Virus record (IMG/VR): IMGVR_UViG_3300033233_000056
Location: 1-47,405 of that record
Strand: one strand, 5' to 3'
Length of the DNA stretch: 47,405 nucleotides
Source: a virus
Shown here: piece after piece, positions 1-47,405 of the stretch
Numbering within the stretch: the stretch's first letter is position 1
How the letters are laid out: each line of letters begins with the position of its first letter
Made by a program: the position numbers and the translations under genes
The notes under the pieces: generated by a model
Database searches by the model: none
Told to the model about the DNA's origin: nothing
Seen by the model: only the letters and a program-made list of their open reading frames with translations

Positions 1-127
1 GCCATCAGGGTGAGGTTCCGCTGCGCGCAACGCCCACAGGCAGTCGCTTACCCCGTTGTGCTCAAGAATGTCGAGCAGGTTGATCTTGTCATCATCCCCC
101 CATTTGGGTCCAAGTCTCTCCACGAGG
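1..127. repeat. Left copy of the 127-bp terminal direct repeat
   Basis: Bases 1-127 are identical to 47279-47405 at the other end of the window and to 46611-46737 inside it. End identity of this kind is what a circular or circularly permuted genome gives after assembly. Because the same 127 bases also occur inside the window, the overlap alone does not prove closure; the in-frame gene across the joint (46835-47278 plus 1-201) is the stronger support. Confidence 0.95.
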
Positions 128-201
128 TGCTCATAGCGATCCTTACACGCTCTGAACTTCCGCAGCCTGCACAACGAAGTGACAAGAACGATCTTCTCCA
201 T
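1..201 (-). CDS. Alanine-rich Imm5-like paralogue D, N-terminal part (gene split by window ends)
   Basis: This is the first 67 codons of a gene that continues at the right end of the window (stop at 46835). Joined, it makes 214 residues in one frame. It starts with ATG at 201, 8 bases after an AAGGGG ribosome binding site; the three paralogues use GTG at the same place. The N-terminal half (starting MEKIVLVTSL, then a LRKFRACKDRYEHLVERLGP segment) is a conserved globular region shared by paralogues A (41571-42278), B (42302-42949) and C (46173-46811). The family resembles alanine-rich proteins that databases label putative immunity (Imm5-like) proteins; that assignment is from memory of the pattern and the function is not established. 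Its place at the head of the recombination operon, after four small genes, suggests early expression. Confidence 0.85.
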   Translation of the reverse strand, partial: MEKIVLVTSLCRLRKFRACKDRYEHLVERLGPKWGDDDKINLLDILEHNGVSDCLWALRAAEPHPDG

Positions 202-212
202 ATCATTTCCCC

Positions 213-446
213 TTAGTAGTACCTGCGCCTCTCGCGCCGGTCGTTCTCTGCGGATTGCATCGCCTCCTCCGACATGTACTGCTGGCAGTCGGTGCAGACG
301 ATGCCGGTGTCGAACGGGTGGACGTGCTCGTTGTAGTGTCGTCCACATGCCCAGCACTTGTCATTCGTCTTCTTCCGTGTGCCGGTCGTAGCAGGCTCGG
401 CAGAGGACGGTGACGAATGGGTACTCCCGCGTGGGTCCATACTCAT
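213..446 (-). CDS. Small two-CxxC zinc-finger-like protein
   Basis: This 77-residue product has two Cys pairs, CWAC and CTDC, about 20 residues apart, followed by a basic C-terminus (RRERRRYY), a layout typical of small phage zinc-binding proteins. The start chosen (ATG at 446) has a strong AAAGGAGGT ribosome binding site, but that puts the first 28 or so codons inside the upstream gene 361-510 in another frame. No start codon with a good site lies nearer the Cys-rich part. The N-terminal stretch is rich in Ser, Pro and Thr and looks unstructured. Function unknown; partner in the leftward early operon. Confidence 0.6.
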   Translation of the reverse strand: MSMDPRGSTHSSPSSAEPATTGTRKKTNDKCWACGRHYNEHVHPFDTGIVCTDCQQYMSEEAMQSAENDRRERRRYY

Positions 447-510
447 ACAGCACCTCCTTTCTGCCGATGACCCGTCGGCAATCATCACAATAGTCGTTGG
501 GATCGAACAT
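361..510 (-). CDS. Small zinc-finger-like protein (49 aa)
   Basis: This short protein has CDDC near the N-terminus and CRAC near the C-terminus, suggesting a single zinc site. ATG at 510 sits 8 bases after AAGGAGGG. An in-frame ATG at 553 overlaps the stop of the upstream 32-residue gene (ATGA) and would add 14 residues, but the strong ribosome binding site favours 510. It overlaps the next gene (213-446) for about 85 bases, and the ribosome binding site of that gene lies inside its coding sequence. Function unknown. Confidence 0.65.
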   Translation of the reverse strand: MFDPNDYCDDCRRVIGRKEVLYEYGPTREYPFVTVLCRACYDRHTEEDE

Positions 511-548
511 CGGGTGGTCCCTCCTTGCATCGCGCTCAGGCAAGCGGC

Positions 549-647
549 TCATGATACCAGCCCATAGATGGCCCAACCGAACACGAAGGCCAAGAAGGCG
601 AATGCCAGAAAAACCACGATGCGACCTGTAAGGGTGAGTTTACGCAT
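549..647 (-). CDS. 32-aa single-pass membrane peptide
   Basis: This reading frame codes for a 32-residue peptide with a short basic N-terminus (MRKLTLTGR) and one hydrophobic segment of about 21 residues, ending LVS. Its ATG overlaps the stop of the upstream gene 640-843 and its TGA overlaps another ATG, so it is translationally coupled on both sides. That tight packing is the main reason to call it real. It may be a small inner-membrane protein; no family recognised. Confidence 0.55.
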   Translation of the reverse strand: MRKLTLTGRIVVFLAFAFLAFVFGWAIYGLVS

Positions 648-843
648 TGGCCTTCACCGCGACCCGTCCCGCCATCCGATCGGCCGCACGTCGGAGCGTG
701 TCGAAGATCGTGATCCACGCCGTGGCGAACAGCGTGGCGACCGACACGGCGAATTGCGCCGCCGTTATTACCAGCAGCGCGGCCGCCTCGATCAGGCGCC
801 GAGTGCGGCCTACCAAATCCCGGAACTCGTCCCGTGGATTCAT
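640..843 (-). CDS. Small membrane protein (67 aa)
   Basis: The product begins MNPRDEFRDL and has a hydrophobic segment of about 27 residues in its middle, between charged ends, so it is predicted to sit in the inner membrane. ATG at 843 has GGAGGG 6 bases upstream. It is the first gene after the leftward promoter at 957-985, which suggests early expression. It overlaps the following 32-residue membrane peptide by 8 bases. Membrane genes at this place often act in superinfection exclusion or host takeover, but nothing here shows which; function unknown. Confidence 0.65.
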   Translation of the reverse strand: MNPRDEFRDLVGRTRRLIEAAALLVITAAQFAVSVATLFATAWITIFDTLRRAADRMAGRVAVKANA

Positions 844-947
844 GGCATCCCTCCGTTTTTTTTGCCAATCGTGCCGGGGCCTTGCGCTTGCCACCTCGAC
901 CGGCGAGCCGCATCAGGCAGCGGGTAGGTGCCCGGGGCAATCGGCAT

Positions 948-985
948 TTGCATACACGTATAGCATGTCCATAAACCATATGCAA
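948..985 (-). promoter_or_regulatory. Leftward sigma70-type promoter inside a 7-bp inverted repeat
   Basis: On the minus strand there is TTGCAT (985-980), a 17-base spacer, then TATACG (962-957) preceded by TGC, an extended -10. TTGCATA (948-954) and TATGCAA (979-985) form an inverted repeat that covers both boxes, so a repressor could block it. It lies upstream of gene 640-843 and points into the long leftward operon. Confidence 0.55.
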
Positions 986-1017
986 GCGTTTTTTTCGCAT
1001 CCCGATATTTTTTTTCC

Positions 1018-1046
1018 TTGACGCCGAAAAAATCCTGTTGTATGGT
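1018..1046 (+). promoter_or_regulatory. Rightward sigma70-type promoter
   Basis: TTGACG (1018-1023), a 17-base spacer and TATGGT (1041-1046) give a good sigma70 match just ahead of the start at 1068. It is back to back with the leftward promoter at 957-985, an arrangement common at phage early control regions. Confidence 0.65.
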
Positions 1047-1067
1047 CCCACCAAGGAGGTGATGGAC

Positions 1068-1256
1068 ATGCCATTGCTCAACAAGACGGAACGGTACGTG
1101 CTCGAAAAGCAGGGAGGGTATTCGAGACAACTGATCGACTATTGGGACCGGCAAGGGTATATCCCCTCTCGGCACCTGCTGAGGGTGCGCGACTTGATAG
1201 GACGATCCATCGAGTCGCTGCTCGGGCAGGACGCCGCCGAAGAGGAGAAAAAATAA
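1068..1256 (+). CDS. Small helix-turn-helix-like regulator candidate
   Basis: This 62-residue protein follows directly after the promoter at 1018-1046. The middle (residues about 10-45) has the helix-rich, basic pattern of a small Cro-like DNA-binding domain, although the match is not clear enough to name a family. Start 1068 is 8 bases after AAGGAGG; an in-frame ATG at 1062 is too close to that site. Its stop overlaps the ATG of the next gene. Placed beside divergent promoters with an inverted repeat, it is a reasonable candidate for the regulator that binds there (inference). Confidence 0.55.
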   Translation: MPLLNKTERYVLEKQGGYSRQLIDYWDRQGYIPSRHLLRVRDLIGRSIESLLGQDAAEEEKK

Positions 1257-1432
1257 TGGGCCGCCCCCTGCTGACACTGAAGGCCCGGCGGCGGAACAGC
1301 CTACAATGCTACCTGACCGACGATGAGTACCACCGCGTCGGCCGGGTGGCGTACCGCAAGGGGAAGCACATGTCGGCGTGGTTCCGGGAGGTCATACTGC
1401 GCGAGGTCGAGAAGGAGGAGGTGTCACAATGA
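1256..1432 (+). CDS. Ribbon-helix-helix-like small protein (58 aa)
   Basis: The N-terminus is basic, followed by a beta-like segment (LQCYLTDDEYHRV) and two likely helices ending in a VILREVEKEE tail. That order, a strand followed by D/E-rich turn and two helices, resembles ribbon-helix-helix DNA-binding proteins. It starts in the stop of the preceding gene (TAATG) and ends in the ATGA overlap with the next, so it is translated in a coupled block. Likely a DNA-binding accessory or regulator; family not certain. Confidence 0.55.
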   Translation: MGRPLLTLKARRRNSLQCYLTDDEYHRVGRVAYRKGKHMSAWFREVILREVEKEEVSQ

Positions 1433-1644
1433 GGCCCTGCCCCTGCTGCGGGAAGGTGGTCGAGGAGAAGGACATCGTGCCGGACGGTACCTACACGTTC
1501 GGCAAGGCGATGCTCGTATCGTGGCGCTGCGGGTGTGGGACGAACCGCGCTGCCCGGTTCGAGGACGTCTCCCCCGCGCTCCGACGGGCGGCCATGCTCG
1601 CAGATATCGCGCTGCGACCGAAGAGCCCCGAGATGGCGGGATGA
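1429..1644 (+). CDS. Zinc-ribbon protein (71 aa)
   Basis: The product begins with CPCCGK and has a second knuckle, CGCG, about 40 residues on, giving a two-knuckle zinc ribbon. The start at 1429 has GGAGGAGG upstream and overlaps the preceding stop. The C-terminal half is helical and alanine-rich. Such small ribbons are common in phage early regions and their targets are unknown. A new promoter follows it at 1658. Confidence 0.6.
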   Translation: MRPCPCCGKVVEEKDIVPDGTYTFGKAMLVSWRCGCGTNRAARFEDVSPALRRAAMLADIALRPKSPEMAG

Positions 1645-1657
1645 GGCCATTTCCCCC

Positions 1658-1686
1658 TTGACACGGACCGCGGGGGATGGCAAAAT
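1658..1686 (+). promoter_or_regulatory. Rightward promoter for the early replication block
   Basis: A perfect TTGACA (1658-1663) lies 17 bases ahead of CAAAAT (1681-1686), a 4 of 6 match to the -10 box. About 150 bases of untranslated leader follow before the start at 1835; in 1687-1834 I see a short GGTGC/GCACC hairpin near 1769 and no gene. Confidence 0.5.
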
Positions 1687-1834
1687 GGGAAGTACCAAAT
1701 AACGCCGAACGGGATGGCAGCCCTTGGCGGAGATTCAAACAAATAACGAATGGCCTCCGGTGGGGATGGTGCTCCCGCACCAGTCTCCTTTGTCGCCGTC
1801 GTGCTGCCATCACCACGGCGGACGGAGGTATTAA

Positions 1835-2377
1835 TTGAATGATGAAATGAAAATTAAAAATTGGAAAAAGTTCCAGCATTTCCGTGACAGGAGGCCGCCG
1901 TGGATCAAATTATACCGAGACATCCTCGATGACATTGAATGGCATGAACTTGATCCTGTGGCGGCGAAGCACCTCGTGATGTTCTGGTTGATCGCGTCCG
2001 AGAGCGACGGCGTGCTTCCAGGTACCAAAGAATTGGCGTTTCGCCTTCGCTGTACAGAAAAGCAAATAGAAACAACAATTTCCAAAATCGGGCACTGGTT
2101 GGAACGCGATGATATCACGACGATATCAGCGCGATATCAAGATGATCTTCCAGAGACAGAGACAGAGACAGAGGTAGAGGTTGTGACCCGCCCGAAAGGC
2201 AACGGGCGGTTCACACCACCGACGCTTGAGGAAGTCACGGAATATTGCAAGGCCAGAGGCAACTCCGTTGACCCCGTAAAATTCCATGCATTCTACGCTT
2301 CCAAGGGATGGAAGGTTGGGAAAAACTCAATGACGGACTGGCGCGCCTGCGTAGTCACTTGGGAAAGGAACCGATGA
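1835..2377 (+). CDS. Phage replisome-organizer-like replication protein
   Basis: Residues about 15-85 match the pattern of the N-terminal domain of phage replisome organizers (WIKLYRDIL, then a long helix with FWLIASESDG and a winged-helix segment). Residues 130-180 carry a second small domain (PTLEEVTEYC ... WRACVVTWERN) often found at the end of phage replication initiators and DnaD-like proteins. It probably binds the phage origin and recruits host helicase. The start is a TTG at 1835, 6 bases after GGAGG; an in-frame ATG at 1847 is the alternative. Its stop overlaps the next start (ATGA). No phage helicase or polymerase is visible, so it would have to depend on host replication enzymes (inference). 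Confidence 0.7.
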   Translation: MNDEMKIKNWKKFQHFRDRRPPWIKLYRDILDDIEWHELDPVAAKHLVMFWLIASESDGVLPGTKELAFRLRCTEKQIETTISKIGHWLERDDITTISARYQDDLPETETETEVEVVTRPKGNGRFTPPTLEEVTEYCKARGNSVDPVKFHAFYASKGWKVGKNSMTDWRACVVTWERNR

Positions 2378-2724
2378 AGACAGAATATCCCGTATCGAAT
2401 ACACCATCAAAAGCATCGAGCACTTCATTCAAGGACCATCTCAATGCGTGGTTGGTTTCGGACTGCGAAAACAAACTCTGCATCGACGGCGGCGTAACCG
2501 TAGATGACGGCGAACACTCAATCTACTACCGATGCCCGCTTTGCAACCGATCCAATATCCCATCGGCGGCGATCTATGCTGGCCCATACGAGACATGGAC
2601 AGTAGAGGAAATGGAACGCAGGCTCAAAGACAGAAAAGACGTCTACTTCGACAAGAACTACCGTCACAAACGAGGGAAGGAAATTGTTTCCTTACTGCAA
2701 GAACTCACCGGGGCAAGGCGGTAG
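2374..2724 (+). CDS. Conserved-looking hypothetical with one CxxC
   Basis: This 116-residue protein has a Ser/Thr-rich N-terminus, then a zinc-ribbon-like middle with an early Cys pair in a CENKLC context and a CPLC knuckle. The C-terminal half is charged and helical. ATG at 2374 has AAAGGAA upstream and overlaps the stop of the replication protein. The position right behind a replication initiator suggests a helper role in replication or loading, but no family is recognised. Confidence 0.55.
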   Translation: MKTEYPVSNTPSKASSTSFKDHLNAWLVSDCENKLCIDGGVTVDDGEHSIYYRCPLCNRSNIPSAAIYAGPYETWTVEEMERRLKDRKDVYFDKNYRHKRGKEIVSLLQELTGARR

Positions 2725-2727
2725 CGG

Positions 2728-2916
2728 ATGCCCGCAGTAGCAGATGATCCCCTGCTTCCCCGCCTTCTCGCGTTACGCGACGAGGTGCGGTTGTTCCTTG
2801 ACGGGTACACGTCCCGCAGTGCGGCGCAGGACGGTATGGCGCTGGCGCGGCTAAAAAGAGCGTTGGAGGTGGCAGATGGCGAAGGCGGCGATGACAGCGG
2901 TGAGGGCGATTCGTGA
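2728..2916 (+). CDS. Small helical acidic-tailed protein (62 aa)
   Basis: The protein is mostly helical (LLPRLLALRDEVRLFLDGY), then ends in a Gly/Asp/Glu-rich tail. It begins 3 bases after the preceding stop. There is no recognisable domain. Its end overlaps both a small frame at 2876-2977 and the open frame of the HNH gene. Confidence 0.45.
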   Translation: MPAVADDPLLPRLLALRDEVRLFLDGYTSRSAAQDGMALARLKRALEVADGEGGDDSGEGDS

Positions 2917-2977
2917 TGAGTGCGGAATCCCGCCAGTCGGAAACGAAGGTGGGCAGACTATGGCAGAGAATGCATGA
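2876..2977 (+). CDS. Possible 33-aa peptide
   Basis: An ATG at 2876 has GGAGGT 7 bases upstream and opens a 33-codon frame (begins MAKAAMTAVRAIRDECG) that ends at TGA 2975-2977. It overlaps the end of 2728-2916. The good ribosome binding site and normal-looking start are the only evidence; another short frame (ATG 2974) is coupled to its stop. Either could be non-coding leader sequence in front of the promoter at 3034. Confidence 0.3.
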   Translation: MAKAAMTAVRAIRDECGIPPVGNEGGQTMAENA

Positions 2978-3539
2978 ATTTCGAACGGGAAGGCACCTAC
3001 AATCGACGATCGGGTGGTCAACGTACTTTTTTATTGACATGCGTTGCAATGCATTGTATCTTGTTTCTATGGCTGGAGGAACTCATAGGCACCTGGCACT
3101 TTACGGGAGCGTTGCGATAGAGAGACAATACTGCGTTGATTGTCATGGGTACGCATTCATTTTAGATGGCAAAATGGCTTGTTGCGGGGCTAATGCGGAT
3201 GGCGTTACAAGAAAAACCCGCAGGATGATAGAAGCGGAATCCAAGAAACGGTCGCCAAAATGGAGTTACCGCAAGAAACAAATGGAACGGCAAGACGGCA
3301 AATGTCTATACTGCGGGCTACCGTTAGACGGATATGTTTTCAGAAATGGAAAAGCGTCACGGATAAAGATTCATTGGGACCACGTAGTACCATACTCGTA
3401 TTCACAAAACAACCACGATACCAATTTTGTGGCATCTTGTCATGTATGCAACCTGATAAAGAGTGACATGGTTTTCCAAACATTGGAGGAAGCGAGATCG
3501 TATGTACAAATTAAAAGAGAAGAAAAGGGGTATTTGTGA
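2916..3539 (+). CDS. HNH endonuclease with N-terminal zinc ribbon
   Basis: The C-terminal part has a classic HNH fold: CLYC, then WDHVVPYS, an Asn-rich segment and CHVC, ending NLIKSDM. These supply the two zinc-binding Cys pairs and the catalytic His of an HNH nuclease. Ahead of it is a CVDCHGY ... ACCG pattern that looks like a zinc ribbon. The true start is uncertain. The open frame runs back to 2913/2916, but a strong promoter lies inside at 3034-3062, and the first 50 residues look non-protein-like; a start near ATG 3068 is plausible. The gene is AT-richer than its neighbours, as are many HNH homing genes, and it may be a recently acquired mobile gene. Confidence 0.75.
   Translation: MSAESRQSETKVGRLWQRMHEFRTGRHLQSTIGWSTYFFIDMRCNALYLVSMAGGTHRHLALYGSVAIERQYCVDCHGYAFILDGKMACCGANADGVTRKTRRMIEAESKKRSPKWSYRKKQMERQDGKCLYCGLPLDGYVFRNGKASRIKIHWDHVVPYSYSQNNHDTNFVASCHVCNLIKSDMVFQTLEEARSYVQIKREEKGYL
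3034..3062 (+). promoter_or_regulatory. Promoter with a 10-bp palindrome in its spacer
   Basis: TTGACA (3034-3039), 17 bases, then TATCTT (3057-3062). The spacer contains the perfect palindrome CAATGCATTG (3047-3056), a possible repressor site. Transcription would begin near 3069, about at the candidate start of the HNH gene. Confidence 0.55.
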
Positions 3540-3687
3540 GGAATGTGGTAAAAGTTACATTGTATCTCGTCCTTGGCAAAAGTTCTGTGATGGCAAATGC
3601 CGATGGGCTAATTATGATAAAAGGCATCCTCGCGTGCACAATCGGACAAATAATCTGAATGATATTTCAGAGGGAGGGGACCGATGA
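3502..3687 (+). CDS. Phage zinc-ribbon protein (61 aa)
   Basis: The layout CEEC, then SYIVSRPWQKFC, then a CxxxC-type knuckle followed by RWANYDKRHPR is a common small phage zinc ribbon in which the second knuckle is followed by a basic helix. It probably binds nucleic acid. ATG at 3502 lies in the end of the HNH gene, 12 bases after a GGAGGA. Upstream in-frame ATG 3463 would fall deep inside HNH, so the short form is preferred. AT-rich like the HNH gene. Confidence 0.65.
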   Translation: MYKLKEKKRGICEECGKSYIVSRPWQKFCDGKCRWANYDKRHPRVHNRTNNLNDISEGGDR

Positions 3688-3857
3688 AGGCGTTATCGCC
3701 TGAAATGCTCGCCATGTATCTGCGTATCCAGCGTGCTGGACCGATCGGCTACTATTTCCCGGCGACGGAGTACCGGACGGCGAAGGCACTTGAAAGGCGG
3801 GGCGAGATCACCATTGAGGGCCGATGTGTGGCGAGGATAAAGGAGGGTAAATTATGA
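3684..3857 (+). CDS. Small winged-helix-like protein (57 aa)
   Basis: The frame from ATG 3684 (good GGGAGGGGA site) gives a 57-residue product containing YRTAKALERRGEITIEG. A helix with TAKALERRG followed by a beta hairpin is the pattern of the recognition helix and wing of small winged-helix proteins; this is a weak structural guess. It overlaps the previous gene and the next by 4 bases each (ATGA), so it is well embedded in the operon. Confidence 0.5.
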   Translation: MKALSPEMLAMYLRIQRAGPIGYYFPATEYRTAKALERRGEITIEGRCVARIKEGKL

Positions 3858-4081
3858 ACGTCGAATTTGCCTACAGCATCGGGCAGTCTGTGAAGGTAAT
3901 TCCAATTGGGATGATCGGCATGGTTGATTCGATGTCTCTTGACATGAACGGTAAACAATACCGTGTTATCTATTGGAATGATGGGGTCAGAAACGTTGTG
4001 TGGATGTACGATTGGGAAATTGAAGCAATTGACGGTCGTTGTATAGCGAGGGCAAAGGAGGGGAAGCATGATGATATTTAA
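3854..4081 (+). CDS. Hypothetical beta-rich protein (75 aa)
   Basis: The sequence alternates hydrophobic and polar residues (IGQSVKVIPIGMIGMVDSM ... YRVIYWNDG) and looks like a small SH3-like beta barrel, which in such short phage proteins often reads as a binding module. Its C-terminal GRCIARAKEGK resembles the end of the preceding gene product (GRCVARIKEGK), so the two genes share a short homologous tail, perhaps from a local duplication around the ribosome binding site. Function unknown. Confidence 0.55.
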   Translation: MNVEFAYSIGQSVKVIPIGMIGMVDSMSLDMNGKQYRVIYWNDGVRNVVWMYDWEIEAIDGRCIARAKEGKHDDI

Positions 4082-4268
4082 GGGTTTGAATAAAATAACA
4101 TGGCATGATCCTGAATTTGACTGGTATTATTACAACGTATTAAAGGAATGCGAATGCGGATGCAGTATAAAACTCAAGGGAGCAAACGACCCAGAAACGG
4201 GGGGCAAGCATGAAGGAAATGTATTTTGGGTAAGGGTAGACGAAATAAAGAAGATTGAAAAGAAATGA
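4068..4268 (+). CDS. Hypothetical protein (66 aa) with Cys cluster
   Basis: The middle carries a CECGC cluster that could hold a metal, between an aromatic-rich segment (FDWYYYNVL) and a lysine-rich tail. It starts inside the end of 3854-4081 with GGAGGGG upstream and overlaps the VRR-NUC gene start by 4 bases. No family recognised. AT-rich compared with the genes downstream. Confidence 0.5.
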   Translation: MMIFKGLNKITWHDPEFDWYYYNVLKECECGCSIKLKGANDPETGGKHEGNVFWVRVDEIKKIEKK

Positions 4269-4681
4269 CGAAGGCCAAGCGGAGGGCGGACTCTATGTGT
4301 GCTATGAAGGTCAAAGTCCCCGAACGCGCGGTGTTATCTCAAGTAATTCAATACCTTCGGCTGCGTGGCTGCCTTGTGTTCCGGATGAACACCGGCGCGA
4401 ATGTGTTCCAGAACACGGACGGCCGGCGGCGGTTCGTCCGGTTCGGGACGCCGGGCATGGCGGATGTGCTGGCGTTTACCACACGGTCCGTCATCTGGGT
4501 CGAGTGCAAGTCCAGCACGGGCAGGCAGTCGGACGCGCAGCGGGTGTTCCAGCGGCAGGTGGAGGAGTACGGGCATACCTACGTACTGGCCCGGTCCGTG
4601 GGCGATGTCATGCGGTTGTTCGAGGACGGGACCGGGCAGATGGAATTTGGCGGCGTGTCCCGCACGGGAGGGGGGCGATGA
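4265..4681 (+). CDS. VRR-NUC domain nuclease
   Basis: A compact 138-residue protein with the PD-(D/E)XK core of the VRR-NUC family: an N-terminal helix (residues 20-35), the FGTPGMADVLA motif with Asp67, then IWVECKSS with Glu80 and Lys82, and a helix starting with the Q of GRQSDAQ. Stand-alone VRR-NUC enzymes in phages are thought to cut branched DNA such as Holliday junctions or flaps. Here it sits in the replication block and could resolve replicative intermediates before packaging. Start ATG 4265 overlaps the previous gene; ATGs at codons 11 and 14 are alternatives. Confidence 0.85.
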   Translation: MTKAKRRADSMCAMKVKVPERAVLSQVIQYLRLRGCLVFRMNTGANVFQNTDGRRRFVRFGTPGMADVLAFTTRSVIWVECKSSTGRQSDAQRVFQRQVEEYGHTYVLARSVGDVMRLFEDGTGQMEFGGVSRTGGGR

Positions 4682-4839
4682 GGTCGGTCCGCGTGAGGTA
4701 CTACGAGGGGTTTTGGTTGGTGGACGAGGGGACCGGAACCGAGACGCTGCCGGTGGTCCCCGGGGCGCTGGAGGACGCCATACGGGCGCGTATCGATCAG
4801 GCGGGGGATACCGATCCCGAGACGGCGCCGGAGGGATGA
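4678..4839 (+). CDS. Hypothetical small protein (53 aa)
   Basis: Begins MRSVRVRYYEGFWLVDEG and ends in an acidic tail. It overlaps the upstream VRR-NUC gene and the downstream gene by 4 bases each. GC-rich codon use matches the VRR-NUC gene. No domain recognised; the N-terminus reads as a short beta hairpin. Confidence 0.5.
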   Translation: MRSVRVRYYEGFWLVDEGTGTETLPVVPGALEDAIRARIDQAGDTDPETAPEG

Positions 4840-5195
4840 GGAGGGACGGCCTCCGGGCGTATCTGGAGATGGCCCGGGAGTGCTACGAACTTGCCGCGAC
4901 GCCTCCACCCGCCGGCGTGTATCGGCAGGCCGTCGATGAGCGGCCGCAGGCGGGGGGCGGCTTGCCAAGCACGTCGCGTATGGTGCTGTTGCAGATAGGC
5001 ATTGATGTGAGCCGTATTGTCGCCAGGCACCTGGCGGCGATCGAGCGGGACCACGGGCGGCGGCGCGCGGAACGGTTTTGCGAATGGCTACTCACGGGCG
5101 ACATGTCGAGGTTGTCGTATTGGCACAGGATGGAGGTTTGCGCCGACAGGAGGCGGCTTGCGCGGGCGGTATGGCGGTACAGGTTTGGGGGATAG
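4836..5195 (+). CDS. Hypothetical helical protein (119 aa), last gene of the early block
   Basis: The protein is basic and helical throughout, with a C-terminal segment (LSYWHRMEVCADRRRL) that could be a DNA-contacting helix. It closes the rightward early operon: its stop touches the strong hairpin at 5195-5220. Genes at this place often control the switch to late expression, and the size and basic charge would allow that, but there is no clear sequence match and the idea is only positional. Confidence 0.5.
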   Translation: MRRDGLRAYLEMARECYELAATPPPAGVYRQAVDERPQAGGGLPSTSRMVLLQIGIDVSRIVARHLAAIERDHGRRRAERFCEWLLTGDMSRLSYWHRMEVCADRRRLARAVWRYRFGG

Positions 5196-5220
5196 GCCGG
5201 CGGTGTGCGTTCCGCCGGCC
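5195..5220. terminator. Bidirectional hairpin terminator between convergent operons
   Basis: GGCCGGCGG (5195-5203) pairs perfectly with CCGCCGGCC (5212-5220) around an 8-base loop. It separates the rightward early genes from the leftward cassette array, so it can stop transcription from both sides. On the plus strand it is followed by a short T-rich run (GTTGTTATT). Confidence 0.7.
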
Positions 5221-5226
5221 CCGTTG

Positions 5227-5451
5227 TTATTCGATTCGTTGTCCGTCGCGCCAGACACCGGCGCGTGTTTCGTTGGCCGCGAGCGCCTGCTCGGTGGTCG
5301 CCCATCCGATGTACAGGCCGCTCGTGTCGGCGGTCACTACCGCCAGGATGGTATCGCCTGGATAGGCGATGGATAGGACGCGGGCGGTCCGGTTGGCATC
5401 ATCAGAGGCCAAGGCGTAAACCCCGTATATTTTTCGCGTTATCGTGCTCAT
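5227..5451 (-). CDS. Cassette gene 6: hypothetical protein (74 aa)
   Basis: The last gene of the leftward cassette array. The product looks like a small beta-rich fold (KIYGVYALASDDANRTARVL ... GWATTEQALAANETRAG) with no Cys and no membrane segment. The order, strand then helix at ATTEQALA, is seen in several other members of the array (for example 6778-6963), so they may share a fold. Leader copy F lies upstream but lacks the GNRA hairpin. Function unknown. Confidence 0.6.
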   Translation of the reverse strand: MSTITRKIYGVYALASDDANRTARVLSIAYPGDTILAVVTADTSGLYIGWATTEQALAANETRAGVWRDGQRIE

Positions 5452-5496
5452 TTCCCTCCCCTAAATGATTATAGGATGCGCGGCCCCCCTGTGCGA
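5452..5496 (-). promoter_or_regulatory. Leader repeat copy F (partial)
   Basis: The whole gap between two genes. It holds the conserved core GGGGGCCGCGCATCCTA (minus strand, about 5488-5472), here running into TATAAT, then GGGGAGGG ahead of ATG. The second, GAGA-loop hairpin is missing. Confidence 0.7.
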
Positions 5497-5829
5497 TCAA
5501 TTGCTGCCGAGTCGGACCCAGTCGTGGTACTCCTCCACGCCGTCACGATGCGATATGCAGGTGCCGGATCCGACAACCTCGACGCCAGCGATTTTCAGGA
5601 TTTTGTTCCCGCCCCATACCGTCCACGGCTCATCGGGGTCGGCGTGGCGCGAGCGCCAGATCCCAAAAGGCTCGGTTGGGGTAGGCGCCCGGAAAGGCCC
5701 GTATACGATGTACTCCAGATACACGCCATCATCATCGCTCCACACTTCCCAGTGCCCTGGCCCACGGCGGGCGCGGGCGGTCGAGACCTGCCTGACCGCA
5801 TCGTCCAATCGCTTCTTGAGCTCGCTCAT
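5497..5829 (-). CDS. Cassette gene 5: hypothetical protein (110 aa)
   Basis: Begins MSELKKRLDDAVRQVSTARA, a helix, followed by a beta-rich body with many aromatic residues (HWEVWSDDDGVYLEYIVYG, PWTVWGGNKIL). It is the largest protein of the array. The start at 5829 has a purine-rich GGGGGAAAAAG just upstream; an open frame continues further back but lies in the leader repeat. No known family; soluble, acidic-to-neutral small protein. Confidence 0.6.
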   Translation of the reverse strand: MSELKKRLDDAVRQVSTARARRGPGHWEVWSDDDGVYLEYIVYGPFRAPTPTEPFGIWRSRHADPDEPWTVWGGNKILKIAGVEVVGSGTCISHRDGVEEYHDWVRLGSN

Positions 5830-5884
5830 CTTTTTCCCCCTTCTCCGCGTTAAGGATGCGCGGCCCCCGTGGTTTCTGGCGCCT
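5830..5884 (-). promoter_or_regulatory. Leader repeat copy E (first hairpin only)
   Basis: Contains the core GGGGGCCGCGCATCCT with its stem CCGCG/CGCGG preserved by a different loop end (loop CATCCTTAA), then AAGGGGGAAAAAG before ATG. The GAGA-loop hairpin is absent. Confidence 0.7.
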
Positions 5885-6121
5885 TCAGCGGCAACCGCGG
5901 ATCTCAATATCGCCGAAGATGTTATGGATATGAGTTATACCAGCGGCCCGGAGGATTGCGGCGCACTCATTTATGCGCTCCCGTGCGTTTTTGCCAAAAG
6001 CCGGATCGGCCCATGCCGTCCGGTATAGGTCGAGATAATCCATCGCCGCCATCCTGAGTTCCCGGTTCTCGATCCCACGGGCATCTACGATGCCGCCGTT
6101 CATCACCACCAGCGTTTTCAT
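5885..6121 (-). CDS. Cassette gene 4: hypothetical protein (78 aa)
   Basis: The product begins MKTLVVMNGGIVDARG and is rich in helix (MAAMDYLDLYRTAWADPAFGKNARERINECAAIL is one stretch seen at residues 25-57). The start is coupled to leader copy D. It has no recognised domain; the single Cys and lack of a metal motif argue against a zinc protein. Function unknown. Confidence 0.6.
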   Translation of the reverse strand: MKTLVVMNGGIVDARGIENRELRMAAMDYLDLYRTAWADPAFGKNARERINECAAILRAAGITHIHNIFGDIEIRGCR

Positions 6122-6198
6122 ATCTCACGCCTTCCTTTCCGGTCCGGCGCTCTCGCGCCGCCCCGCGTGTAGGATGCGCGGCCCCCTGGGGTTGTGAG
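6122..6198 (-). promoter_or_regulatory. Leader repeat copy D (both hairpins)
   Basis: Hairpin 1 is CCGCG/CGCGG around CATCCTACA. Hairpin 2 is GGCGC-GAGA-GCGCC (6159-6146). A GGAAAGGAAGG ribosome binding site follows, then the start at 6121. Confidence 0.8.
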
Positions 6199-6393
6199 TC
6201 ATCCCTCGATGCGGTACCATCCCGGCGCGACTTTGCGGGCGCCGGGGAAGCGCCGGGCGACCTCGCGGTCCATGTCCTCCATGTCCCGGTGCCACCCGGT
6301 CCACGCGCACTCGCCATCCGGGAGATCCACCCGGCCGCAATACATTGCGCCGGAGATGTCTCCCCTCGCCCGGCCGTAGCTGCTGTTCATCAT
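6199..6393 (-). CDS. Cassette gene 3: hypothetical protein (64 aa)
   Basis: The product begins MMNSSYGRARGDISGAMYCG and has a helical middle (RDMEDMDREVARRF) followed by a short beta hairpin (KVAPGWYRIEG). This helix-then-hairpin ending occurs in other array members too. The two Met codons at the start leave the exact first residue open. No family recognised. Confidence 0.6.
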   Translation of the reverse strand: MMNSSYGRARGDISGAMYCGRVDLPDGECAWTGWHRDMEDMDREVARRFPGARKVAPGWYRIEG

Positions 6394-6455
6394 GTCCTTC
6401 TCCTTTCCGGCGCTCTCGCGCCGCTCCGCGCGTAGGATGCGCGGTCCCCCGTGGT
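6394..6455 (-). promoter_or_regulatory. Leader repeat copy C (both hairpins)
   Basis: Hairpin 1 has an extended stem CCGCGC/GCGCGG around ATCCTAC. Hairpin 2 is GGCGC-GAGA-GCGCC (6422-6409). A GGAAAGGAGAAGGAC ribosome binding region follows. It fills the whole space between genes. Confidence 0.8.
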
Positions 6456-6713
6456 TTACAGGTCTCTACGCCGGGCCACGTCGATGACTTCGACGTGGTG
6501 GGCGGCGGGCCGTTTCCGGAGATGCCCGACGAAGTTGGAATAATCCCCAGCGAACAACCCCGCATCCCGCAACAGTTTGTGTGCCGTTACGAGATACTGA
6601 TCACCGTATCCATAGGTAACCCCACTACGCAACTCACTCCCGTTGCAATTGACCAACACGGTATGGTATTGATTCCCATACTGGTCTCTCCATCTTTTGC
6701 CTATGATCAACAT
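6456..6713 (-). CDS. Cassette gene 2: hypothetical protein (85 aa)
   Basis: An aromatic, beta-rich N-terminal half (KRWRDQYGNQYHTVLVNCNG) is followed by a helix (VTAHKLLRDAGLF) and a basic C-terminus. It is AT-richer than the two genes on either side. The start ATG at 6713 is directly behind leader copy B. No known domain. Confidence 0.6.
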   Translation of the reverse strand: MLIIGKRWRDQYGNQYHTVLVNCNGSELRSGVTYGYGDQYLVTAHKLLRDAGLFAGDYSNFVGHLRKRPAAHHVEVIDVARRRDL

Positions 6714-6777
6714 GTCCTACTCCTTTCCGGCGCTCTCGCGCCGCCCCGCATGTAGGATGCGCGGCCCCCCGGGGTGT
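6714..6777 (-). promoter_or_regulatory. Leader repeat copy B (both hairpins)
   Basis: Hairpin 1 is CGCAT/ATGCG around CCTAC, and hairpin 2 is GGCGC-GAGA-GCGCC (6742-6729). The ribosome binding region reads GGAAAGGAGTAGGAC; its GTAGGA is the exact complement of TCCTAC in the loop of hairpin 1, so the two could pair. Confidence 0.8.
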
Positions 6778-6963
6778 CTATCGGACCATGTAGTAGGTGT
6801 CATCCAACCGGCAGATCCGGTATTCTGGTCCCGCCTCGCTATCGTCGATGTACCGCACCGGTCCTTCCCACTCCGTGAGGACGGCCTCGGCCTCCTCGCG
6901 GGCGTTGTATTCGCCCGAAATCCAGCACCACATGTTTCCCCTCTTTACCTGGATTCCGTACAT
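6778..6963 (-). CDS. Cassette gene 1: hypothetical protein (61 aa)
   Basis: The first gene of the leftward array. Strand-helix-strand pattern: MYGIQVKRGNMWCWISGEY, then a helix (REEAEAVLTEW), then strands ending YRICRLDDTYYMVR. This resembles very small alpha/beta phage proteins of unknown function. Start at 6963 is set by GAAAGGAG behind the GAGA-loop hairpin; a longer frame upstream reads through the leader and is not credible. A possible promoter lies at 7048-7076. Confidence 0.6.
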   Translation of the reverse strand: MYGIQVKRGNMWCWISGEYNAREEAEAVLTEWEGPVRYIDDSEAGPEYRICRLDDTYYMVR

Positions 6964-6995
6964 TGTGTCCTTCTCCTTTCCGGCGCTCTCGCGCC
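6964..6995 (-). promoter_or_regulatory. Leader repeat copy A (second hairpin and RBS only)
   Basis: GGCGC-GAGA-GCGCC (6995-6982) followed by GGAAAGGAGAAGGAC and ATG. As the first gene in the array, it lacks the upstream core with the CATCCTA loop. Confidence 0.8.
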
Positions 6996-7047
6996 ATGTA
7001 TTTGCCAGTATTCTTTGCATCCCGTGTGCCAATTTAAAAAATAATTG

Positions 7048-7076
7048 GTTTTACTCATAACCACCTTAAATATCAA
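7048..7076 (-). promoter_or_regulatory. Candidate leftward promoter for the cassette array
   Basis: On the minus strand TTGATA (7076-7071), 17 bases, then TAAAAC (7053-7048). Transcription would start near 7041, giving a leader of about 80 bases before the start at 6963. Confidence 0.45.
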
Positions 7077-7182
7077 TGCTTTACAAATACACGCCTTAAT
7101 AGCACAATTTCCCAACTGCCGTAAATTGTCTGGTAAAAATACCAAGATTTTGTCGGAATGTAATAATATCAAGTATTTACGT

Positions 7183-7241
7183 GTGACAAAAATTGTCACA
7201 CGCACTGACAAAAAATGTCACTCAGTGACAAAAATTGTCAC
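7183..7241. repeat. Three operator-like palindromes spaced two helical turns apart
   Basis: Three 17-base near-palindromes of the form GTGACA-N5-TGTCAC begin at 7183, 7205 and 7225 (the middle one starts CTGACA). The spacers are AAAAT, AAAAA and AAAAT. Spacing of 22 and 20 bases puts all three on the same face of DNA, as expected for cooperative repressor sites or origin iterons. Confidence 0.75.
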
Positions 7242-7334
7242 TCGGAATAAAATAATATGCGCTATCGCCACCTTAAATCGCTCAAAATGGCGTGTATATA
7301 TATATAAAAAACAAAAACCAGCGAAAGGCACAAT

Positions 7335-7517
7335 ATGACGGCAAGGCATTGCCAGACATGTCCAAGATACAAATCCTGCTCAAGCGCATGCCGACCCGTC
7401 CTCGCAGACCTCCGCCGCATCGAGCGTCCACGCCGCAAACGCCGGCCGGAAATCGTCTATCTGCACGATATAGATGGCAGACACGCCAACGACATCAGTA
7501 GGATAATCTATGGATAA
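7335..7517 (+). CDS. Small Cys-rich basic protein (60 aa)
   Basis: The N-terminus has four Cys in the order CQTC ... CSSAC, likely a zinc knuckle, followed by a strongly basic segment (RRIERPRRKRRPE) and a short hydrophilic tail. ATG 7335 has GAAAGG upstream. The end overlaps the start of the small terminase gene, so the two are co-translated. It may bind DNA near packaging start, but that is only suggested by its neighbour. Confidence 0.55.
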   Translation: MTARHCQTCPRYKSCSSACRPVLADLRRIERPRRKRRPEIVYLHDIDGRHANDISRIIYG

Positions 7518-8118
7518 CACGGGCAACCCCGTAAAAAAGCAAAAAAAATCGTATCGTAAAACGGACCCGCGAGGACGCCGCATCGGCACACTCGTCGCCG
7601 CGCTCGCCTCCGGCGCCACGCTCACCGACGCCGGCCGAGCGGTAGGCCTGTCCCCTGCCTCCGTCCACAGGCTCGCCTCCCGAGACGACATACGCCGGGC
7701 AATCGACGAGCAGGCGAGAGCGCTGGCGGCACTGACGCCTACTGCCGTCGATTGCGTCGCAGGCATACTGGTAGCAGGACAGCGCGCACTCTCCCGAGAG
7801 CTCGCCGATAACGGGCAGCGGACTACTGACGACTACAGGCCAATCGAGGCGAGGCGCGCAAACGATATCAGACTCGTCGGATATACACGAGACGCGGCAA
7901 CAACTGTACTGCAAACGGCAGGGATCGCCCCGACTCATATGCAGGCCCCCGCCATCCAGGCGCTGATCGTGACTACCGAGCAGGCGCTATCCCCGATCAT
8001 CGGGCGCCTGCTGTCGGCGTCAGCGAGCGCCGCGAGGGAGCGGGATATCGATCCCGAGTGGGAGGACGTGACGCAGGACATGGCGGATGGTGGGGACGAT
8101 GAGCCTGTGGATAAGTAG
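7510..8118 (+). CDS. Terminase small subunit (likely)
   Basis: After a basic N-terminus, residues about 22-58 form a helix-turn-helix (LVAALASGATLTDAGRAVGL, SPASVHRLASRDDI) of the type that opens phage small terminases, followed by a long helical, alanine-rich oligomerization region. The C-terminal tail is acidic, the usual large-subunit or portal-contact part. Small terminases recognise the packaging site on phage DNA and load the large subunit. The large subunit is 5 kb downstream (13072), separated by inserted fibre-like genes, which is unusual. An alternative is a general HTH regulator. Confidence 0.6.
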   Translation: MDNTGNPVKKQKKSYRKTDPRGRRIGTLVAALASGATLTDAGRAVGLSPASVHRLASRDDIRRAIDEQARALAALTPTAVDCVAGILVAGQRALSRELADNGQRTTDDYRPIEARRANDIRLVGYTRDAATTVLQTAGIAPTHMQAPAIQALIVTTEQALSPIIGRLLSASASAARERDIDPEWEDVTQDMADGGDDEPVDK

Positions 8119-8287
8119 AGTCCTGGAATAGATATTATGTCAAATTAAAAAGTTTAATGTCGGAATCTCTAATTGATACGGGTGCTTACCAATTTGTTCT
8201 ATTCTATGATACAACGCTGTATCGATAATTGTTCCCTGTTGTGTGCCAAGACACAAGATGTAGTGGCATCAAGGATGTGGTTGTGAC

Positions 8288-8328
8288 GCGGCGCTGGGCG
8301 CCGGGTGCAGGCCCGGCGAGGACGCCGC
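8288..8328 (+). other. Nested GC-rich stem-loop element
   Basis: GCGGCG (8288-8293) can pair with CGCCGC (8323-8328), enclosing a perfect GCCGGG/CCCGGC stem (8300-8305, 8312-8317). A competing hairpin GGCGC-TGG-GCGCC (8290-8302) uses the same bases. Alternative stems in one short element suggest a structured DNA or RNA site. Confidence 0.55.
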
Positions 8329-8375
8329 AGGGCCAAGGACCCCGGAAGGGGGGAGGGGGGGACCGGAAACGGGCG

Positions 8376-8391
8376 AAGGTACCGGTACCTT
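8376..8391. other. 16-bp perfect palindrome
   Basis: AAGGTACCGGTACCTT reads the same on both strands and is followed by ATTATTATCC. It may be a protein-binding site (for example, a packaging or regulator site) since a loopless palindrome is a poor terminator. Confidence 0.65.
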
Positions 8392-8443
8392 ATTATTATC
8401 CTTCCTCCCCACACACAGTGGTTTGGGTGATTGAAGGGTTGTG

Positions 8444-8710
8444 ATGGTGATGGGATCTCATACGAAGGCTTTGCGTGCTCATATGAGGCGCCAGAAGTAT
8501 TACAAGCATCCGGACAAGCCTGGTGCGGGTGCGAGGAAGCGGCGGCATGCGGGTGCGAAGGACAAGGTTGGTATTGTGATGGGGGAATTTAAGCGTGGGA
8601 CGTTGAGGTCTGGCGGATCTGGGAAGAGGGTAACGAGCAGGAAGCAGGCGATAGCGATAGCGCTGTCTGAGTCGAGGAAGAGGCGGCCAAGGAAGGGGGA
8701 AGGCGGATGA
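8444..8710 (+). CDS. DUF6496-like small basic protein
   Basis: The 88-residue product is highly basic. Its C-terminal half (VGIVMGEFKRGTLRSGG, then KRVTSRKQAIAIALSESRK) matches the short motif I associate with DUF6496: a VMxEFKxGxLxSG turn and a SRKQAIAIALSEA helix. Family members are common in phages and bacteria and their role is not known; the charge suggests nucleic-acid contact. Start candidates are GTG 8441 and ATGs at 8444 and 8450. It overlaps the signal-peptide gene that follows by 4 bases. Confidence 0.65.
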   Translation: MVMGSHTKALRAHMRRQKYYKHPDKPGAGARKRRHAGAKDKVGIVMGEFKRGTLRSGGSGKRVTSRKQAIAIALSESRKRRPRKGEGG

Positions 8711-9465
8711 AGAAGTTTGTTTTCTCTATATTTATTGTTTTTTTGGTTTTGGGGATTGGCCATGCTGCGAATTTTTATTGGAAGGCGACATATTCTGATT
8801 TAAATGCAATCAGCGGGTTGTCTGACGGGGACCGTGGGGTTGTTATAGACAATACAGGTGTAGTGACTTTTTATTATCATAGTGGTGGGGCGTGGGTAAA
8901 GACATCGGCGATTGTCACCGGGCAAGGGTCTTCGGGTGGTACGTTGACGTTGCAAGAGGCTGCTGCGAACGGTACGGAATATCGTGCAATGAGGGCTCCG
9001 GACTCGTTGTCAGACAACGTGACATTTGTTTTGCCATCGGCGGCTCCTTCATCGGGGCAGTCGTGGTCGTTTGCTGCGCCTTCTGGGGGTACCTCGCAGA
9101 TTTCGTGGGCTGATTATGCAACCGTTGATCGAACGAAGACGTTTTCTTTTGTCGTAGATAATGTTGTTGCAACGGACAACGTGCTGATGTGGCGTGTTCC
9201 TGTAGCGATTACGGTCACGCGAGCAGACTGTTATGTGACCGTAGACAACGTGGTTGGGACTCTGATGGGATGCGCGACGGATAATGTGACGTCTTGTTCT
9301 GCTATTGACAGCTCATGGACGGTAACGAATGCGGTGAACCCGTTTTCGGATACATCAATTTCGAGTCCCAATATTTCAGCCGGGGCGTGGATACGATGGA
9401 GCACGACCAGCGTGGGGACAGCGTCTGCGAACCGGTTGTCCTGCACAGTGCAGTACCATGAGTAG
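8707..9465 (+). CDS. Secreted or virion fibre-like protein with signal peptide
   Basis: The first 21 residues form a clear Sec signal peptide: MKKF, a hydrophobic core (FSIFIVFLVLGIG) and an HAA cleavage site. The mature part begins FYWKATYSDLNAISGLSDGD, like short carbohydrate-binding or tail-fibre adaptor folds, then a beta-rich body to the end with four Cys that could pair outside the cytoplasm. AT-rich. It is the first of three signal-peptide genes in a row, placed between the terminase subunits. It may be a tail-fibre part or a protein released to the periplasm or outside. Confidence 0.6.
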   Translation: MKKFVFSIFIVFLVLGIGHAANFYWKATYSDLNAISGLSDGDRGVVIDNTGVVTFYYHSGGAWVKTSAIVTGQGSSGGTLTLQEAAANGTEYRAMRAPDSLSDNVTFVLPSAAPSSGQSWSFAAPSGGTSQISWADYATVDRTKTFSFVVDNVVATDNVLMWRVPVAITVTRADCYVTVDNVVGTLMGCATDNVTSCSAIDSSWTVTNAVNPFSDTSISSPNISAGAWIRWSTTSVGTASANRLSCTVQYHE

Positions 9466-9472
9466 GGATACT

Positions 9473-10258
9473 ATGCGGAACATCATCTGCCGAGTTTTAC
9501 AAGCCCTCGTCATCCTCGCGGTTGCGGCTTCGTTCGCGAAGGCAGACAACTTTATGTACTTTAGGAAGTCAGTAGGGGGGTGTCCCGCAGGGTCTTATGC
9601 CGGGGGGGACCAAGAAACTTTCGAGTGTAGTTCGATTGATTTCCAGACTTATGCGAACGGGACGAACAAGCACACAGTGGTAGATAATACTGCTGGGGGG
9701 TTCAGCATATACGATTCCGGACTTTCTCATGGCGGAGTACACTCGATGGGAGTGGATGTATCTGCCACCACAAGGGCTTATGTAGAAACGGATCTTGGGG
9801 TGCCCGACACAACTTGTAGTTGGGCGTTCTGGGTGTATCTTCCTTCCTTCGGTTCAAGCACATGGAAGACTATAATTATTAATGAAGCGAAACTTAGCAG
9901 TTCTGAGCCTGGGTTGGACCCGTATCAGTCAAGAGTAGTCTTTAAAAGGACGGACCCGACTTATTATCTGATATTGTATAACGCTTCTGGCACAAATCAA
10001 AGTGTTACGATAACTACTGTAGGCGCGTGGTACGAAGTGCAGGTAGATTATACCTATGGCGGGAATATAGTAATGTCGGTTTGGGATTCTGTGGGAACAC
10101 TTATTGGCACCGCAACTGTGGCGCAAACCGGTTCTGGCGGGGTTAGGTATATATATCATGGGAATTTCAGTACCGGGTCAGCCATGTGGGATTCTCCGAA
10201 AATGTATATCGACGACCTTAAGTTCAACCCCAATGGGGGGAATGTGTATGGTCATTAG
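9473..10258 (+). CDS. Secreted LamG/concanavalin-like protein
   Basis: Residues 1-24 are a signal peptide (ICRVLQALVILAVAASF, then AKA). The mature protein is a beta-sandwich by pattern: aromatic strands (CSWAFWVYLPSF, WYEVQVDYTYGGNIVMSVWD) and a late MYIDDLKFNP strand typical of LamG/concanavalin-like lectin folds, where the IDDL segment ends the domain. Likely binds glycans outside the cell or at the tail tip. ATG 9473 has TAGGGA 5 bases upstream; ATG 9458 in the end of the previous gene adds 5 residues. AT-rich. Confidence 0.65.
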   Translation: MRNIICRVLQALVILAVAASFAKADNFMYFRKSVGGCPAGSYAGGDQETFECSSIDFQTYANGTNKHTVVDNTAGGFSIYDSGLSHGGVHSMGVDVSATTRAYVETDLGVPDTTCSWAFWVYLPSFGSSTWKTIIINEAKLSSSEPGLDPYQSRVVFKRTDPTYYLILYNASGTNQSVTITTVGAWYEVQVDYTYGGNIVMSVWDSVGTLIGTATVAQTGSGGVRYIYHGNFSTGSAMWDSPKMYIDDLKFNPNGGNVYGH

Positions 10259-12104
10259 ATTAGTATTATTTATATCAATAATGTTTCTTCCAAGCATAGC
10301 ATTCTCGGGCGACATTTATATTACCGATACAGCATCTGGTCTGGATACTGGATCAGACTGCGCGAATGCGCATTCTGCTGCATGGTTCAATGCCAATGCC
10401 GTCGGGGGGAACACCTATCATCTATGCGGCACGTTTACCGGAACGGCGGGTTCTATGAAGCTGAACATTCCAGCATCTGGAACAGCGGTAGACAATCTTC
10501 TGACCGTTGTTTTTGAGAATGGCGCCGTGCTTACTGCTCCTTACTGGGGCAGCACATCAGCGGGGGCGATTACCGCTTCCAATAAGTCATATATTCTAAT
10601 CGATGGGAATAATACTGGTGTTATCCAGAACACCGCCAATGGAACGTATCTCGCAAACAAACAAGCGAGTTCGGGAATTTACCTAAACGCTCCAAGCAAT
10701 ATCGAAATTAAGCGGCTCACGATTAAGGATATTTATGCTAACGGTGGGAGTAGCCCTGATGCGACGGATACCAGTGGATCAGAGACAGCAGCGATACGGG
10801 TGGATGGGGATGCATCTAATCTTACTATAGATAACAACACACTCTCCTCCGCACGCTCCGTAATTCGGATTAGTTACGACGGGACGCACTTGAGTAATGT
10901 TAATATCCATAACAATCTGATTACTGATATGTGCTGGGGGGTCTCTATCGGCGGTGGGACGTCTGGAGCCACGTCTACAGGAGTGAACATTTATTCTAAT
11001 GAGTTCACAAACTGGGACAATTGGGTATGCCCTGCGAACGCTGCGTATTGTAATAACAAAACAGATGCTTATCATACAGATGGATTTATAGGATACGGAG
11101 TTCGCGGTTCGCCGTTGAATGCGAGTATATACAACAACTATTTTCATGGGACACTTGGGCCTGCATCGCCTACGGCGTTCGTCTATTGCACCTATGGTGG
11201 CGGAACATCCGGGAGTGGATCTACTTGTAAAATCTACAACAACCTGTTCGTGGAGGAATCTGGAAGGAAAGCAAACTGGATAATTTCGACGGGGACAAAT
11301 ACGTCAAACCATGAAATCTATAACAACACGCTTGTGGGGCAGGACACTACAGCGGGTACAGCGATGATGTTAGGCGGTACGGGGTTGAAGGTAAAAAACA
11401 ACATAATAAAGAACAAGGCGTTTGGTATCGGTTCATACGAGACGGTCCCGTCTAATGTGTTCGCAAGTACATCAGATATTGACTATAACATCTGGGTTCT
11501 TCAATCAGGCAGTAACTTCTACTTCAACGACGGTGGTACTTTCTACACGATGGCAACATGGCAGGCATTAGGGTACGACTCGCATAGCAAGACTACTGAC
11601 CCGTTGCTGGATGCATCATATGCTCCGCAATTCGGTTCCCCCGCCATTGATAGCGGCACAGACCTGTCGACGTCCTTCACCACCGACTATCGTGGCACTT
11701 CCCGTCCCCAAGGTGCCGCATGGGACATCGGTGCCTATGAGTACACCTCGGGCGACACCACCCCCGACGCCTTCTCTTTCACCGACAATGCGGGGGTCGC
11801 CCTCTCCACGATCATCTATTCTGACTCCATCCAAGTGACCGGCATCGACAACACGGCCACCCTCGCGCTGACGGGTACTGGGTGCGAATACAAGATTAAC
11901 GCCGGATCATGGGCCACCGCGAACGACAACGTGGCCCTGAATGACAATGTGGCTCTGCGAGTCACGTCCTCGGGTTCCTGCGGTACAGATACCTCCTGCA
12001 CGTTGACCATCGGTGGCGTATCGGATGTATGGCATGTGACAACGCTGGCCTGCATACCGAGATTCCGGGGGGTAAGTATAAACGGAGGAGCGAGGATAGA
12101 ATGA
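10248..12104 (+). CDS. Secreted right-handed beta-helix protein (pectate-lyase-like)
   Basis: A signal peptide (MVIRLVLFISIMFLPSIAFS) is followed by about 450 residues of parallel beta-helix: repeated Asn-rich turns such as IYNNYFHG, IYNNLFVE and IYNNTLVG. The helix ends with a SPAIDSGTD ... RGTSRPQGAAWDIGAYEY motif, a common closing segment of secreted beta-helix proteins. The last 110 residues are an Ig-like domain (TPDAFSFTDNAGV ...). Base use changes sharply near 11620, from AT-rich helix to GC-rich ending, as if two pieces were joined. Beta-helix proteins in phages are tailspikes or depolymerases that cut surface sugars; no catalytic set could be assigned. Start ATG 10248 is preferred because it opens the signal peptide. 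Confidence 0.75.
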   Translation: MVIRLVLFISIMFLPSIAFSGDIYITDTASGLDTGSDCANAHSAAWFNANAVGGNTYHLCGTFTGTAGSMKLNIPASGTAVDNLLTVVFENGAVLTAPYWGSTSAGAITASNKSYILIDGNNTGVIQNTANGTYLANKQASSGIYLNAPSNIEIKRLTIKDIYANGGSSPDATDTSGSETAAIRVDGDASNLTIDNNTLSSARSVIRISYDGTHLSNVNIHNNLITDMCWGVSIGGGTSGATSTGVNIYSNEFTNWDNWVCPANAAYCNNKTDAYHTDGFIGYGVRGSPLNASIYNNYFHGTLGPASPTAFVYCTYGGGTSGSGSTCKIYNNLFVEESGRKANWIISTGTNTSNHEIYNNTLVGQDTTAGTAMMLGGTGLKVKNNIIKNKAFGIGSYETVPSNVFASTSDIDYNIWVLQSGSNFYFNDGGTFYTMATWQALGYDSHSKTTDPLLDASYAPQFGSPAIDSGTDLSTSFTTDYRGTSRPQGAAWDIGAYEYTSGDTTPDAFSFTDNAGVALSTIIYSDSIQVTGIDNTATLALTGTGCEYKINAGSWATANDNVALNDNVALRVTSSGSCGTDTSCTLTIGGVSDVWHVTTLACIPRFRGVSINGGARIE

Positions 12105-12122
12105 GAGAGAGAGAGGTTCCCT

Positions 12123-12290
12123 ATGGCAGATGTATTCAAAGATGACGGCCAAAACATATGGAAAGATGACACCGGGAACCTATGGTATAAAGGATCGGAA
12201 GCATCGGCGGCGGGAGAGAAGAATGACCATCCAACTGTGGCTAATATGATTACAATACCGAAAATTAGAGAGGGGGGAGATTTACAATGA
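12123..12290 (+). CDS. Small hypothetical protein (55 aa)
   Basis: A 55-residue product beginning MADVFKDDGQNIWKDDTGNL. The two KDD(G/T)-N-(I/L)W segments look like a short internal repeat of the kind found at the ends of tail-fibre proteins. It starts behind a GAGAGAGAGG purine run and ends in a 4-base overlap with the next gene. It may be a fibre tip or adaptor peptide. Function unknown. Confidence 0.5.
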   Translation: MADVFKDDGQNIWKDDTGNLWYKGSEASAAGEKNDHPTVANMITIPKIREGGDLQ

Positions 12291-12856
12291 GCCAAGGAAT
12301 GTTGATTGTTGATCCGGAAGCGGGGATGTTCGATGTGATCAAGCCGACAAGTGCCACGTCCATCCCGCTGGATCTTGTCGAGCCGTCGTCGTCCAATCCG
12401 AACCGATTCGGGACGGCGACTGCCGGTACGGCAACAACGATTACATTGAAGTCCGGATCGTCCACGACGGATAGTTACTACACCGGGATGACGATCACAA
12501 TCATTGGGGGAACTGGTGCAAATCAATCCCGGGTCATTACCGGCTATGTCGGATCGACGCTGGTGGCAACGGTCGATTCGGCGTGGGGCACGACCCCGGA
12601 TTCAACGTCGCAGTATGTGATTTCCTCTCGGTTCGATGGGCTGAAGGCCAAAAAGGCGCTCGTGATCACGGAGACCAACCCGGTCCGGTTCTTGGTGAAC
12701 GGGGGTACGCCGACGGCTGGGACGGGCATGATTATTTATGCAACATCCACGGCTCCCGGCAGCATTTACTTGAACGGGTTCAATACCGTCAAATCCGCGA
12801 ATTTCATCGATACGGCGACAGGCGCATCGACGAACACGATCACGACGTTCTTCTAA
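12287..12856 (+). CDS. Putative virion structural protein (189 aa)
   Basis: The sequence is rich in Thr, Ser, Gly and Ala with few charged residues (for example FGTATAGTATTITLKSGSST), the profile of an all-beta virion surface protein such as a head decoration or fibre protein. GTGANQSRVITGY and TSQYVISSRFDG resemble segments in 21480-22403 (DGSSGYVVS, NSYIVIQQ), so the same beta module may occur in both. No signal peptide. It sits upstream of the large terminase. Confidence 0.55.
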   Translation: MSQGMLIVDPEAGMFDVIKPTSATSIPLDLVEPSSSNPNRFGTATAGTATTITLKSGSSTTDSYYTGMTITIIGGTGANQSRVITGYVGSTLVATVDSAWGTTPDSTSQYVISSRFDGLKAKKALVITETNPVRFLVNGGTPTAGTGMIIYATSTAPGSIYLNGFNTVKSANFIDTATGASTNTITTFF

Positions 12857-12870
12857 GAGGGGGCATAAAG

Positions 12871-13068
12871 ATGCCATTGAAGAAGGGGAAGAGTAAGTCG
12901 GCCATATCTGCGAATATCCGGGAAATGATCCGGTCGTTCAAGAAAACTGGCAAGATCGGGAATACCCAACCGCGCAGCATGAAAGCCGCACTGCGGCAGG
13001 CCGCTGCGGCGGCTTATCGGAAAGCCGGGAAGAAGACCGGCGGCAAACGGAAGAAAAAGGCGGCGTGA
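12871..13068 (+). CDS. Small basic lysine-rich protein (65 aa)
   Basis: Begins MPLKKGKSKSAISANIREMI and ends in a run of Lys and Arg. A GKSKxAISxNI(R/K)E start and an Ala-rich helix with AYRKAGKK are typical of short proteins found just before phage terminase or head genes. Probably binds DNA or RNA. It is close in style to 8444-8710 (DUF6496-like). The next gene starts 3 bases after its stop. Confidence 0.6.
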   Translation: MPLKKGKSKSAISANIREMIRSFKKTGKIGNTQPRSMKAALRQAAAAAYRKAGKKTGGKRKKKAA

Positions 13069-13071
13069 TCG

Positions 13072-14859
13072 TTGTCTGAAGAGAACAAGTTCCCCGCCCT
13101 GACGCAGGAAGAAATCCAGGAAGGGAATCTCTGGGTCAATTTCTTCCAGTTTCAGGAAACGGATCTTTGGAACGAGTACATCCGTTGTCCGGCGAAGATT
13201 TGCGCGTTTTTCACCGGGAACCAGTACGGCAAGGATGCGGGGATCGCCAGGGCCTATGTCTTGCAGATCCTTGGATTCCATCCGGTTGCGGAACGAAACT
13301 TCGATTACCTGACGTGCAACGGGGAAGACCCGTTTTGCGAAGACCCGCCGGCCCACCGGTTTTCACTTCGGTACCGGACGATTCCCCATCCGAAGCACGG
13401 GCTGATTGGCAAGGAATGCCCGGTGTGTCAAAAGCCGCTGGTGCTGTATTGTTCCCCTTGGCGAACCTGGCGATGTGCATCGGAAAACCTGCCGGGGCAG
13501 GCGGATGACGAAAAGGGAGTACAGTCCGAGGAGACCCGGAACACCCAGTACCCGGAGTTCAAGAAATGGCTGCCACCGCATTTGATTGTCAAGGACATCA
13601 CGGCAAGGAATCCGGTGATCAAGATCCGGGACCCGAACGGCGGGCAGAATATCCTGTTTGAATTCGTGTCCTACAACCAGAGCACGCAGGGGCAGGCGGG
13701 AGTTCAGAGAGCGGGGGTTTGGTTTTCCGAGCAGCCGCCTTTGTCGTTTTACAATGAGCAGAAGCCGCGACTTCTGGCGTCGGGCGGGTACATGGACATC
13801 GGCCTGACGCCGGCCCTGTACATGTCGTATATGTACGACGAAATCTTCTGCCGTGCTCGGATGTACTATCGGAGCAAAACGATTCAGGAAAAGTTCCACT
13901 TGCCAGAACGGGAATTCACGGGTTTGTCCACATCCATCGCGGTGTTTCAGGCGGCAACGGACGATAACCCGACGCTGAAAAGAAAGCACATCGAGGAAAT
14001 CTTCCGGGAGATCGATGATCCGGATGAATTGGCAATTCGTAGGTACGGTCAGTTCAAGCAGGTTTCCGGAACGATTCACAAGGGATTCGATTACCGGGTT
14101 CATGTGATTGGCGTGAAGAAGTACTTCCCGAACGGGATTCCCCATGATTGGATTCACGCTCGGATGATCGACTATCATCCAAGGGTTCGGTGGGCGTTCA
14201 ACGCCGTGGCGTTGTCTCCCGATGATGAGTTGTTTGTCTACCTTGAATACGATCCGGACCCGACAAAGTTGATCACATATGAGATCGCAAGAGAGATTGC
14301 AAAACTCTGCGGGGATTACAAGTACCTGTTTGACAAGATCGATCCCTTGGCGAATGATCGACAGGGAAACACGGGGAAGACCACGATCGAGGATCTGAAC
14401 AAAGCGTTCCGTGAGTTTCGACTGTACCATAACCTTGGGACCGGTGCGAACTGGACTCCGTGGAATTCCAAGGGGAACGTCGGACGGGAGGAAGTCCAGA
14501 AGAGGATTCACAATTCGAGGAGAGTCGGGAGGCCGTTCAACAACCGCGTGATGGAGACCGGGCCGGATAAGCGGACTCGGGAGGTCTGCCTACCGACCTT
14601 GTGGGTTCTGGATTGCTGCCCGCAGACAGCGAAGTCGCTCAAGATGTGGCGGTGGATGGAAGGGAACGCGAGCGAATCGAAAGAGGCGAAGGAAACGCCG
14701 GAACAAAGGTGGTCGCACCACAATATGTGCCTGGAAGCGATTCTCAAGGAGAAAGGATTCCGGCCGATGTTCAACCGGTCCGTGGTGGATCGATCGCTGT
14801 TTGCAAGGGATGAGGAGAGACGAATGCAGCGGAGATACTTCTCCATCGGAGCGCGCTGA
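13072..14859 (+). CDS. terL: Terminase large subunit
   Basis: The ATPase-nuclease motor that packages DNA. The Walker A region is TGNQYGKDAG (residues 48-57), with Asp where Thr or Ser usually follows the Lys. A Cys cluster (ECPVC, C127, C135) is inserted between Walker A and B, likely a zinc finger. Walker B reads AGVWFSEQPP (residues 214-223), with Ser where Asp is usual and the catalytic Glu present. GLTPALY is the coupling motif. The nuclease domain begins near MIDYHPRVRW (about residue 365). The start is TTG at 13072; no better start is near. Length (595) suits podovirus-type large terminases. It overlaps the portal gene start. Confidence 0.85.
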   Translation: MSEENKFPALTQEEIQEGNLWVNFFQFQETDLWNEYIRCPAKICAFFTGNQYGKDAGIARAYVLQILGFHPVAERNFDYLTCNGEDPFCEDPPAHRFSLRYRTIPHPKHGLIGKECPVCQKPLVLYCSPWRTWRCASENLPGQADDEKGVQSEETRNTQYPEFKKWLPPHLIVKDITARNPVIKIRDPNGGQNILFEFVSYNQSTQGQAGVQRAGVWFSEQPPLSFYNEQKPRLLASGGYMDIGLTPALYMSYMYDEIFCRARMYYRSKTIQEKFHLPEREFTGLSTSIAVFQAATDDNPTLKRKHIEEIFREIDDPDELAIRRYGQFKQVSGTIHKGFDYRVHVIGVKKYFPNGIPHDWIHARMIDYHPRVRWAFNAVALSPDDELFVYLEYDPDPTKLITYEIAREIAKLCGDYKYLFDKIDPLANDRQGNTGKTTIEDLNKAFREFRLYHNLGTGANWTPWNSKGNVGREEVQKRIHNSRRVGRPFNNRVMETGPDKRTREVCLPTLWVLDCCPQTAKSLKMWRWMEGNASESKEAKETPEQRWSHHNMCLEAILKEKGFRPMFNRSVVDRSLFARDEERRMQRRYFSIGAR

Positions 14860-16823
14860 TGGTCGCTAAGAAGAAAACGGTGGAACCGAAGCATTTCTTC
14901 GATCCCTTCGTGGAGGAAGTTCTGGCGTCCGTCGTGGTGGACTCGGAATTTTCCACGGCCAAGAACGCGCAGGCTACGGAGATTTCCGATTACGAGTCCG
15001 TGGTGGACATGCTGGAGGGATTGCGGACCCAGAAAAATTACGAGTGGATGAGCGATTACGATACGCACGATCTGGCAGCCATCATCCTGACGGAAGCCAG
15101 CCAGTGGGCGGCGCAGTATTTCCAGAGCCGGGATTTCGTGGAAGTCCGGCTGGAAGCCGATGTCCCCAACGGGATTGAGAAGTGTCGTGCGGCGAAAAAC
15201 GCGATTAACAAGACTCTAAATATCCGGGATATTTACCACTATCCGAAGTATATCCGGGGACGATTGATCAATTCGCTGGCGTCTGTCGTGTACGGGGTCG
15301 AGTGGTGGGAGAAGGAGTTCGAGCAGGTACCGGCGGGAGAGATCTACGTTCCGGACGAAAATGATCCGGACGCCGCGCCGGTTCTTCAGATGAAATACGA
15401 AAGCCGGTTGGTAAAGGATCACTACAATTATGAAATTGTCGATCCGGCGAATGTCTACACCGACAACGGATACGCCTACAACGTACAGGACAAGGATTTT
15501 ATCATCCTGAGGTCGGAGAAGAACATCGACGATCTCGTCGCATCGGCAGACAAGATGGGATACATCAACCTTGATGTGATTGCTGATTGGGCAAAGAATC
15601 GTTCCGCGGAGACTCAATCGTCTCAGGAAACGATCAACAAGACGGATAAAAAACAACGTCCGCAAAAAACCCCACTGACCAAGGTCGATGTGCTTGAACG
15701 GTACGGAAAGATCTGGGCGGTCGTCAAGGACCGAATGGAAGACGGGTACCCGAAGGTCATCGAACCGGGATACGACTCAACGGGGGAAAAGCGCAAGGAT
15801 GCGGAATTGATCGAGGCGGTGGTTGCGTTTGCAGTGAAAGAGAATCGCCGGGTGCTCATCCGGTTCCAGCCGCAACGGAACCGCGATCCGTGGGGCCATC
15901 CGTACCGGCCGATTCTGAGGGGGTTGTGTTACATCCATCCCCGTAAGGATTACGGCTTATCGGACGGGAAATACCTTTCCGATCATCAGGTGGCCGTCAA
16001 CGATGTAATCAACATGGGATTCGACAGAACGAAGCTGGCTACGATCCCGATGTTTAAGGTCCGGAAATCCGCTGCGTTGGATAACCCGACGCTGTATGTC
16101 GAGCCGGAACACATGATCGAACTGGATGATCCGATGACGGATCTTCAGGAACTGAAGATCTCGGACGACATTCAGGGATCGATGACACAAGCCGGGATGT
16201 GGTTCAGCAAGATGAACCAGATCGCCAGCGTGTATCCTCCTGAGATGGGGGGCACGCCGGCGAGAACATCGACGAAGGCCACGGCGATTGTTTCGGCAGA
16301 AACGCATTCGTCCATCCGGGCGAATTACAAGTCTCTGACTTATGAATACACGTTCTTGCTGGACCAGTATACGCACATTCTCTGGATGATCCACCAGTAC
16401 GCCGAGCCGGAAACTGCGGTTTCCCTCATGGGGGATCGGGATGCGGCCCTGTTCGACCCGAAGGCGGATTATACCTACACGCCGGTCACGAGTAACATCG
16501 AGCAGGCGCATTCCAAGCAAGCCAAGCTTCAGGCGTATGACCAGATGCTTGGTCGGCTGGCGGCGTTCAAGGACAATCCGAAGATTTACAAGATGATCAA
16601 TAAGATATTGAGAAACATGATGATCCTTCTGGGGGACGAGTTCATTGACTTCAAGGATGCTTTGCTGGACGAGGCTCCGCCGCAGCAGGAAGGCGGCGCG
16701 GGAGCGCCGGGAGGACTCGGAGCGCCGAAAGACATGGAGGCGCAACCGACATCGAACCAGTACGGGATTCCCCAGGCCGGTGCGGAAACGATGGCCAGGG
16801 GAACCTTTGAGGGGATACGATGA
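14859..16823 (+). CDS. Portal protein
   Basis: A 654-residue protein directly after the large terminase. Features fit a podovirus-type portal: a helical acidic N-terminus, a mixed body with WWEKEFEQ and YDPANV-like EIVDPANVYTD segments, then a long helical stem (LSDHQVAVNDVINMGFDRTKL) and a crown helix region. The C-terminal 50 residues are Gly/Pro/Ala-rich and probably disordered. The portal forms the dodecameric ring at one head vertex, docking the terminase and later the connector. TGATG overlap with terL and overlap with the next gene mark a tight late operon. Confidence 0.8.
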   Translation: MVAKKKTVEPKHFFDPFVEEVLASVVVDSEFSTAKNAQATEISDYESVVDMLEGLRTQKNYEWMSDYDTHDLAAIILTEASQWAAQYFQSRDFVEVRLEADVPNGIEKCRAAKNAINKTLNIRDIYHYPKYIRGRLINSLASVVYGVEWWEKEFEQVPAGEIYVPDENDPDAAPVLQMKYESRLVKDHYNYEIVDPANVYTDNGYAYNVQDKDFIILRSEKNIDDLVASADKMGYINLDVIADWAKNRSAETQSSQETINKTDKKQRPQKTPLTKVDVLERYGKIWAVVKDRMEDGYPKVIEPGYDSTGEKRKDAELIEAVVAFAVKENRRVLIRFQPQRNRDPWGHPYRPILRGLCYIHPRKDYGLSDGKYLSDHQVAVNDVINMGFDRTKLATIPMFKVRKSAALDNPTLYVEPEHMIELDDPMTDLQELKISDDIQGSMTQAGMWFSKMNQIASVYPPEMGGTPARTSTKATAIVSAETHSSIRANYKSLTYEYTFLLDQYTHILWMIHQYAEPETAVSLMGDRDAALFDPKADYTYTPVTSNIEQAHSKQAKLQAYDQMLGRLAAFKDNPKIYKMINKILRNMMILLGDEFIDFKDALLDEAPPQQEGGAGAPGGLGAPKDMEAQPTSNQYGIPQAGAETMARGTFEGIR

Positions 16824-17128
16824 TGAATCGTCAGTTGTCTATTGACCAGCTGGAAAGTTACCTTGAACGCGGCAGGAAGCGGGCGGTGGATGTGGTCGCC
16901 GCGTTAGGACAACTGGATCGGTATCTGGCCGCAGCCGGTACGGAAGTCGGCAAGGAACTGCTGAAAGACGATGTGGAGGACTTCGAACGGTTGTTGGGGA
17001 AGATCGCCGACGAATCCGCAACCATAGAAGAGAAGGCGGAATACCGGGTGGTCAAAAGGCGTCTTCTGAAAATATCCGCCCGGATCGATGCGTACAACAA
17101 GTACATGGACGAAGTAACAAAGTCCTAA
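16820..17128 (+). CDS. Helical coiled-coil protein (102 aa)
   Basis: The whole product is predicted alpha-helical with heptad-like spacing (LESYLERGRKRAVDVVAALGQL, FERLLGKIADESATIEEKAEY). It lies between portal and the scaffold-like protein, a place often used by small head-assembly factors. Starts within the portal stop. No named family; a chaperone or minor head protein is a guess. Confidence 0.55.
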   Translation: MMNRQLSIDQLESYLERGRKRAVDVVAALGQLDRYLAAAGTEVGKELLKDDVEDFERLLGKIADESATIEEKAEYRVVKRRLLKISARIDAYNKYMDEVTKS

Positions 17129-17147
17129 CACCCAAGGAGGGAAATTG

Positions 17148-17966
17148 ATGGAGACCAAGACGGAAGCAGGCGTCAAGGATTCCAGTCCCGTCACCGGCGA
17201 GAAGAAGGTGACCAGAGAAGACCTGGAAGCCGCCCTGCGAGGAGTCGATGTGAACGTGGCAGAGGAAGAGGAGAAACCGGTTGAGGAGGAACTGAAGGAG
17301 AAAGCCGAGGGCAAGGACGAGGGAGCCAAGGCAGACGAAGCGGCCAAGCCCGCCGCCGCGGAAGACGAGGAGGATGCGGAACTCGATCACAGGGAACGGT
17401 CCCGCCTCGGCCGGCGCGTCAAGGGATTGGAAGCCAAGCTGGAAGAGGCCCTCGCGCTACTGCGCCAGCAGACGACAGCGGCTGGCAAGAGCACTGCATC
17501 GGCGGCAGAAGAGGAAGAGGAACCCCCCGCGGTGATCGCTACGATTGAGGATCTGGAGCGGGCCAACAGGTTCCTTGAAAAGAAAAAGATGCAGGAGCGG
17601 TCTGCCTATGCCGTGCAGTACAGTGATGAATTCCTGAAACTCGGCAAGGACGAGCCGGACTATGCGGAGATCGAGAAGGAAATGATGGAGCATCACAACG
17701 TGGTCCGGACCGGTGATCCTCGCATTGACGCGCAGATGAACTTTGACAAGGCGCGGATCTCCCTGTATCGGAAGAAACTTGGGGAAAAGTCCCAACCCAA
17801 GCCGAATGTCAGGGGAGAAGACACGAAAGGGACGGGAGTGACCGTTACGGCGGCGAATGTCTCGGCCAAAGGCAAGTCGGTTGAACTGCCGGATGATGTG
17901 AGAGATTTCATCCGCCGGATCAAAAGAGACGAATCCTGGGCGGCCGAGGAATTTGCGAGAAAGTAA
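17148..17966 (+). CDS. Scaffold-like protein
   Basis: A 272-residue, highly charged protein. Its N-terminal 90 residues are Glu/Lys/Ala-rich and low-complexity (EEEEKPVEEELKEKAEGKDE), followed by a coiled-coil (GRRVKGLEAKLEEALALLRQ), a second charged linker and a basic C-terminal helix (LPDDVRDFIRRIKRDE). Charge, helix content and place two genes upstream of the capsid protein are the usual marks of a head scaffolding protein. ATG 17148 has GGAGGG upstream; TTG 17145 is also possible. Confidence 0.65.
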   Translation: METKTEAGVKDSSPVTGEKKVTREDLEAALRGVDVNVAEEEEKPVEEELKEKAEGKDEGAKADEAAKPAAAEDEEDAELDHRERSRLGRRVKGLEAKLEEALALLRQQTTAAGKSTASAAEEEEEPPAVIATIEDLERANRFLEKKKMQERSAYAVQYSDEFLKLGKDEPDYAEIEKEMMEHHNVVRTGDPRIDAQMNFDKARISLYRKKLGEKSQPKPNVRGEDTKGTGVTVTAANVSAKGKSVELPDDVRDFIRRIKRDESWAAEEFARK

Positions 17967-17969
17967 CCG

Positions 17970-18326
17970 ATGTCAGGCAACCAGTCCCGATACTTCAGGA
18001 ACTTCAAGCGTGGGCTTAAAAGCGAACGGCGTTCGCGCCCCATGCCGGGTTCCAAGGAGGACAGCAATCGCTGGTGGAGATGTGCGAACTGCGGGTTTCC
18101 TATCGATGCCGACAGGACGGCATACAACGCATCACCCGATCCGCTGGCAGTGTCATTGACGTTCGTGATTACGGACCCGATGACCCTACCGAGCGAAGAG
18201 GCTGCTATGCGTCAAGAGATGCTGACCTTGAGCGGCAAGACGACGCTTTTGGAAAACAACGAGTTCGCGTATCTGCCGGAAAGCGCATCGGGTTGTCCGT
18301 TTTGTGGCGAATCTCGATGGAAGTGA
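17970..18326 (+). CDS. Zinc-ribbon protein between scaffold and head genes (118 aa)
   Basis: Two Cys pairs, CANC near residue 39 and CPFC near residue 110, probably make one zinc site that folds the termini together. The middle has a strand-rich segment (AVSLTFVITDPMTLP). In many environmental phages a small zinc-ribbon protein occurs next to the capsid gene; its role there is not known. Confidence 0.55.
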   Translation: MSGNQSRYFRNFKRGLKSERRSRPMPGSKEDSNRWWRCANCGFPIDADRTAYNASPDPLAVSLTFVITDPMTLPSEEAAMRQEMLTLSGKTTLLENNEFAYLPESASGCPFCGESRWK

Positions 18327-18360
18327 AAACAGGCAACTTTAACAGCAAGGAGGTCCTATC

Positions 18361-19173
18361 ATGGGGTTTGAAGTTCTGGAAGCGGGAAGTCGTCCCCTGT
18401 GGGTTCCGGTGGATTACGGAACGTCCGGGGCGACATTGTACACCGGGCAAATTGTTCGTTCGACCGGTGATGGGGTCGCGGCCCTGGGATCGGCAGCCGG
18501 GGCTTTCGACACAACCAACAAGAACGTTCCGTTCGGTGTGGTGGTCGGCACTGATAACCTGACGCCGACTTACAACACCACCTATCAGGCGGAAAGTGTC
18601 ACGTCCGTCTCGACTTCAGCCGCACAGGCGGCGAGATCGATACAGGGCGCGGAAGGGATGTGGATCAAGAACGATCTGCAAGCGAAGGTGCAGGTTGTTC
18701 TGATCACTGCGCAGACGGTTTTGAAGGGAAGGATCTTCAAGACATCCTACGGCACGGCCCTTTCGACTCTGACGGTTTCCAATGCGTCTGCGGACGGCGG
18801 GTTGACCGCTCCGACGATGACGGCGGCGGATTTCACTCCCGTTGCCGATCTCACCACGTTGTATTGCCGTACTGGAGGGAATGCCGGGGCCTACCGGATT
18901 GTTACCAACACCTCAACGACACAACCGACCGTTGCGGTGGCGTTTCCGAATGCGACGATCGCGGTTGGTGATACGTTCGTGTGGGTTCCGATCCGGCCGA
19001 TTGGAACGAGTTACGTCAACTTTGATTCGGCCAGCACCTTCATCAACGGGGCGGCCAGCCCGGCAACGAACTACTATGGGATCGAGGTTCTGGAACTGAA
19101 CTTGTCCTTGAGTGGTCAGGAATACGTTGTGTTCCGGTTCAATTCCGTCCACTTCGATCCGGCAAGAGCGTAG
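18361..19173 (+). CDS. Putative head decoration or minor capsid protein
   Basis: A 270-residue beta-rich protein poor in charge, placed just before the major capsid gene with a strong AAGGAGG site. It begins MGFEVLEAGSRPLWVPVDYG and has a GQIVRSTGDGVAALGSAAGA segment like the folds of decoration proteins (the N-terminal part reads like gpD-type SH3-like barrels). The C-terminal half has repeated short strands. Likely sits on the capsid surface. It is not clearly in a named family. Confidence 0.6.
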   Translation: MGFEVLEAGSRPLWVPVDYGTSGATLYTGQIVRSTGDGVAALGSAAGAFDTTNKNVPFGVVVGTDNLTPTYNTTYQAESVTSVSTSAAQAARSIQGAEGMWIKNDLQAKVQVVLITAQTVLKGRIFKTSYGTALSTLTVSNASADGGLTAPTMTAADFTPVADLTTLYCRTGGNAGAYRIVTNTSTTQPTVAVAFPNATIAVGDTFVWVPIRPIGTSYVNFDSASTFINGAASPATNYYGIEVLELNLSLSGQEYVVFRFNSVHFDPARA

Positions 19174-19186
19174 GAGGTAATTAACA

Positions 19187-20110
19187 ATGGCTAATCCTGT
19201 CACATCGTCGAGTTTGATTCGGCTTACGGACAAATGGCTCCGGGAAGTGTTTGACGGGGCCTATGCCGAGTTGCCGTCCAACAAGGAGAAACTCTTCCGC
19301 GTGATCGATTCGGATCGTGCGAAGGAGGAGTTCTGGGGCATTACCGGGTTGCCGGACTTCCAGGCGTTTTCCGGCAAGCTGGCGTATGCGCCGATCTATC
19401 CGAGTTTCTATACTCGGATTGAGCCGAAGGAGTTCGCGCTGGGCGTGACCTTCGAACGCAAGTTGCTGGACGATAAACTGTTCGATGTTCTGGAAGATGC
19501 CACGGCGGAACTGGGAGTCGCCGCGGCGCGTACCCAGAACAAGTCCGAGGTGGAACCGTTTGCCAACGGCTTTTCCTCGGCGTTCAGTTTCATGCAATCG
19601 GAAGAGGGTGTGCCGCTGTTTTCCGCGTCGCACAAGAACAAGACCGGCGCGTCGACCGCCACGGGGTTTTCCAATGTAGGAACCTCGGCGTTTTCCAAGA
19701 CGGCGGTTTCCGCTGCCCGGATCGTGATGCGGCAGTTCCGTTCGGACATCGGTGAGCGGATCGATACGAATCCCGATACGCTCATTGTTCCGACCGGCGT
19801 TGCCGATACCGCATGGGAACTCGTTCATACGCCGTATGGCTATGAAACGTCTGCCCATACGGTGAGTGTGGAGGGGCATCGGGGATGGAAGGTTATCGAA
19901 CTTCCCCGCCTCGATGACACCGACACGAACAACTGGTTCATGGTCGATAGCCGGCTGATGAAGAAGTTCCTCATCTGGATCGATCGGATCAAGCCGACGT
20001 TCGAGCGGACCAAGGACTTCGAAACGTTCGAACTGAAGTACGCCGGTTACATGCGGTACGCCTGGGGCTTTACGAACTGGAGATTCGGCTTCGGTTCGCA
20101 GGTCAGTTAG
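19187..20110 (+). CDS. Major capsid protein (HK97-type fold likely)
   Basis: A 307-residue protein resembling Mu gpT-like head subunits: an N-terminal helix (LIRLTDKWLREVFDGAYAEL), an E-loop-like stretch, VTFERKLLDDKLF, then LFSASHKN, a P-domain-like NPDTLIVPTGVADTA motif and a C-terminal DWFMVDSRL-like segment (NNWFMVDSRLMKKFLIWI). The ASHKN and DTLIVP segments are typical for this capsid family. It forms the head shell. A strong hairpin after the stop (20118-20152) fits a highly expressed gene whose transcripts are ended or stabilised there. Confidence 0.8.
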   Translation: MANPVTSSSLIRLTDKWLREVFDGAYAELPSNKEKLFRVIDSDRAKEEFWGITGLPDFQAFSGKLAYAPIYPSFYTRIEPKEFALGVTFERKLLDDKLFDVLEDATAELGVAAARTQNKSEVEPFANGFSSAFSFMQSEEGVPLFSASHKNKTGASTATGFSNVGTSAFSKTAVSAARIVMRQFRSDIGERIDTNPDTLIVPTGVADTAWELVHTPYGYETSAHTVSVEGHRGWKVIELPRLDDTDTNNWFMVDSRLMKKFLIWIDRIKPTFERTKDFETFELKYAGYMRYAWGFTNWRFGFGSQVS

Positions 20111-20117
20111 CAACCGG

Positions 20118-20152
20118 GAAAGGGGCCTGAATGGTAAGTTCAGGCCCCTTTC
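20118..20152 (+). terminator. Strong hairpin after the major capsid gene
   Basis: A 14-bp stem GAAAGGGGCCTGAA (20118-20131) and TTCAGGCCCCTTTC (20139-20152) with a 7-base loop. There is no T-run beyond the stem, so it may partly terminate or protect the capsid message from decay. Confidence 0.75.
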
Positions 20153-20174
20153 GGGAAACGAACGGAGGAAAACG

Positions 20175-20888
20175 ATGAGGAAAATATTTTTTGCTCTTTT
20201 TGCTTTGATGCTGGCGTTTATAGTGCCGGACGCGCAGGCAACTACCGCTTGGTCGCCTGGCGCACAGTCGTTTATACCAAACATTGTAGACAGCGGCGGT
20301 GGATACGGCGTGGGAAGTTACGAGGGTCCCATTACGATGGTCATTTCTCCAACTGGAGAGGTGACAAACGCAGTCGCCAAGGGAGATGGTGTATCCTACG
20401 TTGGTCCGCAGTCCATGGCGGGATTCGGCTCTACATGGACACTCACGAGAGAATCCGCCGGGATTTATTCCTACGTGAGAACGGCGGACAACACCGTTGG
20501 ATATCTTTTAACCGATGTTACGGGACTACTTCGTACCGCTGCCAACAAAGGGTTGAAGCTCACCTCCATTCAGTACGCCTTCGGCATCGGAGTTGCCACG
20601 CCTACAGCGCATACATTGGCGGTATACAAAGTGGCGTTTACCGATAACGCCGCCCCTACCGTTACCAATGTGTTGGCTCCAACGGCGATTTACAAGACCG
20701 CAGGAACGGTCACCAGTCCCTATATCCGAACGGCGACGATTCCCACACCGGCCTTCCTCAATCCGTTGCCAACAGCTGCGGAAAACGATAAGTGGCTTAT
20801 TGAAATCAATCTCGATGCAAGCGGTACGCCTACTACCACGTATCGGTTCTACGGTTTGTGGTTGATCTTCACGCATGACATGATGTGA
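20175..20888 (+). CDS. Signal-peptide-bearing beta-rich protein
   Basis: A clear signal peptide opens the gene (MRKIFFALFALMLAFIVPDAQA), followed by a mature protein rich in Thr, Ala, Gly and aromatic residues with beta-sandwich character (LTSIQYAFGIGVATPTAHTLAVYKV). It sits just after the capsid gene where one expects a head or neck protein, so an exported protein here is odd. It may be a surface decoration protein that kept a signal-like N-terminus, or a protein sent to the periplasm. No family recognised. Confidence 0.55.
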   Translation: MRKIFFALFALMLAFIVPDAQATTAWSPGAQSFIPNIVDSGGGYGVGSYEGPITMVISPTGEVTNAVAKGDGVSYVGPQSMAGFGSTWTLTRESAGIYSYVRTADNTVGYLLTDVTGLLRTAANKGLKLTSIQYAFGIGVATPTAHTLAVYKVAFTDNAAPTVTNVLAPTAIYKTAGTVTSPYIRTATIPTPAFLNPLPTAAENDKWLIEINLDASGTPTTTYRFYGLWLIFTHDMM

Positions 20889-20909
20889 ATAATACTTCAA
20901 GGAGGCAAT

Positions 20910-21476
20910 ATGTCGGGAGAAGCAGTTCAGAAAAGCGAGGCGATCAACACGATTTTCGGTCCTGCGGACCGGGACAGGGACGGCAATATCCTGTCGACTT
21001 ACCCGGCGTTTTATACCCGGACGCAACTGGAGGACTTGCAGGAATCCGTTGCATCCAAAAGACGTGCGCTGGAAAACGACTGGGTACCGGAAGGGGCTGT
21101 TCTGTCTCACAAGGAAATGCTCCGAAAAGAGGAAGCCAAACTGGCCTCAATCGAGGGGTCAATCCCGGTTTTAAACGAATCCGACCGGGAAAGGCTCAAT
21201 GCGTCTTACAAGTGGTTATCGGCACAGATCAAGCCGCTGCTCTTCAGCAGGTCGGAAATGCAGAAGTCGGATCTGGGCCATGAAGAGGCTCGTCGGATGA
21301 CGACTCCGTGCATCAAAGTGGAGAACGACGAACAGGCGGCGATCCTGAAAGCTTGCGGCGTGGACCGGTTTCATGGAAACGGGTTGATCACTCGGGAGCA
21401 GGCAACTAAAGCGTGGAAGATCATCGGACGGTTGATCGATAAACCGTCGAACGTGGAGTACCTTCGAAAGGACTAA
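20910..21476 (+). CDS. Hypothetical neck-region protein (188 aa)
   Basis: A mostly helical, charged protein. The middle has a helix pair (LEDLQESVASKRRALENDW and MLRKEEAKLASIEGSI) and the C-terminus a short motif (ATKAWKIIGRLIDKPSNV). GGAGGCAAT precedes the ATG. It lies between capsid and the connector gene. It could be a head-closure or minor structural protein. No named family. Confidence 0.55.
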   Translation: MSGEAVQKSEAINTIFGPADRDRDGNILSTYPAFYTRTQLEDLQESVASKRRALENDWVPEGAVLSHKEMLRKEEAKLASIEGSIPVLNESDRERLNASYKWLSAQIKPLLFSRSEMQKSDLGHEEARRMTTPCIKVENDEQAAILKACGVDRFHGNGLITREQATKAWKIIGRLIDKPSNVEYLRKD

Positions 21477-21479
21477 ACA

Positions 21480-22403
21480 ATGGATGGCCTGACTCTGACC
21501 CGTGCTTTGCGGGAACTATTGCAGGAACCGTCGGGCTCATCGTTTCTTGATGATCGGACCTCGTATGAGTACTTGTACAAGGCTGCGGTGGAGGTCGCGG
21601 ATCGGACCCGGCTGCTGACCTCCACCTATTCCCTGACAACAACGGCCGATACGGCGGCGTATCTGCTTCCCGCCGATTTTCTCGACATCTATCCGACAGA
21701 TGACTACAACCGGCCGTTCATCAAGTACGGTACGGCGGATTTTTTGTACAATCGGGATTACGCCGCAGTTCTTCTGACCAATTCCTCGTCGAGCGCCACG
21801 GTGCCGTCCACGTATTCCGTGATCGATGCGCCCGCATCGGCACGGATTACCGGTACGGCTACGGCGGCGGGAGCCCTTGCCAACGGCGAGGCGGTATTGA
21901 CCGATTCGAGCGCGCCGTTTGCCGGTGTATCCGCAGGGGATACGGTGCACAACACTACGGACGGGTCCAGCGGATATGTCGTATCGGTTACGTCCAGTTC
22001 GGCTCTCGTGACCTGTCTTTTTGACGGTACGACGCAAGCCTGGGCCAGTGGGAATTCGTACATTGTCATCCAGCAGGCGCGGTATCAGATGGTGTTTGAT
22101 CCGCCACCGGCAAATAGCGGTGATGTGGCGACGATCACCTACGTCCAGAAGCCGTCTCCGGTTTTCTCCCCGTACCGGTCCTATCGTTTGCCGCCGTCTC
22201 TCAAGGAAGCGGTGGTTTGCTATGCAGCATGGCTCTACAAGAACCGGGGGCAGGAACCGAATTATGCGGATTACCTTCTGCGGCAATTCGAGATGGAACT
22301 GATGCGGCAAGGAATTGCCGCAAACCGGGCGTTGCAGAAACGGCCGACGATGCGCGTGAACATGGTTAAAAGAGCGAATACCAGCGGGTCGTACAGATGG
22401 TAA
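21480..22403 (+). CDS. Head-to-tail connector (adaptor) protein
   Basis: The first 90 residues (LTRALRELLQEPSGSSFLDDR, then YEYLYKAAVEVADRTRLL, and YLLPADFLDIYP) match the helical start and the P-x-DF-L strand seen in podovirus connector or adaptor proteins of the gp11/gp4 kind. A beta-rich segment (residues 110-200) with Ser/Thr repeats is inserted, then the fold resumes with RYQMVFDPPP and a helical end. It should bind under the portal and link to the nozzle protein encoded next. Confidence 0.65.
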   Translation: MDGLTLTRALRELLQEPSGSSFLDDRTSYEYLYKAAVEVADRTRLLTSTYSLTTTADTAAYLLPADFLDIYPTDDYNRPFIKYGTADFLYNRDYAAVLLTNSSSSATVPSTYSVIDAPASARITGTATAAGALANGEAVLTDSSAPFAGVSAGDTVHNTTDGSSGYVVSVTSSSALVTCLFDGTTQAWASGNSYIVIQQARYQMVFDPPPANSGDVATITYVQKPSPVFSPYRSYRLPPSLKEAVVCYAAWLYKNRGQEPNYADYLLRQFEMELMRQGIAANRALQKRPTMRVNMVKRANTSGSYRW

Positions 22404-25400
22404 CGGACAAGCCACTTCGTCCTTTTGTGATTCCGCTCAATGGCCGGTGGAAGCCGGCGGTTGATCCCCTGTTGCAGCAGGGCCAAGGGGAAGAAGGGGA
22501 CTTCGTTGTTCTGGAAAACATGCGGTACACGGAGAATTCCATTCAGGCCGTGACCGGGCAGACGAAGATCAATTCAACGGCCTTGTCCAACCCGAAGATC
22601 CAGAGCGGCATCCAGTTGAAACGGGATACCCCTCCGGAATCCGAGGTGATCGTGCAGGCAACGGACACGAATGGAGCCAATCCGAAGATCTATTCCAATC
22701 CAACGGCTGTTCCTTCGGCCGGCGATTTCACGGCTGCACCGATTTACACAGAGAACACGGGTGCGGGGATTATGCGGGCATCTCCCGCCCCTACGGGCGC
22801 GGTAGTGATGTGCGACGGGAAGGAAGCGCTGGTATACGGCGGGCAGGAATATCCGATTGCCAGGTATTTGGATCAGGACCCGAACGGAACGTATGATTTC
22901 GATTACACCGATGAAGTCACGAATTCCCTGACAACGGAATACGCGACGATTCATCAGGTGGTTTCCGCGATTGATTCCAATACGATGCTTTTGCTGCATT
23001 TGGACGAAGCATCAGGTGATCCAGTAGATTCGTCTCCTTCACCAAAGACAGTCACAAACTGGAATGTTACCTATACTGCGTCCAGCAAGTTTGGTCCTCA
23101 TGCGGCAACATTCAACGGAACGAATGCAAAATTCACTATTCCCGACGATGCGGCTTTTGATTTTAGCGGCGGGATATTCACAATAGATGCATGGGTTAAC
23201 GTCTCGTCTGGTGCGCAGAACCCAATTTGGTATCAGTCTACGGATGCCAATAATTACTTCCATTTCTATTTACAAAGAAACGCCATAGGCGGAGTAGGGT
23301 ATGTATATACACCAACGGTAAGTATCTACGCGGCGTCCTCCCAAGTTGTATATATGTCAGCCACGAACTCTGGATTCACCGATGGTTCTTGGCACCACGT
23401 CGCATTAGTAGAAAACGGGGATACATGGTACTTATTCGTAGATGGAGTTCTTGGTGCTGCCACTACGAATACGAATCGTGCGGCGAATTATACTGGTTCA
23501 GTACAAATAGGCTCTAATGGTACGTTATATTATAATGGATATGTAGACGAATTAAGGATTTCCAATTCCGCCAGATGGGTTTCTTCTTTCACGCCGCCGT
23601 CTGCGGCCTACGGACCCGATAATATCACGACCGTCTATCTTGGGACTCGGCTTGCGGCAACCGGTTTCAAGTTCTATGTCAGAACGCCGAATGCCACAGG
23701 GACTCTCGATACGCCGTCTTACTGGAATGGTGGATGGGCTTCCGTAACAGGTTTGACAGACGGCACGGCATCGGCTGGGAAAACCCTTACGCAGATCGGA
23801 ACGATTTCCTTTGATAGCACAACGGATGTTGTTCCGAAAAGCAAAGATGGATCTTACATCTACTGGTATAAGTTCGTCTTCAGGAACCTGGACGCGACCA
23901 CAACGATTTATCAGGTAACCGAAAAAACAAACGTTCAGCCGATCAAGGATCTGTGGGACGGGATCTATCGGAATCCACTGGCCTTTTTTAAATACAACGG
24001 GACGACGTACACCGACTATACGATGAACGTCCGGGGCAGGCAGTATTACGTTTCCTCGGACTCAGGCACCTATTTTCAGGCAAGTGGATTGAGTTCCACG
24101 ACAACGATTGTTGTGGGATTCGCGGAAAGAACCGCTGGCGTGTTCTTCGATCTGGATTCTCTGCATGTGAATACCACGACAGGATGCCTTTTGAGCGGGA
24201 ATTACTGGAACGGAACCGCCTGGACTCCGTTATCCGGCCTTGATGATGGGACTAAAGCCGGGACATCATCGTTTGGAACGTCTGGGGTTGTGACGTGGAC
24301 GCCGTTGGATTCCACTACTGATTTCCAGAAAACGATCAACAATGGAATTCCGTTGTACTATTACCAGTTTACATTTACGACATCGATTACAACCAGCGAT
24401 GTGCGGCTGATCGGTATATTCGGTGTCTCTGCTCCGAAGGCCATGCGGGGATACAAATGGGGTGTCATGTGGCAGAATCGGCTGGGGTTGGGATGTGAGG
24501 CGGATAAGGCGAAAAACATGCTCAGAATATCTTCGGCCAACACGCTGAATGTGTTCAATGGCTCGGATGCGATGGATGTCGTGTTCGGAGATGATACGGA
24601 GATCACCATTGGGGGAGCGCTCTTCAACCGGTTCGGGACTGCGTTGACAGACAACCTGATTGTTTGTAAGGCTACGGAAACGTGGGTTATTGACGGCACA
24701 GGCCCGTCCAACTGGACTGTTTACCGCGTATCGAGTATCTACGGCTGCCCCGCTCCGGGGACGTTCAAGATTTGCGATGTAGGTTATGAGATCGCCCCGG
24801 GGATCAACAAACACATCGCCATCTGGTGTACCGGGAACGCCGTTGTCCTATTCGACCAGAACGCCGTTCTGCCGATTCACGACGATATTCTAAACTACTT
24901 CCAAAAATGGAGGCCGGAATACATCAACACGGCCATGCTTCCCAAGTTTTATGCCGACTATGATGTACAGAACCGGGAATACCATCTGTACATAGCGACC
25001 GGGAGCAGCACGACATTGGATACCGAACTGGTATTCGATCTGAAGCGGAAGCGCTGGTACAAGATGAACCGCGGGACGAAAGCACTTTCCGGCTCGTTCC
25101 CGGTCGCGGACACAACCGGGAACCTGTACAACTACGGGTTTGATACCAACGGATATGTCTACCGCCTTGAGAATGGAACGACATTCGACGGGAACGCCAT
25201 CACGGCGCGGTTTGTTCCAAAGGATCAGGTCTTTGCCGGGCTGACCGTCCGGACACAGATTCATGATCTTCGCCTGTGGTCGAAGTCGAAGACGAATACG
25301 ACGAACAAGGTCTCAGTCGCTCATTACGCCGATACGTCCAGCACGGCATCTGCGGCGTCGATCTTGCCGATTTCGCTTTCCGATACCGGACACCGGATTG

Positions 25401-25552
25401 CCATGAGTGACACATATCGTTCGATGGCGACGCCGGCGGCGATTGTGCATTCTCTGGATTTTTCGTTCTCCACGTCGGATGAAACCATCGGATTCGAGCC
25501 GATTGCGGTGGCGGGACATTTCAAGGCCGTAAGGGAAGATTTGGGAGGTTGA
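22397..25552 (+). CDS. Tail nozzle-like protein with an inserted LamG domain
   Basis: A 1051-residue virion protein. Its beginning (PLNGRWKPAVDPLLQQGQGE ... DFVVLENMRY) and the beta-propeller-like body fit podovirus nozzle or tail-tubular-B proteins. Residues about 200-400 form a separate LamG/concanavalin-like domain: it opens with LLLHLDEASGDPVDSS, has FTIDAWVN and GSWHHVALV strands, and closes with YNGYVDELRISNSARW. That part (about 23000-23590) is AT-richer than the rest, as if added later. C-terminal segments YHLYIATGSSTTLDTELVFD and RKRWYKMNRG are propeller blades. It probably closes the tail and, through the lectin domain, touches surface sugars. Confidence 0.7.
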   Translation: MVTDKPLRPFVIPLNGRWKPAVDPLLQQGQGEEGDFVVLENMRYTENSIQAVTGQTKINSTALSNPKIQSGIQLKRDTPPESEVIVQATDTNGANPKIYSNPTAVPSAGDFTAAPIYTENTGAGIMRASPAPTGAVVMCDGKEALVYGGQEYPIARYLDQDPNGTYDFDYTDEVTNSLTTEYATIHQVVSAIDSNTMLLLHLDEASGDPVDSSPSPKTVTNWNVTYTASSKFGPHAATFNGTNAKFTIPDDAAFDFSGGIFTIDAWVNVSSGAQNPIWYQSTDANNYFHFYLQRNAIGGVGYVYTPTVSIYAASSQVVYMSATNSGFTDGSWHHVALVENGDTWYLFVDGVLGAATTNTNRAANYTGSVQIGSNGTLYYNGYVDELRISNSARWVSSFTPPSAAYGPDNITTVYLGTRLAATGFKFYVRTPNATGTLDTPSYWNGGWASVTGLTDGTASAGKTLTQIGTISFDSTTDVVPKSKDGSYIYWYKFVFRNLDATTTIYQVTEKTNVQPIKDLWDGIYRNPLAFFKYNGTTYTDYTMNVRGRQYYVSSDSGTYFQASGLSSTTTIVVGFAERTAGVFFDLDSLHVNTTTGCLLSGNYWNGTAWTPLSGLDDGTKAGTSSFGTSGVVTWTPLDSTTDFQKTINNGIPLYYYQFTFTTSITTSDVRLIGIFGVSAPKAMRGYKWGVMWQNRLGLGCEADKAKNMLRISSANTLNVFNGSDAMDVVFGDDTEITIGGALFNRFGTALTDNLIVCKATETWVIDGTGPSNWTVYRVSSIYGCPAPGTFKICDVGYEIAPGINKHIAIWCTGNAVVLFDQNAVLPIHDDILNYFQKWRPEYINTAMLPKFYADYDVQNREYHLYIATGSSTTLDTELVFDLKRKRWYKMNRGTKALSGSFPVADTTGNLYNYGFDTNGYVYRLENGTTFDGNAITARFVPKDQVFAGLTVRTQIHDLRLWSKSKTNTTNKVSVAHYADTSSTASAASILPISLSDTGHRIAMSDTYRSMATPAAIVHSLDFSFSTSDETIGFEPIAVAGHFKAVREDLGG

Positions 25553-25557
25553 TAACT

Positions 25558-26529
25558 ATGGCTGATTACGCGATTTCGCCGGAATTCCTGAAGTCGTATC
25601 GGGACTGGCAGAACCAGAGATGGGCGACAACCGGTATTCCTCCTCGCCCGGAAGATTTTCAGGCGGTTATGGAGGCAAATCTGGCCCAGCAGGCGCAGAA
25701 CCGATACAGGGATATTCAAATCCAGCAGTCTCAACAGGCGCTCGACATCCAGAAGCAATCACAACGGGATGCGGCCCGTGCGGCTACGATTAGCGGAGTT
25801 ACTGGACTGGGAACGACCGCACTATTGACCTATGGCGTCGGCAAGCAACTCGGCTGGTGGGGAGCCGCGACTCCAGCGGCTGGGGCTGCACCGTCTGCGG
25901 GAATAATGACAGGAGCGGGCGTGACGGAAGGAGAAATGGTTGCGTCTACGGCGGCGGAGACGGGAGCGGGGGCGGGGGCGACTTCAGGGCTGTCTTATTT
26001 CCCCCCAGTAGCGGCAGCGGTAGCCTATACGTATGGTCCAGATATGTTGAGAAAAGCAGGCATGAATGAGTATTGGTCCAAGGGGTTGGTAAGGGGGGGG
26101 ATAAGCGCCTTGGGGGCAAAGGCCGACAAGGAGTCCAAACTTTTGGGATGGGTAGTTGATCCTGTTGGACATTTAGCAGATAGCATCAGTAAAGCCACCG
26201 ACACTATTATCTGCACGGAACTCAATCGGCAGGGTCTGATCACGGAACGGATGCGGCGGTACGGCATGATGTTCGGCCGTCAGGTTGGAGAGGAAGTCTA
26301 TCAGGGGTATCTGATCGCCGCCACGCCGGTGGTCGAAAGGATGCGGCGATCGAGGATGTTCAGCCGATTGGTAGCGTTTTTCGCAATCCCGGCATTGAAA
26401 GAAATTGCGCATAGAATCAATCCGCGGAACAGGGGGAACCTGCTTGGCGCGGTTGTTCTGCATTTCGGAATTCCATACTGCTTGAGGATGCTTGATCGGC
26501 AGGCTGATTTATGCCGGGAGGTGGCGTAA
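25558..26529 (+). CDS. Virion-associated protein, probable ejection or tail component
   Basis: A 323-residue protein with a Gln-rich helix (QIQQSQQALDIQKQSQ), a glycine/alanine-rich hydrophobic middle (two likely membrane-inserting segments) and a C-terminal domain beginning IICTELNRQGLITERMRRYG. The ICTELxRQG motif and the following helical part recur in phage virion proteins near the tail genes. Hydrophobic, Gly-rich internal virion proteins of podoviruses are injected to help DNA cross the envelope; the same role is likely here. GGAGG precedes ATG 25558. Confidence 0.6.
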   Translation: MADYAISPEFLKSYRDWQNQRWATTGIPPRPEDFQAVMEANLAQQAQNRYRDIQIQQSQQALDIQKQSQRDAARAATISGVTGLGTTALLTYGVGKQLGWWGAATPAAGAAPSAGIMTGAGVTEGEMVASTAAETGAGAGATSGLSYFPPVAAAVAYTYGPDMLRKAGMNEYWSKGLVRGGISALGAKADKESKLLGWVVDPVGHLADSISKATDTIICTELNRQGLITERMRRYGMMFGRQVGEEVYQGYLIAATPVVERMRRSRMFSRLVAFFAIPALKEIAHRINPRNRGNLLGAVVLHFGIPYCLRMLDRQADLCREVA

Positions 26530-26530
26530 G

Positions 26531-27844
26531 ATGGCGAATATCTTTCAGGACATCGGCAGATCAACGGCAATCCCCGCTATCACCGAGACGCTGAACACCG
26601 CTTTGACTATGGACGAGATGAAAAGACGGCGGGCGGTTGAAGCGGAAAACCTGTCGATGGCACGGGAACGGATGGGGATGGAGAGAGAACGGCAAAGCGC
26701 CGTTCTGCCTGCGTTACAGGCGCAATCCCAATTGCAAACGGCTGTTTCACAAGATGCGCTTGAACAACACAAACAGGGAATGAAATTAATTCCTCTGAAG
26801 ACTCATCCGCTCGTTGTAAACAATTTAGGTCCAGAAGGGACTGATCAGTTACTTGATATATTGAAAAAATCCGGGGCGGAAGTTACTCCGAATGGAGAAA
26901 TGATGTTACGAGACATCCAGAGCAAACTTCCGGAGATCATTTCCCAACCGGAAGTTCAGGCGCTTGTAACACGCAATTGGCAGCAGAAGATTGATATAGC
27001 GCAGAAGAAAGTTGATGAGTTACAAAAAAAGATGGAGAAGAACCCTCAGGATGTCCAAACGTATACGGAATTGAAAAGGGCAAAGGAAGAAGCGGCCGCA
27101 GTACAGCAGATTGCTTCCAAGCGAAGTGAACAGTTGAGAACTTCTGTGGGGCAAATACAGATCAGCAAGGCATTAGAGAATTTGAGCAAAGCAGATCCTG
27201 CGCGGTTTGCCAAATTCGCCGCAGACCCCACGGTATCTATCGCCTATCAAACCGGGGATGTTGCAACGTTCGACAAGGCATGGCAGGCATTCCAGACGGC
27301 GGAAACAAGACGTAAGATCGACCCGGCAACGGTCCAATTCGAGCGAGAGCATCCTAATTTGGAACCCGGTACTCCAGAATATACGGAGAAATACAACGAA
27401 TGGCTTTCCAGCCGCTCGGTTGCCAAAGATGCTGGCAAAGCAAAGCTGGAAGAGCAGAAACAAAAACACAGAAAAGAAATTATCGGTATCCGGGAACGGT
27501 CGATTGCCAACCGGCAGAAATCTCAATCCATGACGCCAGAGGCAATTCGGAAGAGACTTTCCCAGATTAACGTACAGAAAGCAAACCTTCGCAAATCGGC
27601 GGGCGATCCGGACCTGAATCCGGATGTGCAGAGTGCTCTGGAGGCGCTCAATGAGGAAGAAAGTGGTTTGCGAGAAAAACTCGGGAAACCTCAAAAAGAG
27701 ACGTCCAGAATTGCCCAGGCAGTGACTTATTTAAAAAGATCGAAGAATCGTGAAGAGGCGATACAAAACATACGGGCTCTTTCGGCCAAGGGATGGAGCC
27801 GAGAGGATCTTGCAGCCGCAGCCAAGGAAGCGGGATGGGAATAG
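26531..27844 (+). CDS. Coiled-coil internal virion protein
   Basis: A 437-residue, nearly all-helical protein rich in Gln, Lys and Glu (MKRRRAVEAENLSMARERMG, KIDIAQKKVDELQKKMEKN). It lies between two ejection-type proteins and is translationally linked to the next gene by a 10-base overlap. Length, helix content and place match the middle internal virion protein of podoviruses, which forms part of the trans-envelope channel. No enzyme motif seen. Confidence 0.65.
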   Translation: MANIFQDIGRSTAIPAITETLNTALTMDEMKRRRAVEAENLSMARERMGMERERQSAVLPALQAQSQLQTAVSQDALEQHKQGMKLIPLKTHPLVVNNLGPEGTDQLLDILKKSGAEVTPNGEMMLRDIQSKLPEIISQPEVQALVTRNWQQKIDIAQKKVDELQKKMEKNPQDVQTYTELKRAKEEAAAVQQIASKRSEQLRTSVGQIQISKALENLSKADPARFAKFAADPTVSIAYQTGDVATFDKAWQAFQTAETRRKIDPATVQFEREHPNLEPGTPEYTEKYNEWLSSRSVAKDAGKAKLEEQKQKHRKEIIGIRERSIANRQKSQSMTPEAIRKRLSQINVQKANLRKSAGDPDLNPDVQSALEALNEEESGLREKLGKPQKETSRIAQAVTYLKRSKNREEAIQNIRALSAKGWSREDLAAAAKEAGWE

Positions 27845-30800
27845 TAGACGAGGCTCTGGATAAGAAAAGTAACATCATTGATGAAGCTCTTTCTGCTACT
27901 TCTCCCAAGGGAAGCATTGTGGATGAAGCATTATCGTATGGGAAGAGCATCTACCAATCGGTTGCAGAGCGTTATGAGAAGCTTCATCAACCGACAGAGA
28001 AACCGGCCAGTTTCGGAGAATTCGTAACACGTGTTATCCCGGAGAGTGCTGCGAAAACGGCAGTTGGGATTGCAGAATTCCCGTTCCGGTTCGGATACGG
28101 GATCGGGGAACAGATTCAAAAGAAAGGAATCGAACAAGGCAGCCCGCTTCTTGCAATAGCCGGTGTGGGCGAAGAGATTAGCAAGAACATTCTTGGCGCA
28201 GCGGAATTTATTGGTGAGCCGCTTGGGTTATATGGATTGGAAGCGTTCAAAAGAAAGTGGTCTACCGATCCGGTTGGGGCACTTGTCGCAGTAGCGCCGC
28301 TTGTCAAAGCCGGGACGGTTTCTGCGAAAGCCATCCGGGAACATGTTGTCAAGAACCAGACAACGAAAATTCATCAAGACATAGCCAAGGAAGTTGCTCC
28401 AGAACCAGTTGCTGATGTTGAAAAGCAGGTTCTTCCAGCGGAGAAGGAAATAAGCCCGGTTGCCGAATCTGTTAAGCCCGTTGCAGCGGTACCCAGTATT
28501 GTTGATGAGGCTCTTGGCGCTCCTACTCCCGAGAAGGGTTTATTCCCTGGTCAAGATAAATTCGCGCTTATTTCACCTGAGACAGAAGCTCCTTTTGAAG
28601 AGTTCACCCCCATTCCTGCGGAACAGCCATTACTTTACGGTACGGAGAAGGCGTACAGAGATGTCGGGATGGTGGAGAAGCCATCTGTTCCTGAGTCTTC
28701 TATTTCGGAACAGATTGATTCCCTTCGTTCCATCCTTCCAGACTTTGAGTTAGGAAAGCGGTTGTGGAATCCAGATGGGTTAGAAGTCATTGGAAGTACA
28801 CCGAATATGTATCCGCCGTGGTTTAAGGCAGTATTTCCGAATGATACTGCCAAACAGGTTATGGCGGCTATCGACAAGTGGAAAAAGGGTGGGGACGAGG
28901 TATTAGGAAAAAAAGAAGCCCGAATTATGGCGTCTGTAAAGGATTTGGCCAAGGATGCTATATCCCGCAGTGAGGATATTGGAGAGTCATATTGGAGGGA
29001 AATGTTCAGTACCGGGCCGGGATCATATTGGGGAGAAGGGCTTAGGGGCGGACCGGGGGCAAAGACTCTTGGAACAGCGAAAGAAACCCCTCCAGATATT
29101 GTTCAGTTGACCCAGACAATTTCTTCCGTTACAACTCCGGCACAGTCCTTGTCGGACCGTTTGGGAATTGCCCAGTCGATAAGCACATCCTTGGGCAAGT
29201 CCAGAGACGCGGTATCACGTCAACTGGACCGGATGAAAGGGATCTCTGCCGCCCTTTTGGATGCCATTAGAAAACCATCGGAATTCAAGAAAACCATTGA
29301 GGAACGGTTTGCTCCGAAAATAGAGGATTACAAGGATCTTCTGGGAGATTACCTGCTTTCACGAACCAAGACAGGAATCGAAGCGACACGGTTTGCCAAG
29401 GAAATCAATCGCATTTTCCCGAAAGATCGTCAGGAGGCGATGCGGAAATGGTACTTGGCAGATGGAAATCCGGAATCATTGAAAACATGGGCCGACGGGA
29501 TTGACGATCCAGCCCTGAAGAAAATGTATCAAGACGCATTGACCCTCACACCGGAAGAGCAGCGGATTGCGCGGAATATCAGGCAATACCATGATGCCAA
29601 GTTGCAGGAAGCCATCGATGCCGGGATTCTGTCGCAGGGTGTTGACAATTATATCCGAAGGACCTGGAAGAAAGAGAATTCGATCACAAAGGGATTCCGA
29701 TCGGAAGTCAATGCAGGAGTCTTCCGCAAGAACCCGTCTCTTCTGAAAAAACGGTTCTATGAGACCGAATTTGAGGCGGAAAAGGCGGGATTGCGGCAGA
29801 AGGATTATCGGATCGGATTCAGCGTGACATCCTACGATATTGATTTCAATGAAGCCCTTGCGACCCGTGCGGCCATCGCAAAAGGATTTAATGGGAAGGC
29901 ATCTGATGGACGACCGCTATTTGCCGTTTCCGGTGTGGGGAAACAAATTATCGATCCAGAAGCGATGAAATCAAAGTACGTAATTCGGCCGCAGATCCGG
30001 CCGGAAGAGGCACACGATTATCGGATGATTGATCATCCTGCCATGCGGGAATGGAAATGGGTTGAAAACGACGAGGCGGGAAATCCGATTTTGATCCATG
30101 GCCACATTCTTGTTCATCCGGAGATTTACAGACGCTTCAGGGCCGTGTTGGAAAGATCAAAGATCCGAGAGATACCCGTTATCAGGAATATCTTTGCCGC
30201 ATCCAGAGAGTTTAAAAATACGCTTCTCTCCCTTTCCGGGTTTCACCAGGTTCAGATTGGAACCCATGCATTGTTCCACAAAGTGAATCCGTTCAAGGCA
30301 CCGGAGATCGATTTGGATAACCCCGTGCAGGCCAATCTTGTCAGGAATGGGTTGCAAATATATAGCCATAGCGCATTGGCGGAATTCGGGGAAGGGCTCT
30401 ATTCCAGCGGGCTGATCAATCGGTTGCCGGGGATAGGAACTATCTCGCAAAAATACGGCAGTTACTTATTCGAAAACTATATTCCACGGCAGAAGATGCA
30501 GATGGCATTGGCCGCCCTTGAGAGGAATTTTGAACGGTACCGGGGGAAACTGACTGACAGGCAGATTTACGAGAAAACAGCGGATCAGGCAAATGCTGCC
30601 TTCGCAGAGCAGAACTACCAATGGATTGGCAGGCACCCGACAGTGCAAGACATGTTGCGGATCGTCCTGTTGGCGCCTGATTTTCTTGAAGCCCGTATTC
30701 GCTTTGTCGGTCAAGCCATTTCTCCTTACGGAATAGAACAGGCAGCGGCTCTGATTCGTGGCGCAGCTGGGATGTATCTTGCGTCCCGCGTTTTCAATCA

Positions 30801-31524
30801 GGTTCTTGATAACGATCCACATTGGGACAAACCGTTTGAAGTTGTAGTTAATGGGAAAGCCTATTCCCTTCGTTCCATACCGGGGGATTTGCAGCATTTG
30901 TTTTCCGATCCCAGAAGCTTTGTCTACTGGCGTTTGAACCCCACGGTTGCGAAACCCGTCGTGGAACTTCTCTCCAAGCGAGATGTTTACGGTAGGGAGC
31001 GAACGTTCTTCCAGCAGGTTGAGGACTTTTTTACACAGCAGGCACCGATTCCATTACAGGGACTGTTCTCGGGCAAGGAACGGACTTTGTGGCAATCCTT
31101 GCTGCAATCCATTGGTATCAGTTCGTGGACCCCGCGCACTCCGGCGGAAAGAGAAGCCCTTGAATTGTCATCGCAGAATCTTCCAAAAGGACCGATCACT
31201 TCCGGAGAAAAACAACGGATCAAGGCGAAATCACAGATCCGAGAGATGCTTCGCAAAGGGGAAATCGCCGAAGCGAAGAAACTTGCGCAAAAGCATGACA
31301 TCGATCTTGGCACTCTCATTCGCCTGGAATACTCAGCGAAACATCCGCTTCTTTCGTCCTTCAAAAATCTGACGGCATCACAGGCCGCGAGGGTCTGGGA
31401 GAAAGCGAATGCAGAGGAGCGGAAAGAAATCCGCAATTCGTTTTACACGAAGATTCTTTCTGACAAAAAGATGAGCAAGGAAGAGAAATTAAAATACATC
31501 CGATTGATCAAAAAATACCAATGA
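27835..31524 (+). CDS. Large internal virion (ejection) protein
   Basis: The longest gene, 1229 residues. The N-terminus has a short repeated motif, IVDEALD, IIDEALS, IVDEALS, and again SIVDEALG near residue 223. The middle (residues 480-900) is helical with PKDRQEAMRKWYLADGNPES, and the C-terminus is helical and basic (KQRIKAKSQIREMLRKGE). No lysozyme or transglycosylase motif is visible. In podoviruses a protein of this size at this position is ejected into the host with the DNA. Start ATG 27835 overlaps the preceding gene; it opens directly with the repeated motif. Confidence 0.65.
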   Translation: MGIVDEALDKKSNIIDEALSATSPKGSIVDEALSYGKSIYQSVAERYEKLHQPTEKPASFGEFVTRVIPESAAKTAVGIAEFPFRFGYGIGEQIQKKGIEQGSPLLAIAGVGEEISKNILGAAEFIGEPLGLYGLEAFKRKWSTDPVGALVAVAPLVKAGTVSAKAIREHVVKNQTTKIHQDIAKEVAPEPVADVEKQVLPAEKEISPVAESVKPVAAVPSIVDEALGAPTPEKGLFPGQDKFALISPETEAPFEEFTPIPAEQPLLYGTEKAYRDVGMVEKPSVPESSISEQIDSLRSILPDFELGKRLWNPDGLEVIGSTPNMYPPWFKAVFPNDTAKQVMAAIDKWKKGGDEVLGKKEARIMASVKDLAKDAISRSEDIGESYWREMFSTGPGSYWGEGLRGGPGAKTLGTAKETPPDIVQLTQTISSVTTPAQSLSDRLGIAQSISTSLGKSRDAVSRQLDRMKGISAALLDAIRKPSEFKKTIEERFAPKIEDYKDLLGDYLLSRTKTGIEATRFAKEINRIFPKDRQEAMRKWYLADGNPESLKTWADGIDDPALKKMYQDALTLTPEEQRIARNIRQYHDAKLQEAIDAGILSQGVDNYIRRTWKKENSITKGFRSEVNAGVFRKNPSLLKKRFYETEFEAEKAGLRQKDYRIGFSVTSYDIDFNEALATRAAIAKGFNGKASDGRPLFAVSGVGKQIIDPEAMKSKYVIRPQIRPEEAHDYRMIDHPAMREWKWVENDEAGNPILIHGHILVHPEIYRRFRAVLERSKIREIPVIRNIFAASREFKNTLLSLSGFHQVQIGTHALFHKVNPFKAPEIDLDNPVQANLVRNGLQIYSHSALAEFGEGLYSSGLINRLPGIGTISQKYGSYLFENYIPRQKMQMALAALERNFERYRGKLTDRQIYEKTADQANAAFAEQNYQWIGRHPTVQDMLRIVLLAPDFLEARIRFVGQAISPYGIEQAAALIRGAAGMYLASRVFNQVLDNDPHWDKPFEVVVNGKAYSLRSIPGDLQHLFSDPRSFVYWRLNPTVAKPVVELLSKRDVYGRERTFFQQVEDFFTQQAPIPLQGLFSGKERTLWQSLLQSIGISSWTPRTPAEREALELSSQNLPKGPITSGEKQRIKAKSQIREMLRKGEIAEAKKLAQKHDIDLGTLIRLEYSAKHPLLSSFKNLTASQAARVWEKANAEERKEIRNSFYTKILSDKKMSKEEKLKYIRLIKKYQ

Positions 31525-32774
31525 ATCTAAAAGACAAAAAGATCCTGATCTACGATAGGGGCTTGTACACGTTCTTGGCCGAGAAACTGGCAGAGTCGTT
31601 CGGGAAGGTGTATTACCATGTTCCCGAGTCGGAACCGTTTCCTACGTCAATTAGGGAGCATGTCGGCGAAGGGCTGGATGGAGTCGAATGTGTTGATTCC
31701 TTCTGGCGATATGTCAATCAGGCGGACCTGATATTCTTCCCAGACTGCTACGATGGGGATTTGCAGGATTGGTTGCGGCGGAAAGGGTACAAAGTATTCG
31801 GGTCTGGACAATCGGAAATCATCGAACTGGACAAGTGGAGGTTTATCAATGTCCTGAAGGCCGTTGGCCTCCCTTGCCCCGAGACGGTTCTTGTAACCGG
31901 TCTGGATGCGCTTGAGAAGCATCTGTCGGGGGCCAAGGAAGAGAAGTGGCTGAAGGCCAGATATTGCCGGGGGGACTTTGACAGCAAACGGTATCACGGA
32001 ATGGATCATTTGTATTCATGGATCAATCATCTTCGGTCCCGGCTGGGAGCGTCTACAGGGTCCATTGAAGTTCTGGTCCAAGACGTTGTGGATGCATCCT
32101 GTGAGCCGGGATACGACGGGTTCTGCGTGGATGGGGAATACCTTGAAAACACGTTATGCGGCTACGAGATCAAGGATACCGCATACTTGGGAAAGGTGTT
32201 TGAAGAAACTCCTCGGAAACTGAAAGCCGTCAACTATAAGATGTCCCCTGTTTTCAGGAAACTTGGCGGCTATCGAGGGCACTATTCCACAGAAATACGG
32301 ATCGACAGGCGGGGAGTCCCATTCTTCATCGATCCCACGTGCCGGGCGGCATCGCCTCCGACGGAACTGTTGTGCGAGATGCTTGCGAACTACGGCGAAG
32401 TCGTCTGGGACGTTGCCTTCGGCAAGATTCCGAGACCGAGGTGGAAGGCAAAATATGGCGCTCAGATGATCCTTCATTCGTCATGGCATGAGGATCATGA
32501 ACTGCACGTGGAATTCCCGGATGAGATCCGGCCGTTTGTAAAGTTGAAGAATGCGATGAAGCGGGATGGGAAGTATTACTGCATCCCGAACCAGACGGAA
32601 GGATACTTCGGCGGCGTGATTGCTTTCGCGGATACGAGCGATGAAGCGGCTCGCCTGTGTCTGGACCGGCTTAAGGCCATTGATTGTGACGGCCTTGATA
32701 AAGATATGAGGGCATTCGAGGAAGCGAAGGAGCAGATAAAAGGCGGCGAAAAGTGGGGAATCTCTTGGGAATGA
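31521..32774 (+). CDS. ATP-grasp family ligase
   Basis: A 417-residue enzyme with ATP-grasp layout: a Rossmann-like N-terminal part (residues 1-100, with DLIFFPDCYDGDL), a lid helix (KWRFINVLKAVGLPCP), the ATP-binding strand WLKARYCRGD (Lys145, Arg147), an EVLVQDVV strand (Glu183), then STEIRIDRRG (Glu258) and FIDPTCRAASPP (Asp271, Arg275), which supply metal ligands and substrate contacts. ATP-grasp enzymes join a carboxylate to an amine or thiol through an acyl-phosphate. The product here is unknown. It overlaps the ejection protein gene and the next gene by 4 bases each, so it is made with virion proteins and may modify one of them or a host component. Confidence 0.8.
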   Translation: MNLKDKKILIYDRGLYTFLAEKLAESFGKVYYHVPESEPFPTSIREHVGEGLDGVECVDSFWRYVNQADLIFFPDCYDGDLQDWLRRKGYKVFGSGQSEIIELDKWRFINVLKAVGLPCPETVLVTGLDALEKHLSGAKEEKWLKARYCRGDFDSKRYHGMDHLYSWINHLRSRLGASTGSIEVLVQDVVDASCEPGYDGFCVDGEYLENTLCGYEIKDTAYLGKVFEETPRKLKAVNYKMSPVFRKLGGYRGHYSTEIRIDRRGVPFFIDPTCRAASPPTELLCEMLANYGEVVWDVAFGKIPRPRWKAKYGAQMILHSSWHEDHELHVEFPDEIRPFVKLKNAMKRDGKYYCIPNQTEGYFGGVIAFADTSDEAARLCLDRLKAIDCDGLDKDMRAFEEAKEQIKGGEKWGISWE

Positions 32775-33157
32775 AAATCATCATCGGAACTGTTCCTCAT
32801 AAAAATCAACGATACGAAACATGCGGGGATTGGTACACGGAAACCGATGGGGCGATTCATATCAAAGTATCCGATATGGGGAACGATGATTACGAATTCC
32901 TCGTTGCCCTGCATGAACTCTGCGAATACTGGCTTTGTAACAAGCGGGGAATCCCCGAGGAGAAGATCACGGCGTTCGACGTACAGTTCGAGCGAGATCG
33001 GGACAAGGGGCTTCACGGGGAGGACGAAGAGCCGGGAGACGATCCGAATGCCCCATATCGCCGTGAGCACTTCTTTGCGACAAACATCGAACGAATGATG
33101 GCTCACGAACTGGGCGTAGACTGGGCTGAATATAACAGGACGATAATGAGCCTTTAA
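32771..33157 (+). CDS. HExxE-motif phage protein, possible metallopeptidase-like
   Basis: A 128-residue protein: MKIIIGTVPHKNQRYETCGD, then FLVALHELCEYWLCNKRG, then a conserved-looking end with REHFFATNIERMMAHELGVDW. The HELCE segment on a helix resembles a zincin HExxH/E motif, but a third ligand is not obvious, so activity is uncertain. I recall similar phage proteins of unknown function. ATGA coupling to the ATP-grasp gene suggests they act together, for instance on the same peptide or tail protein. Confidence 0.55.
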   Translation: MKIIIGTVPHKNQRYETCGDWYTETDGAIHIKVSDMGNDDYEFLVALHELCEYWLCNKRGIPEEKITAFDVQFERDRDKGLHGEDEEPGDDPNAPYRREHFFATNIERMMAHELGVDWAEYNRTIMSL

Positions 33158-33169
33158 GGAGGCTTTTTT

Positions 33170-33448
33170 ATGGCGCGTTTCCCTTTGTACGATGTCGTCC
33201 GTGACGGGACCGGGAAGGTGGTTTCCGGCGCGACGGTGGCATTCAAGGTTCATTCGACAGGCGCCACTGCGACCGTATACGCATCGGAGACCGGCGGAAC
33301 GCCGTTGTCTGGCGGGCAAACGACAACGGGGGATGACGGACTGTTCATTGTCTGGGCAGATTCGGCGGACTACGCTGTAGATGATCTGTTCGAAGTTTCC
33401 ATCTCTAAGATTGGCTACACTACAACGACTAAGGTGGTGAAGTCATGA
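33170..33448 (+). CDS. Ig-like/carboxypeptidase-regulatory-like tail protein (92 aa)
   Basis: A small beta-sandwich by pattern: FPLYDVVRDGTGKVVSGATV, then VYASETGGTPLSGG, then a GLFIVWADSADYAVDDLFEV strand set. This is the module that often precedes phage tailspikes and links spike to tail. GGAGG precedes its ATG and the stop overlaps the tailspike start. Probably the adaptor for the tailspike 33445-35007. Confidence 0.65.
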   Translation: MARFPLYDVVRDGTGKVVSGATVAFKVHSTGATATVYASETGGTPLSGGQTTTGDDGLFIVWADSADYAVDDLFEVSISKIGYTTTTKVVKS

Positions 33449-35007
33449 GGAGCATGAGGAAGAAGTATCTCTGTGTGTCGCTGGCCTTATTGTTCTATGC
33501 TTCCTTGTTGCCGTGGTTTTTCCGGCCCTCTGCGGGGGCTGAAGAATACTACAATTACAGGGCTCACAACATCACCGGCGACAACACGGGTCGCGTACAA
33601 GGTTTCTCTTTGGGTTCTGCGTCCTACACGGATAATGGGTACTTTGGCGACATTGTCGTGAAGGGTCCGTGGGTGGACGTAAGGGCGTTTGGGGCGGTTA
33701 CCGCGACGAATGTGCAAACCGTCGTGGATTGCACCGCTATTGCAGGGAAGTCCATCCTCATCCCCCCCGGAAATTATACGTTCTCTGGAACCGTTACCCT
33801 TCCGAATCGCGCCATTCGGATCATCGGCGACAATGCGGTTATCAACCAAACTGGCGGCGTTCCGACGTTTCTGCAAACGAATCACGTCTACACAGAAATA
33901 TCGGGCATCCGATTTACCGGAAACGGGAATGGAATCAAGTTCAACACATCTTTGACCTCGGAGATGTACCGTGACTTCCTGATCGACCGCTGCGAGTTTG
34001 CACCGGATGCTGGCGTGTACGGGGTATATGTCTATGGGGCGAGGACGGGGTACATCACGAATTGCCTGTTCGAAGGGGGCTCCGGGATTTACCTGCAAAG
34101 CGCGTGTCTGCCGTTCGTCATAAATTCGACCTTCAAGGGAACATCCGTTGGCGGTGTTGGTTCCGGGAACGGGATCATGTACGACGGAGACGGCCTCGGG
34201 ACATCGTGCGGCATCGGAATCCGGGATTCGGAAATCCTTGGGTACGACAACGGGCTGGTGATTCGGTACTCCGATTGGGGCAACATCTCGGGGTCCACCA
34301 TCGACTACAACAACAATTCCATTAGGCTGGAATCAACGGAGAATGTCACGATCTCCGGCGGGAATTACATCGGTGGGTCGCAGATATACGACAACGCCGC
34401 GATATGGATCGGGCAGGGTGTCGGCGCGGTAGGGACGCCGGACTATTCAGACCACATACTCATCGAGGGTAATATCATCACCGGCCATCGGGAAAGCGGA
34501 ACCGCATACGACGCCATCCGAGTGACCGGCGGGGCGATAGATGTACAGATTATCGGGAATGGCATCCATTTCTGGAACCGATACGGGATCAATTTCGACA
34601 ACACTACGTACCTGAAGATCATGGGGAACAACATCAATCCACGAGGGGGGTTCGGCACCTATTCCATCTATAACAGCGGGGCCGGTGGGGATTCCACCGT
34701 GTACATAGGCCAGAACAATATCTTGGCCGGTAAGCCGATCGCTGGTATTTCTTTCGCGCACCTTCGGGACAACATCGGTCACCTATCTCGAATGTGTGGA
34801 ACTCAGGCATTCGACAACGTGACGAGCGCAGTCGTATCTCACGGGCTGGCGTTGACCCCTAACGCGATCCAACTCACGGGGTCGTCAACCTCCCTCGGGA
34901 ATCTGTGGGTAACCAATGTCACCTCGACGCAATTCACAATCCACAGCGACAACAATGTGTCGGGCCAGATCGTCTATTGGTGCGCAGAGAAGGCGCAAGG
35001 GAATTAA
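33445..35007 (+). CDS. Tailspike-like beta-helix protein with signal peptide
   Basis: The N-terminus is MRSMRKKYLCVSLALLF, a signal-like segment ending near SAGA, then GDIVVKGPWVDVRAFGA, the usual entry to phage pectate-lyase-like spikes (V-D-V-R-A-F-G-A followed by a TVVDC turn). The body is a parallel beta-helix with regular turns (ISGNNINP-like, IGGSQIYDNAAIW). The C-terminal 60 residues (HGLALTPNAIQLTGSSTSLG ... FTIHSDNNVSGQIVYWCAEK) are the common phage fibre end domain. It likely binds or cuts host surface polysaccharide. A signal peptide on a tailspike is unusual. Confidence 0.75.
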   Translation: MRSMRKKYLCVSLALLFYASLLPWFFRPSAGAEEYYNYRAHNITGDNTGRVQGFSLGSASYTDNGYFGDIVVKGPWVDVRAFGAVTATNVQTVVDCTAIAGKSILIPPGNYTFSGTVTLPNRAIRIIGDNAVINQTGGVPTFLQTNHVYTEISGIRFTGNGNGIKFNTSLTSEMYRDFLIDRCEFAPDAGVYGVYVYGARTGYITNCLFEGGSGIYLQSACLPFVINSTFKGTSVGGVGSGNGIMYDGDGLGTSCGIGIRDSEILGYDNGLVIRYSDWGNISGSTIDYNNNSIRLESTENVTISGGNYIGGSQIYDNAAIWIGQGVGAVGTPDYSDHILIEGNIITGHRESGTAYDAIRVTGGAIDVQIIGNGIHFWNRYGINFDNTTYLKIMGNNINPRGGFGTYSIYNSGAGGDSTVYIGQNNILAGKPIAGISFAHLRDNIGHLSRMCGTQAFDNVTSAVVSHGLALTPNAIQLTGSSTSLGNLWVTNVTSTQFTIHSDNNVSGQIVYWCAEKAQGN

Positions 35008-35008
35008 C

Positions 35009-35434
35009 ATGCGCGATTCCTTTCCCGCCGCCGTCGCGTTCGTGCTCTCGCACGAGGGCGGATACTCGTATGATCCGCAGGACCCCGGCGGGGAGACGAA
35101 GTTCGGGATCAGCCGCCGGGCTTATCCCAACATCGACATCGCCGCGCTCACGGAGGAGGGGGCGAAGGAGATCTACCTGCGCGATTACTGGATGCCGGTG
35201 GCCGATGCCCTGCCTACCCCGGCGGACATCGTGGCCTTCGATGCGGCAGTCAACCAAGGGCAGACGTTCGCCCGGGCGATGATCCACGAGTGCGAAGATG
35301 ACTGGATCGAGATGCTCTTCTACCGGATGAAAAAATACTCTGCTATCGTCGCGGGACATCCAGCGTCACAGAAATTTTTAAGGGGCTGGATCAACCGGGT
35401 AATCGACCTGTACGACTACATCAAGGGGGTATGA
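35009..35434 (+). CDS. Endolysin, GH108-type N-acetylmuramidase
   Basis: A 141-residue lysozyme. The N-terminus FVLSHEGGYSYDPQDPGG carries the catalytic Glu16 in the HEGGY motif, followed by TKFGISRRAYP, the hallmark of glycoside hydrolase family 108. The C-terminal half (AFDAAVNQGQTFA ... FLRGWINRV) fits the peptidoglycan-binding part found with this family. It cuts the glycan backbone of host peptidoglycan at lysis. There is no signal sequence, so release should depend on a holin among the small membrane genes that follow. Confidence 0.85.
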   Translation: MRDSFPAAVAFVLSHEGGYSYDPQDPGGETKFGISRRAYPNIDIAALTEEGAKEIYLRDYWMPVADALPTPADIVAFDAAVNQGQTFARAMIHECEDDWIEMLFYRMKKYSAIVAGHPASQKFLRGWINRVIDLYDYIKGV

Positions 35435-35435
35435 C

Positions 35436-35549
35436 ATGGGAGCGCGCATTCTGGATTGGTTGGCCGTGCACAAGGCCAACGTCGTGAGTTTCGTGATCGG
35501 CCTCATCGTCGGCGCGGTACTGGCGAATCTCGACCGGATGGTGGGGTGA
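35436..35549 (+). CDS. 37-aa single-pass membrane peptide of the lysis set
   Basis: A small frame between endolysin and the next gene: MGARILDWLAVHKANVVSFV, then a hydrophobic stretch and a charged LDRM tail. One predicted transmembrane helix. It starts 1 base after the endolysin stop and ends in an overlap with the next ATG. Short peptides of this kind next to an endolysin can be holins or holin antagonists; which one cannot be said. Confidence 0.5.
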   Translation: MGARILDWLAVHKANVVSFVIGLIVGAVLANLDRMVG

Positions 35550-35791
35550 TGGCCTCCGAGTGGGGTATCGCGGCGGACATCCGGGCCATCCTGTCGGACG
35601 ACGCTGGCCACCTATCGAGCAAGCGAGTCCTCGCTGTGACATGGGGGCTCGGCGTGTTCGCCGTGTGGGCCGCGGTGAGCATCCGCAAGGGAGAGATGGC
35701 CCCTCTGGCGTGGGAGCACGTCGGCATCGTACTGTCGCTCGCTGGTGTGGTGGCGGCCGGGAAATGGGGAGAGAAGCCCCCGGCGGGGTAG
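35549..35791 (+). CDS. Putative holin with two membrane segments
   Basis: An 80-residue protein with two hydrophobic segments, VLAVTWGLGVFAVWAAVSI and HVGIVLSLAGVVAAG, separated by a short positively charged loop, and a hydrophilic N-terminus. Size and topology fit a class II-like holin, and it lies within the lysis block. Start ATG 35549 overlaps the preceding stop (TGATG). Confidence 0.6.
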   Translation: MASEWGIAADIRAILSDDAGHLSSKRVLAVTWGLGVFAVWAAVSIRKGEMAPLAWEHVGIVLSLAGVVAAGKWGEKPPAG

Positions 35792-35803
35792 GAGGGAGGC
35801 GGT

Positions 35804-36397
35804 ATGTCGTGGACATCAAGGATCCCTGTACGGGCTGCGAGGTGGGGCCTGATTGCCCTACTCGTCGTGTGTGTGCTTGCCTACTTGCGTTTCGCCCCGG
35901 ATTCGCTCAAACCTTGGACGAACGCACCGCAACCGGCGGTGCAACCGTCCGAGCCGAAGGTGGTGACGAAGATCGAGCGGGTAGTCGTCCCCGGCCCCAC
36001 AAAGGTAGTCACCATCGAAAAGATAAAGTACGTCGATAAAGTCCCCGGAGCACTCACCCCGTCCACGGTGCAGGACAACGCCGCGCATGTCATCGCGTCG
36101 GCCACCATCCCCCCCTCCTCGGCCGGTGGCACCGCATCGGCCATCCTGCAATACGGGCAGGACAACGTGGCGACCGGCCGGATCGAGTACAAGCCGGCGT
36201 CGCCGCCGTTCTTCGCCGTGCAGAAGGAATTCGGCGTCCGGGCGGGCATGGGAACGGGCGGGCTCGTGCTCGGCGAGGTCTACGCCCGTCCGTTGAGGAT
36301 AGGGCCTGTGACTATCGAGGTTCGGGGATACGGCAGGCGAGATGATCGGAGCGGGGCCGATTTTGGGGCGGCAGTCCTCGCAGATTGGCGATTTTAA
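35804..36397 (+). CDS. Membrane-anchored periplasmic protein, possible spanin-like
   Basis: An N-terminal membrane anchor (WGLIALLVVCVLAYLRF) is followed by a Pro/Val-rich linker (VVTKIERVVVPGPTKVVTIEK) and a beta-rich C-terminal domain ending VEVRGYGRRDDRSGADFGAA. The topology, short cytoplasmic N-terminus with a long periplasmic part, suits an envelope protein made at lysis. Spanins usually have coiled-coils, which are not seen, so the role is uncertain. Confidence 0.5.
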   Translation: MSWTSRIPVRAARWGLIALLVVCVLAYLRFAPDSLKPWTNAPQPAVQPSEPKVVTKIERVVVPGPTKVVTIEKIKYVDKVPGALTPSTVQDNAAHVIASATIPPSSAGGTASAILQYGQDNVATGRIEYKPASPPFFAVQKEFGVRAGMGTGGLVLGEVYARPLRIGPVTIEVRGYGRRDDRSGADFGAAVLADWRF

Positions 36398-36433
36398 GCG
36401 GGACCATCAAAATAACCGAAGGACGGGAAACTC

Positions 36434-36694
36434 ATGGCGAATCCCAGCAACCTCCCTGACGACTTTTGGCAGAAACTTGACGAGCGCCTTGAAAAGTTGT
36501 CCGCCAAAATCGAGGACTGCAACCGTTCGATTGCTTCACTCACGGCCTACGGTTGCGCACAACGGCCTAACGACATCAGACGCATCGAGGAACTGGAGGG
36601 ATGGCGAACGAAGGGGATCATAGGCGTCATATCCACGTTCGTTCTGTCCATCGGCGCCTTGATCGGGATGCTGTTGTCGGGGCAGCATAAATGA
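36434..36694 (+). CDS. XhlA/hemolysin-like holin-associated protein
   Basis: Residues 10-60 form an amphipathic coiled-coil-like region (FWQKLDERLEKLSAKIEDCN), and the C-terminus is one membrane segment (GIIGVISTFVLSIGALIGMLL) with a short tail. This layout, helix then a single C-terminal transmembrane segment, is that of XhlA-type proteins that help holin-mediated lysis. It may also be a chemotaxis-like or tail-anchored phage protein. It overlaps the next gene by 4 bases. Confidence 0.55.
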   Translation: MANPSNLPDDFWQKLDERLEKLSAKIEDCNRSIASLTAYGCAQRPNDIRRIEELEGWRTKGIIGVISTFVLSIGALIGMLLSGQHK

Positions 36695-37062
36695 CTTCCC
36701 CTTGGTCGATCACGATCACGCCTGTCCCCGGATCGGAAGAGTGTCACATTAAGACATCCGATGGGCAGGAGTTCACCGTGCGCGGCCTCGCCTTATTCGC
36801 CGATGGGGGTGAAGGACACCTGTTTTCGTTTTGGTGGAACTCCCCGGCGATGGCCGCTTGCGGATGCGTCCGGGCGTTTTCCGAAGCCCTTCGGCGGGGC
36901 GATCCGTTCGCTATCGCATTCTACAAAAAGATGCTGCAAGGCATGGTGTCAATCACGGGATGCAAGGACCGGCAGACAATATCCGCTGAAGACCTCCTGC
37001 GGCGTTGGGACGCCGAGGATTTATTCAGGGCGGTACAGGAAACGAAGAAAAAACCTAACTAA
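36691..37062 (+). CDS. Hypothetical protein (123 aa), last plus-strand gene
   Basis: A soluble alpha/beta protein: strands at the start (WSITITPVPGSEECHIKT), then VRGLALFADGGEGH, and helices at the end (DLLRRWDAEDLFRAVQE). No domain recognised. It overlaps the XhlA-like gene and ends 12 bases before the convergent minus-strand operon, with no clear terminator between them. Confidence 0.5.
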   Translation: MTSPWSITITPVPGSEECHIKTSDGQEFTVRGLALFADGGEGHLFSFWWNSPAMAACGCVRAFSEALRRGDPFAIAFYKKMLQGMVSITGCKDRQTISAEDLLRRWDAEDLFRAVQETKKKPN

Positions 37063-37074
37063 CCGGGGTGAAAT

Positions 37075-37578
37075 TCACTCTTTCCGCCTTCGGATTGCTT
37101 TGGCGGCCCTGACCTTGCCCTTCCAGACATGCACCCGGTCCTGCAACGCTCCGACCAGTTCCTCTGGCGGTGGTGGCTTCCGGGCCGCCTGCTCCTCGGG
37201 AGACAGCGGAGCGAGGTTCAGCTCACGGCGGCCAGGTCCGGTGCCCACCAACTCGATGAACGTCTCATACTCGCCGCGCGCAAGGAGATCGAACGGCACG
37301 ACGCCGTCGCGGTCCTCGAGCAGCATGGTGCGGTTCTTCGCCGCGCAGCCGCGGTCCGCCTTGCGGACGACTGCGAGCACGCGACACAGATGCTCCTCGT
37401 TCGGAGCGTTCACCGGCTTGCCGCTCGCCCAGAAGTGCAGGCTGCGCCGGGCGACGTTGAACAGCGTGGCGAGCTGCTCCCAGGTGAGCCCGCTCAGTCG
37501 GCGCAGCTCCATGATGGCTGAGCTCGTGCTCTGCACTTCTGTATCCTCTTCGGGCTGCATCCTGCCCGCGCTCGTCAT
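37075..37578 (-). CDS. HTH (XRE-like) DNA-binding protein
   Basis: Residues about 20-75 hold a helix-turn-helix of the XRE type: IMELRRLSGLTWEQLATLFN, then VARRSLHFWASGKP. The rest is a charged, Pro-rich segment (APLSPEEQAARKPPPPEEL) and a basic helical end (KGKVRAAKAIRRRKE). It closes the leftward operon. It likely binds DNA as a regulator, perhaps acting late since it is farthest from the promoter. ATG 37578 has AAAAGGAGGAAG upstream; the longer frame upstream overlaps the neighbouring gene. Confidence 0.6.
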   Translation of the reverse strand: MTSAGRMQPEEDTEVQSTSSAIMELRRLSGLTWEQLATLFNVARRSLHFWASGKPVNAPNEEHLCRVLAVVRKADRGCAAKNRTMLLEDRDGVVPFDLLARGEYETFIELVGTGPGRRELNLAPLSPEEQAARKPPPPEELVGALQDRVHVWKGKVRAAKAIRRRKE

Positions 37579-37805
37579 TTCTTCCTCCTTTTGAGCCGTT
37601 CTGGCACGATGTGGTATTCGTGGCCCTCCCCGCAATCGCAGGGGACCTTGTAGCCTGCACGGCAGTCCTCTGTCATGCAGGTATCAGGGGATAGGTCGCT
37701 TATCAGGCAGGCACAGTCCCCCTGTTCATTGTAGAGGCCATCCCATTCGCCAAACTGGAGTTCCACATTAACCAATGTTTTCACGGTGACCGGCTTCCTT
37801 TTCAT
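37575..37805 (-). CDS. Hypothetical Cys-rich protein (76 aa)
   Basis: Six Cys residues (CAC, C, C, CDC patterns across residues 31-58) suggest a metal site. It begins MKRKPVTVKTLVNVEL and ends in a basic ERLKRRKK tail, whose coding sequence also supplies the ribosome binding site for the next gene. No named family. Confidence 0.5.
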   Translation of the reverse strand: MKRKPVTVKTLVNVELQFGEWDGLYNEQGDCACLISDLSPDTCMTEDCRAGYKVPCDCGEGHEYHIVPERLKRRKK

Positions 37806-37813
37806 CTTGGCAC

Positions 37814-38065
37814 CTACTCTGACTTCTCATAGGTCTTCTCGAAGATGTCCGGCTTGCAGGGATACAATTCCCCCTTCACTCCTCGGATGATCCAATCTCC
37901 AAGGTTCGCAGTCATCCTGCCTTCCAACGTGTCGATGTAGGCGCAACGATTCAACGGGTCGTAAACGACTCCGGCGATATGCTCGGGGTTCGGATGTGCG
38001 GAATCGAAAGCCGAATCTGTCAACTGCACGGCGTCAATCACAACCGGCTTCTTCCGGAATTTCAT
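37814..38065 (-). CDS. PGDYG-like phage protein, copy 1
   Basis: The start MKFRKKPVVIDAVQL and the end GDWIIRGVKGELYPCKPDIF followed by EKTYE are the marks of a very common small phage family (PGDYG-like, KPVVIEA start). Its function is unknown. The first 15 codons and the upstream ribosome binding site are almost identical in DNA to copy 2 at 39588-39872. It has an added segment (residues 18-45, with EHIAGVVYDPLNRCAYID) in the middle. Confidence 0.7.
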   Translation of the reverse strand: MKFRKKPVVIDAVQLTDSAFDSAHPNPEHIAGVVYDPLNRCAYIDTLEGRMTANLGDWIIRGVKGELYPCKPDIFEKTYEKSE

Positions 38066-38289
38066 TTCCCCCTCCTCTTTTTGGTGAGTACCTTATGTAC
38101 CTCCACCATCATGGCATTGTGTGCGGTTGCGCAGATTGAGTAGAGAGCGGCGATAGTTGGGCTGTGCATGTGTTCTGGCATACACTCAGTACGCAACTTC
38201 CCGTCTGCCCCTTCGATAACTACAACAATAGAATTATTCAGATATGCCGGGAACGCCGTGACAATAGATTCCCCTTCTCTGATTTTCAT
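38062..38289 (-). CDS. Hypothetical protein (75 aa)
   Basis: A small protein with a strand-rich first half (SIVTAFPAYLNNSIVVVIEG) and a helix in the second (IAALYSICATAHNAMMVEV). It overlaps the PGDYG-like gene by 4 bases. AT-richer than average. No domain recognised. Confidence 0.5.
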   Translation of the reverse strand: MKIREGESIVTAFPAYLNNSIVVVIEGADGKLRTECMPEHMHSPTIAALYSICATAHNAMMVEVHKVLTKKRRGK

Positions 38290-38301
38290 AATTGTCTGCT
38301 C

Positions 38302-38676
38302 CTACTTGATGTATTTCCTTGCGATATTGCAAAGGGCGAGGAATATCTCGTCTTTCTCCCTCTCCAACATTGGCAACTTCTCGTATTCCACCATATCGGG
38401 ATGAGTCTTCCTCTCGGGATCATACTCCTCCCCGTACTTCCATCCGAGCTGAATGTATTCATTCCACCATGCGTTATGTGCCTCTTTTGGGGATTTGAGC
38501 CGACTTGGGCCAAATTGCCTGACCACGGCTCTGACAAACTGCTCCTTGAATGCTTCGCTGCGCTGATTAAATGGCGGCGGTACCACAGGAGCATTTGCCG
38601 CCATCGCTGCCAAGCGGCATGCGTCGTAAACGAACCAAACCCTTCGAACATTCCGATCTTCTTCTTCTACGTTCAT
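38302..38676 (-). CDS. RyR-domain protein
   Basis: The C-terminal half (EAHNAWWNEYIQLGWKYGEE, then YDPERKTHPDMVEYEKL and EREKDEIFLALCNIARKYI) fits the RyR domain pattern: W-x-x-x-G-W-x-Y-G, the K-T-H-P-D turn, and the closing helix. RyR domains occur in phages, in nucleotide-based defence genes and in ryanodine receptors, and have been proposed to bind nucleotides or modified nucleotides; this is not proven for phage members. ATG 38676 is chosen because it has GAGAGA upstream and the longer frame is unlike protein. It overlaps the upstream gene by 4 bases. Confidence 0.7.
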   Translation of the reverse strand: MNVEEEDRNVRRVWFVYDACRLAAMAANAPVVPPPFNQRSEAFKEQFVRAVVRQFGPSRLKSPKEAHNAWWNEYIQLGWKYGEEYDPERKTHPDMVEYEKLPMLEREKDEIFLALCNIARKYIK

Positions 38677-39017
38677 TTCTCTCTCCCCAACCCCGCCCTC
38701 GCTCGAATGATCCCCTGCGGGCACACTGAGCAGTCAGCGTAATACCGGCCGCGGATCTCCCTGCAGTTCTCGTTGGTACACTTGAGCGCGGTCCGTAGGC
38801 GAGAATTCTCCTCCTGCAAGTGTGCTACAGTGGCGGCGATATCGGCAGGGACGCTGGTTGTCTGTTGGGCCGAGACAGGCCCCGCCTCCCTCATGACGGC
38901 GTTGACGAGTTCGGTTATAAGTTGATCCACTTTTTTCTTGATAGGAGCCCAAAATGGATCGTGAGCCCATATCTCTTTTTGGAGGTACCTTCGCAATTTT
39001 CTCTCTTCTTTAATCAT
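38673..39017 (-). CDS. Hypothetical helical protein with Cys pairs (114 aa)
   Basis: A helical N-terminal two thirds (LRRYLQKEIWAHDPFWAPIK and a leucine-rich coil LQEENSRLRTAL) followed by a Cys cluster (CTNENC ... CSVC) that probably binds zinc. The coil phrase EENSRLRTALK is like the ENERLRAERDA repeats in neighbouring genes. No known family. Confidence 0.5.
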   Translation of the reverse strand: MIKEERKLRRYLQKEIWAHDPFWAPIKKKVDQLITELVNAVMREAGPVSAQQTTSVPADIAATVAHLQEENSRLRTALKCTNENCREIRGRYYADCSVCPQGIIRARAGLGREK

Positions 39018-39322
39018 TCTTTCCTCCTTTGAATCGCCTCTAACCAGGCGATAGCAACTGCTGCTACGTGGACCAATTCCCTCTCAAGGTCGGTGGTGTC
39101 TTTCTTCTGGATAATTGAGTGAATGATGTCTTCTTCTCCAGAACCGCCGTATGGCGGGCCAGTGTGAACTGTTGCCCCCTGGATCAGGGCAGTTGCGACC
39201 TCACCGTACTCCTCGCCAAGGATTCCCAACCAATAATAATCGTTGTGATTTTGTTCTCCCCACTTTAAATCTTGTGCGGCGCGTTCCTTTGCTACCCTGA
39301 GCATGATCTCATCCGCGATCAT
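39014..39322 (-). CDS. MazG-like nucleotide pyrophosphohydrolase
   Basis: An all-helical 102-residue protein. Its start (ERAAQDLKWGEQNHNDYYWL) followed by GILGEEYGEVATALI and then DLERELVHVAAVAIAWLEAI is the motif layout of small MazG-like enzymes: E-E-x-x-E in one helix and E-x-x-H/D in the next, which hold magnesium. Such enzymes remove pyrophosphate from nucleoside triphosphates, and in phages may change nucleotide or alarmone pools. Starts on a repeated start-site sequence (39320-39339). Confidence 0.75.
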   Translation of the reverse strand: MIADEIMLRVAKERAAQDLKWGEQNHNDYYWLGILGEEYGEVATALIQGATVHTGPPYGGSGEEDIIHSIIQKKDTTDLERELVHVAAVAIAWLEAIQRRKE

Positions 39323-39591
39323 CCCTTGCCTCCTTTCGCCTCGTTCTCATCGCGGGCGATGGCAGCGTCTCGCGCTGCACGGAGGCGGGCGATGTCGGCG
39401 TCCCGCTCGGCGCGGAGGCGTTCGTTCTCCTCATTGATTCTTTCATACAGATCCATCGATGCTTCAGGAACACCGCATCGATGGAGCCGGCAGTAATCGT
39501 AGAGCATTCTGAAGGCCGTTATTTTCCCATAATGCTCCACCAATAGATCGAAAGCCGCCTTGCTTTCCGGGGTAAACTCAAATTCTTTCAT
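39319..39591 (-). CDS. Coiled-coil protein with ERLRAERDA repeats (90 aa)
   Basis: The first half is a small helical domain (FTPESKAAFDLLVEHYGKIT), the second a coil with repeated RLRAERDADIARLRAARDA. The same repeat, and the coding DNA for it, occurs in 40385-40939 and 40949-41569. The last codons (AKGGKG) are made from the ribosome binding site of the next gene. Function unknown. Confidence 0.55.
   Translation of the reverse strand: MKEFEFTPESKAAFDLLVEHYGKITAFRMLYDYCRLHRCGVPEASMDLYERINEENERLRAERDADIARLRAARDAAIARDENEAKGGKG
39320..39339 (-). promoter_or_regulatory. Start-associated sequence, copy 1
   Basis: GCGAAAGGAGGCAAGGGATG on the minus strand: ribosome binding site plus start codon of the MazG-like gene. 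The same 20 bases occur at 40386-40405, with a near copy at 40185-40204. Confidence 0.75.
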
Positions 39592-39872
39592 GCGTTCTTC
39601 TCCTCCACAGGCTCGTAGTTCTTAGAGAATATGTCCTCCTCGCGGGTATATAACTCTTTACTACCTTTGATGATCCAATCGCCGGGCTTTATGTATAGCG
39701 TTCCGTTCCGTTGCCGAATCTTGATATCGGTTTCACCGGCCTCGAGCTGTATCGTTTCGCCTGCCTTAATATTTAGCGCGTCGAAACGTAGAATCCACCG
39801 TAAAACCTCGGCCCAATTTTCCCCTGTGAACTGGATCGCTGATACCACAACCGGCTTCTTCCGGAATTTCAT
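39588..39872 (-). CDS. PGDYG-like phage protein, copy 2
   Basis: Begins MKFRKKPVVVSAIQFTGENW and ends with IKPGDWIIKGSKELYTREED and IFSKNYEP, so it holds the full PGDYG-like pattern. It is a paralogue of 37814-38065, with nearly identical DNA at the 5' end and ribosome binding site. Two copies of one family within 2 kb suggest local duplication. Function unknown. Confidence 0.7.
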   Translation of the reverse strand: MKFRKKPVVVSAIQFTGENWAEVLRWILRFDALNIKAGETIQLEAGETDIKIRQRNGTLYIKPGDWIIKGSKELYTREEDIFSKNYEPVEEKNA

Positions 39873-39881
39873 TTCCCCCTC

Positions 39882-40187
39882 CTACCCGGCGAGATATTTG
39901 ATGTAACGGTCTGCCAAGTCGCGATAGTTGTACAGTAAGTATTCGTCGGTCTCATGTTCCCATCCATCCCGGTCCGGAAACATGTGCTCGTAGGCGATCT
40001 TCGCCAGCGCCTCCCGGTCCAACTTCGCCCGGAAGCGGTCGAGTTGCTTCCTCAGGCCGTCCCGCTCGTAGCAAAGGTGCTCTTTTTCTGCCCCCAAGGC
40101 GCTCACTTCTGCCAGTAACGATTCCACTTGTTCAATCGCAAGCCCCAACCGCTGCTCATACTGATCCAATGTTGGACGATGGACCAT
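39882..40187 (-). CDS. Coiled-coil protein with shared C-terminal module (101 aa)
   Basis: A coiled-coil N-terminal half (LGLAIEQVESLLAEVSALGA) is followed by a 45-residue C-terminal module (KIAYEHMFPDRDGWEHETDE, then YLLYNYRDLADRYIKYLAG) almost identical to the end of 40949-41569. The DNA is near-identical too, including the region after the stop. The module is therefore a portable piece, copied between genes. Role unknown. Confidence 0.6.
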   Translation of the reverse strand: MVHRPTLDQYEQRLGLAIEQVESLLAEVSALGAEKEHLCYERDGLRKQLDRFRAKLDREALAKIAYEHMFPDRDGWEHETDEYLLYNYRDLADRYIKYLAG

Positions 40188-40204
40188 CCCTTTCCTCCTT
40201 TCGC
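40185..40204 (-). promoter_or_regulatory. Start-associated sequence, variant copy
   Basis: GCGAAAGGAGGAAAGGGATG, one base different from copies at 39320 and 40386. It supplies the ribosome binding site and start of 39882-40187. Confidence 0.7.
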
Positions 40205-40211
40205 TTCGCCC

Positions 40212-40388
40212 TCATCGGCGGCCTGCAAACAGCAGTCTGCTGTGATATTCTTCCGCGTCCATGTCCTTCAAAAGTTTCCGAAGGTACTGCACTTCAATTA
40301 TGGACTCGGCATCGCTATTCGTCTTTCGGAGCAGTTGCTCCACGTGATGCGCAAGTTTTTGAATAATGTCCCGCTCTTCGTAGGTCAT
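40212..40388 (-). CDS. Small helical protein (58 aa)
   Basis: Begins MTYEERDIIQKLAHHVEQLL and continues as helix to a basic FAGRR end. The start at 40388 is set by the start-associated sequence. A longer frame reads back through the end of the upstream gene and is rejected. Function unknown. Confidence 0.55.
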   Translation of the reverse strand: MTYEERDIIQKLAHHVEQLLRKTNSDAESIIEVQYLRKLLKDMDAEEYHSRLLFAGRR

Positions 40389-40939
40389 CCCTTGCCTCCT
40401 TTCGCGGCGTCCGCACGGCGTCGGAGTTCTACGCAGTCCGCCCATTTCTCGTGAAATTCGCAGTATCCAGTTTCGGGGCTATTCCTATACCCGCAATCGT
40501 GGTGCGGAATGCCGGCAGCATCTAACTGGAGTTCAATTTCCACTGTGCCCACAAGCCATTTCAACGCATCTCTTAGCATGTCTCGCTCGGCAACAACATC
40601 ATCCAAATCCTCCGACACCCACCCAGCGTGGATACCGGCGCTCTCGTCCCCGTTGTCCCATCTGATGATGTACTCCCTCCCCGATTCGTCGAAGACCGAA
40701 ATGTCGCGCGGCTTCTCATTGGCAAGGTCCATGAGCTCCTTTTCGGCGGATCGAAGGTTGTCCTGAGACTCGCCCAACTCCTCGCTCAGACGGGCGTTCT
40801 CTGCCTTCAGCGCGTCCCGCTCGGCCTTGAGCGCACGAATCGCCGGAAGCACGTCGGGGCAATCATCCGGCAATCCCAGTTCGGATCTCAGGATTCTCCC
40901 CACCGCCTCATACGCCTGACGGTAATCCGGTGACATCAT
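40385..40939 (-). CDS. Coiled-coil protein (184 aa)
   Basis: Residues about 30-75 are a coil containing IRALKAERDALKAENARLSE, then a beta-rich segment (DISVFDESGREYIIRWDNGD), a second helix and a C-terminal part with HDCGYRNSPETGYCEFHEKW, a possible metal site (His and Cys). It ends in AKGGKG, made by the start-associated sequence of the next gene. It shares the coil repeat with its neighbours. Function unknown. Confidence 0.55.
   Translation of the reverse strand: MMSPDYRQAYEAVGRILRSELGLPDDCPDVLPAIRALKAERDALKAENARLSEELGESQDNLRSAEKELMDLANEKPRDISVFDESGREYIIRWDNGDESAGIHAGWVSEDLDDVVAERDMLRDALKWLVGTVEIELQLDAAGIPHHDCGYRNSPETGYCEFHEKWADCVELRRRADAAKGGKG
40386..40405 (-). promoter_or_regulatory. Start-associated sequence, copy 2
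   Basis: GCGAAAGGAGGCAAGGGATG, identical to 39320-39339. It forms the last codons of 40385-40939 and the ribosome binding site and start of 40212-40388. Confidence 0.75.
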
Positions 40940-40948
40940 TGGTCCCTC

Positions 40949-41569
40949 CTACCCGGCGAGATATTTGATGTACCTGTCTGCCAAATCTCGATAGTTTGAA
41001 AGTAAGTGCTCGTCGGTCTCATGTTCCCATCCATCCCGGTCCGGGAACATGTGCTCATAGGCGATCTTCGCTATCGCCTCCCGGTCTAATTTGGCCTTCT
41101 GGCGCGCGATCCAGAGCAGTGATGCTGCCTTATATCCGTCACGTTCCGCTTCAACGGTACCCCTTCCCCCACAAATACAGGATGCAATGCCTGTACCATT
41201 ACATCCGGAACATTTTGACGGATCAAGGCGAGGGCCACACGCCGCTTTCTCTAATGACTCCTTCAGCGCGTCCCGCTCTGCGCGCAGGCGCTCGTTTTCC
41301 TCAATGGCTTTGTTGTATGATTCGCGCACAACGTCAGCATCCTTATCGTGCGACTTCCAGAAATCAAGATTGGCAATGGCGGCGTCCCGCTCGGCGCGCA
41401 GACGCTCGTTCTCTGCCTTCAGCGCGTCCCGCTCGGCGCGCAGGCGCGCGTTCTCCCTCTCCATAACGTCCATCGACACGACGGGGACATATTGCTCATC
41501 CCCGTCGGGGTTAACCGCAAGAAAGCACCTTGTCCCACACGTCGGGCAGTCAAAGTCAAATCGTTCCAT
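40949..41569 (-). CDS. Modular coiled-coil and zinc protein (206 aa)
   Basis: A zinc knuckle at the start (CPTCGTRC), a coil with three ERLRAERDA-type repeats, then a DnaJ-like Cys motif (CSGCNGTGIASCICGGRG), and last the same 45-residue C-terminal module as 39882-40187. It looks assembled from parts seen elsewhere in this operon. CxGCxGTG knuckles bind zinc and in DnaJ contact client proteins; the job here is unknown. It starts 1 base after the stop of the alanine-rich gene upstream. Confidence 0.6.
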   Translation of the reverse strand: MERFDFDCPTCGTRCFLAVNPDGDEQYVPVVSMDVMERENARLRAERDALKAENERLRAERDAAIANLDFWKSHDKDADVVRESYNKAIEENERLRAERDALKESLEKAACGPRLDPSKCSGCNGTGIASCICGGRGTVEAERDGYKAASLLWIARQKAKLDREAIAKIAYEHMFPDRDGWEHETDEHLLSNYRDLADRYIKYLAG

Positions 41570-41570
41570 T

Positions 41571-42278
41571 TTATCTCCCCAAATACCTTCGGATTATTTC
41601 CGCTTGTGAGCACAGTGCCGCGTCCCGTGCGGCATCCCCTGCGGCGGCCCACGCGGCATCCCCTGCGGCGGCCCACGCGGCGGCCCGTGCAGCGGCCCAT
41701 GCGGCCACCGCTGCGTCCCGTGCGGCATCCCCTGCGGCCACCGCCGCGTCCCGTGCGGCATCCCCTGCGGCGGCCCACGCGGCATCCCCTGCGGCGGCCC
41801 GTGCGGCGGCCCATGCTGCGTCCCGTGCGGCATCCCCTGCGGCGGCCCGTGCTGCGTCCAGTGCGGCATCCCCTGCGGCGGCCCATGCGGCGGCACATGC
41901 TGCGTCCAGTGCGGCATCCCATGCGGCGGCACATTCTTGTTCTGTTATCATTCCGTTTGCATAGTCTCTCGCCGCCCTGATCGCCTTCCGGGGCCGGTCG
42001 TCTTTTGGATAGATTTTTTCGAAAATCGGCAGCACGGCCTCCGCGAAGTCTGCCGCCATGAGGCGCATTACCCTGTCGCCGTCAGGATGTTTTTCTGTAG
42101 CACGAAGTGCCCACAGGCAATCATCCACACCGTTGCAATCCAGGATGTCGAGCAGGTTGATCTTGTCATCATCCCCCCATTTGGGTCCAAGTCTCTCCAC
42201 GAGGTGCTCATAGCGATCCTTACACGCTCTGAACTTCCGCAGCCTGTACAACGAAGTGACAAGAACGATCTTCTCCAC
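41571..42278 (-). CDS. Alanine-rich Imm5-like paralogue A (longest repeat)
   Basis: 235 residues, GTG start at 42278 behind GGGGAGATCC. The conserved N-terminal half (to RPRKAIRAARDYANG) matches the other paralogues. It is followed by about 115 residues of near-perfect alanine-rich helix repeats, units such as AAGDAARDAAWAAARAA, and the shared ending LCSQAEIIRRYL. This copy has the most uniform repeats; others have degenerate ones. The DNA repeat is GC-rich and stop-free in other frames, so opposite-strand frames there are shadows. Function unknown; label from family resemblance only. Confidence 0.8.
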   Translation of the reverse strand: MEKIVLVTSLYRLRKFRACKDRYEHLVERLGPKWGDDDKINLLDILDCNGVDDCLWALRATEKHPDGDRVMRLMAADFAEAVLPIFEKIYPKDDRPRKAIRAARDYANGMITEQECAAAWDAALDAACAAAWAAAGDAALDAARAAAGDAARDAAWAAARAAAGDAAWAAAGDAARDAAVAAGDAARDAAVAAWAAARAAAWAAAGDAAWAAAGDAARDAALCSQAEIIRRYLGR

Positions 42279-42301
42279 GGATCTCCCCCTCTCTTAGGTG
42301 A

Positions 42302-42949
42302 TTACCTGGTGAGATGCCTTCGGATTATTTTCGCCTGTGTGCATAGCGCCGCGTTGTGCGAGGCGGACCATGAAGTGTACGTAACGGCGTCCTTTATGCC
42401 TATATCCTCCGTGGTGGCAGTATCTGAGGCGACCATTGCGTTCTCCACGAAAGCATCTACGCTCCAATATGCAGATTCCAGTGCGGCAATCCATGCGGCT
42501 TTCCCTACGGAAGCCCAAGCGGCGGCCTTCGCAGCGGAGTATGCGGCCCAACTGACGGGCCGTAGCCGTACTGCGCCGTTGGCCGCGTCCGATGCAGAAT
42601 AAAACTCCCCAACGGATATCTTCCCCGCCACGTAGTCCCTGACCGCCTTGATCGCGAGTCGCGGCCGCATGTCGTCGGGGTAGGCCCTTTCAAAAAATGG
42701 CAATACCCCCTCCGCGAAGTCCGCGGCCATCAGGCGCATTACACTGTCGCCATCGGGATGCCTCACCGTGGCGCGAAGCGCCCACAGGCAGTCGCTTACC
42801 CCGTTGTGCTCAAGAATGTCGAGCAGGTTGATCTTGTCCTCGTCTCCCCATCCCGGGCCAAGTTTCAACACCAAGTAGTCGTAACGCTCCCGGCACGCAC
42901 GGAACTTCCGCAGTCTGTGCAACGAAGTGACGAGCACGATCTTCTCCAC
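42302..42949 (-). CDS. Alanine-rich Imm5-like paralogue B (most diverged)
   Basis: 215 residues with GTG start at 42949, set by GGAGGGGAAGG. The conserved N-terminal half differs from the other copies at many positions (RERYDYLVLKLGPGWGDEDK). The C-terminal half has the fewest alanine repeats and contains segments found in other copies: VRLRPVSWAAYSAAKAAAW as in D, and ATTEDIGI as in C. Ends CTQAKIIRRHLTR. It lies directly after the hairpin and pentamer tract 1. An open frame continues upstream through the tract but is not coding. Confidence 0.8.
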   Translation of the reverse strand: MEKIVLVTSLHRLRKFRACRERYDYLVLKLGPGWGDEDKINLLDILEHNGVSDCLWALRATVRHPDGDSVMRLMAADFAEGVLPFFERAYPDDMRPRLAIKAVRDYVAGKISVGEFYSASDAANGAVRLRPVSWAAYSAAKAAAWASVGKAAWIAALESAYWSVDAFVENAMVASDTATTEDIGIKDAVTYTSWSASHNAALCTQAKIIRRHLTR

Positions 42950-42971
42950 GGACCTTCCCCTCCTTTTGTGT

Positions 42972-42998
42972 GGGGGGGCAGTAGTTCCATGCCCCCCC
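42972..42998 (-). other. GC-rich hairpin between tract 1 and paralogue B
   Basis: GGGGGGGCA (42972-42980) and TGCCCCCCC (42990-42998) form a perfect 9-bp stem with a 9-base loop. It lies just before the ribosome binding site of paralogue B on the minus strand and may act as a terminator-like or processing element. Confidence 0.7.
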
Positions 42999-43006
42999 GC
43001 GGGCTT

Positions 43007-43139
43007 GCCTTGCCTTGCCACACCGAACCCAGCCCGGCCCCGCCGCGCCATGCCCGGCCCCGCCTTGCCGCGCGCCGCCAAGCCAATCCAGGCCTAACCA
43101 TGCCCAGCCACGCCGAGCCCAGCCCCACCGTGCCCCGCC
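43007..43139 (-). repeat. Pentamer tract 1 (GGC every 5 bases)
   Basis: On the plus strand GCC occurs in strict 5-base register from 43007 to 43139: 27 positions, of which 22 are GCC and the rest one-base variants (ACC, TCC, GCG). The two bases between are free. The minus strand, which is transcribed, therefore carries GGC-N-N repeats. It fills the gap between 43147-43743 and paralogue B. Confidence 0.85.
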
Positions 43140-43146
43140 ATGACTT

Positions 43147-43743
43147 CTAATCCCAAGCCTCGACCATGAACTTGCCGAACACCCCGCGGAAGGTTCCCAA
43201 CCCCAAAGCACGGCCACCTTCCTCGAACAGATTTTGAACCTCGACTTCCTTGATCTCCTTGTTCGGATACAATGTGAGCGCGAATTCCACGGCCCACGGC
43301 AACGGAACCACGGGCCGCTCCTTGGGGTTGGGAATCCCCTTGTCGAGACGCGCCACGGCATGATGGACGTACACCCCGCTCTTGGGGTCCACGTTGTCAA
43401 CCATCTTGCCGAACACGATCGGTTCGTTCCCCCGCAGCAAGGGGATGAACACAGGCGCGATGGACACGAACGAGAGACATGCGTTAGCGATGTCCTTGTA
43501 CTGCCGCTTATCACGCAACCTTTTCGGAGCGGAATTTGTGTTGTGGGCCGTAAGAAACGACATAATGTTGAGTGCCGGAATCCCAATAACCCTCGAATCG
43601 CCCTTTTCGAAGTACAGTTTTTGCCACGGTTCCAGTTTTGTCTTGTTGTCTCCGGCGTACCTGTCGAACATGATTTCCGTCACTCCGCAAAGCCGTACCC
43701 TCCTTGTGATGATGTCCGTGGGCTTGCTGACCTTCACGCTCAT
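43147..43743 (-). CDS. Unknown protein bracketed by pentamer tracts (198 aa)
   Basis: An alpha/beta protein: ITRRVRLCGVTEIMFDRYAG, then WQKLYFEKGDSRVIGIPALN, a conserved-looking middle (FVSIAPVFIPLLRG) and an ending with LFEEGGRALGLGTFRGVFGK and FMVEAW. The last segment, an A-G-x-x-x-G-x-G-x-x-R pattern with a closing GKFxVxxW, resembles the end of a widespread phage protein family of unknown function found near recombination genes; I am not certain. Codon use is normal and the start (ATG 43743) has AAAAGGAGGGACG. Pentamer tracts lie on both sides, so gene and tracts may move together. Confidence 0.65.
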   Translation of the reverse strand: MSVKVSKPTDIITRRVRLCGVTEIMFDRYAGDNKTKLEPWQKLYFEKGDSRVIGIPALNIMSFLTAHNTNSAPKRLRDKRQYKDIANACLSFVSIAPVFIPLLRGNEPIVFGKMVDNVDPKSGVYVHHAVARLDKGIPNPKERPVVPLPWAVEFALTLYPNKEIKEVEVQNLFEEGGRALGLGTFRGVFGKFMVEAWD

Positions 43744-43765
43744 TTCTCGTCCCTCCTTTTAGTTG

Positions 43766-43853
43766 GCCTTGCCATGCCTTGCCTTGCCTTGCCCCGCCAT
43801 GCCCCGCCCGGCCCGGCCTTGCCCTGCCCCGCCCAGCCCAGCCACGCCAGGCC
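43766..43853 (-). repeat. Pentamer tract 2 (GGC every 5 bases)
   Basis: On the plus strand GCC stands at every fifth base from 43766 to 43853: 18 consecutive units with no exception. The intervening two bases vary. It lies upstream of gene 43147-43743 on the transcribed strand. Confidence 0.9.
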
Positions 43854-43866
43854 ACGCGACACATAA

Positions 43867-43937
43867 GCCCCCGCCGGTGTGGTTGTCACGCCGACAGATA
43901 TGGGAGAAGAACCTCCTCTTTTTATTCCGGCGGGGGC
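43867..43937 (-). other. 11-bp inverted repeat behind the SSB gene
   Basis: GCCCCCGCCGG (43867-43877) and CCGGCGGGGGC (43927-43937) are perfect complements 49 bases apart. The enclosed part contains a smaller GGAG/CTCC hairpin and a T/A-rich run. It sits between the SSB stop and pentamer tract 2, mirroring the hairpin beside tract 1. Confidence 0.7.
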
Positions 43938-43942
43938 AGGCA

Positions 43943-44302
43943 TCAAAACGGTATATCGCTGTCCGTCGGCAGGTCTCCCTTCGGCGCCTCCTTCGTCTTG
44001 CCGAATGACACCTGCGACGCGATGACCTTGGTGCGGGAATACTTCTTCCCGTCCTTCTCCCACCGGGACTGGTTCAGCCGGCCGCAGACCACCACATTCG
44101 TCCCCTTCGTCAGGTGATCCGCTATCGCCTCGGCCTGCTTCCCAAAGCAGACCACATCGAAGAACGACACCTCTTCCTTCTCCTTCACCTTCGTGTTATG
44201 CGCGATGGTGAAATTCAGAACCGCCGTGCCGGACGATCCGAAATTCACCTCGGCATCCTTCACCAGCCGCCCATCCACCGCCACGAAATTCACGAAACTC
44301 AT
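43943..44302 (-). CDS. ssb: Single-stranded DNA-binding protein
   Basis: 119 residues with an OB-fold pattern: VNFVAVDGRLVKDAEVNF, then VLNFTIAHNT, EVSFFDVVCFGKQAEAIADH and GTNVVVCGRLNQSRWEKDGK. The acidic end SDIPF is the usual SSB tail that recruits partner enzymes. It coats single-stranded DNA during replication and recombination and works with the ERF protein and exonuclease encoded just upstream. Start ATG 44302 overlaps the exonuclease stop and has AGGAGGTGG. Confidence 0.92.
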   Translation of the reverse strand: MSFVNFVAVDGRLVKDAEVNFGSSGTAVLNFTIAHNTKVKEKEEVSFFDVVCFGKQAEAIADHLTKGTNVVVCGRLNQSRWEKDGKKYSRTKVIASQVSFGKTKEAPKGDLPTDSDIPF

Positions 44303-44940
44303 CTTCCCACCTCCTGTGATGTGATGCGCTCGAACAATTCATCGACCTCGGCCAGAAACTTCCGCGCGGCCTCCTCGACCACCGCGATCGCCTCCTCGGG
44401 CGGCTCGAACCTACGCAAGAAATATTGGCAGGAATCGACTTTCACACGAGGGTCGAACGCGAAGAAGTCCACCCACTTTCTTCCCGTCACCGCAAGCTGG
44501 GCGAGCATCTGCGGCTTGTGTCGGTCAGGAACCACGCCGCCGGATACCCACTCGACGAACGTCTCGGACGTGGGGCATTTGATCTCGATCAGGCCGTCAT
44601 CATCTACAAGTCCATCTGGACTACATCCCCAATATTGGATCGTATCGTGGATAACAAATCCGCACTGAACCACCAAATTCCCAGTTATTTCTTCATATCG
44701 TTGCCTTGCGTATGGCTCTTGTGTGATCCCCCACTCCATTGCTGGAGTAACATACGTCTCAGCCGACATGTCACACATTCGTTCTGCAACTATGGCGATT
44801 TTTAACTTCTTTCTTGCTTCCGATTCTTTACCACTTTTCATGAAAGACATGGCATCTGCCATCTTTGAGGCTGTCAGGAAACCTATCCTTTCCTTGAGCC
44901 ACCCCGTTGATCCCTGAGGATACGGACTAAATGTTGGCAT
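44299..44940 (-). CDS. YqaJ-type (lambda-exonuclease-like) recombination nuclease
   Basis: 213 residues with the PD-(D/E)XK core: EWGITQEPYARQRYEE (Glu75), then WGCSPDGLVDDDG (Asp109) and LIEIKCPTSE (Glu119, Lys121), followed by the MLAQLAVTG helix. It digests one strand of duplex ends to leave single strands for annealing. Start ATG 44940 lies inside the end of the AP2/HNH gene. The 5' half (about 44600-44940) is AT-richer than the 3' half, matching the HNH gene rather than the rest of the operon. Confidence 0.85.
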   Translation of the reverse strand: MPTFSPYPQGSTGWLKERIGFLTASKMADAMSFMKSGKESEARKKLKIAIVAERMCDMSAETYVTPAMEWGITQEPYARQRYEEITGNLVVQCGFVIHDTIQYWGCSPDGLVDDDGLIEIKCPTSETFVEWVSGGVVPDRHKPQMLAQLAVTGRKWVDFFAFDPRVKVDSCQYFLRRFEPPEEAIAVVEEAARKFLAEVDELFERITSQEVGR

Positions 44941-45556
44941 GACGAAACCTCGTAGGCGTCGATAAACTTCGTTCGACAGACCATCCTTGTTTCCCAAGTC
45001 GTTGCTTAAGTGTTGATCTGGGTATCCCAATATCAATACACCATTCCTCTAATGATTTAGTTTCCCCTCTGAATGTGATCCTTCTTGTACGGCTTGTGTT
45101 GTAGGATTGTTGTTGTTTTGTCTCCCATCGGCAATTATCCGGTCCATAATTACCGTCATTGTTTATTCTACCAAGCGTTAGACCTGCGGGGCATTCCCCC
45201 ATGTCGTTAAAGAAATTCTCAAATTTTCTCCAACTATCACATACGGTGATTCCACGCCCCATGTATCTTTCATACCGGTCAGTATTCTTATTTGTGCATC
45301 TCCTTATCATGCCACACCACTTCATGTAAGTTCTTGTTCGGCGCATGCCATGAATGGTGTTCTTTTTTGAAATATATTCCTTCCTGTAACAACCACATGA
45401 TCGGGTGTTACCACTCCTTAAATTGTTACTGCTGACAACTGTTTCTACTCCACAGTTACAGCGGCATAACCACATGGTATGTTTGCCTGAATTATTTGAT
45501 CGAGAAATAACCATAAGTCTTCCAAATATCTTACCTACCAGGTTTATAAGCCTCAT
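44927..45556 (-). CDS. AP2/HNH homing-type endonuclease
   Basis: 209 residues. The N-terminal half has KIFGRLMVISRSNNSGKHTM, then a zinc module (CRCNCG ... SCGC), followed by the short-form HNH domain (YMGRGITVCDSWRKFENFFN, then GLTLGRINNDGNYGPDNCRW) and a C-terminal DNA-contact helix (LEEWCIDIGIPRSTLKQRL). This is the layout of phage homing endonucleases. It sits between ERF and exonuclease genes with 4- and 14-base overlaps. It is AT-rich in a GC-rich operon, a sign of later arrival. ATG 45556 is used; the longer frame upstream covers the ERF gene. Confidence 0.85.
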   Translation of the reverse strand: MRLINLVGKIFGRLMVISRSNNSGKHTMWLCRCNCGVETVVSSNNLRSGNTRSCGCYRKEYISKKNTIHGMRRTRTYMKWCGMIRRCTNKNTDRYERYMGRGITVCDSWRKFENFFNDMGECPAGLTLGRINNDGNYGPDNCRWETKQQQSYNTSRTRRITFRGETKSLEEWCIDIGIPRSTLKQRLGKQGWSVERSLSTPTRFRHANI

Positions 45557-46149
45557 TCGGCCTTCTCCTTGGCGGCAGCAGCCACACGGGCCTTCGCCTC
45601 GTCCTTCAGTTTTGCGTAGGCATGCCGGGCGCCCACGGGGATCGACGTCCACACGGCTTTCAGTTCATCAGCCGTCTGCGCGGAATCGAATCTGGCGACG
45701 ATAGAGGGGTCGAGCGCAACGGCGGGCTTCTCCTCGACAGCCGGCGCGGCAGGCTTGCCCACGGCGGCGTTGGCATCGTCGTCGTCGTCGCCGACCACGC
45801 AGGCGACCGCCTGAAGGACCGTGCGCTTGGCATAGGTCGCCGCGGAAACGTATCCCTGCGCGTCGTCCTTGGATGCCGGGATCTCCAGCGGGTCGAACTC
45901 GATCCACTGACCCGACGAGTGCATCAGTAGGACGCCGCACAGGACTCCTCGCTCGGTGCGCGTGAGATACTGCGTCACCGCGATACCATGACGAGAGAGT
46001 ACTGGGATCACGGCGTTGCGCACCGCGGCGAGGGATGCGTACTTGCTGCGATAGTGCGGGTTCAGCGCGTCGAATACGGGGTTGGACATCTCCGACTGCG
46101 CCGCCGCCAGAGCAGCGGCCAACTGGTCGATCGTTTCCGAGCGGTTCAT
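45553..46149 (-). CDS. erf: ERF-family single-strand annealing protein
   Basis: 198 residues. The first 125 are the ERF domain: LAAALAAAQSEMSNPVFDAL, then HYRSKYASLAAVRNAVIPVL and HGIAVTQYL, and QGYVSAATYAKRTVLQAVAC. After an acidic DDDDDD stretch and a Pro/Ala linker, the C-terminus is a small helical part (ELKAVWTSIPVGARHAYAKL) common to phage recombinases. It anneals complementary single strands made by the exonuclease. Such activity could explain the many duplicated pieces in this operon. Confidence 0.9.
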   Translation of the reverse strand: MNRSETIDQLAAALAAAQSEMSNPVFDALNPHYRSKYASLAAVRNAVIPVLSRHGIAVTQYLTRTERGVLCGVLLMHSSGQWIEFDPLEIPASKDDAQGYVSAATYAKRTVLQAVACVVGDDDDDANAAVGKPAAPAVEEKPAVALDPSIVARFDSAQTADELKAVWTSIPVGARHAYAKLKDEAKARVAAAAKEKAE

Positions 46150-46172
46150 TTCTCGCCTCCTCCTTTAGGTGA

Positions 46173-46811
46173 TTACCTGGTGAGATACCTTCGGATTATT
46201 TCCGCTTGTGAGCACAGTGCCGCGTCCCGTGCGGCATCCCATGCGGCGGCCCGTGCGGCGGCCCATATTCCTATATCCTCCGTGGTGGCACATGAGGCGT
46301 CCACCGCGGCCCCTGCAGCGGCGTCTACGCCCCGCCATGCGGCTTCCAGTGCCGCGAACCACGCGGCGTCCCTTATCGTGGCCCATGCGGCAGCCTTCGC
46401 GGCGGAATCGGCGGCCAAATTTTCGGCCAGTATAGAGTCCCGTGCGACGACCGATGCGGCAAATAATTCCTCCTCGGTTATCTTCCCGTTGACGAAGTCT
46501 CTGGCCGCTTGTATCGCCTTTCTTGGCCGGTCATCCTTCGGGTAGTACGTCTCGAAGATCGGAAGTACGGATTCGGCGAAGTCGGCGGCCATCAGGTGCA
46601 TTACCCTGTCGCCATCAGGGTGAGGTTCCGCTGCGCGCAACGCCCACAGGCAGTCGCTTACCCCGTTGTGCTCAAGAATGTCGAGCAGGTTGATCTTGTC
46701 ATCATCCCCCCATTTGGGTCCAAGTCTCTCCACGAGGCGCTCATAGCGATCCTTACATGCTCTGAACTTCCGCAGCCTGTACAACGAAGTGACAAGAACG
46801 ATCTTCTCCAC
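46173..46811 (-). CDS. Alanine-rich Imm5-like paralogue C
   Basis: 212 residues with GTG start at 46811 (GGGGAGATCC upstream). The conserved N-terminal half is nearly identical to D. The second half has its own segment (ASVVARDSILAENLAADSAA), then AAAWATIRDAAWFAALEAAW, then ATTEDIGI shared with B, and the common WDAARDAALCSQAEIIRRYL ending. It lies between the ERF gene and paralogue D, with the same intergenic bases as between A and B. Confidence 0.8.
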   Translation of the reverse strand: MEKIVLVTSLYRLRKFRACKDRYERLVERLGPKWGDDDKINLLDILEHNGVSDCLWALRAAEPHPDGDRVMHLMAADFAESVLPIFETYYPKDDRPRKAIQAARDFVNGKITEEELFAASVVARDSILAENLAADSAAKAAAWATIRDAAWFAALEAAWRGVDAAAGAAVDASCATTEDIGIWAAARAAAWDAARDAALCSQAEIIRRYLTR

Positions 46812-47278
46812 GGATCTCCCCCTCTCTTAGGTGATTACCTGGTGAGATACCTTCGGATTATTTCCGCTTGTGAGCACAGTGCCGCGTCCCGTGCGGCATC
46901 CCGTGCGGCGGCCCGTGCGGCGGCCCCCGCTGCGTCCCGTGCGGCATCCCCTGCGGCGGCCCACGCGGCGGCCCACGCGGCGGCATCTACGCCCCGCCAT
47001 GCGGCTTCCTGCGCCGCGACCCATGCGGCATCCATTACGGCGGCCCAAGCGGCGGTCTCTGCGGCGACATACGCGGTCCAATTGGCAGGCCGTAGCTGTA
47101 CTGAGTCCCGTGCGGCGCAACACGCAGCGAATAATTCCTCAACGGGTATCTTCTCCGCTGCATAGTCTCTGGCCGCTTGTATCGCCTTTCTTGGCCGGTC
47201 ATCCTTCGGGTAGTACGTCTCGAAGATCGGAAGTACGGATTCGGCGAAGTCGGCGGCCATCAGGCGCATTACCCTGTC
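46611..47278 (-). repeat. 668-bp unit between two copies of the 127-bp repeat
   Basis: From the internal repeat at 46611 to the base before the terminal copy at 47279 is 668 bases, holding the start of paralogue C, the gap, and the body of paralogue D. Identical 127-base repeats at both ends mean recombination could remove or multiply this unit, and that an assembler could not count its copies with short reads. Confidence 0.75.
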
Positions 47279-47405
47279 GCCATCAGGGTGAGGTTCCGCT
47301 GCGCGCAACGCCCACAGGCAGTCGCTTACCCCGTTGTGCTCAAGAATGTCGAGCAGGTTGATCTTGTCATCATCCCCCCATTTGGGTCCAAGTCTCTCCA
47401 CGAGG
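46835..47405 (-). CDS. Alanine-rich Imm5-like paralogue D, C-terminal part (gene split by window ends)
   Basis: Continues from 1-201 at the other end; the last 127 bases here repeat 1-127. The joined product is 214 residues. The conserved half ends ETYYPKDDRPRKAIQAARDY. The repeat half shows VQLRPANWTAYVAAETAAW (compare B) and RGVDAAAWAAAWAAAGDAAR, then the shared LCSQAEIIRRYLTR end. Stop at 46835 is 23 bases from the start of paralogue C. Function unknown. Confidence 0.85.
   Translation of the reverse strand, partial: LVERLGPKWGDDDKINLLDILEHNGVSDCLWALRAAEPHPDGDRVMRLMAADFAESVLPIFETYYPKDDRPRKAIQAARDYAAEKIPVEELFAACCAARDSVQLRPANWTAYVAAETAAWAAVMDAAWVAAQEAAWRGVDAAAWAAAWAAAGDAARDAAGAAARAAARDAARDAALCSQAEIIRRYLTR
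47279..47405. repeat. Right copy of the 127-bp terminal direct repeat
   Basis: Identical to 1-127. Removing one copy gives a 47,278-bp circle in which paralogue D reads in frame. Confidence 0.95.

Follow-up and report, generated by a model that had tools for sequence, protein, structure and literature searches.

Pseudoknots are known to take part in phage translational control. In T4, the gp32 operator is an intercistronic pseudoknot of ~28 nt, followed by an unstructured leader that holds A-rich repeats and the ribosome binding site (PMC535899). Cluster K mycobacteriophages carry the SAS, a 13-bp sequence, GGGATAGGAGCCC, present in 11-19 copies and placed 3-7 bp from the start codon like a ribosome binding site; SAS and ESAS are found almost exclusively in cluster K, and neither a pseudoknot nor a spread across hosts has been described for them (PMC3203893). 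An earlier note on the DNA studied here had named SAS/ESAS as the known parallel of a repeat lying before small phage genes. The parallel holds as an analogy, but the position, size and distribution of the repeat are different.

The window, that is the whole stretch of DNA analyzed, is a virus contig of 47,405 bases that encodes a Mu-gpT-like major head protein. Between ~7000 and 5200 its minus strand carries six small ORFs, A to F, of 60-110 aa, with five gaps between them; a family match was absent for five of the six (A, C, D, E and F). As the earlier note had stated, every gap contains the repeat: CCGCGCATCCT is present in all five (positions 5473, 5853, 6171, 6434 and 6754), preceded by 5 or 6 G, which an additional A separates from it in copy C. 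The common core described in that note was therefore confirmed for all gaps but not as an exact one, as copy C reads GGGGGA-CCGCG and copy E reads CATCCTTAA. Copies E and F had both been called partial; copy F lacks the first hairpin and is probably degenerate, but copy E keeps it. A covariance model built from relatives, which includes one row from the window (copy B), found copies D, E, B and C in the window and nothing else (Table 1). The second hairpin, GGCGC-GAGA-GCGCC, was matched exactly before genes A to D, as had been reported, and none of 100 shuffles reached that number of matches. In all four cases it adjoins the Shine-Dalgarno sequence on the 5' side. Together with its Shine-Dalgarno sequence it was not found in other viral contigs, and a blastn search of phages and plasmids with the whole array gave no match. 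The unit of both hairpins combined is specific to this phage.

Table 1. Genes and repeat elements of the six-gene array in the window.
Feature	Position	Strand	Remarks
Small gene A	6778..6963	(-)	no known family
Small gene B	6456..6713	(-)	phrog_6246, E=2e-7, unknown function
Small gene C	6199..6393	(-)	no known family
Small gene D	5885..6121	(-)	no known family
Small gene E	5497..5829	(-)	no known family
Small gene F	5227..5451	(-)	no known family
Pseudoknot element copy B	6746..6769	(-)	stem CCGCG/TGCGG with one G-U; covariance model E=4e-7
Pseudoknot element copy C	6426..6450	(-)	extra A between GGGGG and stem; loop CATCCTACG; E=7e-4
Pseudoknot element copy D	6163..6186	(-)	exact consensus; E=7e-9
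Pseudoknot element copy E	5845..5868	(-)	loop CATCCTTAA; E=1e-7
Copy F	5473..5489	(-)	5' half only, without 3' arm; missed by covariance model
Hairpin 2 before gene A	6982..6995	(-)	exact match
Hairpin 2 before gene B	6729..6742	(-)	exact match
Hairpin 2 before gene C	6409..6422	(-)	exact match
Hairpin 2 before gene D	6146..6159	(-)	exact match

Several other features of the window were recorded. Upstream of gene A, at 7184-7240, three TGACA-N5-TGTCA palindromes with a spacing of 20-22 bp overlap promoter-like hexamers, and these are probable operators of the promoter driving the six-gene array. Genes for a YqaJ-type exonuclease and an ERF annealing protein, a phage recombination module, lie at 44299-46149. 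Region 41571-47401 encodes at least four paralogous minus-strand proteins that start with MEKIVLVTSLYRLRKFRAC or a close variant and have variable alanine-rich tails; one of them matches Pfam Imm5_like, and the group looks like a tandemly duplicated family. When the unassigned region 10104-12104 was used as a query, no relatives were found.

The first half of the repeat had been taken for a plain hairpin, and paired changes in its stem had been offered as the argument for a working RNA structure. All copies in the window have an identical 5' arm, CCGCG, and only the 3' arm and the loop vary; since two-sided changes are absent there, the argument fails on the window alone. The structure itself was nonetheless borne out across relatives, in which two stem pairs and one pseudoknot pair covary over ~200 sites. 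The consensus is a 24-nt RNA motif, 5'-N1GGGG-NNGCG-CAUCN5-(4 to 8 nt, mostly A/C)-CGCN'N'-3', which on comparative grounds is predicted to fold not as a hairpin but as an H-type pseudoknot, with the pairs N1-N5, G2-C4 and G3-U3 in addition to a five-pair stem. Stem pairs 1 and 2 covary freely, with CG, GC, AU, UA and UG all occurring (variants CC/GG, CT/AG, CA/TG, GC/GC, GA/TC, GT/AC, AT/AT, AA/TT, AC/GT and TC/GA), and pairs 3-5 remained constant as GCG/CGC in scans with opened arm positions, one with pairs 1, 2 and 5 free and another with pairs 2-4 free.

Pairing of base 1 with loop base 5 was suggested by the Corynebacterium phages, in which CGGGG and the loop CATCG replace GGGGG and CATCC. 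Of 212 sites whose stem is intact, 210 have this pair (G-C 145, A-U 40, C-G 22, U-G 2, U-A 1; two misfits), as against 13 of 68 controls that lack GGGG, where it arises by chance. A scan in which loop base 5 was not C and base 1 was left free gave A-T 43, C-G 15, T-G 2 and three misfits, two of which have broken stems and resemble chance matches in coding sequence. In the crossed structure 98.7% of cells were paired, compared with 81.7% in shuffled and 21-62% in slid versions. The loop is 9-13 nt long, never shorter, and its length varies only 3' of CAUCN, as expected of a loop that spans helix 1 in an H-type pseudoknot. Because G2-C4 and G3-U3 are invariant, we infer these two pairs, and N1-N5 is the one pseudoknot pair proven by covariation. 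The stem alone is predicted to be no more stable than shuffled sequence. All pairs are kept in a total of ~240 distinct contexts, and the predicted fold has the two crossed helices and compensatory changes that characterize phage H-type RNA pseudoknots.

Those contexts place the first half of the repeat well outside this genome, as the earlier note's proposal called for. When IMG/VR was scanned with the core and a 3' arm that was defined only loosely, 96 stretches were returned; most of them have a strictly conserved GGGGGCCGCGCATCCT[A/T]CACGCGG that lies after a stop codon and ahead of an ATG. The carriers are viral contigs, Corynebacterium phages (thirteen C3PO-group records, all from phages of C. 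vitaeruminis), one Stenotrophomonas phage (Silvanus) and one Methanosarcina virus (MetMV). The deposited circular record of MetMV holds the same gene series twice (genes 754-7994 and 59883-67123), so that its two element copies are probably one. Whole records have 1-5 copies each, clustered and nearly always in one direction. Reversed-pattern controls gave no matches in 18 records, and dropping the G run from the pattern yielded chance-like sites, mostly with mismatched stems. Among 84,980 prokaryote genomes, scanned for CC-stem variants only, there were 22 matches, seven of them consensus-like. Five of six contigs checked had phage head, portal, primase, replication-initiation, DNA-binding or Lar-type neighbors, and none of those families was recognized on the sixth; a prophage survey of the Desulfovibrio family found the motif in one of 119 genomes, the seed itself. 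The motif is rare in bacterial genomes and mostly lies near phage genes there. Rfam 15 gave no gathering-score match for the window and five loci, and nothing relevant at E<=10 or E<=5. The motif was also absent from the literature searched by sequence and by concept, a scope beyond which subscription papers and outside preprints lay. This conserved and overwhelmingly viral RNA family seems not to have been described before, and its breadth and its rule of intercistronic placement are apparently new as well. A functionless local duplication in one phage, which the confinement of hairpin 2 to this phage and the partial copies A and F might suggest, has next to no probability, since the first half is conserved with covariation in many unrelated viruses; for the pseudoknot part this reading is already contradicted.

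The placement of the element relative to genes is regular. A co-directional ORF ends just upstream at 209 of 217 sites. Its stop codon is separated from the element by 8 nt at the median and by no fewer than 5 at any site, with 15 nt or less at 173 sites. The downstream ATG follows at a median of 19 nt and opens an ORF with a median of 89 codons. Measured against uncurated control ORFs, A content is raised in the leader 3' of the element (0.45 vs 0.31, p=3e-16), and the start regions downstream are less structured (p=5e-14). The element is present in both SD-rich and SD-poor phages, and a role as a replacement of the Shine-Dalgarno sequence was rejected as it occurs with and without one. A stop-codon readthrough signal was also rejected, since frame 0 was no more open than the others and the frames of the next ATG were spread 35/44/57. 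An intrinsic terminator is not supported either, as downstream of the stem there is a purine and A-rich sequence with no U tract; none of the terminator-like minus-strand sites lies at an element. Since the pseudoknot is compact, keeps its unpaired bases invariant, is A-rich on its 3' side and sits before start codons, it could also be a very small ligand-sensing aptamer, a pseudoknot-type riboswitch of preQ1-I-like size. This is very unlikely, given that the element lies mid-operon after a stop codon, has no Rfam match and would control genes without a common pathway.

An association with tRNA genes was rejected as a general rule (13 of 198 loci vs 8 of 193). A cluster of 12-14 tRNA genes on one 197-kb contig is immediately preceded by five copies of the element, and one other contig is similar. 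On a 76-kb contig, at ~5880-7090, several genes are followed by intergenic hairpins that resemble the T arm of a tRNA (GGGGGATCGAATCCCCC is one of them), and ARAGORN found no tRNA there; the pseudoknot copies of this phage mostly have 11-nt loops.

Different small genes follow the element, as the earlier note had anticipated. The 88 downstream proteins fall into 70 clusters and, in a family scan of one representative per cluster, include RecT, Cas4/exonuclease VIII, ParB, methyltransferase, HTH and RHH proteins, none of them dominant. One junction in Ceetrepovirus (Corynebacterium) phages keeps its upstream gene and its element, and what comes next is gp49 in C3PO, gp48 in Cruella and gp47 in Darwin; Stickynote has a plain GC hairpin at that junction and an element one gene earlier. 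Other stop codons in the Corynebacterium phages are followed by a GC palindrome around CCCGGCCTAGCCGGG that lacks a U tract, and it is this palindrome that replaces the element in Stickynote. Among related site pairs, 13 were homologous on the upstream side only and 13 on the downstream side only. Of the proposed gene-cassette system, the variety of downstream genes thus stands, but a gene gained together with its leader does not agree with the near-fixed distance to the upstream stop codon and with swaps on both sides. Judged from these comparisons, the element marks mosaic junctions at which phages exchange small accessory genes, most of them without a known family.

As neighboring genes swap at the element and recombination genes are near, it might be a DNA-level site, such as a recombination boundary, an attC-like cassette junction or a palindromic operator. 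We consider this highly improbable, as the crossed N1-N5 pair lies outside the palindrome and covaries, which a palindrome in double-stranded DNA does not predict and which excludes a palindromic operator. In addition, the element keeps to gene orientation and a minimal distance from the stop codon, and no recombinase family is shared among 32 phages, although the element may help recombination as a side effect. The tight placement just after the stop codon could instead reflect mRNA decay or processing, with the pseudoknot stopping a 3'-5' or 5'-3' exonuclease or marking a cleavage site so that cistron lifetimes are separate. A GC hairpin that lacks a U tract replaces the element at the Stickynote junction, and the distribution is host-independent, which fits a self-contained fold; both are consistent with this. 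It is nevertheless an unlikely explanation, as simple hairpins suffice against 3'-5' exonucleases and the hosts involved probably do not have one common 5'-3' exonuclease.

No protein family is common to the element phages, the most widespread being present in 9 of 32, and a shared phage partner protein was therefore rejected for this set; the distribution across distant hosts points to a function without a host-specific partner. A protein would be needed if the element were an operator of the T4 gene 32 type, on which a phage single-strand-binding or annealing protein nucleates at the pseudoknot and spreads over the A-rich leader, shutting off the downstream early gene once single-stranded DNA is saturated. 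The layout is the same as that of the T4 gp32 operator (PMC535899). The leader here is likewise A-rich and open, as judged with an imperfect control, several element phages carry annealing proteins or exonucleases (RecT, ERF, YqaJ), and phage single-strand-binding proteins diverge so fast that a shared family need not be visible. We still find such an operator, and the shut-off that goes with it, rather improbable: gp32 regulates its own gene, but here the downstream proteins are highly diverse, and the T4 and RB69 operators differ in sequence despite close single-strand-binding proteins, in contrast to the element, whose unpaired bases do not vary from host to host.

We tentatively favor, with reservations, the reading that the element is an intercistronic insulator and loading module acting in cis at translation. 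Its chief rivals are the gp32-type operator and the role in mRNA decay or processing. Its placement on the gene strand, a few bases after the stop codon, suggests that the next gene is probably read independently of its neighbor. Folded ~8 nt behind the stop codon, the element would stay folded while the upstream ribosome terminates and would keep that ribosome from running on, and the A-rich, weakly structured stretch after it would serve as an entry site of its own for the downstream gene. Translation of that gene would then be independent of the neighbor, which would explain the exchange of unrelated small genes on either side, and a specific phage partner protein would seemingly not be needed. 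Against this, ordinary hairpins could insulate too, so that the almost complete conservation of GGGG, GCG/CGC and CAUC suggests that the motif binds a specific ligand or adopts a special three-dimensional fold, and with 1-5 copies per phage most junctions do without the element. It is possible, if doubtful, that a self-contained pseudoknot module, functional in both bacteria and archaea with no dedicated protein partner, makes phage genes portable by insulating the translation of cistrons. A spread over the viruses of distant hosts, one of them archaeal, is unusual for a cis-regulatory RNA. At 24 nt, and present in isolated Corynebacterium and Stenotrophomonas phages, the element is directly open to tests of structure and function, and if translational insulation is true it would be a useful part for gene circuits.

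Like the element, SAS/ESAS are short one-orientation repeats before diverse small non-structural genes and beside inverted repeats (PMC3203893); the element differs from them in its sequence, in a start codon that lies farther away and in not being restricted to cluster K. The STAXI motif (RF01728) is a repeated pseudoknot RNA near genes of DNA-handling proteins (PMC2864571), but has tandem units and UUCG loops, and cmscan gave no STAXI match in the element loci. The theta (HDV-like) ribozymes of gut phages are also small pseudoknot RNAs that are widespread in phages (PMC10879173); unlike the element, which has neither a tRNA association nor an Rfam match, they lie beside tRNAs and cleave themselves. 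Integron attC sites share with the element a hairpin after the stop codon at which genes are exchanged, but the element is only 24 nt long, no common integrase was found in the 32 phages, and the crossed pairing supports RNA. Like the T4/RB69 gene 32 operator, the element is a small intercistronic phage pseudoknot with an unstructured A-rich leader. That operator, however, has another sequence, serves one gene in one phage group and binds its own product, whereas the element is found with many genes and hosts and has near-invariant loop bases.
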